Below, in pieces: positions 1-64,000 of a DNA stretch of 64,000 nt (positions are counted from its first letter, which is position 1; every line of letters begins with the position of its first letter). The stretch is from Halorussus vallis (GTDB lineage: Archaea; Halobacteriota; Halobacteria; Halobacteriales; Haladaptataceae), in contig NZ_CP100000.1 of NCBI RefSeq assembly GCF_024138165.1, positions 1,488,001 through 1,552,000 of the forward strand, given 5' to 3'. A model generated the notes under the pieces. It was not told the origin of the DNA. It made no database searches and saw nothing but the letters and a program-made list of their open reading frames with translations. Both the position numbers and the translations under genes were made by a program.

Positions 1-259
1 CTCGTCGTGGGCCAACATCGACTGGAGCAAGGGCGTATCGTTGCCCCACGTGTTGAGGCTGTGACTCTGGATCGGCTGTAGTGAGCGTCTGCTCGTAATG
101 AGCGGCGTCCACGAGAACGGCGACGTTCGCCCCTACGTTCTTGTCACGAAGCGCCGGAAGGACCGATCGCTCGAAGAAACCAGCAGCGAATGGGAACGTC
201 GTCATGATCGCCCCAGTGACGTTACGGTCGTCGGTATCGAGATCACGAAGCAGATTCAT
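1..259 (-). CDS. Partial phospholipase D-like family protein (C-terminus off window)
   Basis: Only the first 86 residues are in the window; the gene runs off the left edge. The visible part reads like the start of the haloarchaeal PLD-like family seen in defence loci: a short leader, TTFPFAAGFFERSVLPAL near residue 20, then AVLVDAAHYEQ near residue 50, a Rossmann-like beta-alpha-beta opening. The HKD catalytic motifs would lie further on and cannot be checked. The start codon overlaps the stop of the 642-aa gene upstream as ATGA, so the two are translationally coupled and probably work together. The family call rests on pattern memory and is moderate. Confidence 0.55.
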   Translation of the reverse strand, partial: MNLLRDLDTDDRNVTGAIMTTFPFAAGFFERSVLPALRDKNVGANVAVLVDAAHYEQTLTTADPESQPQHVGQRYALAPVDVGPRR

Positions 260-2184
260 CGGTCTTCACCAAGATTGACGTCGAATGCCCGAATGAGTTT
301 CCGACCACGTGGAGTCAGTTGAATCCCGCTCAGGTCGGCCCCCTCGGTCAGGCCGAGTTCATAGAAGATATCGCCGAGTCGCTCGAATTTGAGCGTCGGG
401 GCGTTGGGTCGGCCGTTGTTGTACTGTTGCTCGAATGAGAGCGAACGGTCGACATCCATCGAGAGCAGCTGCGGGGATTTCCCATTACTCTCGCCCATCT
501 TCTCGTACAGACGCTCAAAATAATGCTCGACCAGCCACCGTTCAGTGAGTTCGGCGACAGTAGTTCCGAACGCCGTCCCGTCAATGGATCCGACCTTCTG
601 CGTAGCCCGCGGGATCAATTGTAGACTGACATCGTCATCGAGCAGTCGCCAGATCGTCAATGGCCCTGGATGAGTATTCGCCGTCCTGAACCACTCGACA
701 AACGGTGCTAACTCGTCTTTGGCGAAGTACTGCACATACCGTGTAGAGAGACGAGCAAGTTGGAGGGCGCCGTAGGCCATCACACGTCGACTCTTCGATA
801 GCGACGGAGATTCCCTGAGCGTCTGGTTGAGCACCTGCCGGTAGGCTCGCTCGCTCTGATTCGTGAGCTGGAAGGGATCACCATCTAGTTCGTTCGCTTG
901 CAGCCGATCAGCAACATCACGCCATGTCCCCGTGAACGAGCCCACATCGTTGTCAATCTCGACCGTGATGTTACCACTGTAAGCCATCCCAAAGTAGATC
1001 GTGTCTCGGATCTGTGTAAGACGTGAGCGCTCTTTCTCGCCCTCAGTTACTGTGAGTCCGGAGAGTCCTCGTTCGATTGTATCGTCAAATTCCTCATGCC
1101 CGATGAGCATCTCAAGGAGCGGTTCCGGCTGAATCGGTTCTTCTTCCCGGACGGCCTCAAGGAGCCCAATAAACATCGCTTGAAAGGCATGAGACGTGTG
1201 TTCCGCATGGACCAGAAGGCGCCATATCTCACGAATATCCGCTAACTCGCCAAACATCGGCTGTGTTGTCGGCCTCGTCGTTACCCACTCCCCGAGCGCC
1301 AGCAACATGACGAGTGAGCACCGGACGTAGAAATCTCGTCCCGTTTCGAAGAACCGTCCGAGATCCTCGCTGAAATCAGCATCCTCGACAAATTCAGTTC
1401 CGACCAGCGTTGCCTCGATGGTCGTCTCAAGGCTCCGCTCTTCACGCACGTCGCTGGTCAGAAACGGACGCAGATCAAGTAGGTCCGGCTGCGGATCAAG
1501 ATCGAACTGGAGTTCATCGTAGTGTCCTGTCCGTGTCACGAGATAAAAATACGAACGGGTGAGCAGCTCCTGTTCACGGTTGGAGAGCTGGCAGAGACAC
1601 CCTCCGGAGGCAAACCGATGGATAAGCTCCATCTCGACCTCGTCATTTTCAACCGCCGCACGAACCTCGTCAAACTCGACGTCAATTGCATCGTCGAACG
1701 CCTCCGCGAGTTGTTCCCCAAGCGGAGTCACCGTCCATTCGTTTTCAAAGAGGTGGAGCCGATAGAGAATTCCCTTGTAGTACTGATCGAAGCGCGCCCT
1801 GTCAGCGCCGGCAATGGTCAGGTCCGCAGGCTCGATACTAATTCGGTCGACGGTCGAGTCATTGAGGGTCGTCTGAAGCTCGTCGGACACACCCATGATA
1901 CCGTTTGTTTCGATTACTGAGGCAGGATGGTCATGGAGGATGCTCCCGAGTAAGAACACCTTCTCATATTGGGCGCGCTCAGATGGTGTGTGTTGGTCGA
2001 GGTGAGTGGTCACCCAGGCCCAAAATGAGAGATACCGGAGTCGCTGTGTGATCGCAAGACTCAGCACGGGGCGAAGAAGCCGATCCTGGAGATCACCCTC
2101 CGTAGACTCGGCTTCCAATGGATCGATAATCCGCATCCTATCTGGTTTCGCAGTCCAGGCTGGATCCAACGGTGAGCGTGACAC
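256..2184 (-). CDS. Uncharacterised 642-aa defence-island protein
   Basis: No named family recognised. The protein is long, acidic and soluble, with no signal peptide or membrane segment and no P-loop. Its N-terminus (residues about 20-60: PLEAES, DRLLRPVLSLAITQRLRYL, SFWAW) resembles the opening of a loose group of large uncharacterised proteins of restriction/defence islands that carry an R-x-RY-x-x-F-x-W signature; this likeness is from memory. The body is mostly helical by eye. It is followed in the same operon, with a 4-nt ATGA overlap, by a PLD-like protein, so a two-component unit with a PLD-like nuclease or lipase effector is a reasonable inference. G+C is well below the chromosomal part of the window. 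Confidence 0.75.
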   Translation of the reverse strand: MSRSPLDPAWTAKPDRMRIIDPLEAESTEGDLQDRLLRPVLSLAITQRLRYLSFWAWVTTHLDQHTPSERAQYEKVFLLGSILHDHPASVIETNGIMGVSDELQTTLNDSTVDRISIEPADLTIAGADRARFDQYYKGILYRLHLFENEWTVTPLGEQLAEAFDDAIDVEFDEVRAAVENDEVEMELIHRFASGGCLCQLSNREQELLTRSYFYLVTRTGHYDELQFDLDPQPDLLDLRPFLTSDVREERSLETTIEATLVGTEFVEDADFSEDLGRFFETGRDFYVRCSLVMLLALGEWVTTRPTTQPMFGELADIREIWRLLVHAEHTSHAFQAMFIGLLEAVREEEPIQPEPLLEMLIGHEEFDDTIERGLSGLTVTEGEKERSRLTQIRDTIYFGMAYSGNITVEIDNDVGSFTGTWRDVADRLQANELDGDPFQLTNQSERAYRQVLNQTLRESPSLSKSRRVMAYGALQLARLSTRYVQYFAKDELAPFVEWFRTANTHPGPLTIWRLLDDDVSLQLIPRATQKVGSIDGTAFGTTVAELTERWLVEHYFERLYEKMGESNGKSPQLLSMDVDRSLSFEQQYNNGRPNAPTLKFERLGDIFYELGLTEGADLSGIQLTPRGRKLIRAFDVNLGEDR

Positions 2185-2715
2185 GATAGTCCACTAATGT
2201 TGTCAATCCTGTATCAAAGTATCCCCCTCTCGGTGAGAGGATTCTCGCCTCGCAGTGGCTGTGAGATGTTTAAACCAGAATTCTACGGCGGTAACTTCGG
2301 TCGAATGCTCGGATGGCGTATAAGGCCATCATCGTTGGATCCAGAGACCGCGTCAGTATGCACGCTGAAGGATGCTCACCGATTCTTTCGAATCTATGAC
2401 CGATACCCCTTACTCTCTCGTCGAACCGCTCTCTGCGTTAATTCACGCACACCAGAAGCGTCTGAGCAACATCCACGACGCATTCTTTCCCGTCAACATC
2501 TGAAGTTCGTAGTTTGCAATGATTCCTCAATACTTGTCAGAGACTGCGTGCTGAGAAACAGGCACCGATTTGGTCGGGGCATGATCAATATCATCTGGGA
2601 GACATTCACTGTTTGTGCTGCACCGGCTCACGCACCTCAGAAGCGTCTGAGCACCAGTCGCGGTCGAATCTCCGTCGGCAGGAACCTCAAGATGAAGGAC
2701 GGTGAAAACACGTTC
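2185..2715. other. Gene-free stretch with a 26-bp direct repeat
   Basis: About 530 bp between the 642-aa gene and the first small paralogue. An open frame crosses it on the plus strand but its composition (Arg, Ser, Cys-rich) is not haloarchaeal, so it is judged noncoding. It contains a direct repeat, 2443-2468 and 2628-2653, matching at 24 of 26 positions and ending in CAGAAGCGTCTGAGCA, 185 bp apart. No promoter could be assigned with confidence. Confidence 0.5.
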
Positions 2716-2946
2716 ATGACCGTACTTTTCCTTGGCTTGAACGATGATGGGGATGGCTGGGAGAAGCTTGGGTATGTCGAAGACGGTGAGATCCGTGAAG
2801 ACCCAACGGGCGACCTTGAGCAGCTCCTTGAGGGATTTCCTGATCTCAAAGATGAACACCGACTCACACGCCAGTTCAATAATCACTATGTCAATGCCGT
2901 CATCGTCAAGGAAGGCTCCGACGAGAATCCGCCAGCAGACCAATGA
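2716..2946 (+). CDS. Small acidic protein, first of two tandem paralogues (76 aa)
   Basis: Unrecognised. It begins MTVLFLGL, continues WEKLGYVEDGEI and ends in an acidic tail. The layout, a short beta-strand start, a W/K-LG-x-V-x-DGE loop, then an acidic helical segment ending in a beta strand (NHYVNAVIV), is shared with the next gene, which starts at its stop codon with an ATGA overlap. The start chosen is the ATG whose product aligns with the paralogue; the frame is open further upstream, but that extension has non-haloarchaeal composition. Small proteins of this pattern are common in haloarchaeal accessory DNA; function unknown. Confidence 0.65.
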   Translation: MTVLFLGLNDDGDGWEKLGYVEDGEIREDPTGDLEQLLEGFPDLKDEHRLTRQFNNHYVNAVIVKEGSDENPPADQ

Positions 2947-3170
2947 CAGTCGTCTTCTATCTGGTTCAGGATATGGAGCGACACAAGTTAGGAGAAGTAC
3001 GAGATGGAGAGGTGATCGAGGAGTCAAGAGAAGGGTTTTCGGATTGGGTGAAGCTCGAGAAGCGGGTTCCGACTGCACCGGACTTTGATAATGTCGACGA
3101 ACTTCTTAGAGCATATGAGGGACCGACATTCGTTGCAACCTATAGCGACCAGTTCCCAATAGATAGCTAA
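2943..3170 (+). CDS. Small acidic protein, second of two tandem paralogues (75 aa)
   Basis: Unrecognised. It starts MTVVFYLVQ, then KLGEVRDGEVIEE, an acidic middle and LLRAYEGPTFVATY at the end. The positions of MTV-x-F, LG-x-V-x-DGE and the closing beta strand match the preceding 76-aa protein, so the two arose by duplication. Start and upstream stop overlap as ATGA, indicating coupled translation and perhaps a heteromer. No catalytic motif is visible. Alternatives such as antitoxin, inhibitor or structural partner cannot be separated from sequence alone. Confidence 0.7.
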   Translation: MTVVFYLVQDMERHKLGEVRDGEVIEESREGFSDWVKLEKRVPTAPDFDNVDELLRAYEGPTFVATYSDQFPIDS

Positions 3171-3302
3171 CTTCTGTCTCCTCAAACCGTGTGACAAAAC
3201 ATTATAAAGTTTTTAACAGTGGGTAGACGTCCGTCAGCGATTTCGGGCTATCTGTACGAGGAATCGTATGTCGTTAGCATATGGTCCCTGTGCGGAGTCC
3301 GA

Positions 3303-3390
3303 CCTCTTGCAAAATTTCGCACATTGTTAGTCGGGTCTTCTGTTAGAGATGTATAGAGATTTCCGGATTTCACCTATTCAAGTGTAAAAC
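3303..3390 (+). repeat. Degenerate island repeat R1, copy 0 (5' block only)
   Basis: Weak copy of the dispersed island element. It shares the ACCTC-TTGCAAAATTTCGC opening and the TTTCC-G segment with copy C at 8214 but lacks the hairpin core. It sits between the small paralogues and the Prim-Pol block. Confidence 0.35.
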
Positions 3391-3424
3391 CCTCTAAGGA
3401 GGTCTGCTACGGACGAAAACGAGA

Positions 3425-3478
3425 TTCGGTGGACCGAACATTTACATACACGCATCTCTTCGGCGGAATATGCCGAAC
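3425..3478 (+). promoter_or_regulatory. Promoter with two inverted repeats over the 47-aa gene
   Basis: A TATA-like TTTACATA at 3441-3448 lies about 26 nt before the ATG at 3470, as expected for a leaderless transcript. It is flanked by two related inverted repeats: TTCGGT-GG-ACCGAA at 3425-3438, in the BRE position, and TTCGGC-7nt-GCCGAA at 3459-3477, spanning the start codon. The arrangement looks like paired operators, possibly for autoregulation. Confidence 0.5.
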
Positions 3479-3613
3479 AAATACGGCTATACTACGATAA
3501 ACGTCTATCCAGACGACCGGGATACAGCGAAGCGAGCAAAATACGGTGATGAGTCTTGGAGTGACTTTCTTAGACGGGCTGGAAAAGCTCTCGATTCGGA
3601 CGCTCCAGAATGA
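3470..3613 (+). CDS. 47-aa small protein, possibly a DNA-binding regulator
   Basis: A short gene starting MPNKYGYTTINVYPDD and continuing RDTAKRAKYGDESWSDFL before an acidic end. The single beta strand (TTINVYP) followed by two helices resembles small ribbon-helix-helix-like proteins that are frequent in haloarchaea. The start is supported by a TATA box about 26 nt upstream, and two related inverted repeats flank the promoter, which would suit a dimeric self-regulating repressor. It precedes the Prim-Pol gene in the same direction, so a copy-number or replication regulator is plausible. Function is inferred, not shown. Confidence 0.65.
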   Translation: MPNKYGYTTINVYPDDRDTAKRAKYGDESWSDFLRRAGKALDSDAPE

Positions 3614-3715
3614 TTTCCTCGAAAGAAAAGCAGCGGATCATTGGTTTCCTACGCCCAGAAATCCGCCTTGAATTACATGACGTGTCGATTAATGCTCGAA
3701 CCATATCCCAACATC

Positions 3716-4930
3716 ATGTCATCGCCAGATAACCTGTCGCCGGCGACAATCAATAACGCACCGCCGCCGCAATCGGTGAAGGACAACATACAGACGGTAT
3801 CCAAACGCTTAGCTGAAGCTGATTTAGGCGAATTTCGGTTTAATCCGCTCCAGTCTGGGAAAAAGGAGCCGATTTCCCATACCGTTTATAAACCAGGTGC
3901 TATCTCTGGGAACTACGGCGTGTATGCTGGAGACGGTTTAGTTCTCATCGATATTGATGACTATAAATCCGATGTTCAACGGCCAGCAGAGCTTGCAGAC
4001 CTTCCGATAACGTTCACTGCACAGTCACCTCATGGTGGGGAGCATCGGTATTATTCGGTCGAGAACCAGGTCCAGAATAAACAACTTCCATGGGGAGAGA
4101 TACGAGCTGAGAATCAGTATGTAGTCGGCCCTGGTTCAGAACTTGCGAGTTGTACAAAGGATAACCATGACTGTTCTGCCCCTGGTAATGGCCACTATCA
4201 GATTTTACGCGATCAACCCATTGCGACTGTCGACCGGGATGAACTTTTCCAGCTTTCTCCGAGTACTGACGATGCAAGTAAGGACCGAGATACAAGACAT
4301 ACGTTGGACGCCACGGAGACCACTGCTCATTCGGAGGCTGTGGAATTCAACGTTGAGCGGCGGTTGGAGAAGATGAAACGCTGTACGTATGGAAATAAAG
4401 TCAAGGCACTCTGGAAAGGTCGATATCGAGCTGCTGGCTTCAACGATAGGTCTCGTGCTGAAGCCTCTCTTGTCGCCTATCTTGGTTGGTGGATGCAGGG
4501 AAATCGAAAGATCGTGAAGCAGTTGATGGATCGAGCCTGCAAAGAGCATCCACAGGCCGATGTGAACGGATTGCGGAAGTGGCGTGAAGCTGGCGCATTA
4601 TATCAAAATCTCACCCTGGATTTCGTAAAACACGACTCCTACTATGAGCCACCTCAACGGTCACGTCCATTTGACGAACGGCCGGCTACAAGCCACGTGA
4701 CTCGTAAAAACTTCTATAACGCACTACTTGACCTCGGAATCGCTCGCATGGTCGAAATAACAGAGCATGAGTCGTTTGACCGAAGTGTGAGTGCAGCAAG
4801 GCGAGCCCGGAATTGGTATGAAGAGCAGGGAATCGTGAAGCGGATCAATGACCATCCGTACACGTACTACTATCTCGATGGTCTAGAAAGTCTCATAGAT
4901 GAAGAAATGAGAAAGCAATTAGGAATCTAG
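3716..4930 (+). CDS. Bifunctional DNA primase/polymerase (Prim-Pol)
   Basis: Archaeo-eukaryotic-type Prim-Pol of plasmids and viruses, which makes primers and extends DNA at an element's origin. The three signatures are present: the metal-binding DID in VLIDIDDY (about residues 79-81), the SxH motif in QSPHGGEHRYY (about 104-110), and the third region GEIRAENQYVVGPGS (about 127-141). The C-terminal 90 residues (NFYNALLDLGIA, YEEQGIVKRI) look like a winged helix. The ATG at 3716 is chosen over an in-frame upstream start because a TTAAT box lies about 26 nt before it and the upstream extension is not acidic. The gene marks this part of the island as an integrated replicon. No helicase domain is visible. 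Confidence 0.85.
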   Translation: MSSPDNLSPATINNAPPPQSVKDNIQTVSKRLAEADLGEFRFNPLQSGKKEPISHTVYKPGAISGNYGVYAGDGLVLIDIDDYKSDVQRPAELADLPITFTAQSPHGGEHRYYSVENQVQNKQLPWGEIRAENQYVVGPGSELASCTKDNHDCSAPGNGHYQILRDQPIATVDRDELFQLSPSTDDASKDRDTRHTLDATETTAHSEAVEFNVERRLEKMKRCTYGNKVKALWKGRYRAAGFNDRSRAEASLVAYLGWWMQGNRKIVKQLMDRACKEHPQADVNGLRKWREAGALYQNLTLDFVKHDSYYEPPQRSRPFDERPATSHVTRKNFYNALLDLGIARMVEITEHESFDRSVSAARRARNWYEEQGIVKRINDHPYTYYYLDGLESLIDEEMRKQLGI

Positions 4931-5109
4931 TCTAGTAGTTTTACAGTCTATTAGTTCGTTTGCTATTGGAAGGGGGATTGTGGATAATGGCGACAGTAAA
5001 GAGATTCTGTCCATACATTTCAGAGGATTCCAAGAGCGATTTATATTAACGAATACCACTCACCTTTAGTTCAGATATTCGCTAGCAACGCTCCAAACAG
5101 CCATCCAAA

Positions 5110-5290
5110 GTGACTCCATACATATCAGATGATACTGACAGCCGTGAGCCACCGCGTGCATCGATTTCTCCATAGCTAATAGCCCAATGACCCCCGCATT
5201 TCCAATAACTGACTCACTGTCCAGAGAGAGCGTGTCCCTATCGCTCTGCTGGTGGTCATCGCACCTCTCTTGCCCTTGTTTGCAAAACTC
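5110..5290 (+). repeat. Degenerate island repeat R1, copy A
   Basis: Noncoding element between the convergent Prim-Pol gene and the clamp-like gene. It shows the 5' block ACTGACAGCCGTGAGC at about 5134, ATCGATTT and TAGCCC in the middle, and a decayed hairpin core TCACTGTCCAGAGAGAGCG, with TTTGCAAAAC at the 3' end. The rest of the 4931-5390 gap is AT-rich with no gene seen; a 68-codon minus frame in it is treated as chance. Confidence 0.55.
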
Positions 5291-5390
5291 AAATCTCCCC
5301 CGGACAATGGATCTCGTTCAGATTCCGATCTGAACTCGACGGTCGTGTTCTGACCAGCGCCAGCTTCATGGAGAGAATCCATACCTCAAT

Positions 5391-6221
5391 TTAGAAATTT
5401 ACCCTCTGGTCTTCATGTGGACTTCGGATAATATGTCGATGGGTGACTCCTTCTAATGTTGTCTTTGTAATCACTAGTGGGCCGTGCCGAAGTGCAGTTT
5501 GAAGGGTGACTCGCCCACTAATATTTCGGACTACTTCTTTCAAACCCATAGTATACATGTTATCCACATTCGGTCCAATGACGGAATCCGCAGGTAAGCT
5601 GCCTTTTATGGAGTGACCTCTCTCATCATCTTCCAAATGAATGCACCATTCTTCCTGTTGCACAGTAACTGGGTATCCTGACTTCCCTATCTGGTCAACA
5701 ATCGACATCAGTTCCTCAATCTGATCAACTGTCGTCACAATCTCGACGGGAAGCGTTCGCGTACGCTCTTCGTTCAGAAATCGGTTTGACAAGTCGAATC
5801 GATCGATAATCATATTCTGAATTCGGTGAGGCGATACATCTAAGCTCTCAACTGCTCTCCCGATCGTCAAGTTACCTCGAATTTGAATCTGGGACGCAAC
5901 CTCCACCCCCGGTAAGAAACAAAGGTCGATAGGGTTCCGCCAATCTAGCCAAGCTAATTGTTCAATGATGGAGCTATCGATAAGCGCTCGTACTGGTTCG
6001 GCGCTATAGAGTTCGAATGAGTCGAAGTAGGAACTGTGATACGTGCAAAAAGACTGGACTGCTGTACCTCCCTCCGCAATCACGTGCATTCTATCGTCTT
6101 GGACTTCAAGATAGATCCTTTCGTGGTGGGGGTTTGATCCTTGAGCAAGTGCTGATTCCTCAAATAATCGTTTCAGGTCGATACCTCTCGAATGAATGGC
6201 TGCGGAATACGGTTGTGTCAT
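5391..6221 (-). CDS. Possible sliding-clamp (PCNA)-like protein, 276 aa
   Basis: Not firmly recognised. Length (276 against about 247 for haloarchaeal PCNA) and the order of elements suggest a clamp fold. The last 110 residues follow the PCNA second domain: LPVEIVTTVDQIEELMSIVD, a beta segment WCIHLEDD, a linker ending in MGLKEVVRNISG where PCNA has its YLKD-type helix, RVTLQTALRHGPLVI, and a final strand RHIIRSP where PCNA ends in YMLAPR. It sits between Prim-Pol and ParB-like genes, where a clamp would fit. No PIP-box partner is visible. It could be an unrelated two-domain beta protein; a structure prediction would decide. Confidence 0.45.
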   Translation of the reverse strand: MTQPYSAAIHSRGIDLKRLFEESALAQGSNPHHERIYLEVQDDRMHVIAEGGTAVQSFCTYHSSYFDSFELYSAEPVRALIDSSIIEQLAWLDWRNPIDLCFLPGVEVASQIQIRGNLTIGRAVESLDVSPHRIQNMIIDRFDLSNRFLNEERTRTLPVEIVTTVDQIEELMSIVDQIGKSGYPVTVQQEEWCIHLEDDERGHSIKGSLPADSVIGPNVDNMYTMGLKEVVRNISGRVTLQTALRHGPLVITKTTLEGVTHRHIIRSPHEDQRVNF

Positions 6222-6256
6222 GGGATATCCTGTGAAAATGGGAAATTAAAGCTATT

Positions 6257-7363
6257 TTATTGATACTTCTCTATTTGTTCCTGAGTTGCCTGACCAAAGT
6301 CGTTCTTCCTCTTTGGAATTTCATCCTCAAATAACCAGTAATCAACCAGATCTGCATGAACGCCAAGCTGAACGGCGATCATTTGAGGAGTCCGATTGTG
6401 CTCCCAGTACCACTCTTCTAACGTCGATTTATCTGGCTTTCGCTGTACCAACGAGTTCGGCTCAGCAGATGAGGAATCCGAGCAGCTAATTTCCCCATCA
6501 GATTCGAGGAAATAAGCGAAGACGAAGGCGTCCCCTTGCTCAGGATTTTTGAATTTCTTCTCATACTCTCCAAGTAGAGAGTCTAATAGCTGCTCCCAAT
6601 CTTTACTCCCAGGAAGCTTTGTTTGATCGTAAATAATTCGTCGCTGCCGGATGCTTGGATTAGCATCAGCCTTCTCAATAGTGTCCCATTCAACCGCATC
6701 TCCGAGTTTCTCGAGTTCTTCAATTCGCTTCAGTACTTTGTAAGCTCCATGGATACTTTGCTTGCCAGCATCGATGCGATCGAGTTCTTTCTTGAGCTTA
6801 TCGGATTTTTTATGAGCCTTCTCCCAGACTTTCTTCGCCTTCCGATAGGTTTCGCCGGATCCAATATCAGTTTCTTGTGCGACTTTCTCTCGTGTTCTTC
6901 CGTATTCGCTTGCGGCAAAATCTTGCCCAATGTCAGTCCGAGCCCCTTGCCGTTCCTTCGCCCGCTTTTTCTCGATTTCCTCCAACTTGAGAGCTTCCCT
7001 CATCCGCTCCTTGAATGTCTTGACCCGTTGCTTATTGTAATGAATTACAGCCGCCTTTTCATCAAGCGAGTCCAGATTCTGAACAGTGACGTCAATTTTA
7101 TCGATTCCAGTCTTGATCGCTGCATCAACCCGACGGTGGCCGCTAATAATGACGTTATTTGCGTTGATCGTAACCGGCTCCATGACGCCGTTTTCCTCGA
7201 TGCTTCTAACGAAGTCATCGGTAGGGGGTTCAGCGCTATAGATATCGTCATGGATTGGATGAGGATCCAATTGCTCGGGATCTCGCGTCTCAATCGAGGG
7301 CTGGGCTTGATTGTTCTTCGTCTGCGTCTTCTCTGTCTCGTTCGCATCAGTAGTTTTGCTCAT
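6257..7363 (-). CDS. ParB/RepB/Spo0J-type nuclease-domain protein
   Basis: The N-terminal ParB-like domain (about residues 30-125) carries the signature ISGHRRVDAA near residues 73-82 and begins LDPHPIHDD, as in partition proteins and their plasmid relatives. A charged coiled-coil region follows (MREALKLEEIEKKRAKE), then an HTH-like stretch (SEYGRTREKVAQETDIGSG) and a Ser/Asp-rich linker. The last 60 residues (TPQMIAVQLGVHADLVDYW) look like a second helix-turn-helix. An AGGAG sequence lies just upstream of the ATG. No ParA ATPase is in the window. Likely role: partition or regulation of the integrated replicon. Confidence 0.8.
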   Translation of the reverse strand: MSKTTDANETEKTQTKNNQAQPSIETRDPEQLDPHPIHDDIYSAEPPTDDFVRSIEENGVMEPVTINANNVIISGHRRVDAAIKTGIDKIDVTVQNLDSLDEKAAVIHYNKQRVKTFKERMREALKLEEIEKKRAKERQGARTDIGQDFAASEYGRTREKVAQETDIGSGETYRKAKKVWEKAHKKSDKLKKELDRIDAGKQSIHGAYKVLKRIEELEKLGDAVEWDTIEKADANPSIRQRRIIYDQTKLPGSKDWEQLLDSLLGEYEKKFKNPEQGDAFVFAYFLESDGEISCSDSSSAEPNSLVQRKPDKSTLEEWYWEHNRTPQMIAVQLGVHADLVDYWLFEDEIPKRKNDFGQATQEQIEKYQ

Positions 7364-7499
7364 GGTTATCTCCTAGTTTAGTCCGTTCTGAGTCGGCTGC
7401 GAGAGATATCTCTGATTGGATGAATCTCCGCCTCGGGGAGCTGCCAGTCGCTATTCTCCAACGGGCAGCCGTCAGATCGGGGTCGCGTGTTTTGGTTGC

Positions 7500-7599
7500 G
7501 ACCTATCAGATAATAGGTCACACACCACCTTAAGTGTAACGTCGTAATAGATATTGTAACGTTTGGAGTGGTAAGATCGGATAACCAGTATCCTTTTAG
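7500..7599. promoter_or_regulatory. Operator-like repeats and TATA box between divergent genes
   Basis: Between the ParB-like gene (minus) and the 179-aa gene (plus) lie an inverted repeat GACCTAT-6nt-ATAGGTC (7500-7519) and a direct repeat TGTAACGT at 7535-7542 and 7555-7562, exactly 20 bp apart, so on the same DNA face. A TTTTAG box at 7594-7599 is about 26 nt before the ATG at 7623. Candidate parS or repressor sites. Confidence 0.45.
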
Positions 7600-7622
7600 A
7601 TACGGCATATGCATTACCGGAT

Positions 7623-8162
7623 ATGGCTACAGATCCAGAACGTGATCGGGGAATTTTGAGTACCAAAGACAGGCAGTTCCTCCTAGATGAAGCTGCAATC
7701 GAATCAAAGAGTTCCGCAGAGCGCGTTGCACGATCCCGCATTCGCGACCGCATCTTGAACGCACTCCTCGACTTTTCGATTATCGCGGACGAACTCGAAG
7801 ACCGCGACAAGAAGAGGGTATTCGAGAACTTACCTCGGGACCTAGACCTCCGCCGCAGTATCGTGGCACTCCTCGGGTTCGTGTACCTCGGCGTGAAGGA
7901 GTGCGGAGAGGACTTTGGTGACCTCCTTGCCAAGGCTGTCGAGGAGGCGGAGAAAACCCGTGCAAGTGTCGACGATAGAAGAGCCGTCGAGGTTGACGTG
8001 ACGTTCGATGTCGAGACGAAGCTTGTCCTCGAATCGACAGCAGATAACTTGGAGAAATATTCAGAGAGAGAACTAGCAGAGCTCGTAGTGAATGATGAAC
8101 TCAGCGGCGATGAACTCTATCAAGAACTACAACGACGAAGAGCCGCGGATGCAGGAGAATAA
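7623..8162 (+). CDS. Haloarchaeal conserved 179-aa protein of unknown function
   Basis: The N-terminal half begins RGILSTKDRQFLLDEA and continues ARSRIRDRILNALLDFSII, a pattern I recall in many haloarchaeal proteins of plasmids and genomic islands with no assigned function. The C-terminal half is acidic, with DELYQELQRRR at the end suggesting a coiled helix. No catalytic motif or membrane segment is visible. The start is supported by a leaderless-type TATA box. It is divergent from the ParB-like gene, and the shared spacer holds operator-like repeats, so joint control is likely. Confidence 0.75.
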   Translation: MATDPERDRGILSTKDRQFLLDEAAIESKSSAERVARSRIRDRILNALLDFSIIADELEDRDKKRVFENLPRDLDLRRSIVALLGFVYLGVKECGEDFGDLLAKAVEEAEKTRASVDDRRAVEVDVTFDVETKLVLESTADNLEKYSERELAELVVNDELSGDELYQELQRRRAADAGE

Positions 8163-8213
8163 CCAGCACTGAGACGGGTTTGCGATGTGATCCCCGCACT
8201 GAAGTGAACCTTC

Positions 8214-8290
8214 GGCAAAGTTTTGCGCGACGTTACTGACAGCCGTGAACTGAAGCTAAGAAGCGGTTTCCCTGACTCCCTGATGAGTAA
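8214..8290 (+). repeat. Degenerate island repeat R1, copy C (5' part)
   Basis: It contains CGGCAAAGTTTTGCGC, then ACTGACAGCCGTGAAC and AAGCTAAGAAGCGGTTTCCC, matching copy B over about 75 bp. The hairpin core is absent. It lies between the 179-aa gene and the HhH gene. Confidence 0.55.
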
Positions 8291-8356
8291 ATCTTGGCTT
8301 TGGTGCTAGGTCTCAGCGGTCGTGCTGAATACCGCGTATCTTGCCGACGCTTTCGA

Positions 8357-8962
8357 TTATGCCTTCGCTTTATCGAATGCCCAAAGTGCCATATCGATTT
8401 CCCGTGGGGAGAGTCCCCTTTCCGCAGCGAGTTCCCGAATGTGATTTATATAATACTCATATGTCTCTGCCTTCGTGAGGTACGTTCGGAAGTGCTCTAA
8501 AAACTCAGCATATGTGGTGTATTCTTCAGGGGTTGCTATCTCGGGTTTCGCAGCTGCAAGCCCTCGAAAAGCACGATAGTCAATAATTGCGTATTCGGTC
8601 GGACGACTCACTGTGAGTACGGTCGAGGCAAGTGGAACCCCAACCCCCGAGAGTCGAGTTAAACTCTCAATTGCTTCGTTATCATCAGAAACCTGTAGGG
8701 CAACCCGGCTCCGTCGTTCTACCTCAGACGTTTCGTTCTGAGTTATATTTGAGTCGTTTCTCTTCCCCTGAAGCTTCCACTGGCTGATTTTCTGCAACTC
8801 CGTAACTGAGATTTCTCTGCGGGACTGAATCGCTGCTGATATTGAGCTGAATAGCGGATCGGCGTCTTTCCTCCAACGGCCAGATTCATCTAAGTACTCA
8901 ATCGGCTTGTCCTCCCACTGCTCCTCGAATTCGTTCACCCATTTTGGAAAATCAATTCCCAT
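8357..8962 (-). CDS. Helix-hairpin-helix (HhH) island protein, 201 aa
   Basis: The central segment LTRLSGVGVPLASTVLTV, followed by YAIIDYRAFRGLAA, is an HhH motif of the kind found in DNA-glycosylase-like proteins of restriction/defence islands; the C-terminus ends with PREIDMALWAFDK, also typical of that group. The strictly catalytic Lys/Asp pair of HhH-GPD glycosylases is not evident, so I infer DNA binding or an inactive glycosylase-like fold rather than repair activity. It stands alone between copies C and B of the island repeat. Start ATG chosen because the sequence upstream is AT-rich and noncoding. Confidence 0.7.
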   Translation of the reverse strand: MGIDFPKWVNEFEEQWEDKPIEYLDESGRWRKDADPLFSSISAAIQSRREISVTELQKISQWKLQGKRNDSNITQNETSEVERRSRVALQVSDDNEAIESLTRLSGVGVPLASTVLTVSRPTEYAIIDYRAFRGLAAAKPEIATPEEYTTYAEFLEHFRTYLTKAETYEYYINHIRELAAERGLSPREIDMALWAFDKAKA

Positions 8963-9099
8963 GAGATACCCTACTATTTACAATGACTAAGTGGCGGGGA
9001 TGTACTGAGTATAACCTCTATATTCAGCATGACCGCGGAAACCTATCACCGTGTGAGGGTTTCAACAAAGCTAAATCCGCCACATAGTTTCTCGCTTTC

Positions 9100-9285
9100 G
9101 GCAAATTTTTGCACAACGTGACTGGCGGCCGTGAACAAAGAGCTAAAATCGATTTTTCCTGCATCCACGATAGATAGCCCTCGGAGTTCCATCAACCGCC
9201 TCGCTGTCCACAGCGAGCGCGTCTCTTCCGCTCTGCTAACCGTCGACGTCTTGGGGTCAACCCAACTTGCAATTCTCTGATTCTG
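9100..9285 (+). repeat. Degenerate island repeat R1, copy B (best preserved)
   Basis: Order: GGCAAATTTTTGCAC, ACTGGCGGCCGTGAAC, ATCGATTTTTCC, TAGCCCTCGGAG, CATCAACCGC, then a perfect hairpin CTCGCTG-TCCA-CAGCGAG, and TCTCTTCCGCTCTGCT. It fills the 8963-9312 gap; no gene is seen there. Confidence 0.65.
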
Positions 9286-9312
9286 TTATGCGACCAATTG
9301 AATGGATGGCAC

Positions 9313-10584
9313 TTAGCTATCTTCCACCAGCGACCGAATCTTCTCGTTTACCATACCGTGTACTCGACCAGTATAGTCGTCAAAATCTTCAGCTACCGTC
9401 GGAATAGGAAATTCAACTAATTTAAGCGGATACTGTTCTACGACCGAGTACTGTGTCCCGATCTCTCCCCTTTGCTCAGGATAAATCAGTACTCCAGGAA
9501 TATCATGAGCAAATTGGTACGAGACCATCTGATAAAAGTCCGAATTTGGAGGCCGACCTAGCTTCCATTTTGCATCACCCACAAGCAGTATTTGCTGATC
9601 GGAGTTTCGAATAACGATATCAGGCCGAATAGAGATTGTATGTTTTCCGTCCGTAACTAGATTACAAGTTGTCACTTGAGACGCCACCTTCCATCCGTCA
9701 CGTTCTTCAATCGCCTCAGAAACTCCCCGTTCCACAGCCCGTTCGAATATCTGATTCATATCGATGAGGAGCGCGAACGAGCTTTGCTCCCCGGTCAGGA
9801 ACTCTCGAACGTAGATACTCCGAAGGACAAGCTTCGTGAGACGAAGCAAATCAGCATAATATTCGTTGAGACGTGTAAGTTCAACGGACTCTAGTGCTGC
9901 AGGCTGTATCGGTGTCAAAGTAACTCGTTGTCGAAGGAGATGCCGATGCTTGAGCAGAGAGCGTTTCAGAGTTTGATCGCGAACAAATCGAGTTAAGATA
10001 GATGTCGCAAAGAGAACGGATTGATTCGGGAGAGTATCATAGGTTAGTTCCTCATACGAGCATTCAAACTGCGTCGGAGCAACACCCTGTTTCTGGATCT
10101 GCTTCTGTACATTTAGCCGTCCCCGAAGGTGCTCTTCGTTGGCTTCGACTCGGCGATAATCTCGGTGTAGTCCCTGCCGGATGACATTCTCGAGTTCAGC
10201 CTCATAGAGAGCTGCAAGCGCCTCGATAAACGTCCGCCCTGCAGAGATGGACGTCTCGCGCTCAATCGTCACGGACTCGACGCCATGGGCATACCGCAAG
10301 AAATGGAGTAAGTTTGTTCGTCCCGCTTTCGGGCGAATTTGTATTGTCGGACCATCTGGAAGCGAGACTATCCCTACGTATTGTGTCGCCTGAAGTACGG
10401 CATCTCCGTTTCGATCAAATGAAACGCTCAGACGCTCTCCATCGCTGTTGACTTCGGATCGAAGCATTCGAAGCGCTGAATCACTCAGGTCAAGCGGTTC
10501 CGTTTCCTCGTACTCTCGCAGAGAAATATCGACACTCTCCCCATCTTCCGCGTCGAGCAAGGGAAACGAAGCAGACTGAGCCAT
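9313..10584 (-). CDS. mcrC: McrC-type 5-methylcytosine restriction subunit
   Basis: McrC supplies the nuclease of the modification-dependent McrBC system and docks on the McrB GTPase ring. The N-terminal beta region includes YVGIVSLPDGPTIQIRPKAG, and LLHFLRYAHG follows, both typical of the family. The C-terminal PD-(D/E)xK centre is visible as RPDIVI, then the catalytic DAKWK. The ATG at 10584, 7 nt after the mcrB stop, is chosen over an in-frame start 66 nt earlier inside mcrB because it gives a normal McrC N-terminus. At 423 aa the length is usual for the family. Same operon as mcrB. Confidence 0.88.
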   Translation of the reverse strand: MAQSASFPLLDAEDGESVDISLREYEETEPLDLSDSALRMLRSEVNSDGERLSVSFDRNGDAVLQATQYVGIVSLPDGPTIQIRPKAGRTNLLHFLRYAHGVESVTIERETSISAGRTFIEALAALYEAELENVIRQGLHRDYRRVEANEEHLRGRLNVQKQIQKQGVAPTQFECSYEELTYDTLPNQSVLFATSILTRFVRDQTLKRSLLKHRHLLRQRVTLTPIQPAALESVELTRLNEYYADLLRLTKLVLRSIYVREFLTGEQSSFALLIDMNQIFERAVERGVSEAIEERDGWKVASQVTTCNLVTDGKHTISIRPDIVIRNSDQQILLVGDAKWKLGRPPNSDFYQMVSYQFAHDIPGVLIYPEQRGEIGTQYSVVEQYPLKLVEFPIPTVAEDFDDYTGRVHGMVNEKIRSLVEDS

Positions 10585-10591
10585 TGATCTA

Positions 10592-13501
10592 CTATTCCTC
10601 TCTGTTCGCGGCTGTGAGGGTCCCCGACTGAACCTCTGTTCGGATATCAACTAGGCGCTTATTGTCGAACTCAGGATGCCGCCAATAGTCCGGGCCGGTC
10701 ACCTCACCGGTGTGTTCTGAAGCCTGTTCGAGGATCGCCTGAGCCAACCCTGAGAATGAATACTCTTCGCCGTTGAGCAACCACCGGACGCCGTTACTCT
10801 GACCCGTTTTCCCCTTGATCTCACACCGCCAGAACGCTTCTGACTGATCGTAGGGCCGGTCAGCATCCGCGGGTACTTTCTCTTCATCAAAGACCAGCTC
10901 ATCGCCTGCCTGGAGTATGTTCTCCTCCAATAGAAGATCCAGCGTATAGACTATGTCTGCACCCTCATCAGTGTCGCCGTTGACCTCCGGCTCTGCTAAA
11001 CTAATATCGACAAAGCTTGCAAGTGCCCGTCGGAGGTCATCCCGCGTGAAGTCCGCAATTTCTTCGGTTTCCCAGTGGAACAACCGTCCCCCGCCCGCCT
11101 GGAAGAGTTCGTCTCGTATTCGTTCAAACTGCCCGAAGTAGTACTCCTCGAGAAGCGGGAGAATCTCGTATTTCCACGCATCGACGATGTCGGCCGCTTC
11201 GTCGAAGTTCATCAGGTATGAATGCCCGATCTGCTTTCCCTTGCCTAAATCAGGGGTAGCGACGATAGTTTCGTTGAGTTCTCGAGCTGCTAAGATCGAG
11301 AGAGCCACCAAGCTCCGATATGGATCCGAACTGGTTCGCGCCACATCATGAATCTCATCTAGGCCCTCGAAGCCATGGTGATCAATCAAGACAGAGTAGT
11401 TTGGCGGGAACGCTAAAAACCGGAATCGCCGTCGAAGGGCCGCATCAACCAATGCAATCGAGCGGTCTGCCGTATTCATAGTGCCGATGACGTAGAGGTT
11501 CGGGGGCACCGTGAACGATTTCCGGGAGTGAGCGAGCGTGATTTCTACCTCGTTGGGTTGATCGAGGCGCTTGTCGCTTTCGAGCAGCGTGATGGTCTCC
11601 CCGAATATCTGTGCGAGGTTCCCTCGGTTGATCTCGTCGACAATTAAGACGAAACGCCGTGCTTCATCGAGGTCGTCATTCTGCTTGGCATGTTGGTATG
11701 CGGTTTCGGCACGCCTACAGATCCGCTTGAACACACCATCCTTAATCCGATACTCAACCGCTCCATCGTCAGCTTCAGCGGTCAATCCCTCAATGAAGTC
11801 CTCGTACGAGAACGAGGGATGGAAAGTGACCGTTTCGAGCTGCTCTGTCGTCGGCGTGTACTCCGACTGCTGGTTAAGCCACCAGCGGGCGAACTGGCGA
11901 GCAGTGTACGTTTTCCCGGTTCCCGGCGGTCCGTAGAAGACAAGTTGTTGAGCCTGCTTCAATTGACGTTCGATCGTATCCGTTTCAGCCGGCTGTTGAT
12001 CCGGGGGCGTGAGTTCATCGCTGCCGTCTCCTTTGTGCCGGCCCTGTAGTAGTGCCCCGAACTTCACGTGGTTCATGTTCGGGTTGATGCCACTCTCGCT
12101 CTGAAGATCACGGAGCAAGGCGACGAACAGTACTTGCCCCTTATCTAGGCTCGATTTTTGAATCGTTGCAGACCCGATTGTCTCTGCTAACTCTTCGAGT
12201 CTACGCGTATTGTCCCTGTAGACCTGGATGATCTGTTCGCACTTGACTGCATCAGGGGCGTCAACAATGCCTCCGATCAGGTCACTCCGACGAAGCGCGT
12301 CGGTCCAATCGTGAACTATAGTCTCAGCTATCTTCTCACCTAACCAGTTTTCAGCTCCGGATGTCTGGCTGACACGTGCTTTGATGTCTTTCGTCGCATC
12401 AGTGATTCCCTCGTAAGGGTCGGCAGGTACGATAGGACCGCCACCGTCGAACTTGAATCCGCGTTCCTCTAGCAGTTCGGCTAGATACGGCGATTCTTCA
12501 ACGAGGATGTCAACGAGCTCATCTGGGCACTGAGTAAAGTAGTGCCCCTGGTTAAGCGACAACCGCTTGTCGTAGAATATCTTCCTACTTTGCTCGCGGA
12601 TCTCGCGTAATCGTTCCTGGTACTCAGGCTTTTCGAGGAGGTCATCATAGACGTGGATGTGTGGTTCGATACCCTGATAGTCAGTTAGCCATCGCAGGTA
12701 TCCTCCCTGCTCCTGTTGCTTTTCAGTCCAACGATCATCTGGTGGCCCTTCGAAATCCTCGTGCAATTCCGAATCAATTACTGAAATGCCGACGATTTGG
12801 TGCTGTTCCTGCAGTAGATGGAGAACAATATCACCCACCTCTGCCTCACGCACTGCCTCATAGCGCTTTCTCCCTCCCTTGTCCCTACTAGGGGACATAA
12901 TCGCTCGTCCTAACTTGTATTGGCCTTCTTGTTTGTACGCTCGACCGCTAATTTGCGTCTTCTCGACCCAAACCGTTGGATTAGCTCGGTGGGCGTTTAG
13001 ATAGCCTTCAATACTATCGTACTCGTCCTCGATCGCAGTGAGCCCCTTTTCATTGAGAGGGATGAAACTGATCGGATAGTTCTGATCGTACCCCGCATAC
13101 GAGTGGAGATCGGTACTATCGATCTCAATTTTGAACGGTGCATCTAAGAAAATCAGATACTTATATGGATCGGTCGCGTCATCACTTCCGGCTGTCTGTC
13201 GAGCGTAATCAGGCCAAATCTCCTTCGCCAACTCAAGGTTCTGTGTCGTCCCAATGACCTGCGCGGCATATCGATACTGAAGATCTCCCATATAGAACAG
13301 TAAATAATCTCCCTGTTGAATATTAGACCATGTTCCCTTTTTCCCTGAAGACACCCCCCAGATTCGAAGATCACTACCGAAGTCTTGATCGAGATACTCG
13401 CTGTATCGTTCCTTCGAAACAGGGGTAAGGACGGATTCGTCGAAGTGTGTCTGTGGGCTTTCGCTGGCACATGGTGCGAGAAAGAGTTGTGAACGGGCCA
13501 T
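10592..13501 (-). CDS. mcrB: McrB-type GTPase with two EVE-like domains and a RAMA-like C-terminus
   Basis: AAA+ motor of a McrBC-type system. Core: Walker A GPPGTGKT (524-531), Walker B LIVDEIN (619-625) and the McrB signature MNTADRS (675-681). N-terminal readers: residues about 1-165 with WGVSSGKKGTWSNIQQGDYL look like an EVE/YTH-type pocket, and residues about 190-340 (GRAIMSPSRDKGGRKRYEAV, then EVGDIVLHL) like a second EVE domain. After the AAA+ part, residues about 850-955 (LLLEENILQAGDELV, RWLLNGEEYSFSGLAQAIL, GPDYW) resemble a RAMA domain, associated with modified-DNA recognition. Two kinds of reader on one McrB would suit detection of modified phage DNA. The RAMA assignment is by pattern only. 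Confidence 0.88.
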   Translation of the reverse strand: MARSQLFLAPCASESPQTHFDESVLTPVSKERYSEYLDQDFGSDLRIWGVSSGKKGTWSNIQQGDYLLFYMGDLQYRYAAQVIGTTQNLELAKEIWPDYARQTAGSDDATDPYKYLIFLDAPFKIEIDSTDLHSYAGYDQNYPISFIPLNEKGLTAIEDEYDSIEGYLNAHRANPTVWVEKTQISGRAYKQEGQYKLGRAIMSPSRDKGGRKRYEAVREAEVGDIVLHLLQEQHQIVGISVIDSELHEDFEGPPDDRWTEKQQEQGGYLRWLTDYQGIEPHIHVYDDLLEKPEYQERLREIREQSRKIFYDKRLSLNQGHYFTQCPDELVDILVEESPYLAELLEERGFKFDGGGPIVPADPYEGITDATKDIKARVSQTSGAENWLGEKIAETIVHDWTDALRRSDLIGGIVDAPDAVKCEQIIQVYRDNTRRLEELAETIGSATIQKSSLDKGQVLFVALLRDLQSESGINPNMNHVKFGALLQGRHKGDGSDELTPPDQQPAETDTIERQLKQAQQLVFYGPPGTGKTYTARQFARWWLNQQSEYTPTTEQLETVTFHPSFSYEDFIEGLTAEADDGAVEYRIKDGVFKRICRRAETAYQHAKQNDDLDEARRFVLIVDEINRGNLAQIFGETITLLESDKRLDQPNEVEITLAHSRKSFTVPPNLYVIGTMNTADRSIALVDAALRRRFRFLAFPPNYSVLIDHHGFEGLDEIHDVARTSSDPYRSLVALSILAARELNETIVATPDLGKGKQIGHSYLMNFDEAADIVDAWKYEILPLLEEYYFGQFERIRDELFQAGGGRLFHWETEEIADFTRDDLRRALASFVDISLAEPEVNGDTDEGADIVYTLDLLLEENILQAGDELVFDEEKVPADADRPYDQSEAFWRCEIKGKTGQSNGVRWLLNGEEYSFSGLAQAILEQASEHTGEVTGPDYWRHPEFDNKRLVDIRTEVQSGTLTAANREE

Positions 13502-13547
13502 TGGTATTTGGATTATATACGAGAAACTAATTACTTGCTAAATAAAT

Positions 13548-13730
13548 CCATTTGCGGAATTCACCTGGCAGCCATAGAACGAGTATGCGAATCCATTTTC
13601 CGTGTTCCCGATAAATTGCTCTCGGAGAGACATCAATCGCTTCTCTGTCCGCAGAGAGCGTTTCTCTTCCGCTTTGCTGACCACCAATGCCTCGGTCCCA
13701 ACCTTCATCTGCAAATAGCTACTTTATACC
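13548..13730 (+). repeat. Degenerate island repeat R1, copy D
   Basis: Full-length but diverged: ACCTGGCAGCCATAGAAC, AATCCATTTTCC, GCTCTCGGAGAG, CATCAATCGC, hairpin TCTCTG-TCCG-CAGAGA, TCTCTTCCGCTTTGCT, and CTGCAAATAG at the end. The hairpin arms differ from copy B yet still pair. It lies in the 13502-13998 gap, where a 115-codon plus frame is rejected as a gene. Confidence 0.6.
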
Positions 13731-13998
13731 AATTGAGGAATCTATACTCTATCGAGCCAATGTGGATGCCACCTATTTGGACACCGTGCGATTCGCCTTG
13801 CTGGTCGCTGTCTGAAGCAGTCATCGTAATCTCCGGCCAAAGCCATTGCTGCTGAACGAGTAACAACAATAGGACCTATTCAGAGAGACGCCAGACACTA
13901 ATATCAAAATTCTTGCCTATATTCGCGCTTCGAGTTTTGCCTGATTACGTCTGTAATATGAACATATTTGTAGCTCTGATTGAGTGATTACAGTCAAC

Positions 13999-14946
13999 AT
14001 GGTAGATGCCGCCCAAATTGGCGTCGTTCAATGCAAGGAAGACGGCGATTACGACATCCTCTCGAACATCAGTCAGTCCGACATGGACGACGGGGACTTC
14101 GAGGACGCCACAGAGGCGACACAAAGCATGCTCGGTTCCCTCGCCGAAAAAAGCTTCTCAGCAAACAAGCCGACTGCACGACTTCACGAGTTTGATTACA
14201 GCGATGTTGCCGAGGGCGATGAGCATCCTGCGAAATCACTACTGACGGAGCTCAAGGACGGCGACGAGTTTGAATCCAACCTGCGTGAATTAGCTGAACG
14301 GTATCTCAGAGCGGCAAATTCGGAGCCGGGAATCCTCATCGCAGTCCAGTTCTCTCACAAGGGCCACGAGTTGCTTGCAATAATCAAAGCACCATACGAG
14401 GACGTCTACGAACCGGACGATGAGGTAGGACTTTCCCAAATTAGTGAGATTATCGAAGACGAGCTGAAGAAGGGCGTCATCTATCCCAGAGTCAACTACT
14501 CGCTTGACGAAACACGTCTGGACGAAGCTGGAATCTACCAGAAAAGCTACTATGCTCAGCACTGGTGGAAGTTCCTCGGCCTCCAAGATACTAAGACCAA
14601 TAACGAGGTCCTGAACGAGTGGATAGTCGAAGACGTTGAGGAAGGCGACGACGAGAACCTTCTATCTGAAGCTCAGAGCGTCGATGACTTCAATGAAATC
14701 CGGCGGGACCTCGATGACGAGAAGTTGGAAGGCCAGGTTACTATCACAATCTCGGGTATCGATATTCGTGTACGCCTTCGAGACGTATTAGAGCGTAATA
14801 TCTTCCTCATCAACGATGGGTCGTACTACGTCGTCATCCCTGGAAATGAACCTAATGTCGCGGTTACAGGGCATGGTGGCGGAGACTACCGGAAAGAGAT
14901 TCTAGAGAACCTGTCTGAGTACGATTCGTTCGATGACATTCAGTAA
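13999..14946 (+). CDS. Soluble partner of an unnamed two-gene system
   Basis: Acidic cytoplasmic protein, about 315 aa, no membrane segment. The middle (ILIAVQFSHKGHELLAII, SQISEIIEDELKKGVIYP, YYAQHWWKFLGLQ) recalls bacterial nucleoid-associated NdpA/YejK proteins in order and spacing; the KwaB subunit of Kiwa is another possibility. Neither can be confirmed by eye. The ATG at 13999 is used; an in-frame GTG 15 nt earlier is possible, and a TATA-like CATATTTG lies about 35 nt upstream. The stop overlaps the next start as TAATG, so this protein and the five-TM protein are co-translated and probably form one sensor/effector unit in the defence island. Confidence 0.7.
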   Translation: MVDAAQIGVVQCKEDGDYDILSNISQSDMDDGDFEDATEATQSMLGSLAEKSFSANKPTARLHEFDYSDVAEGDEHPAKSLLTELKDGDEFESNLRELAERYLRAANSEPGILIAVQFSHKGHELLAIIKAPYEDVYEPDDEVGLSQISEIIEDELKKGVIYPRVNYSLDETRLDEAGIYQKSYYAQHWWKFLGLQDTKTNNEVLNEWIVEDVEEGDDENLLSEAQSVDDFNEIRRDLDDEKLEGQVTITISGIDIRVRLRDVLERNIFLINDGSYYVVIPGNEPNVAVTGHGGGDYRKEILENLSEYDSFDDIQ

Positions 14947-16823
14947 TGACCGAAATAGAAGAGCACCTCTCTCAGCTTTCCCCACTGTGGGAAGGCCAAG
15001 AGATTGCGGAAGGACCTCGGATAATCGATGTCGATAGCCCTGTCTCCGATTTTCCTAAGAATGCGCTTAGTGGAATCCTCCAGTTAGCGCACGAAGAGGG
15101 GGCATATTTCGATGACTTTGAAGTGACATTCCACACGGATAGAACCGGAGAGCAGCCGATTATCCAATCAGGAGGGAGCCTCCGGGTACACAACTCTGGT
15201 TTCGACACCCTCCAAAGTGCGTACGATACCGAAGACGTAGATATTCAAGACTGGCGTCGAGTCGTCGGTGACATCCTCCGTGATGACGAAGCTGGAAGAT
15301 TAGCTGATTTTCTGCTTGAGTGGTCCGGGACAGCCTCGATATCCCTATACGTAGATTGTATCGTAGACAAGTCAGAGGTTGGTGACCGGCTCGAAGCTGA
15401 GTTAGATGGTTTACCCTCCACCTCAGTATCCTTCTGGACAGAGGAGGAGAGGCTTCGAAGTTGGCTGGATCAGCATGGCTCAGATTACGCAACAGTCGCC
15501 GATGAGTTCTTTGAAGAACGAAATCTCCCGGCCTTTGTATTCTACGAGGAAATCGAACCAGAGTACGAATCACTGCTTCAGTTCCACTCCGTTAGCTTCT
15601 TGCTCAACGCGGAACCGGAAAAGCTCGATTTCGACGTGAGCCAATATCGGACGCTCATGGACCGAGACCGTGACATGCTCCAAGCCGGGCCCGAACTGTC
15701 GGTAGTGTCTCCCTCGCTCTTCAGCACACCCAAGGCGAGAGATTTGTTCGCGTCTGTATTCGTATACAGCGTCTTCGCCGGAGTCGCAAAGCGAGTGAGA
15801 TTGACTGACGACGTCCTGGAACTCGAAATCAAAACACGACGCAAGACCATTAGTGACGAAATCGACGGGGAGACATTCACCGATGCCGTTCAAGGATATA
15901 CAGTAGACGAACTAACGTCTCTTTACGAGTTCTATGAGTCGTTTGTAGAGAAGGGCACGCGAAACACGTATCGGGACTTCTGGCACCGTAGCATCGTCGA
16001 AGAGTGTGATTCATTCGAGGACCTGCCCCGGAAGACGGCGCAGATTCGTGAGTTCTACACGTTCTTGGAAGAGGAAGCTATCGAGAAGAATTTCGATGAC
16101 CTCAACGATGCCATCCAAGACGCTCATGTGTTTACTGCTGATGTTACGAGTACTGTCTCGGAGACGACACGGAGCCTGACCTCAGAGATTCAGAAAGTGG
16201 TGCTGGCGCTCCTCGGTGCAGTATTCGCTAATCTCTTTCTCGTAGTCCGGTGGTCCAACGTGGATATGGTGCTCCCATTCTCGATATTCGTTATCTCCGG
16301 CGTCCTCCTGTTCTACTTCCCAACAATCCAAACTCGAATCGACGAACTGGACGGCCTGATAAGCGAGAGCAATGATGACTTCGAGGTCTACTCCGAGACG
16401 ATTCAGGATTTCTCGGGTCATCTATTCGACTTCAGTCGATTCGATGACCGACGAGGGAGCTACGTCAACTACGCCGAGAAGCGTCGAAAGTGGGCTGTCG
16501 AGAAGCTACAACTAGCCTTCTGGTTACTCATCGTCGTTTGGGGGGGATTAGCGATAATCTCGATTCTCGGCTACCCGCGGTCTTCAGGACAATTTCTTAT
16601 CGCAGCAACCTCAGTAGTGATTACAGGAATAATCTGGTTCAGACACAGGAATGCGGACTACTACCCCGAAACAACCGAGATGCGAATTATTGGAACCGTC
16701 CTCTCACCAGCAATCAGTCTTGCAATACTCATCTTGATTGTGACTGGAATTCGCTTGTGCATCGAACCTCTAACTGTTAGCGAAATCACATCCGGCCAAA
16801 TTTTACAGGACGTCCTACCGTGA
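14946..16823 (+). CDS. Large soluble domain plus five-TM membrane protein of an unnamed system
   Basis: 625 aa. Residues 1 to about 410 are soluble and acidic with no known motif; residues about 380-415 form a helical lead-in. Hydrophobic segments follow at about 416-434, 441-459, 521-541, 548-565 and 581-604. The loop between the second and third (about 460-520) is charged and probably cytoplasmic. There is no signal peptide, so the N-terminal domain should face the cytoplasm. The pairing with a coupled soluble partner, between McrBC and a Type I restriction operon, suggests an anti-phage role in which the membrane domain is the effector. That is inference; no family was recognised. Confidence 0.72.
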   Translation: MTEIEEHLSQLSPLWEGQEIAEGPRIIDVDSPVSDFPKNALSGILQLAHEEGAYFDDFEVTFHTDRTGEQPIIQSGGSLRVHNSGFDTLQSAYDTEDVDIQDWRRVVGDILRDDEAGRLADFLLEWSGTASISLYVDCIVDKSEVGDRLEAELDGLPSTSVSFWTEEERLRSWLDQHGSDYATVADEFFEERNLPAFVFYEEIEPEYESLLQFHSVSFLLNAEPEKLDFDVSQYRTLMDRDRDMLQAGPELSVVSPSLFSTPKARDLFASVFVYSVFAGVAKRVRLTDDVLELEIKTRRKTISDEIDGETFTDAVQGYTVDELTSLYEFYESFVEKGTRNTYRDFWHRSIVEECDSFEDLPRKTAQIREFYTFLEEEAIEKNFDDLNDAIQDAHVFTADVTSTVSETTRSLTSEIQKVVLALLGAVFANLFLVVRWSNVDMVLPFSIFVISGVLLFYFPTIQTRIDELDGLISESNDDFEVYSETIQDFSGHLFDFSRFDDRRGSYVNYAEKRRKWAVEKLQLAFWLLIVVWGGLAIISILGYPRSSGQFLIAATSVVITGIIWFRHRNADYYPETTEMRIIGTVLSPAISLAILILIVTGIRLCIEPLTVSEITSGQILQDVLP

Positions 16824-16989
16824 GTAACATCACCGCAGCGACTCAGCGTACGGTTTCCAATTTTCTGACCGAGTCCACCATCCAGAGGACGACTGAGATT
16901 CATACTCGGGAGCAATGCATTAGCGTTTGAGTCCCGTTACGCTCCGTACAGTCTGAAACCAACAAAGGCAGGTGTCAGAGACTCACCGG

Positions 16990-17532
16990 TTAGAGAAAAT
17001 CAGAGACTGTCTCCGTCAAGTCCGCGAAAATTTCCTCGGCTGATTCGATCCTCCGACATCCCGTGATAACGACCTTACCCGTAGCGAAGAGCAACACAAC
17101 ACCTTCAGCGCCCTCAGGGCGATAAATTAGACCGGGGAACTGCTCCGGTTCGTACTCAGTCTTCTCGAGACCCAACCCGATGGCGAGTGCATTCAGATTG
17201 AGGTTTTGGTCTAGTTCTCCAGTACAGACGTAATTCTGAATAGCGAACCACTCGTCCTCCGGTTCCTCGATGACGTCCATATCGGAGAAGAGATTCAAGA
17301 ATCGCTCTCGGAGTAAGTACGATTCTTCCTCGGAGTCTGCGCCGGTGATGATGAATTTCCCCGTTCTGTAGACCGTTATTAGCGGCGCGTCTTCCGCGAA
17401 TCGGAGGTACATCCCCGGATACTTGTCCGGGTCGTAGCGAGCGACTGGCTCACCAATATCGTCAGCGAGGCATTTTAAATCGAGTTCGACATCTAAAGCA
17501 CCCGATGCGACGATATTTACAATCTCTAACAT
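16990..17532 (-). CDS. tbp: Divergent TATA-box-binding protein (TBP) encoded in the island
   Basis: Two TBP repeats are clear: residues about 1-85 (MLEIVNIVASGALDVELDL, KYPGMYLRF, YRTGKFIITGA) and about 90-180 (IQNYVCTGELDQNLNLNALA, QFPGLIYRP, FATGKVVITG). It recognises promoters together with a TFB and RNA polymerase. The start MLEIVNIVAS is preferred because TBPs begin close to this strand; an in-frame start 60 nt earlier would add a basic tail. The first repeat has diverged from the usual FPGLVYR and IFRSGK, so it is probably an alternative TBP rather than the housekeeping copy. It is divergent from hsdM, with a 295-bp spacer. Confidence 0.88.
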   Translation of the reverse strand: MLEIVNIVASGALDVELDLKCLADDIGEPVARYDPDKYPGMYLRFAEDAPLITVYRTGKFIITGADSEEESYLLRERFLNLFSDMDVIEEPEDEWFAIQNYVCTGELDQNLNLNALAIGLGLEKTEYEPEQFPGLIYRPEGAEGVVLLFATGKVVITGCRRIESAEEIFADLTETVSDFL

Positions 17533-17796
17533 CCTTTCCTCCGATTCACAGCTAAAGCTCGTTTCAATTCTGCTCAACCCACGTCTAAACACTTGCTGGT
17601 TTCCGTCCTCAGTCTCAGAACTACTGACCGAACAACGTGGGATTGGGGTTGATCTTTGGAATAGGAAAAAGCATTTGAATCACGTTAGGCTTCCCGCCGC
17701 CGAAGACCAGTTAGTGAGGTATGGATAAAATGGTAGTCTTACTGTACGAAATACGAATGTGATTTGTGGGGTCGCCGTCTATCCATTTAACACAAT

Positions 17797-17804
17797 TCTT
17801 ATTT
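17797..17804 (+). promoter_or_regulatory. TATA box of the hsdMSR operon
   Basis: TTCTTATT is centred about 27 nt before the hsdM ATG, consistent with a leaderless transcript beginning at or next to the start codon. Confidence 0.5.
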
Positions 17805-17827
17805 GGGTCTAATCTGCAGTATTCGGT

Positions 17828-19408
17828 ATGGCTATTTCGGGAGATTCCAACGGTGAACTTGAAAAGCGGCTCTGGAAGACCGCTGAAAAACTTCGAGGAC
17901 CTGTTGACCCCTCCGAATACAAGGATTTCGCACTCGGGCTCTTGTTCCTCAAGAGTATGTCTGACTCCTTCAAGGCCCGACGACAAGAACTTGAAGAGAA
18001 AACCCGCAACTCCGACTCCCGTTATTATACCGAAGACGAGCAGGAACGTAAGTACATTCTCTCAGATAAGGACGAGTACAAACGAGAAAACGTATTCTAC
18101 ATTCCTGAAGAGGCACGCTGGCAGTACTTCGTCAACAATGCTACTGACCCGCAGATCGGGAAGAAAATCGACGATGCGATGCGGGCAATTGAAGATGAAA
18201 ACCCGCGTCTCAAAGGAATTCTACCTAAAGGATACTCTCGCTCTTCTCTCTCCGACAATTCTTCTGACGCGTTAGAAGGCTTGATCAACCTCTTCGCAGA
18301 TCTGGATATGGAAGCTGAGAACGGGGACAAAGATAAGGATGTTTTCGGCCGTGTCTACGAGTATTTCATTAAGCAGTTCGCGATAGAAGGCGGACAGAAG
18401 GGAGGCGAATTCTATACCCCGAAAAGCATCGTCGAATTGATGGTCGAGATCTTAGAGCCGTATGAAGGCCGGATATTCGACCCATTCAGCGGTTCAGGCG
18501 GAATGTTCGTACAGAGCCAGAAATTCATAGAAAGCCATGGAGGAGACACTGACAAGATCTCTATCTACGGCCAGGAAATCAAGGAGAGTACGCTGCAGAT
18601 CTCTAAAATGAATCTCTATCTTCGAGGTCTTGACGGAAATATCAAACAGGGAGATAGCATTCTTAATGACCAACACAAGGGTCTTGAAGCGGACTACATC
18701 CTGACTAATCCCCCGTTCAACATGAGTGAATGGGGGAGAAGCTCTGTCTCTGATGATGATCCACGATTTATATATGGGTTGCCTCCAGCCACAAAACAGG
18801 GTGGAAACTTTGCTTTTGTACAACATATGTTGTCACATCTAAATAATCAAGGAATGGTTGGTACTGTTATGGCAAATGGATCATTATCTATACAAGGGGA
18901 TGAAGGTGAGATCCGCAAGGAAATAATAAAAAATGATTTGGTAGATGTCATAGTAACCCTCCCAATCAAATTATTCTACACAACTGACATTCCGGTATGT
19001 TTGTGGTTCTTGTCAAATGATAAAGAAAATGACAAGTGCCGGAATCGAAAGGGCGAAACCTTATTCATTGACGCAACTGACATGTATGATGAAATGGGTG
19101 ATTCTCGTCACGCTCTCTCAAACCGCCATATCAAATTAATTGTGTCAAAGGTCAGAGAGTTTCGTGGACAAACAGATCAGGAGTTTTCAGACGTGACTGG
19201 ATTTGCATATAAAGCCACCACTGAGGAAATTTCAGAAAACAGTTTCATTCTAACACCAAGTCGATATGTTGGAATTGACCTGGATGATAATACTGTTCCT
19301 TTTGAAGCAAAAATGGAGAGCTTGAGCTCAAATTTGAGAGAGGAGATGCAGAAGTCGAACGAATTAGAAGAGCAAATTAAGAAGAATATCGAGGAGGTTG
19401 GATTCTAA
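17828..19408 (+). CDS. hsdM: Type I restriction-modification methyltransferase subunit HsdM
   Basis: N6-adenine methyltransferase of the Type I complex. The N-terminal HsdM helical domain (ELEKRLWKTAEKLRG onward) is followed by the Rossmann core: SAM motif DPFSGSGG (about residues 218-225), the GGEFYTP lead-in (about 192-198) and catalytic NPPF (294-297). 526 aa is a normal length. The last residues overlap hsdS as TAATG. Base composition shifts inside the gene: about 47-48 % G+C around 18421-18600 but 35 % by hand count over 18841-18960, and low again near the end and in hsdS, suggesting a recombination mosaic. Confidence 0.93.
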   Translation: MAISGDSNGELEKRLWKTAEKLRGPVDPSEYKDFALGLLFLKSMSDSFKARRQELEEKTRNSDSRYYTEDEQERKYILSDKDEYKRENVFYIPEEARWQYFVNNATDPQIGKKIDDAMRAIEDENPRLKGILPKGYSRSSLSDNSSDALEGLINLFADLDMEAENGDKDKDVFGRVYEYFIKQFAIEGGQKGGEFYTPKSIVELMVEILEPYEGRIFDPFSGSGGMFVQSQKFIESHGGDTDKISIYGQEIKESTLQISKMNLYLRGLDGNIKQGDSILNDQHKGLEADYILTNPPFNMSEWGRSSVSDDDPRFIYGLPPATKQGGNFAFVQHMLSHLNNQGMVGTVMANGSLSIQGDEGEIRKEIIKNDLVDVIVTLPIKLFYTTDIPVCLWFLSNDKENDKCRNRKGETLFIDATDMYDEMGDSRHALSNRHIKLIVSKVREFRGQTDQEFSDVTGFAYKATTEEISENSFILTPSRYVGIDLDDNTVPFEAKMESLSSNLREEMQKSNELEEQIKKNIEEVGF

Positions 19409-20082
19409 TGACCAACCAATCGAATATTAGCGAATACGACAATTCCAAAGACCAAATAGAATCATATAAAGATCTGACCTCGTCGCCGCGCGAAGTAGAG
19501 GAGAATGTACCCCTTAAGGATGTGTGTGATTTTATGATGCGAGGAAAACAGCCTACATACGTTGATGAAAGCGATATCCGAGCATTAAATCAAAAAGCCA
19601 TCCGTGAGAATGTCATAGAAGAAAAGCACCTTAAATACCACGATCCTGAAGTCGACATGTTCGAAAATCGATTCATACGTGAGGGAGACATTGTGATCAA
19701 TTCTACAGGCAAGGGTACTGTTGGTAGGACACACTACTTTCGCAAAACACCGGAGAACATGTTCGCAGATTCTCACGTGACCATTCTTCGAACAGACGAA
19801 AGTAAGGTCGACTCAGAATATCTCTATTACCTATTGAGCACTCCTCGTTACAAGGAAATATTGGTAAACGGGGCAACCGGTAGTACTGGGCAGGTGGAAT
19901 TAAATAAGGGAACTTTGCAAGAGATTGAGATCACTTATCCGGATATCGAAACACAGAGAGAGATTGTCTCTGTCCTTCGACCAATGGGGCTACAAATAGA
20001 GAATAATAGGAGTATGAATAAAACTCTTCTTGAGATGATGAGCACAATCTTTGGACACCATCAGTCTGATCTGAGTTCATGA
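19408..20082 (+). CDS. hsdS: Half-size specificity subunit HsdS (single target-recognition domain)
   Basis: 224 aa, about half the usual length. One target-recognition domain is visible (VPLKDVCDFMMRG, then REGDIVINSTGKGTVGRTHY, FADSHVTILR, YYLLSTPRYKEI, GSTGQVELNKGTLQEI), followed by a coiled helix (QREIVSVLRPMGLQIENN). A single-domain S subunit must dimerise, which would predict a palindromic target rather than the usual asymmetric one. It overlaps hsdM and is 56 nt before hsdR. G+C is low, as in the 3' part of hsdM. No second domain or frameshifted remnant is seen in the hsdS-hsdR spacer. Confidence 0.88.
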   Translation: MTNQSNISEYDNSKDQIESYKDLTSSPREVEENVPLKDVCDFMMRGKQPTYVDESDIRALNQKAIRENVIEEKHLKYHDPEVDMFENRFIREGDIVINSTGKGTVGRTHYFRKTPENMFADSHVTILRTDESKVDSEYLYYLLSTPRYKEILVNGATGSTGQVELNKGTLQEIEITYPDIETQREIVSVLRPMGLQIENNRSMNKTLLEMMSTIFGHHQSDLSS

Positions 20083-20138
20083 ACTTGAGGTAAGAAACAT
20101 GTGTATGGATTCCAAAAGGTGTCTTGGGAAGATCTGAA

Positions 20139-23129
20139 ATGGCTATGAATGAGATGGAGCTGTCGGAGAAGCCGACCTTACAGACTTTTCAGGACATTGG
20201 ATATGACTACAAGCACGGGTCTGAGCTGGGGCCAAACAGTGATGATCCTGAGCGCCAGTCTCATTCTGACGTGGTTTTGCATGGCCGTCTCAAGCGGAAG
20301 CTTCGGGAGTTTAATCCATCTCTGCCAGACGAAGCGATTGAAGACGCTATTTCTCAGCTTCTCGGGTTCAACTCGATAAGACTCCTAAAGAATAACAAAG
20401 ACTTCCACGAGAAGCTGGTTAACGGGGTTCAAGTTGAGTACGAGGTCGGCGGCGAAACCCGCGGTGATTTTGTAGACGTTTTTGATTTTGAGAATCCTGA
20501 GGCGAACGACTTCCTCGTTGCTAATCAGGTGGTTATTCAGATTGGTGAGGGTCCGCAGCGTATCCCGGACATCCTTGTGTTTGTGAATGGTTTGCCTGTC
20601 GGTGTTTTGGAGTTGAAGGATCCGACGAATCCGCAGGCGTCGATGGGTAATGCGTACAAGCAGGTCACGGATCGGTATGTGAACGAAATACCGGACTTGT
20701 TCCACTACAACGAACTCATCGGTATTTTGGATATGAACAATGCTAAGCTGGGGTGCTTGTCTGCGGGCTGGGAGTGGTTCTCGCCGTGGCGGTATATCGA
20801 CGAAGAAAAAGATGCTACGGGCGAGCTGCCGCCGTCCGAGGTATTGATCCGCGGTGCGTTCGACAAGACACGGGTATTGGATTTGATCGAGAACTTTGTT
20901 TTGTTCGCTGATGAGGATGGGAAGCTCAATAAGAAGCTTGCTGCGTATCATCAGTTCTATGCGGTGAACAGCGCGGTGGAGAGTAGCCGGAACGTAGTTC
21001 CGAATCCTGATGAGGACCGTATCGGGCTTGTGTGGCACACTCAGGGCTCGGGCAAGTCGCTCTCCATGGTGTTCTACGCGAAGAAAATCCGCCGAGAAAG
21101 CTCAATGGAAAACCCGACGCTTGTTTATCTTACAGACCGCAATGATTTGGATGATCAGCTGTACCGGGAGTTCCGGAAGCACGGCTTGAACGCGGAGTGG
21201 GCGGATAGCGACAACCGTGTTGAGCTCCGGGATCGGCTGGATCGGGAGGCAGGTGGCATAATTTTTGCTACTATCCAGAAGTTCCAGACTACGGATGACG
21301 AGGTCACGTATCCAGAGGTCAACGACCGGCAGAATGTGATCGTCGTCGCTGATGAGGCGCATCGGACCCAGTACAAGAGTTTAGCGACAAATGTTCGGGA
21401 CGGACTGCCGAACGCTTCTCATCTCGGATTTACTGCTACACCTATCGAGAAGGAGGATCGGTCTACGACCAACACGTTTGGCGGATATATCAGCCAATAT
21501 ACTATCAAGGAGTCCGAGAAGGACGGTTCGACGGTTCCGATTTACTACGAGAGCCGATTGGCGAAGCTCCAGGTCAATGATCCGGAAATTGAGGACCGGT
21601 TTAACGAGTTGATGGAGTCGAAGTCCGATGACCTGAAGAATGAGATGAAGAGGAAGTGGACTCAGCTTCGTCGGGTCATTGAGAATAGCGAGGAGCGAAC
21701 TGAGATGATTGCAGATGATATCGTGGAGCACTACAATAATCGGGAGATTGAGGGTAAGGCGATGACGGTAGCGATTAGCCGCCAAGCCGCTGTCAACCTA
21801 GCTGAGAAGATCCGAGAGAATCCTGATGCACCTGAAACCCGAGTTGTGATTTCTGGAGCTGAGGATTATATTGATGATCCGATTTCAAATGAGGAGTTGA
21901 AGCGCCGGTTCAAGGACCCTGATGATCCGTTCGAGATCACTGTTGTCTGCGATAAGTGGTTGACCGGATTCGATGCCCCTCACCTCCACACCTTGTACGT
22001 GGATAAGCCGATGAAGAACCACAACTTGTTGCAGGCCATCGGTCGGGTCAATCGGGTGTACAAGGACAAGCCGGGTGGTCTGATTGTGGACTATATCGGT
22101 ATCAGTGAGCGTCTAAAGAAGGCGTTGGACAAGTACACGTCTGAGGTTCAGAACGATGCGATGCTGGATATCGAGGAAGCTGTGGAGGTGATGCGGCAGA
22201 AGCATCAGAAGGTTTCTGACTTCTTCGCTGCTGTAGACTACAGCAACTGGCCGCAGTTGGATCGGATGGAGCGCCAACGCCTGTTGTACAAGGCTCAGAA
22301 TGAGGTGTTGATTACTGAGGAACGTGAGGAGAAGTTCCGTGAGTCGATGAAGGAATTAAAGAAGGCTCACTCTCTGGTTTCGCCTCACTCTGCGGCAGGT
22401 GGCATCCGGGCAGACGTGGCGTTCTTTGAGGCGGTTCTCGGCGCTATCAACAGCATTGAGAACTCCGGAAATCCGGATGAGATGGAAGACTTAGACTCAG
22501 CGATGAAGGAGTTGGTAGCTGAGGGCGTCGGTATCGAGGACTTGGTAGAGGTGACTGGCTTTGACAAATGGGAGAAAGAGAAACCGGTTCTGAGTGATGA
22601 TTTCCTTGGTGATGTTGAGGAGGTTGAATTCGAGAACTTGCAGGTGAAGATGCTTCGTCAGCTCTTGGAGAATGAGATCACGACTCGGAAGCAGACGAAC
22701 TTGGCGAAGTACGAGTCCTTCGAGGAGGAACTAGAGGAGACGATTAACGAGTACAACGAGGGTTTCCTCTCGACGCAGCAGGTGATCGATGAGCTGCGAG
22801 ATTACGCTAACAGGATTCAGGATACGGATGATCGACAGGATGACCTCGGATTGAGTGATGAGGAGTATGCTTTTTACTCGGCTATCTCGTCGAACACGGA
22901 TACAGAGATCCATGAGGAGACGTTGAAGACAATCGCCCGTGAATTGAAGCAGAATTTGAAGGACAGTGTGGAGTTGGATTGGACGAACCGTGAGAAGATC
23001 CGGGCCGAAATAAAGACTGAGGTAAAGGCTGTTCTGCGAAGCAATGGCCTAAGCTTGTACAAGCACGAGAATCTTGTCGATCCGATTGTCTCACAGGCAG
23101 AGGCATTCTATGGTGGGGCAGCTGCTTAA
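20139..23129 (+). CDS. hsdR: Type I restriction endonuclease motor subunit HsdR
   Basis: Translocates DNA and cleaves it when the HsdM2S complex meets unmodified sites. The nuclease domain shows RIPDILVF followed by GVLELKDP (D...ExK, about residues 144-160). The SF2 motor shows HTQGSGKS (Walker A), VVADEAHR (motif II), GFTATP (motif III) and QAIGRVNR (motif VI). The C-terminal 300 residues are the helical HsdM-contact region. The ATG at 20139 is preferred to a TTG 15 nt earlier; another ATG follows at 20145. About 996 aa, full length. G+C is about 50 %, above hsdS but below the chromosome that begins 300 bp later. Confidence 0.93.
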   Translation: MAMNEMELSEKPTLQTFQDIGYDYKHGSELGPNSDDPERQSHSDVVLHGRLKRKLREFNPSLPDEAIEDAISQLLGFNSIRLLKNNKDFHEKLVNGVQVEYEVGGETRGDFVDVFDFENPEANDFLVANQVVIQIGEGPQRIPDILVFVNGLPVGVLELKDPTNPQASMGNAYKQVTDRYVNEIPDLFHYNELIGILDMNNAKLGCLSAGWEWFSPWRYIDEEKDATGELPPSEVLIRGAFDKTRVLDLIENFVLFADEDGKLNKKLAAYHQFYAVNSAVESSRNVVPNPDEDRIGLVWHTQGSGKSLSMVFYAKKIRRESSMENPTLVYLTDRNDLDDQLYREFRKHGLNAEWADSDNRVELRDRLDREAGGIIFATIQKFQTTDDEVTYPEVNDRQNVIVVADEAHRTQYKSLATNVRDGLPNASHLGFTATPIEKEDRSTTNTFGGYISQYTIKESEKDGSTVPIYYESRLAKLQVNDPEIEDRFNELMESKSDDLKNEMKRKWTQLRRVIENSEERTEMIADDIVEHYNNREIEGKAMTVAISRQAAVNLAEKIRENPDAPETRVVISGAEDYIDDPISNEELKRRFKDPDDPFEITVVCDKWLTGFDAPHLHTLYVDKPMKNHNLLQAIGRVNRVYKDKPGGLIVDYIGISERLKKALDKYTSEVQNDAMLDIEEAVEVMRQKHQKVSDFFAAVDYSNWPQLDRMERQRLLYKAQNEVLITEEREEKFRESMKELKKAHSLVSPHSAAGGIRADVAFFEAVLGAINSIENSGNPDEMEDLDSAMKELVAEGVGIEDLVEVTGFDKWEKEKPVLSDDFLGDVEEVEFENLQVKMLRQLLENEITTRKQTNLAKYESFEEELEETINEYNEGFLSTQQVIDELRDYANRIQDTDDRQDDLGLSDEEYAFYSAISSNTDTEIHEETLKTIARELKQNLKDSVELDWTNREKIRAEIKTEVKAVLRSNGLSLYKHENLVDPIVSQAEAFYGGAAA

Positions 23130-23426
23130 CCGGATTTTGGCTACCCTTTGAAAACCGGCGATGACCAGTCAAATGATCGGTAAGAGGTTGAGTTTTGCAC
23201 TTACGTTGTGCGATGCTGCTCGTTCCTATTGTTCTACGATGAACGATCGAAGTGAAGGGTCGGTAATAGTTCGGCCTCGGCACTCATAGGGTTCGTCACC
23301 ACCGGATGCCGAGTCCGGTTCGGAGCGAGCGCCTCGTCATCGGCCACCGCCACCTACCGCGTCCGGCGAAAAGACCCTTACTCCTTCCGGTCGAACTCGT
23401 CTTCCGAATCTCGACCCCAGTTCGCC
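23130..23426. other. Right edge of the low-G+C island
   Basis: No gene seen. Composition rises sharply here, from about 50 % in hsdR to about 70 % in the glycosyltransferase gene. No tRNA, integrase or obvious direct-repeat end was found, so the exact junction is not set. Confidence 0.5.
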
Positions 23427-24089
23427 ATGTCCGACCCAGCAGTAAGCTTCGTCGTCCCCGCGAAGGACGAGGAAGCCTACCTCCCCGCCGCGCTCGACAG
23501 CATCCGCCGCCAGCGCACCGACCGCGCGTACGAGGTGATCGTGGTCGACGGCGACAGCGCCGACGCGACGGCCGACGTCGCCCGCGAGTACGACGCCGCG
23601 CTCGTGGAGCAGTCGGGGACGACCATCGCCGACGCGCGCCACTGCGGCGCGAAGCGGGCCGACGGCGACTGGCTGGCGTTCGTGGACGCAGACACCGCGG
23701 TCCGGCCCGAGTACCTCGACTCGATGCTGGCGTTCGCGCGCTCGGAAGGGCTCGCGGCGGCCTCTTCTCGGTGTCGGATGGTCGGCCCGCGCAGGGCCAG
23801 GCTGATGGAGGCGACCATCAACCACGTCTTCCCGCGGCTCGACCGCCCGATTCTGCCGGGCTTCAACTGCTTCGTCGACCGGGACGCCTACTTCGCAGTC
23901 GGCGGCTTCCCGGAGGTCCCCAACGAGGACACGGCGTTCAGCCGGAAACTGGGTCGGACGCGAGAGACGGGCTACCACCCCGACGTGCTGGTCGAGAGTT
24001 CCGCTCGGCGAATCGCGGACTCGGGGTTGACGGGAACGCTGTATCACTACCTCAGACTAGACTGGGGCCGGATTCGGACGGAGTACTGA
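23427..24089 (+). CDS. Family 2 glycosyltransferase
   Basis: GT-A fold transferase that moves a sugar from a nucleotide- or lipid-linked donor. It starts AVSFVVPAKDEEAYLPAAL, the classic GT2 opening, then VIVVDGDSADATADVA and the metal-binding DADT in LAFVDADTAVRPEYLD. 220 aa, soluble, with no C-terminal membrane helices. It is the first gene of the high-G+C chromosome to the right of the island and stands alone. The acceptor, which could be a glycoprotein or a polar lipid, cannot be deduced from context. Confidence 0.88.
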   Translation: MSDPAVSFVVPAKDEEAYLPAALDSIRRQRTDRAYEVIVVDGDSADATADVAREYDAALVEQSGTTIADARHCGAKRADGDWLAFVDADTAVRPEYLDSMLAFARSEGLAAASSRCRMVGPRRARLMEATINHVFPRLDRPILPGFNCFVDRDAYFAVGGFPEVPNEDTAFSRKLGRTRETGYHPDVLVESSARRIADSGLTGTLYHYLRLDWGRIRTEY

Positions 24090-24175
24090 GTCGAGTCCTC
24101 AGGAACTACTTGGGCTCAACTTTCGTGACTGCGAGTGCCAACTAATCTAAAATGTCATTACGAATCTTGACAGCC

Positions 24176-24310
24176 ACTGTGGCACGCGGCGGCGCAGGCG
24201 CAGCCTGCGACGTTCGCGCGAGGGACGACCGAACGAGCGCCGACCGGCGCGAGTGAAGGAGTCGGTTGGGGAGGCGTGTGGCGTGCGGTTGCGGTGCGGG
24301 TACTCATTTG
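24176..24310 (+). repeat. Structured repeat R2, copy 1
   Basis: Between the glycosyltransferase and sprT-like genes (gap 24090-24469). Scaffold: hairpin CGCAGGC-GCA-GCCTGCG, GCGCGAGGGACGA, hairpin GCGCCG-AC-CGGCGC, GGTTGGGGAGGCGTGTGGC, GCGGTTGCGGTG and CTCATTTGA. After it come GCGGTTGCGGT-type short repeats and GTGTAAGTAGCGGTCGCAG-like units at about 24314, 24383 and 24427. Confidence 0.7.
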
Positions 24311-24469
24311 AACCGGGCAAGTGGCGGTTGCCGTCGTAGTTGCGGTTGCGGTCGCAGTTGCGGTGTGATTCGGCATCTACATCGTGTAAGTAGCGGTCGC
24401 AGTCGCGGTACCGTCTTCACTCCAATTGTGTAAGTGGTGGTTACAGCCCCGTGAAACAGAAGCCAGTAC

Positions 24470-25102
24470 TTACTCCCGAACTTGCTCACAGTCCACGCCC
24501 GCCCCGCAACAAGACGAGAGGTACTGCTCGTGTTCCCGGACCAGTTTGCACTCCCGGTAGCGCCGGCCGACCGTCGCCCCGCAGTCGGCACACGAGAGCA
24601 CGAACTTCGGGTCGGCAAAGGGCGGACACTTCACCGTCGCGTCGACCGCCTCGGCCCGCGCCTTGAACCGCCGGCCGTGGTCGGTCGTGCCGAACCGCTG
24701 GAACTGCTCGACGTGGACCAGTTCGTGGCGGAGCGTGGCGGTCCACTCCGCGCGGTCGAACGCCGCGTAGGCGTCCCAGGTCAGCGAAACCGTACACTCC
24801 CGGAGCGTCCGGTCGCCGGGCGGTCGGCCCACACGCTCTGCGGCTTCGTCCCACGAAATCGGCGTGCCGACTTCCGCTCCGGGAATCCTGGGGCGCTTGA
24901 CCGCGGCGGCCCGGCGCTTCGCGCGCGTCGACACCTCCCAGTCGACCAGCGAGAAGTCCACGTCGACGTCGTACTCGCGGGCCGCCTCCCGGCAGTAGGC
25001 CCGCGAGGCCAGCACCAGTTCCTCGCGGGTGCCGACGCTCTCCAGCGCCCGCGCGGTCGGCGACTCGGGCGGTTCCGGCGTGACCCGTCTGGATTCCGTC
25101 AC
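24470..25102 (-). CDS. SprT-like zinc metalloprotease-family protein
   Basis: The zinc site is HELVH (residues 126-130) with a third ligand at His142 in DHGRRF, as in SprT/Spartan proteins that cut DNA-protein crosslinks in eukaryotes. A C-terminal zinc ribbon is indicated by CADC (171-174) and a later Cys pair (198-199). The N-terminal half has SLVDWEVSTRAKRRAA, where the SprT fold begins. GTG start. Whether the haloarchaeal protein is an active protease is not known from sequence, but all ligands are present. Monocistronic, convergent with the glycosyltransferase gene across repeat R2. Confidence 0.85.
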   Translation of the reverse strand: MTESRRVTPEPPESPTARALESVGTREELVLASRAYCREAAREYDVDVDFSLVDWEVSTRAKRRAAAVKRPRIPGAEVGTPISWDEAAERVGRPPGDRTLRECTVSLTWDAYAAFDRAEWTATLRHELVHVEQFQRFGTTDHGRRFKARAEAVDATVKCPPFADPKFVLSCADCGATVGRRYRECKLVREHEQYLSSCCGAGVDCEQVRE

Positions 25103-25218
25103 TGTGTTCAGGTGGGCCGATGAACGCCACCCTCTTGACGGTTTGCTCTCCGGCTAGCGAAAGTCCGGAGTACTAGAATCGAAGTGGTCGTTGAAACTAC
25201 CGGGGCTGTGACCGCCTC

Positions 25219-25338
25219 GAAAGCCCCCGCCCGCTCGCGGTCGTTCTGTGGGATATTCGGCTCGTGCCTGCGGCACTCACCGAATAGTTGCCCACAGAAG
25301 CGACCACGTCCTTCGGACGCGAGCGGGCGGCCCCTTTC
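25219..25338. repeat. Fold-back element R3, copy A
   Basis: The outer arms GAAAGCCCCCGCCCGCTCG (25219-25237) and CGAGCGGGCGGCCCCTTTC (25320-25338) pair. Nested stems follow: GGTCG with CGACC, TTCTGTGGG (25244-25252) with CCCACAGAA (25291-25299), ATTCGG with CCGAAT, and GTGCC with GGCAC at the tip. The whole gap 25103-25428 holds only this element and its CAGTCC..CCCGGTCGGTTGGTCGG flank. Confidence 0.7.
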
Positions 25339-25428
25339 AGTCCCACCCGGTCGGTTGGTCGGTCAGCTTTCGCACCCGAGAATTCGGATTCGGAACGTCG
25401 CCCGAAGTACCTGCGTTCGCCCGTCGTT

Positions 25429-26463
25429 CTACTCCCCGGCCTTCTCGCGGGCGGCCGCCACGACCAGCGGAAGCGTGATGGTGGCGTCGGCGTAGACGCT
25501 GGCGTTTCGCGCGGCCTTCTCCAGTTTGCCCCACGAGCGCGCCTCGTCGAGCGTCGCGCCCGAGAGCCCGCCGGTCTGGGGCGGGTCCATCGTCAACTGG
25601 ACGGCGTAGTCGTACGCGTCCGGCGCGACGAGCATCGTCTGGAGGGTGTAGTTCTTCGGCACGCCGCCGCCGACCACCATCGCGCCCGACTCCTCGGCCT
25701 CGAACGCGAGGTCGGTGATGTCGGTCATGTCGGCCAGCGCGTCGAGCGAAAACTCGGAGGTCTGGGAGTACATCCACGCTTGCAGGCCCAGTACCGAGTC
25801 CTGGACCGCCGGACAGTAGACGGGCACGTCGTTCTCGTAGGCCGCGGCCGCGACCCCCGCACCCTCCTCGATTCCCTCGCTGTCGTTGACCTCGGCGTTC
25901 GCCCGGCCCAGTTCCTCGGTGAACCGCTGGATGCTGACGGTTCCCTCGTCTTCGAGGACCGGGAACACCTCGCTCCGGAGGTGACTCTCGAACAGCGCGA
26001 AGTGCTCCTGGGGGAGGTAGACGTTGTAGATGCGGTCGACCTGTTCGTCGCGCAGCTGCTCGTCGTGGTCGCGCATCGACTTGCCCTCGACCTCGTCGCG
26101 GCCGTGGTGGTGCTTGCCGCCGATGGCCTCGATGGCGTCGTGGGTGAGGTTCGCGCCGGTCGTCACCAGCGCGTCGATGTGACCGTCCCGGATGAGGTCG
26201 GCGACGATGCGGCGCATCCCGGTGGGAACCATCGCGCCCGCCAGTCCGAAGAAGTTGGTCACGTCGTCGTCGAGCATCTCGGCGTAGATGTCGACCGCCT
26301 CGTGGAGGTCGGCCGCGCCGATGCCCGCGTGACCGTACTCGTCGACGAGTTCGCCGACCGTCATCCCCGCCCGCGCTTCGGCGTGGGCGATGGGGTCGTG
26401 GTGGAACTCCTCGCGGTGGGGTTCGTGGTGGCCGTGGTCCTCGGGGTCGTGGTCGTCGCTCAT
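25429..26463 (-). CDS. dys: Deoxyhypusine synthase
   Basis: Catalyses the first step of aIF5A hypusination on a specific lysine. 344 aa from the ATG at 26463; longer frames add non-acidic residues. The N-terminus is His/Glu-rich (DHDPEDHGHHEPHREEFHHD), then MTVGELVDEYGHAGIGAADL, the NAD-binding region TGANLTHDAIEAIGG and, near the end, GGGVPKNYTLQTM, where the active-site lysine of the family sits. aIF5A itself and an agmatinase are encoded about 9 kb away (35811-36191 and 34989-35804). Monocistronic; it ends 90 bp before repeat R3. Confidence 0.92.
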   Translation of the reverse strand: MSDDHDPEDHGHHEPHREEFHHDPIAHAEARAGMTVGELVDEYGHAGIGAADLHEAVDIYAEMLDDDVTNFFGLAGAMVPTGMRRIVADLIRDGHIDALVTTGANLTHDAIEAIGGKHHHGRDEVEGKSMRDHDEQLRDEQVDRIYNVYLPQEHFALFESHLRSEVFPVLEDEGTVSIQRFTEELGRANAEVNDSEGIEEGAGVAAAAYENDVPVYCPAVQDSVLGLQAWMYSQTSEFSLDALADMTDITDLAFEAEESGAMVVGGGVPKNYTLQTMLVAPDAYDYAVQLTMDPPQTGGLSGATLDEARSWGKLEKAARNASVYADATITLPLVVAAAREKAGE

Positions 26464-26542
26464 GGCTCGACGTGCGGGTGCCAGTCGCTTGAACGGCGCG
26501 GTTCGCGGAGAACTGGACGACCGGGACGCCGCGCGACGGTGA

Positions 26543-27520
26543 CTACCCGACTGGGACGCGTCGTCCGTCCCCGGCCGCGGTGGGCCTCGCTCCTGCCACG
26601 TCGGCGACCGGCGCGCGCCGGTCGCCGACGCGGGTGGCGCTCCCGATTCCGGTGACGTTCCCGTCGCCGGTGGCGTTCGAAGGGGCGGTCGCGTTTGCAC
26701 TCCCGGTGACGTTCCCCTCGGTCGCGTTCGCGCTCGCGGTGACGTTCGGTGCGGCGGTCACCTCCCGCTGTCCCTCGTGGGCCGACAGCCACCGCCGATA
26801 CGTCGCGGGGTCGACCACCACGACCCGCGCCCGCATCCGGGCGTGGCCCTCGCCACAGAACTCCGTGCAATAGGCGCGGTACTCCCCGGTCCGGAGGGGT
26901 CGCGTGCGAATCGTCGTGTTGTAGCTGGGGAACGTGTCCTGCTTGACCCCGAGTTTCGGGACGAAGAAGGAGTGCAACACCTGCGCCGACCTGAGCCTGA
27001 GCGTGGCGTTCCGGTCGCGCGGCAACACGAGCACTCCCTGGGTCGTCACGTTCGCGTTCGGGTAGGTGAACTGCCAGCCCCACTGGTAGCCAAGTACGTG
27101 AACGCGAACGCCCTCGCCTGCGCCCGCACTGCCCGCACCGTCCGCCGGCCCCTCGGGACTCGGCGTCGGCGAGATGTACGGACTCGCGAGCACGTTGTAC
27201 GCCGAGAGGCCGACGAACAGCAACACGATGCCCGTCGCGACGGTCCACGTGATCTCGAGTTGCGGGTTCTCGGCGGTCGGCTCCGGGTCGTCGTTGTCCC
27301 GGAACCGGACCACCGCGTAGACGAGGATGACCTCGACGAACAGCGTGAGCGGCAGCGCGACGTACAGCAGTTGGCGGTTGAGTTGCCCGATGAGGTTGCG
27401 ATTGACCGACTGGGCCGCCGCCGGCCCGACGCCGACGGTCAGCAGCAACGCGGCTCCCAGTGCGACGACTCGCCACCGCCTCGCGGCGCTCTGCAGTATC
27501 GACCCCCGTCGACTCCCCAT
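26543..27520 (-). CDS. coxB: Cytochrome c oxidase subunit II with CuA site and sequon-rich tail
   Basis: Electron entry subunit of the haem-copper oxidase. Signal peptide (about 1-36, ending VGPAAAQS), two membrane segments (about 51-71 and 92-112), then the cupredoxin domain. CuA ligands are all present: His183, Cys218, Glu220, Cys222, His226, Met229 (CTEFCGEGHARM). The external C-terminal tail carries six N-x-T sequons (N259, 265, 270, 276, 282, 288), so it may be heavily N-glycosylated. The ATG at 27520 gives a proper signal peptide; the longer frame does not. Divergent from coxI. Confidence 0.92.
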   Translation of the reverse strand: MGSRRGSILQSAARRWRVVALGAALLLTVGVGPAAAQSVNRNLIGQLNRQLLYVALPLTLFVEVILVYAVVRFRDNDDPEPTAENPQLEITWTVATGIVLLFVGLSAYNVLASPYISPTPSPEGPADGAGSAGAGEGVRVHVLGYQWGWQFTYPNANVTTQGVLVLPRDRNATLRLRSAQVLHSFFVPKLGVKQDTFPSYNTTIRTRPLRTGEYRAYCTEFCGEGHARMRARVVVVDPATYRRWLSAHEGQREVTAAPNVTASANATEGNVTGSANATAPSNATGDGNVTGIGSATRVGDRRAPVADVAGARPTAAGDGRRVPVG

Positions 27521-27577
27521 GGCCCGCGTGTCGACGCCCCCCGACAAGAAACTGCCGTCCGACCCCCCGACCCGAGA

Positions 27578-27684
27578 TTTTAACCGGCCGTGCGTCGACC
27601 CGTGAGTCGAATGGTGGGGGACAGAGGCGAGGCGCGCGTAGCGGAGGCGCCATGAGCGTGGCGCGGACAGCGGAGGCACGATGA
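27578..27684 (+). promoter_or_regulatory. coxI promoter with two coupled mini-ORFs
   Basis: TATA-like TTTTAA at 27578-27583 predicts transcription from about 27608-27611. An ATG at 27611 opens a 14-codon ORF whose stop overlaps, as ATGA, an ATG at 27652; that 10-codon ORF ends in ATGA at 27681, the coxI start. AGCGGAGGC, a Shine-Dalgarno-like site, lies just before both the 27652 and the 27681 start. Looks like a leaderless mini-cistron chain feeding coxI. Confidence 0.5.
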
Positions 27685-29948
27685 ACGCGACGGCGGTCGA
27701 GGCCGGCGGTCTGCTCGCGGTGGTACTCGGCGCCTGGGTCGTCTCTCGGCTGGCCCGAGGCGTCCGGCGCGCCGACGGCGGGAGTTACCGCGACCGGGAC
27801 ATCTCCGTCGACGTCGACTCGCTGTGGTCGTGGGTGGTCCGCTGGACCACGACCACCAACCACCGCGAGATCGGCCTGCTGTACATCGCCTTCGGGACGC
27901 TCGCGGCGCTGTGGGGCGGCGTCGACGCCATGATGATGCGCCTAGAGCTGCTCACGCCGCCCGCCGACGTCTGGAGCGAGAACACCTACAACGCCCTCTT
28001 TACGGTCCACGGGCTGACGATGCTGTTCTTCTTCGTCACGCCCGTCTTCTTCGGCATCGGCAACTACTTCGTCCCACTGCTCATCGACGCCGAGGACATG
28101 GCGTTTCCGCGGGTCAACGCCATCGGCTTCTGGCTGCTGCCGCCCGCGCTCCTGCTGGCTCGCGGCGGCCTCCCCGCCCAGGTGACCGGCCAACTCCTCG
28201 GCCTGCTCGCACCCGAGGTGTTCCCCGGCCTCCTGGAGTTCTTCCGGAGCCTCGAAGAACCCGGCCTCGGCTGGACGTTGTACACGCCGCTGTCGATCGT
28301 CAAGGACAACCCGCAGATCGACTTCCTGTTGCTCGGCCTCCACCTCTCGGGCATCGGCACCGTCCTCGGCGCCATCAACTTCATCGTCACCATCGTCTAC
28401 GAGCGCGGCGAGGGCATCGACTGGGGCGACCTCGACATCTTCTCCTGGAGCATGATAACCACCTCGGGGCTGGTGCTGTTCGCGTTTCCGCTGCTCGGGA
28501 GCGCGCTCGTGATGCTCATTCTGGACCGCAACTTCGGCACGACGTTTTTCCTGAGCCCCGGCGGCGGTCCCATCCTCTGGCAGCACCTGCTGTGGTACTT
28601 CGGCCACCCGGAGGTGTACATCATCTTCCTCCCGGCGACGGGGCTGATGAGCACCATCCTGCCGAAGTTCTCCCGGCGCGCGCTGTTCGGCTTCAAGTAC
28701 ATCGTCTACTCGACGCTCGGCATCGGCGTCCTCTCCTTCGGCGTCTGGGCCCACCACATGTTCGTGACCGGCATCGACCCCCGGATTCGGGCCAGTTTCA
28801 TGTTCGTCTCCATCGCCATCGCGGTGCCCAGCGCCATCAAGACGTTCAACTGGCTGACGACCATCTGGGACGGCACCGTCACGCTGACCGCGCCGATGGT
28901 GCTCTGTGTCACCTCCATCGGGATGTTCGTCGTCGGCGGGGTCACGGGCATCTTCCTCGCGGCGATTCCCATCGACATCCTCTACCACGGCACCTACTAC
29001 GTGGTCGGCCACTTCCACATGATAATCATGGGCATCATCCCGTTCATGATGGTCGCGGCCGGCTACTACTGGTACCCCATCCTCACGGGCCGGATGTACG
29101 ACCGGCCGCTGGCGCTGTTCCAGTCGGTCCTGCTGGCGTTCGGGTCCGTCGTCACGTTCGGGTCGCTCATCGCGCTCGGGTTCATGGAACTGCCGCGCCG
29201 CCACGCCGTCTACCCGCCGGAGTTCGCGGCGCTCCAGCAACTCGCCACCGTCGGCGCGTTCCTCATCGGCATCAGCGTCCTGCTCTGGCTCTACAACATG
29301 ATCTGGTCGTACTGGAACGGTCGACCGGTTCAGACCGCCGACGTGTGGAACCTCAAGCGGACCGAGCAGTTCACCGCCGAGTGGGAGTGGTTCGAAGAGG
29401 AACTGGAGCGCAAGTACGGCGTCGAACCCACCGAACCCGAGACGACCCGGTCGGCGATGGCGACCGAACCCGGCGAGGGGAGCCCGAACGTCCTCCAGGA
29501 GGTCCCCTCGATAGCCTCGGCGGTGACCGACAACGCGGCCGCGGCCGCGCTCGGCGGACTGCTCGGGACGTTGCTCATGTCGGGCGTGCTGTTCGCGGCG
29601 ACCATCCTCGGCGTCTTCGACCTCGCGTCGTTCGCGGAATTGGCTGAACTCGCCGGACTCCCGTCGTCGGTCGCGCTCGGCTACGGCCTGTTCCTCGTGG
29701 GCGGGATGTCGGTGTGGGCGCTACTGTTCGTCACGCTTGCGGCCTTCCTCCCGGGGCGCCCGCTCGTGGTTCGGGGCCTCTCGTACGCGACAATCGTCTC
29801 GCTCGGGTTCATGATCGCCTTCTACACCGGCCAGTCGGGACTCGGACTGGTGGGCTACGTCGTCTTCGTGTTCGTGGCCCACTGGCTCTACGGGTTCGGC
29901 CTGGCGGCAACCATCCAGTCGCTCGCGAACTACAGGAGCCAACGATGA
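27681..29948 (+). CDS. coxA: Cytochrome c oxidase subunit I (haem-copper, A-type) with C-terminal membrane extension
   Basis: Catalytic subunit reducing O2 to water and pumping protons. Haem and CuB ligands are visible in FTVHGLTMLFFF (low-spin haem His), WYFGHPEVYIIFLP (CuB His, cross-linked Tyr and the E of the D-channel), AHHMF, and VVGHFHMIIMG. 755 aa is longer than the usual 550-600: after a charged linker (about residues 570-615) there are four more membrane segments (LGGLLGTLLMSGVLFAATIL, VALGYGLFLVGGMSVWALLF and two more), perhaps replacing a small subunit. An N-terminal membrane anchor precedes WTTTTNHREIG. The stop overlaps a 19-codon ORF as ATGA. Confidence 0.94.
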   Translation: MNATAVEAGGLLAVVLGAWVVSRLARGVRRADGGSYRDRDISVDVDSLWSWVVRWTTTTNHREIGLLYIAFGTLAALWGGVDAMMMRLELLTPPADVWSENTYNALFTVHGLTMLFFFVTPVFFGIGNYFVPLLIDAEDMAFPRVNAIGFWLLPPALLLARGGLPAQVTGQLLGLLAPEVFPGLLEFFRSLEEPGLGWTLYTPLSIVKDNPQIDFLLLGLHLSGIGTVLGAINFIVTIVYERGEGIDWGDLDIFSWSMITTSGLVLFAFPLLGSALVMLILDRNFGTTFFLSPGGGPILWQHLLWYFGHPEVYIIFLPATGLMSTILPKFSRRALFGFKYIVYSTLGIGVLSFGVWAHHMFVTGIDPRIRASFMFVSIAIAVPSAIKTFNWLTTIWDGTVTLTAPMVLCVTSIGMFVVGGVTGIFLAAIPIDILYHGTYYVVGHFHMIIMGIIPFMMVAAGYYWYPILTGRMYDRPLALFQSVLLAFGSVVTFGSLIALGFMELPRRHAVYPPEFAALQQLATVGAFLIGISVLLWLYNMIWSYWNGRPVQTADVWNLKRTEQFTAEWEWFEEELERKYGVEPTEPETTRSAMATEPGEGSPNVLQEVPSIASAVTDNAAAAALGGLLGTLLMSGVLFAATILGVFDLASFAELAELAGLPSSVALGYGLFLVGGMSVWALLFVTLAAFLPGRPLVVRGLSYATIVSLGFMIAFYTGQSGLGLVGYVVFVFVAHWLYGFGLAATIQSLANYRSQR

Positions 29949-30004
29949 GTCGGAGGGCGACGACGAGTCGGGAGCCGACCACACGGAGGGAGACGCACCG
30001 ATGA
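29945..30004 (+). CDS. Possible 19-aa coupling ORF between coxI and the 185-aa gene
   Basis: Encodes MSRRATTSREPTTRRETHR. Its ATG overlaps the coxI stop as ATGA, its own TGA overlaps the next start as ATGA, and GGAG-type sites lie before both starts. The peptide is basic and unlikely to be stable, so the ORF may serve only to carry ribosomes across the 53-nt gap. Chance is possible; compare the two mini-ORFs upstream of coxI. Confidence 0.35.
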   Translation: MSRRATTSREPTTRRETHR

Positions 30005-30558
30005 GCCGGGACGCCGAGGACATCGACGCCGTCGAGCGCCTCCCGCTCCGAGCCGCGCTGCTCACCTACGGCGCGCCGTTCGTCGGCGCGCTGCTCATCA
30101 CCGTCGGCATCGCGGGCAGCGTCCTCGGCGGCTACGCCGTGGTCCAGCAGGAGTTTCAGCTCTGCGGCGACCCGACCATCTCGGTGTCCTCGCCCGAGGA
30201 CACCCAGAATCTGATAGACGGGCCGAACGCCCCCGTCCTGGACCGGTTCGCCTTCGAGGAACTCTCGCCGGCCGAACGGCGGGCCTTCGAGCACGCGCTC
30301 GAAGACGCGGACGGACAGGCCGACGTCCGCGGGGCGTTCCCCCACGAACCGGCGTTCCGGGACGGCGCGGTCGTCGAGTACCGCGGAGAGCTACGGTACG
30401 TGACCATCGTCTCCTACATCGAGTGTCTGGCGGTCGACCCGCTCGTGCTCCCGCTCGGCGTCGTCGCCATCCTGCTCGGCGTCGGCGGCGTGCTCACCCC
30501 GCCGGCCTACCGGGCGCTGCTGTCCCGCGAGGAGCGAGGCGGTCCGTGGAGCAGGTGA
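30001..30558 (+). CDS. Two-TM haloarchaeal membrane protein (185 aa)
   Basis: Membrane segments at about 26-48 (GALLITVGIAGSVLGGYAVV) and about 148-170 (VLPLGVVAILLGVGGVL) enclose an external domain. In it, LDRFAFEELSPAERRAFEHAL and RYVTIVSYIECLA suggest a small alpha/beta fold seen in haloarchaeal membrane proteins; the function is unknown. It is linked to coxI through the 19-codon ORF, so it is probably co-expressed with the oxidase and may help assembly. There is one Cys in each extracytoplasmic end (LCGDP, YIECL), a possible disulfide or metal pair; that is inference. Confidence 0.8.
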   Translation: MSRDAEDIDAVERLPLRAALLTYGAPFVGALLITVGIAGSVLGGYAVVQQEFQLCGDPTISVSSPEDTQNLIDGPNAPVLDRFAFEELSPAERRAFEHALEDADGQADVRGAFPHEPAFRDGAVVEYRGELRYVTIVSYIECLAVDPLVLPLGVVAILLGVGGVLTPPAYRALLSREERGGPWSR

Positions 30559-30581
30559 ACTGACGGCGCTCGGGCCGCGTC

Positions 30582-31418
30582 TCACAGCCGCACCGTCGCG
30601 CCGACATACAGCACGACGACCAGGAAGAGCCACACCGCGTCGACGAAGTGCCAGTACAGCGACACCGTCGAGACGGAGGTGTCTCGTTCTGGGCCGTACT
30701 GCCCCCTCAGCGCCCGTCCGAGCACGATGCCGATGAGCACCACGCCCAGCGCGACGTGGAGGCCGTGGAGGCCGGTCAGGCCGTAGAACGCCGACGCGAA
30801 GACGCCGCTGGTCAGTGTGAACCCCTCCTCGACGACGAACTCGTAGTACTCTAGGACCTGCCCGCCGAGGAAGACGACGCCGAGCGTGAACGTCGCGCCG
30901 ACGAGGCCGACGAAGGTCCGGCGCTTGCCCTCCGCCAGCGCCTCGTGGGCGAAGTGGAGCGTGAAGCTACTGGCGACGAGCAGTGCGGTGTTGACGAGCA
31001 CCAGCGACCCGAGCAGGTGCGGGAGGTCGTCGGGCGACCACCCGTGGGCGCGGACCCAGAAGTAGTAGGCGAACCCCGCGCCGAACGTCGCAACGTCGGT
31101 CACGAGGAACAGCGCCATCGTCGCTCTATAGCCCCGTCGCTCGCGCTCGGAGGCGCTCCCCGCCCAGTAGTCCCGGAGATACGCCTGTTCGAGCCATCCG
31201 AACAGGCCGGTCAGGAGGCCGAGCGCGCCGACGGCGGCGATGCCGACGGCGATTCCGGTCGGGAAGATGGCGGCGGCTCTGCCGGCCAGCGCGAGGGCGG
31301 CGCCGGCGTAGAGCACCCCCGCGCCCGCCGCCGCGACGAACGGCCAGCGGCTTCGGTGGTGTTCCTCGTCGTGGTCACGGTTCTCGGCGGCGTCGGCTTT
31401 GACGTCGGCTCCCCCCAT
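30582..31418 (-). CDS. coxC: Cytochrome c oxidase subunit III
   Basis: Seven-TM type subunit III of the haem-copper oxidase. After a hydrophilic His/Asp-rich N-terminus come hydrophobic segments, with family signatures ALFLVTDVATFGAGFAYYFW, FTLHFAHEAL, LGVVFLGGQVLEYYEF, FYGLTGLHGLHVALGVVL and SLYWHFVDAVWLFLVVVLY, the last being the classic WHFVDxVW of subunit III. A TATA-like CTTTAG lies about 27 nt before the ATG. Convergent with the coxI cluster, 24 nt from the 185-aa gene. Complete at 278 aa. Confidence 0.93.
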   Translation of the reverse strand: MGGADVKADAAENRDHDEEHHRSRWPFVAAAGAGVLYAGAALALAGRAAAIFPTGIAVGIAAVGALGLLTGLFGWLEQAYLRDYWAGSASERERRGYRATMALFLVTDVATFGAGFAYYFWVRAHGWSPDDLPHLLGSLVLVNTALLVASSFTLHFAHEALAEGKRRTFVGLVGATFTLGVVFLGGQVLEYYEFVVEEGFTLTSGVFASAFYGLTGLHGLHVALGVVLIGIVLGRALRGQYGPERDTSVSTVSLYWHFVDAVWLFLVVVLYVGATVRL

Positions 31419-31968
31419 GCTGTCGGTCCAACGGGCGCGAGCGACTAAAGTTCGGGTGCCGTCGCGGAGTCGGCGGACTCGTGGAGTCGTTTCGGTTCGG
31501 TGTCGTCATCGGGCGGCGCTCGCGTCGCTCGTATCGCTGGCGGCGCTCCGGTCGACGGTCGGCGCAAAAACGGTGTTGCCAACTACCGTGTCGGCCCGCG
31601 TGGCGGCGGTCGGACGCCAGCGGCGGTTCAATTAGCCGCAACCGCGAAGCGGTTCGGCTGTCGGGGCCGGTTGGCCGCGGCCCGTGTCCGCCGAGGACCG
31701 TCGCGTGACCGGTTGCTCCGGCAACCCTGAGGGTTGTTGAAACCCGGGGGACACGTGATTCGAGTTGAAGCGAGGGGTTTTAATAGTATCTATTTCCCGG
31801 GAAAGCGAACGGCCAGCCTAGAGATGGTAACCGGTGCCGGAGAACCGGTCAACCGGCCCAGACTCGACAATTCGTCCCGAATCGCCGGCGTCGGCCACGG
31901 CCGACGCCGGCGATTCGGGGTTTACTCGTCTTGGTCCCACGAAGTCCGCTCGCCCTCACCGCGAAACC
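31419..31968. other. Gene-poor gap with promoter-like box and 21-bp palindrome
   Basis: About 550 bp. It holds a TATA-like TTTTAATA at 31778-31785, a palindrome TTTCCCGGGAAA at 31793-31804, and a perfect 21-bp inverted repeat with 2-nt spacer at 31876-31896/31899-31919, 50 bp beyond the stop of the next minus gene. Several open frames cross it on both strands, none with convincing composition. Confidence 0.5.
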
Positions 31969-32445
31969 TCACGCCTCTCGGAACTCGACTCGGAACAGCG
32001 ATTCGGGCGACGACGCGTCGTCGCCCGAATCGCCGTACGCGACCGTGGTTTCGCCGCAGTCGCGCACGCCGACGACCCGGTAGTCGCCGGGGCGGATGTT
32101 CGCGTTTCGCCCGTCTTTGGGGTTGATCCAGACGGTCGGGTCGGTGCCGTACAGGTCGACGTACAGTTTCGGTTCGCCCCCCGAGCAGTTGGGGGCGAAC
32201 CCAGTCGCGCGAATCACCGCGCACTCCCGACCCTCGCACCGCGGGTCGACGGTTATCGTCCCGCCCTCGTCCGGCGACTCGCCGGTCGTGAATCCCACGT
32301 GGACGGTTTCGGTCGACTGTTCGGCCGCCGCGCGCGCGACGGGACGACTTCCGCCGGCGAGTCCGCCGGCGACGCCGACGAGGGCCGCGGTTCGTCTGAC
32401 GATGTCTCTCCTCGAATACGGGGACCGCTGTCTCTCTCCCACCAT
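31969..32445 (-). CDS. Secreted haloarchaeal protein with Tat-type signal (158 aa)
   Basis: The N-terminus SRRDIVRRTAALVGVAGGLAG is a twin-arginine signal followed by an Ala-rich cut region. The mature part is an acidic beta-type domain with three Cys (RCEGREC, NCSGGE) and a fourth later (VRDCGE), fitting two disulfides. TVDPRCEGRECAVIRATGF and YVDLYGTDPTVWINP are not from a family I know. Near the C-terminus the DNA contains a perfect 36-bp palindrome read in frame as GDSGDDASSPES. Upstream, a 19-bp palindrome separates it from another secreted-protein gene transcribed the other way. Confidence 0.75.
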   Translation of the reverse strand: MVGERQRSPYSRRDIVRRTAALVGVAGGLAGGSRPVARAAAEQSTETVHVGFTTGESPDEGGTITVDPRCEGRECAVIRATGFAPNCSGGEPKLYVDLYGTDPTVWINPKDGRNANIRPGDYRVVGVRDCGETTVAYGDSGDDASSPESLFRVEFREA

Positions 32446-32488
32446 CTTCGAGACGCACGCTCGGCCGGTTCTTAGTTCTTGGTACGGG

Positions 32489-32527
32489 TCGACGCCGGCC
32501 GGCGAAACTTTCGCCGGCCGGCGTCGA
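32489..32527. repeat. Perfect 19-bp palindrome between divergent secreted-protein genes
   Basis: Arms 32489-32507 and 32509-32527 around a single C at 32508; the arm is TCGACGCCGGCCGGCGAAA. It is 44 bp upstream of one gene and 81 bp upstream of the other. It could act as a shared operator or simply as one of the many palindromes in this region. Confidence 0.6.
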
Positions 32528-32607
32528 AGTTCGGCCGCAACCTCCTTTCTCCCCCTCGGCGTGCAGAGCGGCGTGACTCCGACACAGCGACCGAGTCGAC
32601 GCGAACG

Positions 32608-33228
32608 ATGACCCGCCGCAGTGTGGCTGGAACGCTCGCGAGCGCCATCGCCGGCGTCCTCGGGGCGGGCGCGTTCGCCGACTCGGCCGCCGGCCAGGAC
32701 GGCGGTGGGACCGGTGGTGGCGGGGAGTCGGGGGGCGGTACCACTGCAGGCGGTAGTGGCGGGTCGGACGGCGGCTCGGCGGGCGGCACGACGACCTCAC
32801 CTACGGTCCAACGGTTCGCGCTCGACCCGGCCGGAACGTCGTTCGCGCTCCCGTGCGTCACCGGGAAACTGACCGTCACCCGCGGGCGCATTCGGCGGAC
32901 GTTCCGAACCGGGACGGACGACCGGGGGTCGGGCGCGGTCCCCATCGAGGTCCGCATCGTCTTCGACGACGTTCGCGCGACCGACGGCTTCGGGCGGGCG
33001 TACGTCGTCGACGCCCGGTCGACCGGAACCTACCGACTGCGCCCCGGCGCGTCGCGGTCGATGACGACGCGGGTCTGGTTCACGCCGCTCGATTCGGTCG
33101 AGTACGTCTCGCTCACGCTCTCGGAAACCGTCACCGTTGGCGGCGACGGCGCGGTTTCGGTGCGGGACGCCTCGCTCGACGCGGCGTGCAGGGGCGGCGG
33201 CACGACCGAACCCGGCCCGAACCGGTAG
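32608..33228 (+). CDS. Secreted haloarchaeal protein with Gly/Ser-rich linker (206 aa)
   Basis: Signal MTRRSVAGTLASAIAGVLG carries an RR pair and looks Tat-like. After cleavage near AAGQDGG there is a long Gly/Ser/Thr linker (about residues 32-65), then a beta-sandwich-like domain (FALPCVTGKLTVTRGRI, VEVRIVFDDV-like strands, FTPLDSVEYVSLTLSE). A Cys in the first strand and one near the end (AACRGG) could bond. The ATG at 32608 is chosen since only this start gives a signal peptide. Divergent from the 158-aa secreted protein; the function of both is unknown. Confidence 0.75.
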   Translation: MTRRSVAGTLASAIAGVLGAGAFADSAAGQDGGGTGGGGESGGGTTAGGSGGSDGGSAGGTTTSPTVQRFALDPAGTSFALPCVTGKLTVTRGRIRRTFRTGTDDRGSGAVPIEVRIVFDDVRATDGFGRAYVVDARSTGTYRLRPGASRSMTTRVWFTPLDSVEYVSLTLSETVTVGGDGAVSVRDASLDAACRGGGTTEPGPNR

Positions 33229-33996
33229 CTACAGACCGGTCGGCGCGTCGACGTAGGTCGTCTCCAGGCCCCAGTCGTCGGCGAGCGCCTGCAGCGACCG
33301 TACGCCGAACGTCTCGGTGGCGTAGTGGCCCGCGAGGAACACCGAGACGCCGGCCTCCCGGGCCTCGTGGTAGGCCTTCTGCTTGCCTTCGCCGGTGATG
33401 AGAGCGTCGGCGCCCGCCTCGACGGCCTCGTCAAGCCAGTCGACGCCGCTGCCGGTGAGTACCGCCACGTCCTCGACTTCCTCGGGACCGAAGTCGAGCA
33501 CCTGGACGCCCTGGCCGAAGTGGTCGAGTTCGGCTTCGAGCGTTGCGCGGAGTTCGTCGGTCGGGATGGGGTCGGGTGCACGCCCGCGCTGGCCGACGTG
33601 TTCCGGGCCGACCGACCCGAACGGTTCGCGGGATTCGAGGCCGAGCAGGTCGGCGATTCCGGCGGCGTTACCGAGTTCGGGGTGGGCGTCCAGCGGGAGG
33701 TGCGAGACGTACAGCGCCACGTCGTTCTCTATCAGCGGCGCGATGCGGCCGTACTGGCGACCGGTCACGCGCTCGATGCCGCCCCACGAGAGGCCGTGGT
33801 GGACGACCAGCGCGTCTGCGTCCCGGTCGGCCGCGGCCTCGACGGTCTGCTCGGCCGCGTCGACGGCGAACGCCACCTTCTCCACCTCGCGGCGGTCGGG
33901 GCCGACCTGGAGGCCGTTGGCGCTGGCGTCGACGTCGGCGAAGTCGCTCGTGCGTAGTTCTTCGTCGTATCGGGAGACGAGTTCGGCGAGGTCCAT
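33229..33996 (-). CDS. Nif3-like dinuclear metal centre protein
   Basis: NIF3/YbgI/DUF34 family, a hexameric ring protein with two metals per site. Metal ligands: ALVVHHGLSWGG (HH-x-x-x-W) in the first half and GHYATE near the C-terminus, with ITGEGKQKAYHEA before it. Length 255 aa is typical. Start MDLAELVSRYDEEL is the standard N-terminus. The stop nearly touches the stop of the convergent secreted-protein gene. Proposed roles in the family include GTP cyclohydrolase-like and metallochaperone functions; none is proven here. Confidence 0.9.
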   Translation of the reverse strand: MDLAELVSRYDEELRTSDFADVDASANGLQVGPDRREVEKVAFAVDAAEQTVEAAADRDADALVVHHGLSWGGIERVTGRQYGRIAPLIENDVALYVSHLPLDAHPELGNAAGIADLLGLESREPFGSVGPEHVGQRGRAPDPIPTDELRATLEAELDHFGQGVQVLDFGPEEVEDVAVLTGSGVDWLDEAVEAGADALITGEGKQKAYHEAREAGVSVFLAGHYATETFGVRSLQALADDWGLETTYVDAPTGL

Positions 33997-34156
33997 GTTC
34001 CGTGGTGGGGCCGGCAGGGGCTTGTATCCCCGGTCTTCGGACGAGACGCATGCGGAGGGGGACGGCCGCGGGTGCTGTCCGCCTCGGCGGCCAGCAAGGC
34101 TTTTCGGCCGGCCGTGCTACTCTCGGGTGCCCGAGCCAACGGGCAGGAGTGATACT

Positions 34157-34264
34157 ATGGGTAAATTCCGCAAGGCGATGTTCGCTTGGCGACGTCTGCC
34201 GCGTGGAGTCAAACGGCGTATCACTCGGAAGGCACGGCGGGTGGTGCGGCGCATCGCGCCGTAA
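34157..34264 (+). CDS. Possible 35-aa Arg/Lys-rich peptide
   Basis: Encodes MGKFRKAMFAWRRLPRGV followed by more basic residues, about half Arg/Lys, ending RRIAP. A strongly basic peptide is unusual in an acidic haloarchaeal proteome, where such proteins usually bind RNA or the ribosome. It has its own ATG after AGTGATACT and ends at TAA. I recall no characterised homologue. It could be a small ribonucleoprotein component or a chance frame. Confidence 0.45.
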   Translation: MGKFRKAMFAWRRLPRGVKRRITRKARRVVRRIAP

Positions 34265-34432
34265 CCTCCGTCGTCTGCGTTTCTCGGGAGTTCGTGTTCT
34301 TCGGTTGTACTTGCAGACGTAACATCCAGGAGTAACCACTCTGGAAGCCACACTGCTCGTTACGAATGATACCGACGACTGAGACAAAGCCCCGCTCGCT
34401 ACGCAACGACCACGTGATGCCTGAACCACCTC

Positions 34433-34660
34433 GAAAGCCCCCGCCCGGTCACGCGAGCGAAGCGAGCGTGACGTTGTCGTCGTGAACGCAGTGAACGACG
34501 GCTCGACGGACGTGTCCGTCGGTGTCGGAGCGTGCCTCCGACAGTACTCGCGGTCGCTGTGAGGCATATTTTGGCCGCGGCAGTGCCGCGGCCAAAATAG
34601 AGGTCCCACAGACGACCACGTCTTTCGGACGCGAGCGGGCGGCCCCTTTCAGTCCGCCCC
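34433..34660. repeat. Fold-back element R3, copy B, with extra hairpins
   Basis: Same outer arms as copy A: GAAAGCCCCCGCCCG at 34433 and CGAGCGGGCGGCCCCTTTC at about 34632-34650. Between them are added hairpins GTCACGC/GCGTGAC, CGTCGT/ACGACG, GACGGAC/GTCCGTC and TGTCGGA/TCCGACA. The shared inner stem CTGTG/CACAG encloses a 14-bp perfect hairpin at 34568-34581/34585-34598 (arm ATTTTGGCCGCGGC). The DNA from 34265 to 34432 shows nothing else. Confidence 0.7.
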
Positions 34661-34731
34661 GCCGGTTGGTCGGCCGAGCACTTCCGGCGGATGGTCCACC
34701 AGGCGTTTTCAACCCCGAATAGGCCTCCTAG

Positions 34732-34883
34732 CGCGCTGGCGCGGCTTCATGCCGCGCCATCTTCGCGCGAGGGACGACTACGCGCCCACAGGGCGCGCAG
34801 GAGTCGGCTGGGGAGGCGTGTGGCTGTCGCGGTGCTGTGGCGGTGCGGTCACTCATTTGTGACGTGCGAGCAGGACGTTCCGA
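34732..34883 (+). repeat. Structured repeat R2, copy 2
   Basis: GCGCGCTGGCG, hairpin GGCGCGGC-TTCAT-GCCGCGCC, GCGCGAGGGACGA, hairpin GCGCCC-ACA-GGGCGC, then GGCTGGGGAGGCGTGTGGC, GCGGTG runs and CTCATTTGTGA. It is followed by GTGCGAGCAGGACG-type units at 34864, 34909 and, weakly, 34947. Confidence 0.7.
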
Positions 34884-34988
34884 CAAAACAGAAACAATCG
34901 TCGCACTAGTGCGAGCAGAACGCTCGGGTCTTTCGAACACCACCCGGTGCCGAGCAAAAGCGAAACGTCGCGAGTGAAGCAGTACGAC

Positions 34989-35804
34989 TCAGTCGGAAGC
35001 GTCTGCGTGCGAGAAGACGAACTCCCGGAGCAGTTTCCCACCCAGCGCCGCCGCCTGACCGTCGTCCCTGTCGTTGACCTCCACCACGTCGAACCCCGCC
35101 ACCTGACCGCGTTCGGCCACCTCGCGCACCACGTCGCGCATCTCCCGGGGCGTCAGGCCGAACGGTTCCATCGTCCCTGTGCCGGGCGCGAACCCAGGGT
35201 CGGCGCCGTCGATGTCGACGCTGAGGTAGACCGACTCGTCGGCGTCGAAGTCCGGCGTCCAGTCGGCCGCGTCCTCGGGGGGAACCACCGTCACGTCGCT
35301 CTCCGCGGCGCGTTCCCACTCCTCCTCGCTACCGGTTCGCGCGCCGAGGATGACGGCCTCCTCCGCGACTTCGAGGACGTGGCGGGTGACCGTCGCGTGG
35401 CTCAGCGGGTTGCCGTCGTACTCCGCGCGGAGGTCGAGGTGAGCGTCGAGGCAGACGAAGACGTCGGGGTCGACCGCCCGCACTCCGGCGAGCGTGACCG
35501 TGTGTTCGCCGCCGAGCAGAAGCGGGACCGCGTCGTCCCAGACCGCGTCGGTCGCGACGCCCTCCAGGTACTCGAGATACTCCGCGGCGTCGTCCCACGC
35601 GCGAACGTCGCCGTGGTCGTGGACCGCGAGTTCGGAGAACCGGGCGTCCGTCCGGGCGTCGTAGTCGTCGTAGGTCCGGGCGAACCGCCGAATCCGGTCG
35701 GGACCGAACCGAGCGCCGGGCTGGAACGTCGTCGAAACGTCGAGGGGCGCGCCCACCACCACGTAGTCGGCGGCGTCGCGGTCGGCGGTCGCGCCGGGAA
35801 ACAT
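34989..35804 (-). CDS. speB: Agmatinase/arginase-family ureohydrolase
   Basis: Hydrolyses agmatine (or a related guanidine) to release urea, using two Mn ions. Family motifs are complete: GGEHTV, DAHLDLR (DAHxD) and SVDIDGADPGFAPG (SxDxDxxDP), with EVND near the end. 271 aa, normal. Its stop-to-start spacing to aIF5A upstream is only 6 nt, so the two form an operon. In Haloferax an agmatine-based route to deoxyhypusine has been proposed; the gene order here supports a link between this enzyme and aIF5A modification. Confidence 0.9.
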   Translation of the reverse strand: MFPGATADRDAADYVVVGAPLDVSTTFQPGARFGPDRIRRFARTYDDYDARTDARFSELAVHDHGDVRAWDDAAEYLEYLEGVATDAVWDDAVPLLLGGEHTVTLAGVRAVDPDVFVCLDAHLDLRAEYDGNPLSHATVTRHVLEVAEEAVILGARTGSEEEWERAAESDVTVVPPEDAADWTPDFDADESVYLSVDIDGADPGFAPGTGTMEPFGLTPREMRDVVREVAERGQVAGFDVVEVNDRDDGQAAALGGKLLREFVFSHADASD

Positions 35805-35810
35805 CGAAAT

Positions 35811-36191
35811 CTACTCGAGAATCTTGCGCTGCTCTTCCATCTCGAGGTACTCGATCTCGTCGTCGGGCGAGAGCGAGACGTCGCCGGGCGTCTTGATGGT
35901 GATGGTTTCGTAGGTTTCGAGGTCCATGACCTGGGCGACGTCGTCGCTCTCGACGGAGACGACCTGACCCTGTTTGCGGTTGATGATGGGGACCCAGATC
36001 TTGGCGTCGACCGGCTGGGAGAGGCTGCGCTTCTTGCCGTCGAAGACGCCCTTGGCCTCGATGCGGGCCTTCGCGCTGCCGTGTTTGCCCGGCTTGGCCG
36101 TGCTGTAGGAGTTGATGACGCAGGCCGCGTCGTCTATCATCACGTAGTTGCCTTCCTGGAGGTCCCGTACTTCCTTCTGCTCTTTTGCCAT
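35811..36191 (-). CDS. eif5a: Translation factor aIF5A
   Basis: 126-aa factor that helps the ribosome through difficult peptide bonds and is modified on one lysine. The hypusination loop reads [10 protein letters not shown]; the first Lys after PG is the expected target. The N-terminal SH3-like part starts [20 protein letters not shown] and the C-terminal OB fold includes [24 protein letters not shown] lies 27 nt before the ATG at 36191, so the message is probably leaderless. A longer in-frame extension is discarded because it lacks haloarchaeal composition. Operon with the agmatinase gene. Confidence 0.95.
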
Positions 36192-36215
36192 ACGGCCGGA
36201 TAGCGTCCGGGGTAG

Positions 36216-36221
36216 TATAAA
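36216..36221 (-). promoter_or_regulatory. TATA box of the aIF5A-agmatinase operon
   Basis: TTTATA on the minus strand, centred 27 nt upstream of the aIF5A ATG. Confidence 0.6.
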
Positions 36222-36319
36222 CCGTTTGGAAACGCCTCGCGGGCGAGCGAGCGCCGCGAACGTGGGTGTTCGTGCCATGGCGAAGTCCGCGACCCGACCC
36301 GCTTCTCGGACGCCAGGAG

Positions 36320-36589
36320 TCACTCGCGCTCGTGGCCGTGGCCGACCACGAGCGCCGCGACGTGGGCGACCAGGAGCGAGAGGAACGCCGTCGCCTGTCC
36401 GGCGTCGAGGCCGCCGTAGAGCAGCGGCACGTAGAGCGCGGGCAGTGCGACGGCCGTCCAGAACCCCGCGGCCCGGACGAGCGCGACGACGGGTGCGGTC
36501 GCGCTGGTCGCGAGCGACTGGGCGGCGGCGAGCCAATCGACGGCGGTACGGTCGGACGAGACGGTGAGGGGTGAGGGGGAGTCGGACAT
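36320..36589 (-). CDS. Small two-TM membrane protein (89 aa)
   Basis: Unrecognised. After about 35 hydrophilic residues there are two hydrophobic segments ([20 protein letters not shown] and [18 protein letters not shown]), ending HGHERE. A TATA-like AATATT lies about 26 nt upstream of the ATG. It has no signal peptide and is probably an inner-membrane subunit or stress protein of unknown role. It stands alone between aIF5A and another small membrane protein. The DNA between this gene and the next (36590-36885) shows no other gene. Confidence 0.65.
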
Positions 36590-36885
36590 CGTGACCTGTC
36601 TTGGTTACTCGAATATTTCGGTCGAAGAAAGCATATAACCGGCCGAACGTTGCACGAATTCGGACTGTTTCAGCGAATTTATCCGGTTACTTAGTGGTCC
36701 GGACGCCCGACCTTACGACCTCCATTAACCGGGGCGTGAGAGCTTATGGCGCGTCTAGTCCGGCGTTACAGACCGTCTAAAGTTGGGTCGGTGCGGTTTC
36801 CATGCAGGAGGTAGGCGGACGCGAGCGTCAGGGCACTGAAAGTGGTCGGCGGACGGGGAGTCCGAAACCCCTCGCACCGCGACGG

Positions 36886-37176
36886 CTACCGACGGAGCCA
36901 CACCGCGGGTAGCGTCAGGACGGCAAGCCCCGCGTAGGTCGGTGCCAGCGGGACGAGCGCCACGCACCGTCCGATTTCGACGTAGAGGTGGTCGACGGTG
37001 ACTTCCCTGATGCGGAACGGGTCGGTCGGGACCGGGAGCGGACAGACGCGACCGGTCAGATTTCTCGTCAGTAGCGCGACCCAGACGCCGACGAGCACCG
37101 CGAACGCCGCCGAAACCACGAGCTTTCGCCGACGCGTCCGGGCGAACGGTTCCGCGAGGCCGTCGAGCGGTTCCAT
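36886..37176 (-). CDS. Small two-TM membrane protein (96 aa)
   Basis: Unrecognised. A basic N-terminus (ARTRRRKLVV) is followed by a first membrane segment (SAAFAVLVGVWVALL), an external loop with two Cys (VCPLPV and GRCVAL) and a second segment (VPLAPTYAGLAVLTLPAVW) ending in RR. The topology would put both ends in the cytoplasm. Codon composition matches the surrounding chromosome, which supports a real gene. No partner is evident; the ZIP transporter gene upstream is 90 bp away in the same direction. Confidence 0.6.
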   Translation of the reverse strand: MEPLDGLAEPFARTRRRKLVVSAAFAVLVGVWVALLTRNLTGRVCPLPVPTDPFRIREVTVDHLYVEIGRCVALVPLAPTYAGLAVLTLPAVWLRR

Positions 37177-37265
37177 ACGAACACCCAGAGAACATTACAT
37201 TTCAGCCTTTCGAACTTCCGGGAAAACTTCGGTCGGCCGGCGACGCGCCTGCCGTTCGGACGACT

Positions 37266-38165
37266 TCAGACGTACATCAGCGGCACCATGGCGGCGACGC
37301 CGACGGCGAGGCCGGCCACCAGTTCCAGATGTCCGCCGTTGGGCAGGTGTTCGCCGGTTTCCAGCGCCTCCGGGACGAACTCCGTGAGGACGAGGTACAC
37401 CATCGCGCCCGCGGCGAATCCGAACCCGAAGGGGAGGAACGCCTGCGCCCAGCGGACGAACGCGAAAGCGATGACCGCTCCGATGGGCTGGGGGAGGCTG
37501 GAGAACACCGCCGCGCCGACCATCCGCCACCTGCTGACGTTCATCGTCTGCATCGGGATGGAGACGGCGACGCCCTCCGGGACGTTGTGGATGGAGATGG
37601 CGACGGTCATGAAGACGGCCAGTAGCGGAACCGAGAAGCCCAGTATCGGGACGCCGCCCTCGAAGCCCAACTCGGCGAACGAGACGCCGACCGCGACGCC
37701 CTCCGGGAAACTGTGGACCGTCAGGATGCCGAGGATGAGCACCAGCTTTCGGAGGTCTCCCTCGGCGAACGCCTCGGCCTCGACGGCGTGTTCGGCGTGG
37801 TCGTGGCCGCCCGAGTCGTCGTGGGCGTGGTCGTGACCGTGGCCGCCTTCTGCCGCCTCCCCGTCGCTCCCGTCGCCGATATCGACGGCGTCGAGCGCCC
37901 AGTCGGCAGCTTCGACCAACACGACGCCCGCGAGCAGACCCAGGACCATGAGCGTCGGGAAGCCGTCCGCGTAGGCCAGTCCCTCGTTGACGAGGCCGAA
38001 CAGGGACGCCGACACCATGATGCCCGACGCGAGGCCCCAGAGCACGACGTTCCACCGGTCGCCGAAGTCGTCGACGAAGAAGAACGGAACCGCGCCGAGA
38101 CCCGTGGCGAACGCGGTGAACAGCCCCGCCACGAACACGAGCGCGAGGTTCTCTACGAATCCCAT
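37266..38165 (-). CDS. ZIP-family metal transporter
   Basis: Divalent-metal importer of the ZIP (ZupT-like) family. The long His/Asp-rich loop (GHGHDHAHDDSGGHDHAEHA, about residues 108-127) between the third and fourth membrane segments is typical. The metal site is in helices IV and V: TVHSFPEGVAVGVSF and ISIHNVPEGVAVS (H-S-F-P-E-G and H-N-x-P-E-G). About 299 aa from the ATG at 38165. A possible metalloregulator site is upstream at 38218-38233. Substrate (zinc, iron or manganese) cannot be read from sequence. Confidence 0.92.
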   Translation of the reverse strand: MGFVENLALVFVAGLFTAFATGLGAVPFFFVDDFGDRWNVVLWGLASGIMVSASLFGLVNEGLAYADGFPTLMVLGLLAGVVLVEAADWALDAVDIGDGSDGEAAEGGHGHDHAHDDSGGHDHAEHAVEAEAFAEGDLRKLVLILGILTVHSFPEGVAVGVSFAELGFEGGVPILGFSVPLLAVFMTVAISIHNVPEGVAVSIPMQTMNVSRWRMVGAAVFSSLPQPIGAVIAFAFVRWAQAFLPFGFGFAAGAMVYLVLTEFVPEALETGEHLPNGGHLELVAGLAVGVAAMVPLMYV

Positions 38166-38217
38166 GTGCGAAGTATAACCGTTAAAGGCAAAAAAGAGTT
38201 TCCAAAACAAAAATTGA

Positions 38218-38233
38218 TTTTGGTTTGCCTAAA
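38218..38233 (-). promoter_or_regulatory. Possible DtxR/MntR-type operator upstream of the ZIP gene
   Basis: Read on the minus strand it is TTTAGGCAAACCAAAA, resembling half of the TTAGG-type palindromes bound by DtxR-family metalloregulators. It is about 55 bp before the ZIP start codon. The match is partial. Confidence 0.3.
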
Positions 38234-38637
38234 GCGTTCGTTTCCGGAACCGGCGACACCGCGCGTTCGCGCGATCGGCGGCGCGTTTCGTGTCCGACCC
38301 GCCGAGACGTGTAGTTTCCTGCCCGTTCTTCCGAAATTAAGTGACGCCGGCGCGACGTACGGAACGGAGATGAGGGGTTTCGAACGTCGAACGGCGGGAC
38401 GGGGAGACGAACGCGGCGGAGCGGCGCACGCCGAGCGAGTCGAAGGGGACGAATCGGACGACGAGACGAATCGACTTGCGGCCACGCTCGCGTTTCTCGC
38501 CGGGCGCCGAGCGAACAGCACGAGGCGGGACACCGGGTATCCGTACCCCGGTCCGGCCGGAGGAGTTCGGAGGGAAGGGCCGTGAGCGGCGCGCCCGGGC
38601 GGCCGCGCCTACTCGCCGGCTCGCCGCCCCGTCGGCC
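38234..38637. other. Gap without a convincing gene
   Basis: Between the ZIP promoter region and the UbiB stop codon. A 71-codon plus-strand frame from about 38370 is acidic in part but has no homologue I know and no promoter; left uncalled. Confidence 0.4.
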
Positions 38638-40311
38638 CTACTCCCGGCCCTCGCGGCGTCGCATCTCGTGGCGGGTGAACTGCGGGGTGACCCGGGTCCC
38701 GCGGCGCTTGCGAAAGCTCCGGTAGAGGAGGGCGGCGACGGCGAGCGAGACGGCCGCCGAGACGGCCGCCGCCTGGAGGTCGGCGAACGCGTAGAGGATG
38801 GCGGTCGAGAGGCCGCCGACCGAGACGAACAGTCCGTAGACGATTCGCTTGGCGAGTCGCTCGAAGACGTCGTTGCCGTCCTCGACGTCGGCCCGGACGT
38901 AGAAGTCGTCGCGGTCGACCCGGTCAAGCGCCCGCTCCAACTTCGGCGCGAGGCGAACCGACGACCGGACCGACTGCTGTATCTGGTCGCCGACCTCGCC
39001 GGCGAACTGCTTGATGGACTCCTCGCGGTAGCCCTGCTCGGTGAGGTAGTCGGTCGCGACCGAGATGAAGTCGAAGTCGGGGTCGAGGGTGACGCAGACC
39101 CCCTCGACGACCGTCGCCACCCGAAGCACGAGCGCGAGGTTCGAGGGCAGGCGAAGCGGGAACTCGTAGATGGTGTCCTCGACCTGGCCGACGATCTGCT
39201 GGACGCGGTAGGTTTCGATGTCCTCCCCGCGGGCGTCCTCGATGGCGAGTTCCATCACCTTCCCCATCGTCGCCCGGTCGGCCTCCGGACTCAGGGTACC
39301 CATCTCGATGAGCGCGTCCAGGATACCGTCGATGTCCTGGTTGGCCACCGCGACGTAGAAGTCGACGATCTTGCGCTGGATGAACTCGTCGACCCGGCCC
39401 GACATCCCGAAGTCGTAGAAGACGATGGTGCCGTCGTCCCGGACCGCCAGGTTCCCGGGATGGGGGTCGGCGTGGAAGACGCCGTCCTCCAGCAGCATCT
39501 GGAGGTACGTCTCCTGGAGGGTCACCGCCAGGTCGTGGCGGTCGACGCCCATCTCGTCGAGCGCCTCGACGTCGTTAATCTTCGTCCCCTCGATGTACTC
39601 CATCGTGAGCACGCGCGGCCCGGAGTGCGACTCGACGACCGACGGGATGGCAACCCGGTCGTTGCCCTCGAAGTTCGCGCGGATCTCCGCCAGCATCTCG
39701 GCCTCGCGGTCGTAGTCCATCTCCTGGCGGATGGTCCGGGCGAACTCGTCGGCGAGGTTCTCGAGCGAGAACGCCCGGCCCTCCCCGAGGAACCGGAGCA
39801 ACACCGGGAGCGACCACCGGATGACCCGCAGGTCGGCGTCGACGAGATCCTCGATGCCGGGCCGGCGGACCTTGACGGCGACCTGCTCGCCGTCGACCTC
39901 CGCGAGGTAGACCTGCCCGAGGCTCGCGCCGCTGATGGCGTCGGTGTCGAAGGCGTCGAAGTTGCCCTCGACCGACCCGAGTTCGTGCTCCAGCACCGCG
40001 CGGGCGTCGGCCCACGGCGCAGGCGGCACCTCGTCCTGGAGCTTCGAGAGCACGTCGACGTACTCCGGCGGGAGCACGTCGGGCCGCGTCGAGAGCAACT
40101 GGCCGAGTTTGATGAACGTCGGCCCGAGCGTCAACAGCGACGCCAGCAGGGTTTCGGCCCGCTCGACGCGAGTCTCGGCGGTGACCCGGCGTGAGCGGCC
40201 GAACAGCAGGAAGCGGCGGCGGTCGCGGGCGTAGCTGAACAGGAGGGGCAAGAAGTGGTACGCCACGACGAAGAACCGTCGGTACGCGCGGAGGTTGACC
40301 AGAGTGACCAC
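38638..40311 (-). CDS. ABC1/UbiB-family atypical kinase
   Basis: Protein-kinase-like ATPase of the ADCK/UbiB family, linked to isoprenoid quinone metabolism or membrane lipids. Motifs in order: FIKLGQLLSTRPDVLP (the KxGQ motif), the Ala-rich loop ISGASLGQVY, VAVKVRRPG, HADPHPGN and YDFGMSG. Two C-terminal hydrophobic segments (VYGLFVSVGGLSTAILYAF and AAVSAAVSLAVAALLY) anchor it to the membrane. 557 aa is typical. It starts 9 nt after the Hsp20 stop, so the two are in one operon. Confidence 0.92.
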   Translation of the reverse strand: MVTLVNLRAYRRFFVVAYHFLPLLFSYARDRRRFLLFGRSRRVTAETRVERAETLLASLLTLGPTFIKLGQLLSTRPDVLPPEYVDVLSKLQDEVPPAPWADARAVLEHELGSVEGNFDAFDTDAISGASLGQVYLAEVDGEQVAVKVRRPGIEDLVDADLRVIRWSLPVLLRFLGEGRAFSLENLADEFARTIRQEMDYDREAEMLAEIRANFEGNDRVAIPSVVESHSGPRVLTMEYIEGTKINDVEALDEMGVDRHDLAVTLQETYLQMLLEDGVFHADPHPGNLAVRDDGTIVFYDFGMSGRVDEFIQRKIVDFYVAVANQDIDGILDALIEMGTLSPEADRATMGKVMELAIEDARGEDIETYRVQQIVGQVEDTIYEFPLRLPSNLALVLRVATVVEGVCVTLDPDFDFISVATDYLTEQGYREESIKQFAGEVGDQIQQSVRSSVRLAPKLERALDRVDRDDFYVRADVEDGNDVFERLAKRIVYGLFVSVGGLSTAILYAFADLQAAAVSAAVSLAVAALLYRSFRKRRGTRVTPQFTRHEMRRREGRE

Positions 40312-40320
40312 CTCGCGCGG

Positions 40321-40677
40321 TCAGCGACCCGTGATCGGAATCTCCCGCTCGGGGGCGGCCTGTCGCTTGGGGAGGTGGAGTTCGAGGACGCCGCGGTCGA
40401 TGGTCGCTTCCGCGCCCGCGCCGGTCGCGTCCGGCGGCAGGGGCAGGTCGGCGTCGAGGAACAGCGACCGCTCCTCCTGGAGGTAGGAGAACTCGACGGG
40501 CACGTCCTTCTCGCGGCGCGCCTCGATTTCGAGGTGACCGTCGGTGACGCTCACGTCGACCGTCCGGTCGTTGACACCCGGCAGGTCCACGACCAGCAGG
40601 TAGGCGTCGTCGCTCTCCAGCAGGTCCGCGAACACCGCATCGGGCAACTCGCGCATGGCATCGCGCAGCGCTGACAT
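40321..40677 (-). CDS. Hsp20/alpha-crystallin-type small heat-shock protein
   Basis: 118-aa holdase-type chaperone. The alpha-crystallin domain runs from about residue 18 (DAYLLVVDLPGVNDRTVDV) through HLEIEARRE to GVLELHLPK, the conserved A-x-x-x-(G)VL strand. The N- and C-terminal arms are short; the C-terminus has REIPITG, an I-x-I motif used in oligomerisation. The ATG at 40677 is used because the upstream extension is not haloarchaeal. Operon with the UbiB-family kinase, divergent from moeA with overlapping upstream DNA. Confidence 0.88.
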   Translation of the reverse strand: MSALRDAMRELPDAVFADLLESDDAYLLVVDLPGVNDRTVDVSVTDGHLEIEARREKDVPVEFSYLQEERSLFLDADLPLPPDATGAGAEATIDRGVLELHLPKRQAAPEREIPITGR

Positions 40678-40758
40678 ACCACCGTCTTGGGACGGAGGGG
40701 CGAAAAAGGATGTGGATGAGCGACCGGGCGTCGGGAGTCCCGGAGACGTCCCGCACCC

Positions 40759-40764
40759 TTTTAT
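40759..40764 (+). promoter_or_regulatory. TATA box of moeA
   Basis: TTTTAT centred about 26 nt before the ATG at 40788; supports that start and a leaderless message. Confidence 0.55.
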
Positions 40765-40787
40765 CCGATGACGCGCGAGTTCCACCC

Positions 40788-42068
40788 ATGAGCGACCACC
40801 GGCCGGACCGAAAGCGGTCCGGTTTCAAGGACAAGACCCGCCTCGACGAGGCCCGCGAGCGCCTGCTGTCGACCGTCTCGGCCCACGGCCGGACCGAGGA
40901 GCTCGCGCTCGCGTCGGCCGACGGTCGCGCGCTGGCGGAGTCGGTCGTCGCGGCGCGGAGCGTCCCCCACTACGCCCGGGCGGCAATGGACGGCTACGCG
41001 GTCCGGGCCGCCGACACCTTCGGCGCGAGCGACCGCTCGCCCGAAATCCTCCGGGAGGCCGGAACCGCCGAGGAGGCCACGGAGGTTCCCCCAAACGCCG
41101 CGGTCCGCGTCCACACCGGGAGCGAACTCCCCGCGGGCGCCGACGCGGTGGTCATGATAGAGCAGACCGAGACGTTCGGCGGTGAAGTCGAAATCTTCGA
41201 CGCCGTCGCGGAGGGCGAGAACGTCGCGCCCGTGGGCGAGGACGTCGAGGAGAGCCAGCGCCTCTACGAACCCGGCCACCGACTCCGGCCCTCGGACCTC
41301 GGCCTCCTCAAATCGGTCGGGGTCGACACCGTCGAAGTCGCAGAACGCCCGACCGTCGGCGTGGTGCCGACCGGCGAGGAACTGGTCCAGTCGGACCCCG
41401 ACCCCGGCGAAGTGATCGAAACCAACGGGCTGACCGTCTCCCGACTCGTCGAGCGGTGGGGCGGCGAGGCGACCTACCGCGAGGTGGTGACCGACGACCG
41501 CGAGGCGCTCCGGGTGGCCATCCAGCGCGACCTCACCCAGGACGTGGTGGTCACGACCGGCGGGTCGTCGGTCGGCGAGCGCGACCTGCTCCCGGAGGTC
41601 GTCGACGACCTCGGCGAAATCCTGTTCCACGGCGTGGCGCTCAAACCCGGCCACCCCGTCGCGGTCGGCGTGGTCGAGGGGACGCCCGTGATAATGCTGC
41701 CCGGCTACCCCGTCGCCTGCATCGTCAACGCCGTCCAGTTCCTCCGACCCGCGCTCAAGCGCATCGGCGGTCTTCCCCTCGGCGACCACCCCACTACGAC
41801 GGCACGACTCGACCGGAAGATACGGAGCGAACCCGGAATCCGGACGTTCGCGCGAGTCCAGTTACGGGACGAAAGCGACCCCGACGACGAGGACGAAGAA
41901 GACGGTCGGGACGGCGACGCGCACGTCGCCGTCCCGACGCGTGCCAGCGGGTCGGGCGTGCTCTCCAGCGTCGCACTCGCCGACGGGTGGGTCGTGGTGC
42001 CAGAAGAACGAGAGGGCATCCCCGCGGGCGAAATCGTCGAGGTCGAGGACTGGGAGGCGCTCCCGTAG
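40788..42068 (+). CDS. moeA: Molybdopterin molybdenumtransferase MoeA
   Basis: Inserts molybdate (or tungstate) into adenylated molybdopterin. Signatures: SVPHYARAAMDGYAV (active-site MDGYA), GAVMIEQTE-type strand VVMIEQTETF, PTGEELV, VVTTGGSSVGERD (TTGG-x-S-x-G-x-x-D) and LPGYPVACIVN. About 426 aa. Near the C-terminus an acidic loop (ESDPDDEDEEDGRDGD) is encoded partly by a perfect 15-bp inverted repeat at 41905-41938, which looks like an in-frame insertion. A MoaB gene is at the right end of the window. Confidence 0.93.
   Translation: MSDHRPDRKRSGFKDKTRLDEARERLLSTVSAHGRTEELALASADGRALAESVVAARSVPHYARAAMDGYAVRAADTFGASDRSPEILREAGTAEEATEVPPNAAVRVHTGSELPAGADAVVMIEQTETFGGEVEIFDAVAEGENVAPVGEDVEESQRLYEPGHRLRPSDLGLLKSVGVDTVEVAERPTVGVVPTGEELVQSDPDPGEVIETNGLTVSRLVERWGGEATYREVVTDDREALRVAIQRDLTQDVVVTTGGSSVGERDLLPEVVDDLGEILFHGVALKPGHPVAVGVVEGTPVIMLPGYPVACIVNAVQFLRPALKRIGGLPLGDHPTTTARLDRKIRSEPGIRTFARVQLRDESDPDDEDEEDGRDGDAHVAVPTRASGSGVLSSVALADGWVVVPEEREGIPAGEIVEVEDWEALP
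41905..41938. repeat. Palindrome inside moeA (15-bp arms)
   Basis: Arms 41905-41919 (GTCGGGACGGCGACG) and 41924-41938, spacer CGCA. Read in frame within the acidic loop of MoeA. Confidence 0.6.
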
Positions 42069-42098
42069 CGGCCGGCGGAGTCGCCCCACCGCCTCAAC

Positions 42099-42845
42099 TC
42101 ACGGCCGAAACGGCGTCCGTATCTCGAACGCCGCGCCCGAGGAGTACCGCAAGAGCGGTTCGTCGGCGGGCGCCGGAAGCCCCGCCGCTTGCCACAGCGA
42201 GTCGGCGTAGACGGTCGCCTCGGCCTCGCGGAGTCGCCACGGGTCGCGGTCGACCCGCGCGCACCAGACCGTCCCGTCGCGGACGACGTACAGTCGATAG
42301 CGCTCGGCGAGGAACGCCTCCAGCGAACCGGGCGGCGCGCGGAATGGGTCGCCCGCGGGGCGATAGGTCGCGGAGAACCGCGCGGGGGCGTCGGCCGCGT
42401 CGTCGTCTCGCTCGGACGCGAAGTGACAATCGAACGTCGTTCCGTCTTCGCCACCCTCCTCGGCGGAGCGAGCGTCCGTCGGACGCTCGCTCCGCTCGAA
42501 CTCGACGTCGGCGTGGTAGTACGGCAGGCCGTACGCCGACCGCGCGAGTCGGACGCCGAGTTCGGTCGTCGTGTCGAGGCTCAGGAAGTAGACGCCGGGT
42601 TCGGTCTCGTAGCGGACGTAGGTCCGGAGGTTCACCTGCGGGAAGGTGAGTCCGGCCGAGGCCGGGAACGACGCGGGGCGCACGCCCGCCGCGACCGACG
42701 GGAGCGCCGACACCCACGCCGACCCCTTTCGAGTGTCGACGTCGAGTTCGTCGGGCACCAGCGGTCGGACGCGGTCGGCCTCGACCGGCCAGTGGGCGAA
42801 CAGGCCGTCCCGCCAGGTCAGCGAGAGCGCGGGAATGTCGCGCAT
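42099..42845 (-). CDS. DUF2071 (YqjF-like) family protein
   Basis: Acetoacetate-decarboxylase-like fold family of unknown function. Family pattern: SLTWRDGLFAHWPVEADRVR near the start, VRPLVPDELDVDTRKGSAWV, FPQVNLRTYVRYETEPGVYF in the middle and LYVVRDGTVWCARVDRDPW later. About 248 aa from the ATG at 42845. Between strands, FERSERPTDARSAEEGG is encoded by a perfect 31-nt palindrome (42464-42494), absent from the family as I recall it, so probably inserted. Convergent with moeA. Confidence 0.85.
   Translation of the reverse strand: MRDIPALSLTWRDGLFAHWPVEADRVRPLVPDELDVDTRKGSAWVSALPSVAAGVRPASFPASAGLTFPQVNLRTYVRYETEPGVYFLSLDTTTELGVRLARSAYGLPYYHADVEFERSERPTDARSAEEGGEDGTTFDCHFASERDDDAADAPARFSATYRPAGDPFRAPPGSLEAFLAERYRLYVVRDGTVWCARVDRDPWRLREAEATVYADSLWQAAGLPAPADEPLLRYSSGAAFEIRTPFRP
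42464..42494. repeat. Palindrome inside the DUF2071 gene (15-bp arms)
   Basis: Arms 42464-42478 (CGGAGCGAGCGTCCG) and 42480-42494, one-nt centre. In frame; encodes part of SERPTDARSAEE. Confidence 0.6.
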
Positions 42846-42969
42846 GGCCGACGCTACGACGACCGGCGTCAAAGGTGGCGTGGCGGGAACGACGGGCATC
42901 GGAGCGCCCGACGCCCGATGTTCTCGCCTAAATCGCTCCGAATCCGGCGTACGCGATGAACCGACGGCC

Positions 42970-42978
42970 TTATTAATT
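42970..42978 (+). promoter_or_regulatory. TATA box upstream of the ZIP-like gene at 42999
   Basis: TTATTAATT centred about 26 nt before a GTG at 42999, favouring that start over an in-frame GTG at 42981, which lies too close to the box. Confidence 0.5.
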
Positions 42979-42998
42979 CGGTGTTCGGAATTAACAAC

Positions 42999-43829
42999 GT
43001 GACACTCTCACGGGTCGGACTCCTCGGATTCGCCGCGCTGGTCGCGCTGACGCCGCTCGCGCTGCTGGCGGACATCACGAAAGTCGTCGGCATCGCGTGG
43101 GTGGCGTTCGCGGCCATGGGCGGGGCGGCCGTCCTCGGCGGTCGCGAAGGCGACACGACCAGCGCGAGTCGCCTGGTCTGGGGCTACGGGCTGGCCAGCG
43201 GCGCGATGATAACCAGCGCGGCGGTGTTCATCGTCCCCGGCGCCATCGGCCACCACCCCGAGTACGGCGGCTTCGGCATCGCCTTCGGCGTTCTCGCGGG
43301 GTTCTCGGCCCACACGCTCGGCCACCGGGCGACTCACACCGACCTGCCGTTCGACCACACCGCGGCGGAACTCACCGCACACTCGCTCGCGGCGGGGGCC
43401 ATCATCGGCATCGTCTACGGCAACATGCCGGGCCTCGGCCTCCTGCTCGGCCTCGCCATCGTCTCGCACAAGGGGCCGGCGGGCTACGCGGCGGCCCACC
43501 GCCTGCGCCGGGCGGGCAAACCGGTTTCGGTGCTCCTCTTTCCGGCCGCCGGGGTCGGCCTCACCGCGATTCCGGCCGCGCTCCTGGAACTGCCGGCCGG
43601 CGACCCCCTCAGGGGCGTCGTCTTCGGCTTCGCCGCCGGGGTGTTCCTCCACGTCGCGATGGACTTCCTGCCGCGGTGCGAACTCGGCGGCGAGGTCTAC
43701 GAGGTGGCTTCGGTGTCCGAGAACGCCCACGCGCTGCTGGACAGACTCCGCGTCCGCGCGGTGGCGAGCACCGGGGCCGGCGCAGTCGCGGTGTTCGTGG
43801 CGTGGCTGGTGCTCCAGCCCGGGACGTGA
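42999..43829 (+). CDS. ZIP-family-like membrane transporter (second copy, divergent)
   Basis: About eight hydrophobic segments over 276 aa. ZIP-type features: ELTAHSLAAGAIIGIVYG (H-S-x-x-x-G in helix IV), IVSHKGPAGYAAAHRL (H-K-x-P in helix V) and FLHVAMDFLPRCE near the C-terminus. The His/Asp-rich loop of the other ZIP protein in the window is missing. The GTG at 42999 fits the TATA box; an in-frame GTG at 42981 is the alternative. The substrate is unknown; it could also be a non-transporting relative. Confidence 0.8.
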   Translation: MTLSRVGLLGFAALVALTPLALLADITKVVGIAWVAFAAMGGAAVLGGREGDTTSASRLVWGYGLASGAMITSAAVFIVPGAIGHHPEYGGFGIAFGVLAGFSAHTLGHRATHTDLPFDHTAAELTAHSLAAGAIIGIVYGNMPGLGLLLGLAIVSHKGPAGYAAAHRLRRAGKPVSVLLFPAAGVGLTAIPAALLELPAGDPLRGVVFGFAAGVFLHVAMDFLPRCELGGEVYEVASVSENAHALLDRLRVRAVASTGAGAVAVFVAWLVLQPGT

Positions 43830-43910
43830 GCGGCGCCCGTTCGGGACCTCACCGGGAACCTCCGGGAGCCAGCCCCAACGAATAACCCCGCGTCGGCCCT
43901 CTAGTCGGAC

Positions 43911-44642
43911 ATGTTCACCGTCGACCTGCACTCGCACACGCGATTCTTCCACGGGGTGCCGAGCCTCGGGCGCGCCTTCGACCCGGTCGGGGTGCGACTG
44001 CTCGCGAAGGTGGCGAAGTTCCGCGGCCTCGACGGCGTGGTCACGACGAACCACGACTACTACCGGGAGTTCGACGTCGGCGGCGAGTCGTTCTCGGTGA
44101 TACCCGGCATCGAGGTCACGACGACGCGGGGCCACGTCCTCGTCGTCGGTCCGGACCCGCCAGAGCGCACCCCCGCGGGCGAACTCACGCCCACCGAAAC
44201 CGTCGAACTGGCCCGCGACCGCGGCTGTGCGGCCATCATCGCCCACCCGTTCCGCAACAGCACGGTCCGAGAGGCCGACGCCGACTTCGACGCCATCGAG
44301 GTCAACGGGAAGGGGACCGACCCCGCAGAGTGGGTCCGGCGGCTCGCCGACCAGCGCGACCTGCCGCTAGTCGGCGGGAGCGACGCCCACTACCCCGTCG
44401 AGGTCGGCCGCGCGTACACGAAGGTCGACGCCGACGAACTCACCCCCGAGAGCGTCGCGGCCGCGATTCGCGAGGGCTGGGTCGCCCCGAAGGTCGACCG
44501 GAGTCCCTCCCAGCGCGCGTTGCGGCGCGCGTACAAGTTCATCCACCGCCAGAAGGGGTGGCTCGAACATCCCGCGCCGGAACCGCCGGGACTGGGAACG
44601 CCGCCGGGCGAGGAGGAGAACGCGCCGCCGCCCCGGAAGTAG
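43911..44642 (+). CDS. PHP-domain metal-dependent phosphoesterase
   Basis: PHP-fold protein. Metal-binding motifs: DLHSHTRFF at residues 5-13, TTNHDYY, IPGIEVTT, IIAHPFRN and GGSDAHYPVEVG. 243 aa. The C-terminal 30 residues are Pro-rich (EHPAPEPPGLGTPPG) and probably disordered. Relatives hydrolyse nucleotide 3'-phosphates or act on other phosphoesters; the substrate is not evident. An AATAAC box lies about 27 nt before the ATG. It precedes the DgcN-like gene in the same direction, with a separate promoter between. Confidence 0.88.
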   Translation: MFTVDLHSHTRFFHGVPSLGRAFDPVGVRLLAKVAKFRGLDGVVTTNHDYYREFDVGGESFSVIPGIEVTTTRGHVLVVGPDPPERTPAGELTPTETVELARDRGCAAIIAHPFRNSTVREADADFDAIEVNGKGTDPAEWVRRLADQRDLPLVGGSDAHYPVEVGRAYTKVDADELTPESVAAAIREGWVAPKVDRSPSQRALRRAYKFIHRQKGWLEHPAPEPPGLGTPPGEEENAPPPRK

Positions 44643-44855
44643 GTGGAAGGGTCGGTGAATCGGTCCACGAAGAGCGACCGGTGATACGAACCCGGAGTTT
44701 CGCTCGATGACACGGCTCAGTTGCATCGGCGTCAGTTCGCTTCGACTCGGCCTGCCACCGAGGCGAACGAACTCGATTTCCCGAATCACGTCCCGCGAAC
44801 TCACCCCGAACGGAAACGCCCCACGACACGCCGACCCCTTACCGCCACACCGACC

Positions 44856-44861
44856 TTTATA
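44856..44861 (+). promoter_or_regulatory. TATA box of the dgcN-dgcA operon
   Basis: TTTATA centred 27 nt before the ATG at 44886. The rest of the 44643-44855 spacer shows no gene. Confidence 0.65.
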
Positions 44862-44885
44862 CCTCGCTTCGTCCTCCCTCTACGC

Positions 44886-45899
44886 ATGAGAGTCGCGGTA
44901 CTCGCCCACGAGAAGTTCCCCGACCGCGCGAAGACAGCGGTCGGCCTGCTCCGCTACGCCGACTACGACGTCGAAGCCGTCCTCGACCGGGACAACGCCG
45001 GCAAGCGTGTCTCGGACTTCGTCCCGGACGTCCAGGACGCCCCCATCGTCGCCGAGATGGCCGACGCCCCGGAGGTCGACGCCCTCGTCGTCGGCATCGC
45101 GCCCATCGGCGGCGGCTTCGACGACACGTGGCGCTCGGACGTGACCACCGCGCTCGAACGGGGCTGTGACCTGATTTCGGGGCTCCACTACTTCCTCGAG
45201 GACGACGACGAGTTCGCCCGTCTCGCCGCCGAGCACGGCTGTGACATCTGGGACGTCCGCAACCCGCCCGAGGACCTCACGGTCGCCCAGGGCGCGGCCG
45301 CCGAGGTCGACGCCGAGGTGATCCTGACCGTCGGCACCGACTGCTCGGTCGGGAAGATGACCGCCACGCTCGAACTGCTGGAGGCGGCCCGCGAGCGCGG
45401 CGCCGACGCGGGGTTCGTCCCGACCGGCCAGACGGGTATCATGATAGAGGGCTGGGGCAACCCCGTCGACCGCGTGATCAGCGACTTCACCGCCGGCGCG
45501 GTCGAGGAGATGATTCTGGAGCGGGGCGACGACTACGACTACCTGTTCGTCGAGGGCCAGGGGAGCATCGTCCACCCCGCCTACTCCGCGGTGACCTGCG
45601 GCATCCTCCACGGGTCGATGGCCGACAAACTCGTGCTCTGTCACGAGACGGGCCGGGAGTCAATCCACGGCTACGAGGAGTTCGACCTGCCGCCGCTGGG
45701 CGACTACGTCGGCCTCTACGAGGACCTCGCCCGACCGGTCCACGAAACCGACGTCGTCGCCGGGGCGCTCAACACCCGGAGCGTGGACGACGACCGCCGC
45801 GCCCGCAACGCGGTCGACGCCTTCGGCGACGAACTCGGCGTCCCCGCCGCCGACCCGGTCCGGTTCGACGTCGACGCGGTGCTGGAGGCGCTCCTGTGA
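44886..45899 (+). CDS. dgcN: DUF1611-family protein, DgcN-like (D-glutamate N-acetyltransferase)
   Basis: 337 aa. The DUF1611 fold shows a Rossmann-like N-terminal half (MRVAVLAHEKFPDRAK, ALVVGIAPIGGGF) and a P-loop-type half with VGTDCSVGKMT (GxxxxGK[S/T]) and FVPTGQTGIMIEGWG. In Pseudoalteromonas the DgcN-DgcA pair turns D-glutamate into N-acetyl-D-glutamate and then N-acetyl-L-glutamate. Here a DUF1611 gene overlaps, as GTGA, an epimerase of the enolase superfamily, the same arrangement. So a D-glutamate route is inferred; the fragment alone does not prove the substrate. Confidence 0.82.
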   Translation: MRVAVLAHEKFPDRAKTAVGLLRYADYDVEAVLDRDNAGKRVSDFVPDVQDAPIVAEMADAPEVDALVVGIAPIGGGFDDTWRSDVTTALERGCDLISGLHYFLEDDDEFARLAAEHGCDIWDVRNPPEDLTVAQGAAAEVDAEVILTVGTDCSVGKMTATLELLEAARERGADAGFVPTGQTGIMIEGWGNPVDRVISDFTAGAVEEMILERGDDYDYLFVEGQGSIVHPAYSAVTCGILHGSMADKLVLCHETGRESIHGYEEFDLPPLGDYVGLYEDLARPVHETDVVAGALNTRSVDDDRRARNAVDAFGDELGVPAADPVRFDVDAVLEALL

Positions 45900-46939
45900 G
45901 CCTCGCCGCGGAGTTCGAGCGGGTGAGTCTGCCGCTCGAACACGCCTTCACCATCTCGCGTGGCACCCAGGAAACCGCCGAGAACGTCGTCGTCCGCATC
46001 GCCGACGGCGAGGGCAACGAGGGCGTCGGCGCGGCTGCGCCCTCGAGCCACTACGGCGAAACCGCGGACACCGTCGAGGTGGTTCTGCCCGACCTCCTCG
46101 ACGCGGTCGAGGAGGTCGGCGACCCCCACCAACTCGAACGCGTCGAGCGCCGAATGCGCGAGACGGTCGAGCGCAACCCCGCGGCCCGCTGCGCCGTCAG
46201 CATCGCGCTCCACGACCTCGCGGCCAAGCGCGTCGACCTTCCCCTCTATCGCTACTGGGGCCTCGACCCCGAGCGGACGGTCGAGTCTTCGTACACCATC
46301 GGCATCGACGACACCGAGACGATGCGCGAGAAGACCGAGCAGGCTGTCGAGCGGGGCTACGCCACCCTGAAGGTCAAGGTCGGCACCGACCGCGACGAGG
46401 AAATCGTCTCGACGGTCCGGGAGGCCGCGCCGGACGCCACGATTCGCGTCGACGCCAACGAGGCGTGGTCGCCCCGCGAGGCCGTCCGGAAGGTCGAGAC
46501 GCTGGCCGACTACGGCGTCGAGTTCGTCGAACAGCCGGTTCCCGCGGGCAACCCCGAGGGCATGCGGTTCGTCCGCGAGCGCGCCGCTCTGCCCATCGCC
46601 GCCGACGAGTCGTGCGTGACGCTCTCCGACATCCCGCGTATCGCCGACAAGGCCGACATCGCGAACCTGAAACTGATGAAGTGCGGCGGCCTGCTGGAGG
46701 CGAAGCGGATGGTCCACGCCGCGCGCGCACACGGGATGGAGGTCATGCTCGGCTGTATGATAGAGTCGAACGCCGCCATCGCCGCGGCGGCCCACCTCGC
46801 GCCGCTACTCGACTACGCCGACCTCGACGGGGCGTTACTCCTCGCGGAAGACGCCTACGAGGGCGTCCCGATGCCCGGCGGTGAGATAGACCTCGCGGGA
46901 CTCGACCGTCCGGGAACGGGCGCCAGGCAGGTAGAATGA
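45896..46939 (+). CDS. dgcA: Dipeptide epimerase-family enzyme, DgcA-like
   Basis: Enolase-superfamily enzyme, 347 aa, GTG start overlapping the dgcN stop. Catalytic features: the K-x-K pair in ATLKVKVG, metal ligands in DANEAW, EQPV and ADESCV, and the second base region LKLMKCGGLLEAKRM. Sequence alone would also fit L-Ala-D/L-Glu epimerase; the coupled DUF1611 gene favours N-acetyl-D-glutamate racemase. Haloarchaea have no murein, so a peptidoglycan-recycling role is unlikely. A 20-bp palindrome follows the stop. Confidence 0.87.
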   Translation: MSLAAEFERVSLPLEHAFTISRGTQETAENVVVRIADGEGNEGVGAAAPSSHYGETADTVEVVLPDLLDAVEEVGDPHQLERVERRMRETVERNPAARCAVSIALHDLAAKRVDLPLYRYWGLDPERTVESSYTIGIDDTETMREKTEQAVERGYATLKVKVGTDRDEEIVSTVREAAPDATIRVDANEAWSPREAVRKVETLADYGVEFVEQPVPAGNPEGMRFVRERAALPIAADESCVTLSDIPRIADKADIANLKLMKCGGLLEAKRMVHAARAHGMEVMLGCMIESNAAIAAAAHLAPLLDYADLDGALLLAEDAYEGVPMPGGEIDLAGLDRPGTGARQVE

Positions 46940-46948
46940 CGAAACGTT

Positions 46949-46989
46949 GACGCCCGGTCGAGGCCGCGTCGCGGCCTCGACCGGGCGTC
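46949..46989. terminator. Palindrome between convergent dgcA and nhaC
   Basis: Perfect 20-bp arms 46949-46968 (GACGCCCGGTCGAGGCCGCG) and 46970-46989 around one T. Its place between two convergent genes suggests a transcription-end or barrier function; archaeal terminators are usually T-rich, so this is not certain. Confidence 0.4.
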
Positions 46990-47002
46990 GACAGTTAGGC
47001 GG

Positions 47003-48475
47003 TCAGTCGTCGGCGGGCGACGGGCCGGGGGCCTCGCCCGGTTCCTGGCTCGTCAAGCCCCACCCGGTTAGCCCCATGACGACGAGGATGAGCGGCGAGA
47101 AGAACGCGAAGAAGTAGTAGGGGAAGTACGAACTCCAGAAGTGCGCCAGCGAGAGCGTCTGGACGCCGAAGACCCCCGACATGTACACCGCCCCGGCGTG
47201 CCACGGGATGAGCGCGCCGGTCGGCGTCCCACAGGCCTCGACCGCCCGCGAGAGGTTCGAACTCTCGAGGTCGTAATCGTCGTAGAGGTTCCGTAGCGAC
47301 ATCCCCGGAACGACGATAGACATGTACTGCTGAGCGGACAGCAGGTTGACCGCGAACGCGCCGAAGCCGGTGGTGACGACGAGGCCCGAGCGGCTCTGGA
47401 CGCCGGCGGCGAGGTGGTGGGCCAGCACCGCGAGTACGCCCATCCCTTCGAGCAGGCCGCCGAGCGAGAGCGCGAGCACGACGATGACGATGGTCCAGGC
47501 CGACCCCGAGAGGCCGCCGTGGGCGAGCAAGTCGGTGACCATCTTCACGCCCGTCTGGGGACTCGTACCGTTGAGGAAGACGTCCCAGGCGGCGACGAAT
47601 CCCACACCCTGGACGAACACGGTGGTGAACACGCCCGCGAAGACGCCCGCCACGAGCGACGGGAGCGCGGGGTAGCCGTAGAGTGCGAGGCCGAAGGTGA
47701 CCACCAGCGGGAGGAAGACGAACAGCGAGAGGTCGTAGGTGCTCACCAGCGCGTTCTGAATCGCGCCGACTTGCCCCGCGGGAATCGACCCGCCGGCCCG
47801 CAGACCGAGCACCGCGTACAGGACGACCGAGAGGCCGAGCGCGAGTAGGGTGCCGTTTCGCATCGCCCGGATGTGGTCGTAGAGGTCGGTGTTGGTGACC
47901 GCGGCCGCGAGGTTCGTGGTGTCCGAGAGCGGCGACTGTTTGTCACCCGCGTACGCGCCGCTCAGGATGGCGCCGGCGGTCATCGGCGCGGGGATGCCCA
48001 GCCCCGACCCGATGCCGACGAACGCGACGCCGAGCGTCCCGGCGGTGGTCCACGACGACCCGATGGAGAACGCGACGAACGTCGCCAGCAGGGCCGACAC
48101 CGGCAGGAATATCTTCGGGGTGAGCACCGACAGCCCGTAGTACATCAGCCCCGGAATCGTCCCGGCGGCAATCCACGTCGAGATGAGCGCGTAGATGGTG
48201 AACAGGATGAGGATGGCCTGCATCCCCATCAGGAGGCTGTCGGACATCCCCTCGTAGAGGTCGTCCCACGAGAGGCCGATCCAGTACTTGCCGACGAGTC
48301 CGGTCAGCACGATGCTCCACAGCAGCGGCGCGTGGGGGTCCATCCCGAGGTACCCCGACCCGATGCCGAGGAAGACCATGACGCCGAGGACGGGCACGAG
48401 CGCCTGCTTGAGCGACGGTCGTCTCTCCGGCGATAGCTCCTCGTACGTGAGCGGCTGGAAGTTCAGCGAAGGCAC
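47003..48475 (-). CDS. nhaC: NhaC-family Na+/H+ antiporter
   Basis: About 12 membrane segments over 490 aa. NhaC signature stretches: FSIGSSWTTAGTLGVAFVGIG, GAILSGAYAGDKQSPLSDTT, and later AQQYMSIVVPGMSLRNLY with EACGTPTGALIPWHAGAVYM. It exchanges sodium for protons at the cytoplasmic membrane, which a halophile needs to keep sodium low. GTG start; TATTAAAC about 30 nt upstream is the likely TATA box. The N-terminus is cytoplasmic and the acidic C-terminus is short. Convergent with dgcA. Confidence 0.92.
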   Translation of the reverse strand: MPSLNFQPLTYEELSPERRPSLKQALVPVLGVMVFLGIGSGYLGMDPHAPLLWSIVLTGLVGKYWIGLSWDDLYEGMSDSLLMGMQAILILFTIYALISTWIAAGTIPGLMYYGLSVLTPKIFLPVSALLATFVAFSIGSSWTTAGTLGVAFVGIGSGLGIPAPMTAGAILSGAYAGDKQSPLSDTTNLAAAVTNTDLYDHIRAMRNGTLLALGLSVVLYAVLGLRAGGSIPAGQVGAIQNALVSTYDLSLFVFLPLVVTFGLALYGYPALPSLVAGVFAGVFTTVFVQGVGFVAAWDVFLNGTSPQTGVKMVTDLLAHGGLSGSAWTIVIVVLALSLGGLLEGMGVLAVLAHHLAAGVQSRSGLVVTTGFGAFAVNLLSAQQYMSIVVPGMSLRNLYDDYDLESSNLSRAVEACGTPTGALIPWHAGAVYMSGVFGVQTLSLAHFWSSYFPYYFFAFFSPLILVVMGLTGWGLTSQEPGEAPGPSPADD

Positions 48476-48655
48476 GGCTACCCCTGTGTATTACCTGTGC
48501 GTATTAAACAGTGTTGGCTTTATTCGTGTGAGCTATATTAAAAGTGGGTGGAGTTACCAAATGTCGGTGACCGCGGGACGACGGGGGCGAAGCGACTCGG
48601 TATTCGGTTCGACGGTACTGAACTGAAGAGCGTAGCTCCGGACTCGGGAGGCCGA

Positions 48656-50506
48656 TCACCGACCGGTGAAGTGCGGGTGGCGGCTGACGTGCTTCGGGAG
48701 GTAGCGCGACCGCCGCGACAGACCTTCGATTTCCTCCGATACCGTTTCGACCAGTTCCTCGAAGGGCATCTCGCGCTCGACCTCCTCGGCACGGACGTTC
48801 ACGCCCAGCACGTCCTCGTCGTCTTCGAGTTCCCGGTCACCGACCACCGCGTAGTAGGGCACCCAGTCGGTTTCGGCGCGCGCGATGCGCTTGCCGACCG
48901 TCTCGTCGCGCTCGTCCACGTCGGCCCGGACGCCCTCGCTTTCGAGGTCGGCGACGAGCGCGTCGCAGTAGTCGACGTGCTCCTCGCCGACCGGGACGAA
49001 CCGGACCTGGGTGGGCGAGAGCCACGTCGGCAGGCGCGGCACGTCCATCTTCGCGGCCTCCTCCAGCAGGGCGGCCAACACGCGCTCGATACCGCCCGAC
49101 GGCGAGTAGTGGAGGATAGGTGGGCGGTGGGACGCTTCGCCGTCGCTGTACTCGATGCCGAAGCGCTCGGCGCTCTCGACGTCGATCTGGACCGTGGGAT
49201 TCTCGATGGGGCGGCCGAGTCCGTCGATGGCGGCGAAGTCCACCTTCGCCGACCAGTAGTGGTGACGCTCGGGGAGAACTTCGACGAGCGCGGGCTTGCC
49301 CAACTCCGAGACGAGTCCCTCGACCCACGCCTCATTCTCGTCGTAGAACTCGCGGGTGACCCGAATCGCGGGCTGGTAGTCGAGGCCGAGCGCCTCGCTC
49401 GCGCGCAGCGAGAGTTTGGCCTGGCGTTCGAGTTCCGCGCGGGCTTCGTCCATGTCCCTCGTCGCGGTGTGCATGTCGGGCATGGTGAACGCGCGCTGGC
49501 GTTTCAGCCCCATCACCTCGCCCTTCTGCTCGCGCCGGAACGAGTAGGTCGACATCTCGTAGATGCGCAGCGGGAGGTCGTTCTCCGAGACGTGCATGTC
49601 CCGCATGATGGAGAACTGCCCGAAGCAAGCCGCGAACCGCAACATCATCCGGCGGTCGCCCGAGTCGAAGCGGTACTGGCGCTCGCCGAACTTCTCGGAG
49701 TGTTCGCGGACGGCCCGCACGCCGAGGTCGTACATGACCGGCGTCTCGACCGGCATCCCGCCGTAGTCGACCACGAGGTCGGTGACCCACTCCATCAGCG
49801 AATCCCGGACGAGTTTCCCGCGGGGGTACCACCGGAGGTTGCCCACGTCGCTGAGTTCGTCGTAGCCGACGAGTTCCTTCTCGGCCATGAGGTCGACGTG
49901 CGGGGGCCGCTCGCCCGGACTCGCGGTTTCGCCCTCGACTTCGCTCGCGACGAACGCCCGCATGTCGTCGCTCACCCGGTCGTCTTCGTCCCTGGCGGCG
50001 ACGGGGTCGACGGTTTCGCCGTCCGGAAACGCAAGCAACCACTCGCTCGGCGCACGCTCGGCGGCCTCCTCCTCGTCGGCGCGCTCGGGCGTGACGTGCC
50101 GGGAGAGCTCCGAGAGCGGGTGGCCCTTGCACGCCACCTCGAAGGCCTTGTACCAGCCGAAGGGCGCGCGCAGTACCTCGAACTCGCCGTCGAGGAGCGA
50201 TTCGAGCCGCCGGAGGACCGCCTTGGCGCTGTCGGGGTCGGCGAGGTCGTCGCTCAGGTGGGCGTAGGGGTAGAGGACGACCTTCCGAGTGTTCAACTGC
50301 CCCGCCACGTCGCGGAGTTCGTCGGCGGCGTTCTCGGCCACCGCGTCGAGGTCGGCCGCGTCGGCCGACTCGACGCTCACGAAGACGGTCACGCAGTCCT
50401 CCATCCGGCCCGCCATCGGGACGCCCTCGGTTTCGCCCAGACCCTCGCCCGCTTCGGTCGTGGTTTCGAACTCGAGGTGGTCGGAGTGGACGAACAGCAG
50501 TCGCAT
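48656..50506 (-). CDS. thrS: Threonyl-tRNA synthetase (archaeal type)
   Basis: Charges tRNA-Thr. The N-terminal domain MRLLFVHSDHLEFE onward is the archaeal DTD-like editing domain that removes Ser from tRNA-Thr. The class II catalytic core has motif 2-type MMLRFAACFGQFS, FRREQKGEVMGLKRQRAFTM, and motif 3-type SPSGGIERVLAALLEEA. The C-terminal anticodon domain starts LSPTQVRFVPVG. 616 aa, complete. A CTTTTGCAC box lies about 27 nt upstream. The 48476-48655 spacer to nhaC holds nothing else of note. Confidence 0.95.
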   Translation of the reverse strand: MRLLFVHSDHLEFETTTEAGEGLGETEGVPMAGRMEDCVTVFVSVESADAADLDAVAENAADELRDVAGQLNTRKVVLYPYAHLSDDLADPDSAKAVLRRLESLLDGEFEVLRAPFGWYKAFEVACKGHPLSELSRHVTPERADEEEAAERAPSEWLLAFPDGETVDPVAARDEDDRVSDDMRAFVASEVEGETASPGERPPHVDLMAEKELVGYDELSDVGNLRWYPRGKLVRDSLMEWVTDLVVDYGGMPVETPVMYDLGVRAVREHSEKFGERQYRFDSGDRRMMLRFAACFGQFSIMRDMHVSENDLPLRIYEMSTYSFRREQKGEVMGLKRQRAFTMPDMHTATRDMDEARAELERQAKLSLRASEALGLDYQPAIRVTREFYDENEAWVEGLVSELGKPALVEVLPERHHYWSAKVDFAAIDGLGRPIENPTVQIDVESAERFGIEYSDGEASHRPPILHYSPSGGIERVLAALLEEAAKMDVPRLPTWLSPTQVRFVPVGEEHVDYCDALVADLESEGVRADVDERDETVGKRIARAETDWVPYYAVVGDRELEDDEDVLGVNVRAEEVEREMPFEELVETVSEEIEGLSRRSRYLPKHVSRHPHFTGR

Positions 50507-50778
50507 GCGTGGAGGTCCGTGCGGTCGTGCAAAAGCGTGCCGGGAGTGTGGAAATCGTTCGGCTTCGGTGGAGGCTCGCTGGTGTCGTGGTTGTGAGCGA
50601 GACGACGAGAGTGTACGAACGAAACAGAACTACCGACGGAAGGCAATGTGACTGCGACCGCTACTTACACGACACAACTAGGTACTCGCATTCCGACCTC
50701 GCGCGAGTCCATCTCGCACGAGGCGGCGACCGCGAGCGCCGATTCGGTTTCGGAGACGCGTGATACTGAGCCAGGGTT

Positions 50779-50912
50779 ACGGCGCGCGCTGGCGCGACCC
50801 GGCGGTTCGGGGTCGCGCCCATGCGCGCGAGGGATGACTGAACGAGCGCCGGCAGGCGCGAGTGAGGGAATCGGCTGGGGAGGCGTGTGGCTGCGGCTTC
50901 TCATTTGAATCG
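50779..50912 (+). repeat. Structured repeat R2, copy 3
   Basis: GGCGCGCGCTGGCG, hairpin GGCGCGACCC/GGGTCGCGCC, GCGCGAGGGATGA, hairpin GCGCC-GGCA-GGCGC, GGCTGGGGAGGCGTGTGGC, CTCATTTGA. In the 50507-51017 gap between thrS and the cupin gene; no gene is seen there. Confidence 0.7.
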
Positions 50913-51017
50913 CGATTAGCTAGCTCTACTCCGGTTTTCTAGAGCGGTATGCTTCACACCGTTTCCACAGTCACCGAGAGAGTCGATCGCGGAAACCAAA
51001 ATCCGAAGAAACGATGT

Positions 51018-51335
51018 TCACGACGGAAGTGGACAGAGGCTCGCGGTCAGCACCGCCGTCTCGTCGCCGTCGTTGCGCGCGCCGTGGATCTCCCCGCGCT
51101 CGTGGAGCACGACGCCCGGCGCGGAGATCTCCTCCTCGTCGTCGCCCTGAATCACGGTGACGGTGCCCTCCAGCACGTGGAAGACGTTGGTCGCGTCCGG
51201 GTGGTCGTGGGCCGACAGTTCCGCGCCCGGGCCGAGCGCGAACGCCTTCACGAGCACGTCGTCGGTCACGGCCAACTCCTCGTCGAGGACTTCGCCCGCT
51301 TCGGGGTGTAGGTCTGGGTAGCGGTCGAGCGCCAT
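51018..51335 (-). CDS. Small cupin-domain protein (105 aa)
   Basis: Single-domain cupin. Motif 1 is seen as ELSAHDHPDATNVFHVLEG (H-x-H plus later E-type position) and motif 2 as APGVVLHERGEIHGARN. The C-terminus has a Cys-Pro pair of unknown use. The ATG at 51335 matches the usual short cupin length; a long upstream extension has poor composition. Small cupins of this type are metal enzymes or sensors; no substrate can be given. Monocistronic. Confidence 0.8.
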   Translation of the reverse strand: MALDRYPDLHPEAGEVLDEELAVTDDVLVKAFALGPGAELSAHDHPDATNVFHVLEGTVTVIQGDDEEEISAPGVVLHERGEIHGARNDGDETAVLTASLCPLPS

Positions 51336-52043
51336 GCGTCTAGAGACGGGCCGGCGAACCATAAAACCCGAATCGACATCGACGTCGGCGCCGCTCGGAG
51401 TCGGTGAATCGCGGGAGCGGAAAGGAGGGTGGAAAGAGCGGGGTCGGGCGGCCCGGTGGTCCGAATCGGGTCGGTCCGAAGTTGGGTGCGGTCGGTGTTG
51501 GGTGCGGTCGGTGTCGGGTGCGGTCGGTCTCAGTTGGGTGCGGTCCGGAGTTGGGTGGTCCGGAAGCGGTCTCGGTCGGTGCTGTCGTCGCGAACGACGA
51601 GCGGTCAGTGAGGCGGTCGGCTGTCGCGCTGGCGGAAGCCAGGCCGGTTGGGCGGTGTCCGGCCCGGCCGGGTGTGTCCGTCGCCGCTCGTCGTCGCACC
51701 GGGATGTGCGGTCGGTCACGCATCGCCGGGAGCGGAGTCGGCGAGTGCGTCGGTCGCGCGACCGCATCAGTTTCTATGTGGCCGGTCCCACTTCAACCGA
51801 GGCGACCGTCCAGACGGTTCAGGCAGTTCACGCCCGAATGAACGGTCTTGAACGATTTGCGGCGATTCGAAGCCTCGAAGAAATCGGTCGTCAATCCGAG
51901 CGGTCGGCGAGGCCGAGGTGGCTGCCTCGACCCCGCCGACCGCGCCGAAAACAGACTTCGTAGCGGACGGTTCGGTCGCCTCAGGCGGACGCTCCGGACG
52001 GACGGCCGACTCTCGCACCCTCGTCCGAGGCCTCGACCGGCGT
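51336..52043. other. Gap of GGTCGG-rich DNA with tandem repeats
   Basis: About 700 bp. It includes three tandem 16-bp units (GTTGGGTGCGGTCGGT and one variant) at 51481-51528 with decayed units beyond, and a long CGGTCG-rich stretch. Open frames exist in all directions but none has haloarchaeal protein composition or a promoter. Confidence 0.5.
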
Positions 52044-52256
52044 TCAGCGCTCGCTGAGAAAGCCCGTCGAGAAGGCGAACCACGCGATGACGCTCACGAA
52101 GAGGATGGGCGGCAGGATGGCGAAGCCCCACAGCGGGTCGACGCCCCACGCGAGCAGCAGCACCACGTCGGCCAACCCGAGCGCCAGGAAGGGGAGGACG
52201 GCCAGCGCCGCGCGCTTGCGGTTGCGCGACTCCCCGGTCGGAAATTGCGACTCCAT
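52044..52256 (-). CDS. Small two-TM membrane protein (70 aa)
   Basis: The sequence MESQFPTGESRNRKRAAL leads into two hydrophobic segments (AVLPFLALGLADVVLLLAWG and FAILPPILFVSVIAWFAF) and ends TGFLSER. Both ends should be cytoplasmic. A longer in-frame extension exists but is Pro/Arg-rich and is rejected. It resembles small haloarchaeal membrane proteins with no known function. It is divergent from the metallo-beta-lactamase-fold gene. Confidence 0.65.
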   Translation of the reverse strand: MESQFPTGESRNRKRAALAVLPFLALGLADVVLLLAWGVDPLWGFAILPPILFVSVIAWFAFSTGFLSER

Positions 52257-52419
52257 ACTCCCACAGCGGGCGCGCACGGACAAAAATCGTCCGTTCGAAC
52301 CGGGTCGTCGCGTCGGTCCGGTCGGGAGTCGAAACCGGGACGGCCCCGGCGGCCCAAGCAGGTCCGGAGGCCACTCGTTTGGGAGCCAATCCTTTGTGGG
52401 ACGCTCGCGTACCACGCCC

Positions 52420-53115
52420 ATGGCGACGAAAACGACCGCGACTGAGGCGACCGAACTCGGCGAAGGCGTCTGGTGGTTCGACCTCGGGGGCGTCAACAGC
52501 TACCTCGTCGAGGACGGCGACGACCTGGTGCTCGTCGACGCCGGGACGCCCCGAGACGCCGACGCCATCGCGGCGGGCGTCCGCGAAACCGGCCACGCCG
52601 TCCAGGACGTCGCCCGCGTGCTAGTAACGCACTACGACCTCGACCACGTGGGCGCACTGTCGAGACTCGACCTCTCGGCGCCGGTGTACGTCGGCCGCCC
52701 GGACGCCTACGTGCTGGCCGGCCGGACCCGCCCGAACTGGCGCAACCACAAGGGCCTGCTCCAGCGGGTCAGCCAGTCGTTCGTCTCGCCGCCCGACCTG
52801 CCGATTCGCCCGGTTTCGGACGGCGACGAGGTGGGGGGTTTCACGGCCTACCACACGCCGGGCCACTCGCCGGGCCACCTCGCGTGGGTCGCCGAGGACC
52901 CGAGCGCGGCGTTCCTCGGCGACCTCGTGCGCGAGAAGGACGGCCGCCTCGAAGCTTCGCCGTGGGTGATGAGCTACGACCCCGCCGAAGTCAAGCGGAG
53001 CGTCAGGCGGCTTGCCGACGGGGTGCCGGACTTCGAGGTCGCCGCGATGGGCCACGGGACGCCGATAATGCGGAACGGGAGTGCGAGACTGCGGGAGTTG
53101 GCGAGTCGGGTGTAG
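52420..53115 (+). CDS. Metallo-beta-lactamase-fold hydrolase
   Basis: 231-aa MBL-fold protein. Zinc ligands: THYDLDHVGA (the HxxxDH motif with Tyr in place of the first-pair His), AYHTPGHSPGHLA, LGDLV and MGHGTPI. The first HxH position reads HYD, so one ligand is changed, as in several MBL subfamilies. It starts MATKTTATEATELGEGVWWF. The substrate is unknown; glyoxalase-II-like or hydrolytic detoxifying roles are common in the family. Confidence 0.87.
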   Translation: MATKTTATEATELGEGVWWFDLGGVNSYLVEDGDDLVLVDAGTPRDADAIAAGVRETGHAVQDVARVLVTHYDLDHVGALSRLDLSAPVYVGRPDAYVLAGRTRPNWRNHKGLLQRVSQSFVSPPDLPIRPVSDGDEVGGFTAYHTPGHSPGHLAWVAEDPSAAFLGDLVREKDGRLEASPWVMSYDPAEVKRSVRRLADGVPDFEVAAMGHGTPIMRNGSARLRELASRV

Positions 53116-53150
53116 CGCCAAGAGGAGAGCGAACGGTCGGAGGTGCGCGA

Positions 53151-53450
53151 CTACCGCGACCCCTCGTCGGCATCTGACGGGTCGCCGTCGGGACGCTCGG
53201 CGGCGTCGGACGAGTCGCCGGATTCGTCCGACGCGTTCGCGGCGAGTTCGGTTTCCAGTTTCGCGACTCGCGCTTCGAGTTCGGCGATTCGCGCCGCGCT
53301 CTCGTCCTCATAGTCGACCATCCCGCCGACGACGAGCACGAGCGACGCGCCGACGAGGAACCCGAGCGGTCCCGCGGCGACGAATCCGAGGACGCCCGAA
53401 AGCGCGGGCAGGACGACGACCGCGACGACCGAATTATCGTCCCCTATCAT
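53151..53450 (-). CDS. Small membrane protein with coiled-coil tail (99 aa)
   Basis: Two N-terminal hydrophobic segments (VVAVVVLPALSGVLGFVAAG and LGFLVGASLVLVVGG) are followed by a heptad-like segment (ARIAELEARVAKLETEL) and an acidic Ser/Asp tail (DESGDSSDAAERPDG). This layout is typical of small haloarchaeal membrane proteins that dimerise through the coiled coil. No function is known. Convergent with the MBL gene. Confidence 0.7.
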   Translation of the reverse strand: MIGDDNSVVAVVVLPALSGVLGFVAAGPLGFLVGASLVLVVGGMVDYEDESAARIAELEARVAKLETELAANASDESGDSSDAAERPDGDPSDADEGSR

Positions 53451-53776
53451 CGAGCCAACAGTTCTGGCGCGCGGAGTTGTGTTTTTCGCTCGACTTCTCG
53501 CGTGAGAGAACGAGCGTGCGGAGACGAAACGCCTCGCTGTTACGAAACGTCCGGCAACTGCACGGCGACCGACCGAAAACTCCTATCCGAAACGATGGAC
53601 GCCCGGATGGCCGCGCGGTTCGATTCGCCGGGTATCCGTCGGCCGGCCCCTTCCCGTCGGTGTCGCGGGCGCTCCTGTCGGTTTGTCGGCCGGCGATGCC
53701 CGGCCGCACGCGTCGCTACGTGACGTTAATTGGTGACAACCCGGATGCCGGAAACGAAAACCGAAGTAAGTTCGCC
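53451..53776. other. Gap, no gene seen
   Basis: About 325 bp upstream of the 99-aa gene and downstream of the DUF7126-like gene. No promoter, repeat or RNA gene could be identified. Confidence 0.4.
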
Positions 53777-54097
53777 TCAGGCCGACAGTTCCTCGGCGAC
53801 CGCCTCGGTCGACAGTACGTCGGGGTCGACGATGAAGTCGGCCTGCCCGCGCGCGAAGTCCGGCACGCTGTCGTCGGTGTAGACGACGACCCGCACGTCG
53901 TCGTTGAGGTCCTTCGCGATGGGGATGGCGGTCGCGCCGCCGGCCTCCGTCAGGACGAAGACGTCGACGTCGGTGATGCCCGCCTCCTCCAGCACCGGCC
54001 GGGTCGCGATGGCATCCACGCGGGTCAGTTCGACGCCCTCGGCTTCGAGGGCGTCGCTCAGTCCGTGTTCGTCGTCGCCGGAGACGATTGCGCGCAT
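53777..54097 (-). CDS. DUF7126-like small Rossmann-type protein (106 aa)
   Basis: Starts MRAIVSGDDEHGLSDALEAE, a nucleotide-binding-like opening, then ITDVDVFVLTEAGGATAIPI and VRVVVYTDDSVPDFARG. It reads as a single beta-alpha-beta domain related to TrkA-N/response-regulator-like folds, often found next to guaAb in haloarchaea. The role is unknown. It is 7 nt after the guaAb stop, the last gene of the pyrG-guaAb operon. Confidence 0.75.
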   Translation of the reverse strand: MRAIVSGDDEHGLSDALEAEGVELTRVDAIATRPVLEEAGITDVDVFVLTEAGGATAIPIAKDLNDDVRVVVYTDDSVPDFARGQADFIVDPDVLSTEAVAEELSA

Positions 54098-54104
54098 TCG
54101 AATC

Positions 54105-55021
54105 TCACTCGTACTCGATTGTGGCGGGCGGCTTGTGGGTCACGTCGTACACCACCCGCGCGACGTTCTCGTTCTCGCCGGTGATGCGACTCTGGATGCG
54201 CTGGAGGGTCTCCCAGTCGATCTCCTGGGCGCGGGCGGTCATCCCGTCGCGGGACTCGACCGACCGGACCGAGACGACCCAGCCGTGGACCCGGTTGTCG
54301 CCCTTGACGCCCGTGGCCTTGCCGATGACCGCGGCGAACGCCTGCCAGGGGTCGTACTCCTCCAGTTCCTCCTCGACGACGTGGCACGCCTCGCGGGCCA
54401 CGTCGACCTTCTCGCGGGTGACCTCGCCGATGACCCGGACCGCGAGTCCGGGACCGGGGAACGGCATGCGCTCGGCGACGATTTCCTCCAGATCGAGCGC
54501 GCGCGCCACCTCCCGGACCTCGTCCTTGTAGAGGTCCCGGACCGGTTCGACGATGCCCTCGAAGTCCACGACGTCGGGCAGGCCGCCGACGTTGTGGTGG
54601 GACTTGATGTTGCCCTCGCTCTCGATGCGGTCGGGGTAGATGGTCCCCTGGACCAGGTACTCCGCGTCGGTCTCGCGGGCGACCGTCTCGAACTCCCGGA
54701 TGAACTGCTCGCCGATGACCGCGCGCTTCTCCTCGGGGTCGACGACGCCCTCCAGCGCGCCGAGGAAGCGGTCCTGGGCGTGGACGACTTCGAGGCTCTC
54801 CATGTAGGAGAACGTCTCCTCTATCTGTTCGGTTTCGCCCTTTCGCATCAGGCCCGTGTCGACGTAGACTGGCGTCAACTGGTCGCCGATGGCCTCGTAG
54901 GCCAGCGCGGCTGCGACCGAGGAGTCGACGCCACCCGACAGCGCGATGATGGCGTGGGCGTCGCCGACCTGCTCGCGAATCTCCGCGACTGCCTCGTCGA
55001 CGAATTCGTCGGTGTTCACCA

Positions 55022-55022
<1 letters not shown>
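54105..55022 (-). CDS. guaAb: GMP synthase PP-ATPase subunit
   Basis: Archaeal GMP synthase is split: this subunit activates XMP with ATP, and the glutaminase subunit is encoded elsewhere. [15 protein letters not shown] (PP-loop) is at about residues 28-41, then [26 protein letters not shown] and the C-terminal [13 protein letters not shown] dimer region. 305 aa. Its start overlaps the pyrG stop as TGATG. Together with CTP synthase it forms a nucleotide-amination operon. Confidence 0.94.
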
Positions 55023-57335
<2,313 letters not shown>

Positions 57336-57398
57336 GGTCCGAGAGACGCACCCGGGAGGGTAAAATCCGGGGGCAGGGCTCCCGAGACGTCCGCGAAC

Positions 57399-58007
57399 CT
57401 ATCCGAGGCGCTCGGCCAGAAAGCCGCCCACCGCGTCGGCGACCTTCTCGTGTTGGCCCACGAAGAAGTGGTCGCCGGATATCTCGACGACCTCGTGGTC
57501 CAGTTCGCGGGCGCGCTCGACCACCGGTTCCCAGTCGACGGTGTCGTCGCGGGTCCCGTAGACGACTTGGATCGGGCTCTCGACGTCGTCGAGCGCCGCG
57601 ACGGTGTCGAGGTCGTCGGCCAGCCGCGGGGTCGGCGCGAGCAACGAGACGGCTTCGGGTTGGGGGTCGACGCTCGCCGCGGCGAGCGCGGCGACCGCGG
57701 TGCCGAAACTGAACCCGAAGATGCCGACGCGGTCGTAGCGCTCGCGCGCCCACCGCAGGGCGTTGCGGGCGTCCTCGCGCTCGCCGTAGCCCTCGTCCCA
57801 CTCGCCGTAGTCGAAGCGCAGGCAGGCGATGCCGCGAGCGACGAGATACTCGCTCACGGCCTTCAGGCGGGCGTCGCCGCGGTGGCCGCGGTGCTGGGGA
57901 TGGGGCGAACACGCCACGACTATCGAGCGTGCGCTTCCCGAGTCCGGTTCGTCGAGCGTCGCGCGCACGTCGCGGCCGCCCGGAATCGGCAGGTCCTCGG
58001 AGTTCAT
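57399..58007 (-). CDS. Alpha/beta-hydrolase family protein (202 aa)
   Basis: Dienelactone-hydrolase-like hydrolase. The nucleophile elbow is GFSFGTAVA (G-x-S-x-G). The acid is probably in YGTRDDTVDW and the His in SGDHFFVG. The oxyanion region VVACSPHPQHRGH is typical of the short alpha/beta hydrolases of this group. The ATG at 58007 is used; a longer upstream extension is Arg-rich and rejected. A 12-bp palindrome (58063-58074/58077-58088) lies in the upstream DNA. Substrate unknown. Confidence 0.85.
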   Translation of the reverse strand: MNSEDLPIPGGRDVRATLDEPDSGSARSIVVACSPHPQHRGHRGDARLKAVSEYLVARGIACLRFDYGEWDEGYGEREDARNALRWARERYDRVGIFGFSFGTAVAALAAASVDPQPEAVSLLAPTPRLADDLDTVAALDDVESPIQVVYGTRDDTVDWEPVVERARELDHEVVEISGDHFFVGQHEKVADAVGGFLAERLG

Positions 58008-58199
58008 GGTAGGAGAGGGTTCGCGAGTCGGCGTAAAGTGTCCTCGGCATTCGGAACGACTCGGGGACCGCCGCGTGCGGCGGTCCCCTACGCGACGCCT
58101 CCGGGCGATTTTCCTCGCTCGAGCGAGCAGCGCCGGGGAGCGATTCGCTCGGCCGACCAGCACCCGCGAACGCGGCGATAGCTGTTGTGGAAGTGAGGA

Positions 58200-58205
58200 T
58201 TTTAA
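58200..58205 (+). promoter_or_regulatory. TATA box of the pspA-like gene
   Basis: TTTTAA centred 27 nt before the ATG at 58230. Confidence 0.55.
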
Positions 58206-58229
58206 GGCCTTCGTCCCGAAAGACGGGGT

Positions 58230-59084
58230 ATGGGAGTACTCTCACGCCTGTCGTACGTCGTCCGGTCGAAGATAAACGCCGCGCTCAACCGGGCCGAGGA
58301 CCCCGCCGAAACCCTCGATTACTCCTACGAACAGCTACGCGACGAGCTACAGGAAGTGAAGCAGGGCATCGCCGACCTCACGACGCAGAAGAAGCGCCTC
58401 GAGATACAGAAGCGCAAACTCGAGGAGAACGTCGAGAAGCACAACGACCAGGCTCGTCAGGCCGTCAGCCAGGACCGCGAGGACCTCGCCCGCAAGGCCC
58501 TGGAGAAGAAGAAGACGAAGATGAACCAGATCGACGACCTGGAGAGCCAGATAGCGAGCCTGCAGAACACCCAGGACCAACTGGTCGAGAAGAAGGACGA
58601 ACTCCAGAACCGCATCGAGGAGTTCCGCACTAAGAAGGAGAGCATGAAGGCCCGCTACCAGGCCGCCGAGGCACAGACCCGCGTCTCGGAGGCCATGACC
58701 GGTGCCGGAAACGAGATGGAGGACGTCGGCCGGGCCATCGAACGCGCCGAGGAGCGCACCGAGGACATGGAGGCTCGTTCCGAGGCGATGGACGAACTCC
58801 AGGATTCGGGCGTCTTCGAGGACGCGCTGTCGGACAAGGACAGTCTCGACCGCGAACTCGAAGAGGTTCAGGCCTCCGGCGAGGTCGACGCCGAACTCGA
58901 GACGCTGAAGGCCGAGATGGGCAAGGGGTCGACCGAGACGACCGAAACCGAGTCGAGCGCCGACGCCGAGTCCGAAACCGACCTCGAAGCCGAACTCGAA
59001 ACCGAGACGGAAGCCGACTCCGACGTCGGCGACGAGGAGATAGAGCAGGAACTCGAAGAGATTCGCGACGACGAGGAGCAGTAG
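58230..59084 (+). CDS. pspA: PspA/IM30 (Vipp1) family membrane-stress protein
   Basis: 284 aa, almost wholly helical. The N-terminal GVLSRLSYVVRSKINAALN is the family's amphipathic membrane-binding helix; the long coiled coil (about residues 30-160, LRDELQEVKQGIADLTTQK, ARKALEKKKTKMNQ) forms ESCRT-III-like assemblies. The tail after residue 225 is a Glu/Asp/Thr-rich linker (ETTETESSADAESE) ending in an acidic helix. Induced by membrane damage in related organisms. Convergent with the HExxH secreted protein gene. Confidence 0.9.
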   Translation: MGVLSRLSYVVRSKINAALNRAEDPAETLDYSYEQLRDELQEVKQGIADLTTQKKRLEIQKRKLEENVEKHNDQARQAVSQDREDLARKALEKKKTKMNQIDDLESQIASLQNTQDQLVEKKDELQNRIEEFRTKKESMKARYQAAEAQTRVSEAMTGAGNEMEDVGRAIERAEERTEDMEARSEAMDELQDSGVFEDALSDKDSLDRELEEVQASGEVDAELETLKAEMGKGSTETTETESSADAESETDLEAELETETEADSDVGDEEIEQELEEIRDDEEQ

Positions 59085-59103
59085 CGCGGTCGGACGGTCA
59101 GGA

Positions 59104-59131
59104 CGACGGGTCGCCGGCCGGCGACCCGTCG
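59104..59131. terminator. 28-bp palindrome between convergent genes
   Basis: Perfect palindrome with 14-bp arms (CGACGGGTCGCCGG) and no spacer, between the pspA-like gene and the HExxH protein gene. Likely a transcription-end structure. Confidence 0.4.
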
Positions 59132-59148
59132 CCCCGACGAACCGCGAC

Positions 59149-60534
59149 TCAGTCGGCCGCCGCCGCGATTTTTCGCGCCGCCTCCGCGCTCCGAGCGGCG
59201 GTCACCCGCACGGTCGCGCCCTCGCGCTCGACCACGTAGGCGACCGCGGGCGCCGACTCGCTCGCGGACACCACCAGCACGTTGCGAGCGGGTTCGCCGG
59301 CCGCGTCGGTCGTCCCCGCTCTGCTCCCGTTCGACTCGGTCGCGCCGAGCGAGTCGAGCGTCCCGCGCCACGCCGCGGCGAACTCCGCCGCCTCGCTCTC
59401 GTTCTGCCAGACCGTGACCCAGTGGGTCGCCTTCCGGGGGCCGTCGCGGTAGTAGTACATCCGGTCGGCCGCCCAGCCGTCGGCCGCCTCCGCCGCCGTC
59501 CGGAACGACCGACCGTTCATCCGGAGCGCGTGCCGGACGACCAGTTCGCCGACCGTGTCGGTGTGGTAGCGCTCGAATCCGGCGATGTCGGTCGGCGGCG
59601 CGTCGGGTACCCCGGCGGCCGACCCCGCGTCCGTCGGCGCGCCGGGATGGAGCAACCCGGCCGACGCGCTCGGCGGGTCGCGGATGGCCGCCGAACGAGC
59701 GTCGGGCGCGGCGTCGGTCCGCTCGTAGTACCGGTAGCCGTAGTAGTACGGCGTTCCCCCGACGCTGTGGGGCCACGCCGCCCGCGACAGCGTGCGGTTG
59801 TACTCGGCAACTGAGTACTCGTTGCCGGTCGCGTAGCGGTCGTGGTACTGCCGGGTGACCCACATCGCGTCGCCCTCGACCAGCGACGTGGCGACCAATC
59901 GGGCGTCGGTAGTCCACCGCGAGAACTCCCCGCGGAGTTGGCTCCGAGTCGGCGAGATGAGGCCGTGCTGGAACTGCAATGCGTGGGTGAGTTCGTGGGC
60001 CAACACGACCTCCTGGCCGACGCCGTGGGCCGCCAGGTCCGAATCGTTCATCAGGTAGACGTGGACGCCGTCGCCGCGCCGGACGGTGTAGCCGAGCGGC
60101 GTCCGGCGGTCGGTCGAGCCGTTGGAGTACAGTTGCAGGGCGCGCGCCCCCGCCGGCCGGATGGCCGCGAAGCGGTCGCGGACGTCGCCCGCGCTCCCGT
60201 TCCGGTCGGGGTATTCGTGGAGCGTGATTTCGTCGGTCGCCGACAGGCCGCGCAGTTCCTCCACGCGGTCGAGGACGGCCTCGGCGTCGTACTCGGGGTC
60301 GAAACCATCGGTGACGATATCGCCCTCGTCGTCGCCGTCGTCCCCGTCGCTTTCGGCGGTCGTGTCGGGCGTGGTGACCTGGTCGAGGCTCGCGTTCGGG
60401 ACGGCGAGTCCGTTCGAATCGGCGTTCGCGTGTTCGGCACTCGTTCCCACCGGCGGCGCGCCGGCCGCGGGCGTCGCGCCCGCGAGGAGGACGAGCGCGA
60501 CCGCGGCGACGGCGAACCGGACGTGGCGTCGCAT
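59149..60534 (-). CDS. Secreted HExxH putative metalloprotease (461 aa)
   Basis: The signal peptide MRRHVRFAVAAVALVLLAGA ends in an Ala-rich cleavage region. The mature part begins with an acidic low-complexity linker (TTAESDGDDGDDEGDIV). The zinc motif HELTHALQFQHG (HExxH) is near the middle, followed by LRGEFSRWTTDARLVATSLVEGDAMWV, where Glu of VEGDAMW is a likely third ligand. The C-terminal 120 residues are a beta-type domain. The start is the ATG that gives a signal peptide; the frame is open another 396 nt upstream but does not look coding. Family unknown. Confidence 0.82.
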   Translation of the reverse strand: MRRHVRFAVAAVALVLLAGATPAAGAPPVGTSAEHANADSNGLAVPNASLDQVTTPDTTAESDGDDGDDEGDIVTDGFDPEYDAEAVLDRVEELRGLSATDEITLHEYPDRNGSAGDVRDRFAAIRPAGARALQLYSNGSTDRRTPLGYTVRRGDGVHVYLMNDSDLAAHGVGQEVVLAHELTHALQFQHGLISPTRSQLRGEFSRWTTDARLVATSLVEGDAMWVTRQYHDRYATGNEYSVAEYNRTLSRAAWPHSVGGTPYYYGYRYYERTDAAPDARSAAIRDPPSASAGLLHPGAPTDAGSAAGVPDAPPTDIAGFERYHTDTVGELVVRHALRMNGRSFRTAAEAADGWAADRMYYYRDGPRKATHWVTVWQNESEAAEFAAAWRGTLDSLGATESNGSRAGTTDAAGEPARNVLVVSASESAPAVAYVVEREGATVRVTAARSAEAARKIAAAAD

Positions 60535-60672
60535 GGGGGAACCACGCGACGGAGTACCAAAAATGTCCCCGGGCGTCGGGGTCGAGTCGGTGCATTCGGG
60601 TCGACCGGTCGGGCGATTCTCGGGCCGCGAACCACACTTATCACGGTCGCACTCCAATTCCGACCGTCTACC

Positions 60673-61104
60673 GTGTCGACCGTCACGCTCCCGAGGGAAC
60701 TCCGAAAAGAGATGGTCGCCCACGCGCGCGAGGGTGCGCCCGAGGAGGTCTGCGGAATCCTCGCTGGGATGGACGAGTCGGGCGCGCGCCGCGTCGAAGC
60801 TCGCCACCCCGCCGCGAACGTCGCATCGACGCCACGGACGAACTACGAACTCGACCCGCGCGAGCAGTTGGAACTGATGGAGGCCGTCGAGGACGCCGGC
60901 CGGGAGGTCGTGGGGTTCTACCACTCGCACCCGGCGGGGCCGACGGGGCCGAGCGCCACCGACGCGGCGGAGGCGACCTGGCCGGGAAAGTCGTATCTCA
61001 TCGTCTCGCTGTCCGGGGACTCAGCGTCGGTCGGGTCGTGGCGCTGGACCGGCGAGGAGTTCTCGCGGGAGGAAGTGCGGGTCGTTGATTCGGATGGAAG
61101 ATAG
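60673..61104 (+). CDS. JAMM-type metalloprotease, probable desampylase (HvJAMM1-like)
   Basis: 143-aa stand-alone JAB/MPN domain. The JAMM motif is complete: Glu in EEVCGIL, then HSHPAGPTGPSATD (HxH-x7-S-x-x-D). Length and layout match the Haloferax desampylase HvJAMM1 that removes SAMP ubiquitin-like proteins from conjugates. GTG start; CTTATC about 32 nt upstream may be the TATA box. Overlap with neighbours is nil. The alternative, a role in sulfur or cofactor metabolism, cannot be ruled out. Confidence 0.88.
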   Translation: MSTVTLPRELRKEMVAHAREGAPEEVCGILAGMDESGARRVEARHPAANVASTPRTNYELDPREQLELMEAVEDAGREVVGFYHSHPAGPTGPSATDAAEATWPGKSYLIVSLSGDSASVGSWRWTGEEFSREEVRVVDSDGR

Positions 61105-61189
61105 CCGTTCGCGTCGCGTGTTCGTCTCTCGTTTTCGGCTTCCAGTACTCTCACTGCGACCGCGATAGCACTCGTAACGCACCGCAGAC

Positions 61190-61395
61190 CAACACTCGCA
61201 CGACTCACATGAGAACCGCACCGCCACTGCACCGCGACCGCAGGCCACACGCCTCCCCAGCCGATTCGCTCACTGCGTTCGCTCATCCCTCGCGCACGAG
61301 GGCGCGGCTCCAAACCGCGGAGTCGCAGCGTGGGAGCAAAGCTCCCACGAGCCTGCGTTCGCTGCGCTCACGCAGACGCCAGCGCGCGCCAACGT
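61190..61395 (-). repeat. Structured repeat R2, copy 4
   Basis: Minus-strand copy in the 61105-61431 gap. Reading on the minus strand: GGCGCGCGCTGGCG, hairpins CTGCGT/ACGCAG, CGTGGGAGC-TTT-GCTCCCACG and a GC-rich third, GCGCGAGGGATGA, GGCTGGGGAGGCGTGTGGC, CGGT-rich run, CTCATGTGA and GTGCGAGTG. No gene in the gap. Confidence 0.7.
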
Positions 61396-61431
61396 CCAGA
61401 GGACGAAATTAGAAACGGCACGAAAGCCGAT

Positions 61432-61722
61432 TCACTCGCTCCGCTGGGCCGACCAGACCGCGGTCAGCCCCAGTAGAATCGCCGGAATCAGCGGCAGGAC
61501 GAGGTATGCGAACTTGAAGGGCCGGACCGGCGGAATCACGTAGATGGTCGCCGGGATGACCAGAAAGCAGAGCGCGATGACCCCGACCAGAATCCAGTCG
61601 CGGTAGTTGAACTCCTCCTGGCCGCGCTCGACGGGCGCGGTCGGGTCGGCGTGCTCCGCGTCGGCGTCCTCGCGGTCACCGTCTATCTTCCCCGGTCGGT
61701 GGGTGTAGGTGTCTTCGGCCAT
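61432..61722 (-). CDS. Small two-TM membrane protein coupled to the alcohol dehydrogenase gene (96 aa)
   Basis: An acidic, His/Asp-rich N-terminus (MAEDTYTHRPGKIDGDREDA) precedes two hydrophobic segments (WILVGVIALCFLVIPATIYV and FAYLVLPLIPAILLGLTAVW). Its ATG overlaps the dehydrogenase stop as TGATG, so it is co-translated with it. Haloarchaeal proteins of this kind are unnamed; it may anchor or modulate a partner at the membrane. Confidence 0.75.
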   Translation of the reverse strand: MAEDTYTHRPGKIDGDREDADAEHADPTAPVERGQEEFNYRDWILVGVIALCFLVIPATIYVIPPVRPFKFAYLVLPLIPAILLGLTAVWSAQRSE

Positions 61723-62768
61723 CAGCGGTCGTACTCGCTGTCGGGGACCACGACGACCTTCCCGAATCCCTCGCGCTCTTCGAGCATCTCGTGGGCGCGG
61801 GCGGCCTCGCTCATCGGCAGGACCTCCCGGATGGCGGGTTCGAACTCGCCCTCCCAGACGAGTTCGAGCACGTCGTCGGCCTCGCCGTGGGTCGCCATCG
61901 TCGACCCGATGACCGAAAGCTGGTTCCAGAAGATGCGGTTGAGCCCCGCGCCGGGGTTCGGGCCGGTCGTCGCGCCGCAGGTGACGATGCGCCCGCCCTT
62001 CGCCAGACTCTTGAGCGAGTCGGGGTAGGTCTGCTCGCCGATGTGGTCGACCACCACGTCGACCCCGCGCTTGTCGGTGAGTTCGCGGATGCGGTCGGCG
62101 AAGTCCTCCTCGGCGTAGTTGATGGCGTAGTCGGCGCCGAGGTCCCGGGCGTGGTCGAGTTTCTCGTCGGTGCTCCCGGTGGCGTACACCTCCGCACCGA
62201 GATAGTCGGCGATCTGGACCGCGGCGTGGCCGACGCCGCCCGAGGCCCCGAGTACCAGCACCTTCTCGCCGGGGTCGACGTCGGCGCGGGTGACCAGCAT
62301 CCGCCAGGCGGTCTGGAAGACGAGCGGCGCGGCCGCGGCGGTTTCCCAGTCGACGCCCTGCGGGACGGGGACGAGGTTGTCGGCCGGAATCGCGGCCATC
62401 TCGCTGTGGACGCCCCGGACGTGTTCGCCGATGATGTGGTAGTTGACGCACAGCGAGTGCTCGCCGTGGCGACAGTGTTCGCACTTGCCGCAGGAGACGC
62501 CCGCAGACAGCGCAACGCGGTCGCCAGCCTCGAACCGGGTCACGTCCTCGCCGACCTCCAGGACGACGCCCGCGGCGTCGCTGCCCGGAACGTGGGGCAT
62601 GTCGAGGTCGATGCCCGGCATGCCGCGCCGGGTCCAGATGTCCAGGTGGTTGAGCGCCCCGGCCTTGACGTCGACCAGCACCTCGTCGCGGTCGGGCGTC
62701 GGGTCGGGGAAGTCGCCGTACTCCAGTACGTCCCGGTCGCCGTGCTCCTCGAACTGAACGGCCTTCAT
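61722..62768 (-). CDS. Zinc-type alcohol dehydrogenase/quinone oxidoreductase family protein
   Basis: MDR-superfamily oxidoreductase, 348 aa. The catalytic-domain start is MKAVQFEEHGDRDVLEYG; HVPGSDAAGVV is the catalytic zinc region and SCGKCEHCRHGEHSLC carries the four Cys of the structural zinc. The Rossmann motif is VLVLGASGGVGHAAVQIA. The usual first zinc Cys position has Asn-His (ALNHLDIWTRRGMPG), as in many quinone-reductase-like members. Co-transcribed with the 96-aa membrane protein. Substrate not predictable. Confidence 0.9.
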   Translation of the reverse strand: MKAVQFEEHGDRDVLEYGDFPDPTPDRDEVLVDVKAGALNHLDIWTRRGMPGIDLDMPHVPGSDAAGVVLEVGEDVTRFEAGDRVALSAGVSCGKCEHCRHGEHSLCVNYHIIGEHVRGVHSEMAAIPADNLVPVPQGVDWETAAAAPLVFQTAWRMLVTRADVDPGEKVLVLGASGGVGHAAVQIADYLGAEVYATGSTDEKLDHARDLGADYAINYAEEDFADRIRELTDKRGVDVVVDHIGEQTYPDSLKSLAKGGRIVTCGATTGPNPGAGLNRIFWNQLSVIGSTMATHGEADDVLELVWEGEFEPAIREVLPMSEAARAHEMLEEREGFGKVVVVPDSEYDR

Positions 62769-62929
62769 GGGCGTGTGATTGGCTTGCGAAGGTAAAACTG
62801 TACCTCAACCGGAAGCGGGGTGAGTGGTTGTGAGAGGAGTGGGTAAAGGATAGTTACGCCGTAGATCAGAACGACAGCACAGCCCCGGATTACAGTCAGA
62901 CGAAGTGCGGACCGCTACTCGCACGGTCC

Positions 62930-63135
62930 AACTGAGTACTGCCCCGCCACCGCAACCGCAGGCCACACGCCTCCCCAGCCGACTCCTTCGCGCCCTACGG
63001 GCGCTCGGTCGTCCCTCGCGCAATGAAGGCGCGACCCGAAACCGCCCGGGTCGCGCCGTGGGAGCTTCGCTCCCACGAGCCCTCGTTCACTCCGTTCACG
63101 AGGACGCCAGCGCGCGCCGTACCTCTCGTTCAACA
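62930..63135 (-). repeat. Structured repeat R2, copy 5
   Basis: Minus-strand copy in the 62769-63422 gap. Minus-strand order: GGCGCGCGCTGGCG, hairpins CCTCGT/ACGAGG, CGTGGGAGC-GAA-GCTCCCACG and GGCGCGACCCG/CGGGTCGCGCC, GCGCGAGGGACGA, hairpin GCGCCC-GTA-GGGCGC, GGCTGGGGAGGCGTGTGGC, GCGGTTGCGGTG, CTCAGTTGGA and GTGCGAGTAGCGGTCCGCAC. Confidence 0.7.
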
Positions 63136-63283
63136 GGACGTGGCTGCGGTGGCGGTGCGGTACTCACATGTATCGTGCAAGCAGGACGCTTCGTCGACCA
63201 AGATGCCAGTTGACCGAGTGCGAGTAGGGCGCTTTACTCGAACGAGCCCTCGCAGTCGCGGAGTACGAGCAGGACGCTTCGTT
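63128..63283 (+). repeat. Direct repeats spaced about 45 bp (GTGCGAGCAGGACGCTTC type)
   Basis: Degenerate copies start at 63128, 63175, 63218 and 63263, i.e. 47, 43 and 45 bp apart. The same unit occurs at 34864 and 34909 beside R2 copy 2. The repeats are too divergent and the spacers too short for a CRISPR array. Confidence 0.5.
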
Positions 63284-63422
63284 CGACGAACAATCGAGTC
63301 GGTGCGGAGAGCGCGAGGCGCTTCTACCTCCGAGAGTCCGACCGATACGAAATCGTAATTCTCGAATCACGAAACCGCTCTGGCGGCGGGGATTTTACGT
63401 GATGGCGGTCCAATCGTTCGCC

Positions 63423-64000
63423 ATGGTCGATTTCCAATCTCGCGACAGGCGCCGCGGAACGGAAGACGAAGACGACGAGGACGACTCCGGACGACCCCTC
63501 GACGAACCAGAAGAGGAGCCCCACGACCACGAGGACCACGCGAAGAAGGGCCACCACCACGAACACGACGTGGAGTCGCTGAGCGCGGCCGTAGTCACGA
63601 TTTCCTCGTCGCGGTCGCTCTCGAACGACCCGGCGGGCGACGCCATCGTCGCGGCGCTGGACGACGAGGGTCACGACGTGGTCAACCGAGAACTCATCGC
63701 CGACGACTACGACGGCGTCCAGAGTTCGCTGAACGCGCTGGTGCGGCGCGACGACGTGGACGCGGTGGTCACGACCGGTGGGACCGGCGTCACGCCCGAC
63801 GACGTGACCATCGAGGCCGCCCGGCCGCTGTTCGACAAGGAACTGCCGGGCTTCGGCGAACTGTTCCGCACCCTCTCGTACGACGAGATCGGCACGAAGG
63901 TCGTCGGCACGCGCGCGACCGCGGGAGTCGCCAACGGTGTGCCGGTCTTCTGCCTGCCGGGGAGCGAGAACGCCGCCCGCCTCGGGGCCGAGGAGATAAT
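63423..64000 (+). CDS. moaB: MoaB/MogA-type molybdopterin-biosynthesis protein (3' end off window)
   Basis: 192 residues are present and the gene is cut by the window edge. After an acidic, His-rich N-terminal extension of about 50 residues ([25 protein letters not shown]) comes the MoaB fold: [38 protein letters not shown] (TTGGTG) and LPGSENAA, where MPT substrate and metal bind. It adenylates molybdopterin before MoeA acts. The extension is unusual and may be a halophilic addition or a metal-binding tail. Confidence 0.9.

Follow-up and report, generated by a model that had tools for sequence, protein, structure and literature searches.

HGTV-1 carries a repeated inverted-repeat motif upstream of genes, for which a role in shuffling has been proposed (PMC3950731), and T4-type phages have promoter-early stem-loops, which that paper mentions in citing Arbiol et al. 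2010. The element that we describe here, called R1, is like these motifs, as that paper describes them, in being a short non-coding repeat with a hairpin at the borders of exchangeable genes, and like HGTV-1 it is haloarchaeal. Unlike them, R1 is not consistently upstream of genes, and it has only four copies, which are diverged to 50–64% identity and have no match in a phage collection. The palindrome-associated transposable elements (PATEs) of Haloquadratum (PMC3119063) are, as R1 is, non-coding haloarchaeal elements without terminal inverted repeats and, as in R1 copies C and D, with a palindrome near one end; R1 differs from them in that it is not interspersed in the genome, is unlike the IS605-type ends found here and has junctions that are no simple insertions. 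Tandem accretion of integrative elements with repeated att ends also leaves blocks separated by directly repeated non-coding sequences of ~200 bp, and the left end of the island studied here shows a repeat of this sort that is not R1, but R1 resembles no att end of the island and no integrase is tied to it. Finally, R1 resembles the integron attC arrays in being a repeat of one orientation per cassette, whereas it has no attC core sites and does not travel with cassettes.

Ideas on the swapping of defence genes in archaeal islands are mostly inferences from the genes that the islands contain. Here, comparison with orthologous islands places some of the junctions with almost base-pair accuracy and shows a non-coding repeat at them. 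Should R1 turn out to form the terminus of inserting units, it would speak for a way of building archaeal defence islands that does without the island's own integrase; should it not, the case is a caution against taking every repeat at cassette borders for a site of cassette recombination.

The window, a stretch of 64,000 nucleotides, is part of the 5.05 Mb genome of Halorussus vallis (G000, contig C1:1488001-1552000). A G+C-poor island (G+C ~0.49 versus 0.68) covers its bases 1 to ~23250, and the left boundary of the island lies ~15 kb before the window start, where coordinates are given as negative numbers. The features needed below are as follows.

−3975 to −3004: tyrosine integrase of the island, 3–4 kb left of the window start
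5107–5310, + strand: R1-B, full length, between PrimPol (ends at 4930) and the clamp-like 276-aa gene (− strand, ends at 5391)
8211–8295, + strand: R1-C, 5′ part only (model positions 3–86), an independent model match of 20.4 bits
8321–9024, no strand given: HhH-gene block, 93% identical in genome G017, where R1 is on neither side of it
9005–9072, + strand: R0, a separate intergenic element of ~55–60 bp, present in dozens of haloarchaeal genomes and 24 plasmid records
9097–9301, + strand: R1-D, full length, its right end meeting the McrBC block at 9294
9293–9301 and again 13728–13736, + strand: ACCAATTGA, at the right ends of R1-D and R1-E
9313–10650, − strand: McrC
10592–13501, − strand: McrB; the McrC and McrB pair (9313–13501) matches Pfam McrBC (1.8e-56) and AAA_5 (1.4e-17)
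13546–13736, + strand: R1-E, full length, its right end being the breakpoint of a truncated membrane gene
13733–13830 (approximate end), − strand: what is left of the 5′ part of a gene for a small membrane protein (MTDSDSD..) that seven orthologous islands have intact
23273–23345, − strand: sR-tMet C/D RNA (Rfam match)

The whole island of ~38 kb (window −14990 to 23420; L317 plus window 23180–23420) resembles an integrative element beside the sR-tMet C/D RNA. A 15-bp core, TCGGCCTCGGCACTC, is found at its left end and beside this RNA at its right end, and the inner flanks of the two cores carry TATTACCG / CGGTAATA arms. When R1 was compared with attL, attR and the region upstream of the integrase, the scores of 19–27 were those of the background, and no R1–att pair reached 30. 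The tyrosine integrase of the island appears to use sites other than R1, namely the TCGGCCTCGGCACTC core. An earlier note on this DNA had seen no recombinase, which is right within the window but not for the island, to which the integrase just left of the window belongs.

Three full copies of R1 (B, D and E) and one part-copy (C) are present in the window, all on the + strand. Copies were aligned locally in pairs and each pair was tested against 300 dinucleotide shuffles, none of which scored as high as D–E (119; shuffle maximum 31), B–D (74; 34), C–D (71; 29), B–E (44; 33) or B–C (32; 29). The aligned identity is 64% for D–E, 54% for D–B and 50% for E–B, with better conserved cores. B, D and E were made into a sequence model, in which their own scores are high by construction; in the window it recovered these three copies and the first ~84 element positions in C, and nothing else. 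The copies lie in four of the five intergenic gaps longer than 100 bp between 4930 and 13984; B and C are both between convergent genes, and the left ends of B, C and D are ragged, with 25–100 bp of unassigned sequence ahead of each. The earlier note had counted five copies, two of them partial, with a full length of about 180 bp, always in the same orientation and placed between gene blocks. Orientation and placement were confirmed, as were the copies at 5110, 8214 (partial), 9100 and 13548, but the full copies measure ~190–205 bp and the sequence at 3303 had to be dropped. This supposed copy A scored 16–26 against all the others, values equalled by 18–291 of the 300 shuffles, and its sole resemblance to the R1 copies is the GCAAAATTTCGC palindrome.

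Among the genomes examined, this island alone has R1. Only B, C, D and E scored well with the model in the 5.05 Mb host genome. No convincing copy was found in ~390 genomes (392) of the order or in 170 of one family; the scans over 40 genomes used stricter filters that lose weak matches, and a diverged copy could have escaped them. R1 matched nothing in Rfam or in the collections of plasmid and phage DNA. Weak model matches elsewhere (16–21 bits) were discounted since a search of hundreds of genomes will produce such scores, and those inspected lie within or across reading frames; their local alignments do score above shuffles, but these sequences had been selected as the best out of billions of bases. 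Scans of genome contigs and viral contigs with broad two-block patterns were swamped by chance matches, stricter R1 patterns matched no viral contig, and an exact 17-mer matched two viral contigs.

A DNA search with 3200–13990 and a search at the protein level, with the 179-aa protein as query, identified islands of the same kind in seven genomes (G002, G016, G018, G022, G195, G229 and G290). The small membrane gene is present in all seven, and the island integrase is common to six of them at 85–92% protein identity; in G022 it was not seen within the 20 kb compared. A convincing R1 is lacking in all seven genomes. The order in G002 is integrase, PrimPol, ParB-like 368-aa protein, 179-aa protein, membrane gene, 320 and 625, and R1, the 276-aa gene, HhH and McrBC are all missing from it. 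The window shares this frame and has in addition R1-B with the 276-aa gene in the stretch from PrimPol to the 368-aa gene, and R1-C, HhH, R0, R1-D, McrBC and R1-E between the 179-aa and membrane genes; on the PrimPol side the homology with G002 stops at ~5008. Some differences between the islands come without R1, because the two acetyltransferase-like genes that G002 has between its 368-aa and 179-aa genes are missing from the window, and no R1 is found there. The integrase and the membrane gene are also common to G018, G016, G229 and G290, in the last three of which the 179-aa gene is directly left of the membrane gene, while G195 shares the integrase, the membrane gene and McrBC with the window.

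These comparisons place two of the R1 right ends. In the relatives the membrane gene continues to the left of 13733, and in the window this place is occupied by R1-E. The McrBC block is homologous to G022 (84%) over 9294–12982, so that its edge falls inside the last bases of R1-D, and the match with G195 (75%) starts at 9315, close to the same end. The right ends of D and E therefore agree within ~10 bp with independently mapped breakpoints. Of the four right ends these are the only two that can be set against breakpoints, and R1-C lacks its right end; moreover, chance alone will often bring an intergenic element close to a breakpoint. Within these limits R1 marks novel junctions, as the earlier note had expected of it: it lies at junctions where this island and its orthologues differ, and the right ends of two copies are at breakpoints. 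The two ACCAATTGA copies bracket McrBC together with R1-E. Since CCAATTGA is native to the downstream flank of McrC in G022 and G195, and the membrane gene has TTGA natively, the right end of R1 abuts TTGA in both D and E; the equivalent in R1-B is TGGA. On the left of R1-E stands McrBC in place of the remainder of the cut membrane gene, so R1-E did not insert alone, and the simplest reading of this junction would be a unit made up of McrBC and R1-E. An empty site with cleanly joined flanks was not found, the R1-E junction being joined to McrBC on the left. What looked like a second repeat to the right of R1-E (13733–13914) proved to be the 5′ end of the conserved membrane gene.

We examined R1 for the marks of known classes of elements. 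Its hairpin pairs at seven of seven positions in D and E, with one double change, and at five of seven in B, so the statement in the earlier note that the arms of B and D differ and still pair holds only in part. The covariation amounts to this one double change among only three sequences, and 141 of 500 shuffles were as good. A second helix, GAGCG..CGCTC, can be formed in B, D and E but has no both-sided change, and the + strand fold energies are near those of shuffled sequence. Conserved peptides in several frames made a protein-coding R1 tempting; in three pairwise comparisons in six frames, however, no reading frame did consistently better than a random placement of those substitutions, so that none shows coding constraint, and two peptide readings searched against plasmids gave nothing notable. 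No terminal inverted repeats were found, as the reverse-complement self scores of D (30) and E (26) fit internal hairpins and other pairs scored 17–22. The GCAAATTTTTGC palindrome (GCAAA..TTTGC), near the left end, is limited to C and D, and no right-end palindrome is shared. The ends of the nine TnpB and two Y1 transposase loci (IS605-type) of the host genome bear no resemblance to R1. A pair of the attC core GTTRRRY and the inverse core RYYYAAC is in no copy; R1-D has one isolated attC-type site (inverse core on one strand, core read on the other) and B, C and E have none.

The earlier note had likened R1 to attC or MITE sites, and neither likeness is supported. A MITE-like element is not what the absence of terminal inverted repeats points to, and the copies are not interspersed in the host or in other genomes. 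As the recombination site of an integron-like cassette system, R1 would fit with its one orientation, one copy per block border and hairpin in D and E, yet it has no core/inverse-core pair and no covariation support, and the integrase of the island has distinct att sites. Moreover, a cassette site should travel with its cassette, and other genomes with these genes have no R1 beside them: HhH is found elsewhere without it, and there is no R1 beside the McrBC genes of G022 and G195. R1 is thus not a general attC-like site, and we regard this explanation as very improbable. One possible interpretation, which we favour tentatively and with somewhat less than even confidence, is that R1 is the right-terminal segment, or border scar, of units inserted in series into an integrative element. 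It is based on the absence of R1 from the orthologous islands, the position of the D and E right ends at synteny breakpoints, the ACCAATTGA copies at both of these ends and the lack of a coding frame. Small gene units would enter the integrative element successively and in a single orientation, each consisting of a gene block with R1 at its right end: PrimPol to R1-B, the 276-, 368- and 179-aa genes to R1-C, HhH and R0 to R1-D, and McrBC to R1-E. Every unit would arrive together with its own R1, the right end of which would be a defined terminus, abutting TTGA or, in B, TGGA; as the att sites differ, the inserting enzyme would be one other than the island's own integrase. With 50–64% overall identity, the copies would by now be too diverged to act as substrates of homologous recombination, and they are probably relics. 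What counts against this reading is that HhH in G017 and McrBC in G022 and G195 are without R1, so that no R1-bearing unit has been seen outside the island. The ragged left ends, the missing right end of R1-C, the restriction of the breakpoint comparison to two right ends and the failure to find a clean empty site count against it too. A bolder form, in which R1 would be the conserved end left by an archaeal insertion process not described so far, either one-ended or site-specific, which takes up neighbouring genes whatever their orientation and stacks them one way, with the same right terminus at each step, seems to us improbable.

Several insertions of an independently moving non-autonomous element, PATE-like with IS200/IS605-type ends, at TTGA-type targets might also have produced the copies, and their position at block borders would then only reflect that both lie in intergenic gaps. 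The lack of terminal inverted repeats, the left-end palindrome in C and D, the TTGA at the D and E right ends, the abundance of such elements in Haloquadratum (PMC3119063) and the PATE-sized R0 that adjoins R1-D are all in line with this; nevertheless, R1 is limited to 8.6 kb of one island with no convincing copy in the rest of this genome or in others, its copies share no near-terminal palindrome at the right end and bear no likeness to the tnpA/tnpB element ends of the host, and R1-E, with McrBC and not the remaining membrane gene on its left, is no simple insertion. We consider it unlikely. The overall identity of only 50–64% between copies speaks against R1 as a shared homology patch for block exchange by homologous recombination, in the manner of the T4-type promoter-early stem-loops or the HGTV-1 motif. 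The single orientation, the swapped-block borders, the hairpin in D and E, the halovirus homologues of some island genes and the proposed shuffling role of the HGTV-1 repeats (PMC3950731) favour such a patch. However, no R1-bearing donor replicon was found among the plasmids, phages, viral contigs and genomes searched, the covariation is at shuffle level, and with B and C between convergent genes R1 is not consistently upstream of genes and is no promoter cassette; this origin, too, is rather doubtful. It is less likely still that an old intergenic segment, regulatory or RNA-coding, was multiplied by segmental duplication in the island and that the blocks came later by unrelated routes. The confinement of strongly diverged copies to this island and the exchange of the HhH block without R1 agree with this, but not the D and E right ends at breakpoints, nor the lack of a common gene context, of an Rfam match and of fold energies beyond those of shuffled sequence on the + strand.

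The N-terminal ~172 residues of McrB (12982–13501) are not shared by the G022 and G195 proteins, the remainder of which is 80–90% identical, and this may reflect a domain swap. The HhH protein (8357–8962) is 39% identical to a protein of the pleolipoviruses HHPV3/4, and the 276-aa protein (5391–6221) is ~25% identical to a tailed-halovirus protein that is labelled PCNA in some records. R0 has in a relative the palindrome GCTGAATAC..GTATTCAGC, and in size it is reminiscent of the 52-bp terminal-only PATEs of Haloquadratum (PMC3119063).

Other repeats and genes of the island were seen as well. A second non-coding direct repeat, of ~185 bp, is present at L317:5057-5430 and L317:7417-7478 (window −14943 to −14570 and −12583 to −12522), as two tandem left-end copies of attL type and a partial third past an OLD/TOPRIM-type gene, which suggests stacked integrations. 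A 727-bp direct repeat, 84% identical, is found at window −16536 to −15811 and −6391 to −5665; one of the genes that it covers is outside the island and the other is within it, and both match the same place in several orthologous islands. A TATA-binding protein gene (16990–17592, − strand) lies inside the defence island and adjoins a type I restriction system.

Follow-up and report, generated by a model that had tools for sequence, protein, structure and literature searches.

Most haloarchaeal mRNAs start without a leader. For Haloferax volcanii, the accessible part of one study reports that the SD motif does not drive initiation at 5'-UTRs (PMC3986360), and that of a second study reports that overlapping gene pairs are strictly coupled, that the SD motif does not attract ribosomes de novo and that haloarchaea use it chiefly for reinitiation (PMC6728339). 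Such coupling requires an overlap or a very short gap, and gaps of about 20 nt nearly eliminate it, as described in the available text of PMC10666635. In a synthetic leaderless bicistronic design for Corynebacterium both the start codon of the fore-cistron and the SD were needed, according to the available excerpt of the source (PMC10367133). Here we compare with these systems a chain of mini-ORFs upstream of coxI in the window, a 64,000 nt stretch of the Halorussus vallis genome (contig NZ_CP100000.1, forward strand positions 1,488,001 to 1,552,000), together with the corresponding upstream DNA of relatives across the order.

The chain upstream of coxI

The first-pass annotation had placed a TATA-like box, two mini-ORFs, two ATGA overlaps and GGAGG sites ahead of coxI, and reading the sequence confirmed the coordinates of all of them. 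Scoring used the usual TATA-to-start spacing and SD string. The features, in window coordinates, are:

27578..27583, + strand: TATA-like box TTTTAA of the coxI transcript, aligning with TTTTAT in three same-genus relatives
27608..27611, + strand: predicted transcript start, from the TATA spacing
27611..27655, + strand: mini-ORF 1, 14 codons, MVGDRGEARVAEAP, predicted to be leaderless, TGA at 27653-27655
27643..27647, + strand: GGAGG, SD-like, 4 nt before the mini-ORF 2 ATG, 5-nt match to the assumed SD
27652..27684, + strand: mini-ORF 2, 10 codons, MSVARTAEAR, TGA at 27682-27684, read in the same frame as the one mini-ORF of the relatives
27672..27676, + strand: GGAGG, SD-like, 4 nt before the coxI ATG, 5-nt match to the assumed SD
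27631..27684, + strand: imperfect tandem repeat, period 29 nt, bearing both GGAGG..ATGA units
27681..29948, + strand: coxI, 755 aa, COX1 (aa 64-528) plus DUF6789 (aa 618-752), Pfam PF00115 and PF20587
26543..27520, - strand: coxB (subunit II), divergent, with an intergenic promoter region in common with coxI, Pfam COX2 and COX2_TM
30582-31418, - strand: separate subunit III gene, from the domain search

One ATGA overlap (27652-27655) joins the two mini-ORFs and the other (27681-27684) joins mini-ORF 2 to coxI, giving the window its stop-start overlap in two steps. No in-frame coxI start was found between the TAG at 27639 and the ATG at 27681, ruling out a longer coxI with an upstream in-frame start. 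The tandem repeat matched at 20/25 bases, a fit that was equalled in none of 500 shuffles, and because of this repeat the two GGAGG..ATGA units cannot count as independent features. In the window the C-terminus of COX1 is fused to DUF6789; the Halorussus vallis genome also has DUF6789 elsewhere, as a separate frame in the neighbourhood of other cox1 genes. On the minus strand, within 27520-27560, a TTTCTT stretch lies about 31 nt before the ATG of coxB, and coxB, with a box of its own, may itself be leaderless.

The chance of such a chain was estimated by fixing ATG 27611 and the coxI start and randomising the intervening bases, with 20000 trials per null model. A coupled chain of one to three steps arose in 3.2% of base shuffles and in 5.7% of first-order Markov sequences. 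Because chance reaches this level, the local chain alone is weak and only suggestive evidence, and its significance derives from the relatives and not from the local pattern.

The closest relatives differ from the window in a simple way. Among 18 genomes of the genus searched, a full-length coxI match was found in the window's genome and three others. In the alignment each of these three relatives carries its TTTTAT box followed by a single mini-ORF (MRGGRTGTPTATGRP, MRGGRTGTPTATGKR and the GTG-started VRGGRTGTPIATGRR), and all end on the coxI ATGA. Compared with the start position conserved in the relatives, the mini-ORF 1 ATG of the window is displaced by one base in the 3' direction, and the segment from the mini-ORF start to coxI is 27 nt longer in the window. 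In the window the relatives' frame still runs uninterrupted from 27610 to 27684, and the last part of it is mini-ORF 2. The simplest history would be that a one-step mini-ORF gained 27 nt and that the start codon then shifted by one base, with the internal ATGA keeping the coupling. Judged by this alignment the two-step chain is the derived form. There may be a sequencing error at the window's start codon. The first-pass annotation had proposed looking for the ATGA chain in related coxI genes and had taken its absence from close relatives as a refutation. The two-step chain was seen in this genome only, and in that form the proposal is refuted; the predicted coupling is present in the relatives and is not.

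A single mini-ORF across the order

A search covering 392 genomes of the order returned strong coxI matches in 130 of them. The upstream DNA was read at 88 loci, comprising matches of about 1028 bits or more in 87 genomes, one of which has two copies. With a single rule, a one-step mini-ORF stopping on the coxI start, or no more than a few bases away from it, was found in 83/88 of these full-length COX1-DUF6789 relatives. This strongly supports the earlier proposal of leaderless entry on a mini-ORF followed by a coupled, SD-aided start of coxI, although the two-step form in which it was proposed is not conserved. The start codon was ATG in 82 mini-ORFs and GTG in one. The stop lay at +1 (RTGA overlap) in 59, at +4 in 17, at -5 in 4 and at -2 in 3, which is the short stop-start overlap or very short gap of a haloarchaeal termination-reinitiation pair; the TGA-RTG overlap of a mycobacterial coupled leaderless small ORF is found in the +1 class, the other 24 being at -5, -2 or +4. 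The mini-ORFs were 13-29 codons long, inside the size range of small ORFs (<50 codons), and fell into 11 size classes, showing that length changed many times with the frame kept. The TATA-like box lay 30 or 31 nt before the mini-ORF start in 60/83 relatives. In 13 loci this spacing was 40 nt and the mini-ORF is therefore probably preceded by a short leader and not leaderless.

Five of the 88 loci had no one-step mini-ORF, namely the window with its two steps and L131, L134, L135 and L197. No suitable TATA-like box was found upstream of coxI in L131, L134 and L135. L197 is a second full-length coxI copy in genome G300; it lacks a mini-ORF and offers a natural contrast to L177, which also comes from G300.

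The single rule was complemented by a frame-blind test that took the first ATG, or else GTG, 27-36 nt 3' of a TATA-like box. A candidate start was found in 78/88 loci and 66 of the 78 ended at the coxI start. The 12 failures were the window, four Haladaptatus-type loci, where a nearer out-of-frame ATG was taken, and seven Haloarcula-type loci, where a GTG followed by a stop was taken. With one locus per genus, 19/21 ended at the coxI start (binomial p 8e-8 against one third, for genera that share ancestry and are not fully independent). The two failing genera were represented by the window, which stood for its genus, and by a Haloarcula-type locus; two further genera had no frame-blind candidate start and lie outside the 21. 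Since the base-shuffle null preserves the frame, openness is all that it tests, and significance was taken from the one-third frame test. Given the frame, openness in 19/21 compared with 13.4 expected and a maximum of 19 in 100000 simulations, and by itself is only mildly unexpected. Across the loci start, frame and overlap are kept; length and peptide drift.

The one-step rule was also applied to other genes. It matched 0/323 predicted non-cox genes from the window and 80 relative loci, an approximate figure, since high-GC3 ORFs served to guess where the control genes begin. The mini-ORF script matched 24/72 when cox1-like genes of all kinds were pooled. Among 130 distinct cox1 cores a mini-ORF was found in 47/52 of the DUF6789-fused length class versus 0/78 of the others, using a version of the rule that requires ATG and counts the GTG-started L010 as a miss.

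Twenty-two weaker matches (L201-L222), the part of the weaker matches that was covered, were examined apart from the 88. A one-step mini-ORF was present in L202 and L204-L207. In L209, L210, L211 and L213 the ORFs were longer (34-36 codons), ended at +4 or +5 and were preceded by weaker AT boxes, and in L201, L203 and L216 an ATGA overlap was seen by eye upstream, the scripted gene start lying too far in. No mini-ORF or overlap was found in the rest of the 22. L204-L207 are unfused relatives of one family, and the mini-ORF in them shows that the element does not depend strictly on the DUF6789 fusion. Two annotated plasmid records give coxI the start used here and carry no gene annotation where the mini-ORF lies. 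The Haloferax volcanii genome contains DUF6789.

Leader, peptide and proposed mechanism

A TATA-like box was found 26-36 nt before coxI in 0/88 relatives, on which grounds a leaderless coxI was rejected, and 60-135 nt upstream in 85/88. The leader of coxI should therefore measure some 35-95 nt, and by its position the mini-ORF should occupy almost all of it. An SD-like match of at least 4 nt preceded coxI in 50/83 relatives versus 31.9 expected from shuffles. Predicted leader RNA structure at the coxI start had mixed signs over 22 loci, with a mean difference of -0.04 and no consistent trend, and a general masking of the coxI start is not favoured by these loci. In four Natrialbaceae-type loci (L137, L140, L158 and L164) the promoter segment that separates the TATA box from the mini-ORF ATG contains an imperfect palindrome resembling GATGGTGAGTCCATC, possibly an operator for an oxidase regulator.

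Our preferred reading, to which we assign a probability of roughly 0.8, is that a leaderless fore-cistron, independent of the peptide it encodes, would feed ribosomes to coxI by termination-reinitiation. The 5' end of the coxI-DUF6789 mRNA would coincide with the mini-ORF start codon or fall only a few bases from it. Entering leaderlessly on the mini-ORF AUG, a ribosome would read a short and largely arbitrary peptide and terminate at the TGA overlapping the coxI start. That ribosome, or just its small subunit, would then restart on coxI, aided by the SD-like stretch within the mini-ORF. The fore-cistron would in this way deliver ribosomes to a start codon that lies away from the mRNA 5' end and that ribosomes of haloarchaea would not locate via SD alone, the putative purpose being efficient or metered oxidase synthesis. 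In the window the one-base start shift would put the ORF out of frame, and the second ATGA step would carry the coupling instead. We consider it probable, with less confidence than for the mechanism itself, that this is an order-wide natural archaeal fore-cistron specifically of COX1-DUF6789, in which selection acts on start position, frame and overlap and hardly on the peptide, leaderless entry meters the oxidase and the window is a start-codon shift rescued by a second step.

The peptide bears directly on this reading. Change by codon position in Natrialbaceae-type loci was 0.29/0.37/0.40 in the mini-ORF versus 0.25/0.13/0.42 in coxI. GC by codon position was 0.73/0.69/0.66 in the mini-ORF versus 0.73/0.48/0.77 in coxI, without a coding-like pattern in the mini-ORF. 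No peptide sequence common to different genera was found among the compared mini-ORFs. A conserved peptide was rejected on the near-equal change at all codon positions and the lack of relatedness between genera. The codon-position comparison did not reveal purifying selection on the mini-ORF protein sequence, and neither a conserved peptide nor a regulatory codon run, as in an attenuator, was found across genera. Peptides are alike within the Halorussus group and within the Natrialbaceae-type group, where some constraint is possible, as is a weak residual purifying signal within the Natrialbaceae-type and Haloarcula-type groups. The mini-ORFs of L119, L120 and L121 (family f1, genus g2) are equal in length at 29 codons with one peptide very different, a pattern resembling paired indels that preserved the overlap frame. 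As for the first-pass suggestion that the chain could regulate oxidase output, so loose a peptide makes a leader peptide with a sequence-specific role less likely and favours the delivery of ribosomes.

A regulatory leader peptide, in which stalling or slow decoding would respond to an amino acid, another metabolite or the redox state and thereby set coxI translation, is an unlikely explanation but the strongest of the alternatives. The mini-ORF is positioned as an attenuator would be, the Natrialbaceae-type peptides have an MxGDERCGR-like start in common, and cysteine-rich leaderless uORFs of mycobacteria were proposed as attenuators in the part of PMC4633059 available. Against this, the peptides are unlike between genera with little codon-position signal, RNA structure in 22 loci gives no consistent hiding of the coxI start, and the window changed both frame and peptide yet kept the predicted coupling. 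A functional small protein, co-expressed with the oxidase by happenstance, would account for an order-wide mini-ORF with fixed start and stop, but it is highly improbable for products of 13-29 residues that are unshared between genera, lack coding-like GC by codon position and are basic (median pI 10.2, 81% above 7), unlike the Haloferax uORF proteins, which have low isoelectric points according to the accessible text of PMC4983044. Chance, in which coxI mostly begins ATGAAY, any ORF in that frame stops there and the mini-ORFs are unused, is negligible, since although ATG AAY always contains TGA in the overlapping frame and 3-6% of random leaders give a local chain, it predicts one third of genera in frame, against 19/21 observed, and neither an ATG at the leaderless position after a TATA box nor the absence of the element from other genes. 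The anatomy, its conservation, the loose peptide and the absence from control genes are direct observations, and they agree more closely with a putative fore-cistron acting by termination-reinitiation than with either an attenuator or a small protein.

Comparison with known systems

The mechanism is already known from mycobacteria and from Haloferax gene pairs. A literature search judged by titles and abstracts found no report of a conserved archaeal coxI mini-ORF element, and the conserved archaeal coxI case is to that extent without a report in the literature searched. If the proposal is true, a short leader is made usable by becoming a translated fore-cistron for one respiratory gene, and why coxI is not simply leaderless becomes a testable question. 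Searches by peptide conservation or for leaders of at least 150 nt would miss such elements. Small ORFs in haloarchaeal mRNA leaders were described before as Haloferax volcanii uORFs; unlike here, the available part of that study covers only leaders of 150-250 nt and low-pI products, and overlap coupling was no criterion in it (PMC4983044).

The coupled leaderless small ORFs of mycobacteria (Shell et al. 2015, PMC4633059) are similar, as far as the accessible text describes them, in having the transcript start at the small-ORF start codon, which is predicted here, and an RTGA overlap with the annotated gene, and ribosome delivery needing no particular peptide was suggested there too. They differ in being bacterial and backed by RNA-seq and Ribo-seq, whereas the present case is archaeal, concerns one gene across an order and is known from sequence. 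The overlapping pairs of Haloferax volcanii, in the portions available of PMC6728339 and PMC10666635, have ATGA-type overlaps and an SD-like stretch in the upstream frame as here, in the same organism class, but their upstream partner is a full gene, compared with 13-29 codons and a seemingly irrelevant peptide at coxI. The synthetic Corynebacterium design has, like the element proposed here, a leaderless fore-cistron with an internal SD feeding the main gene, as outlined in the excerpt of PMC10367133; that design is engineered and bacterial, whereas the coxI case is natural and archaeal.
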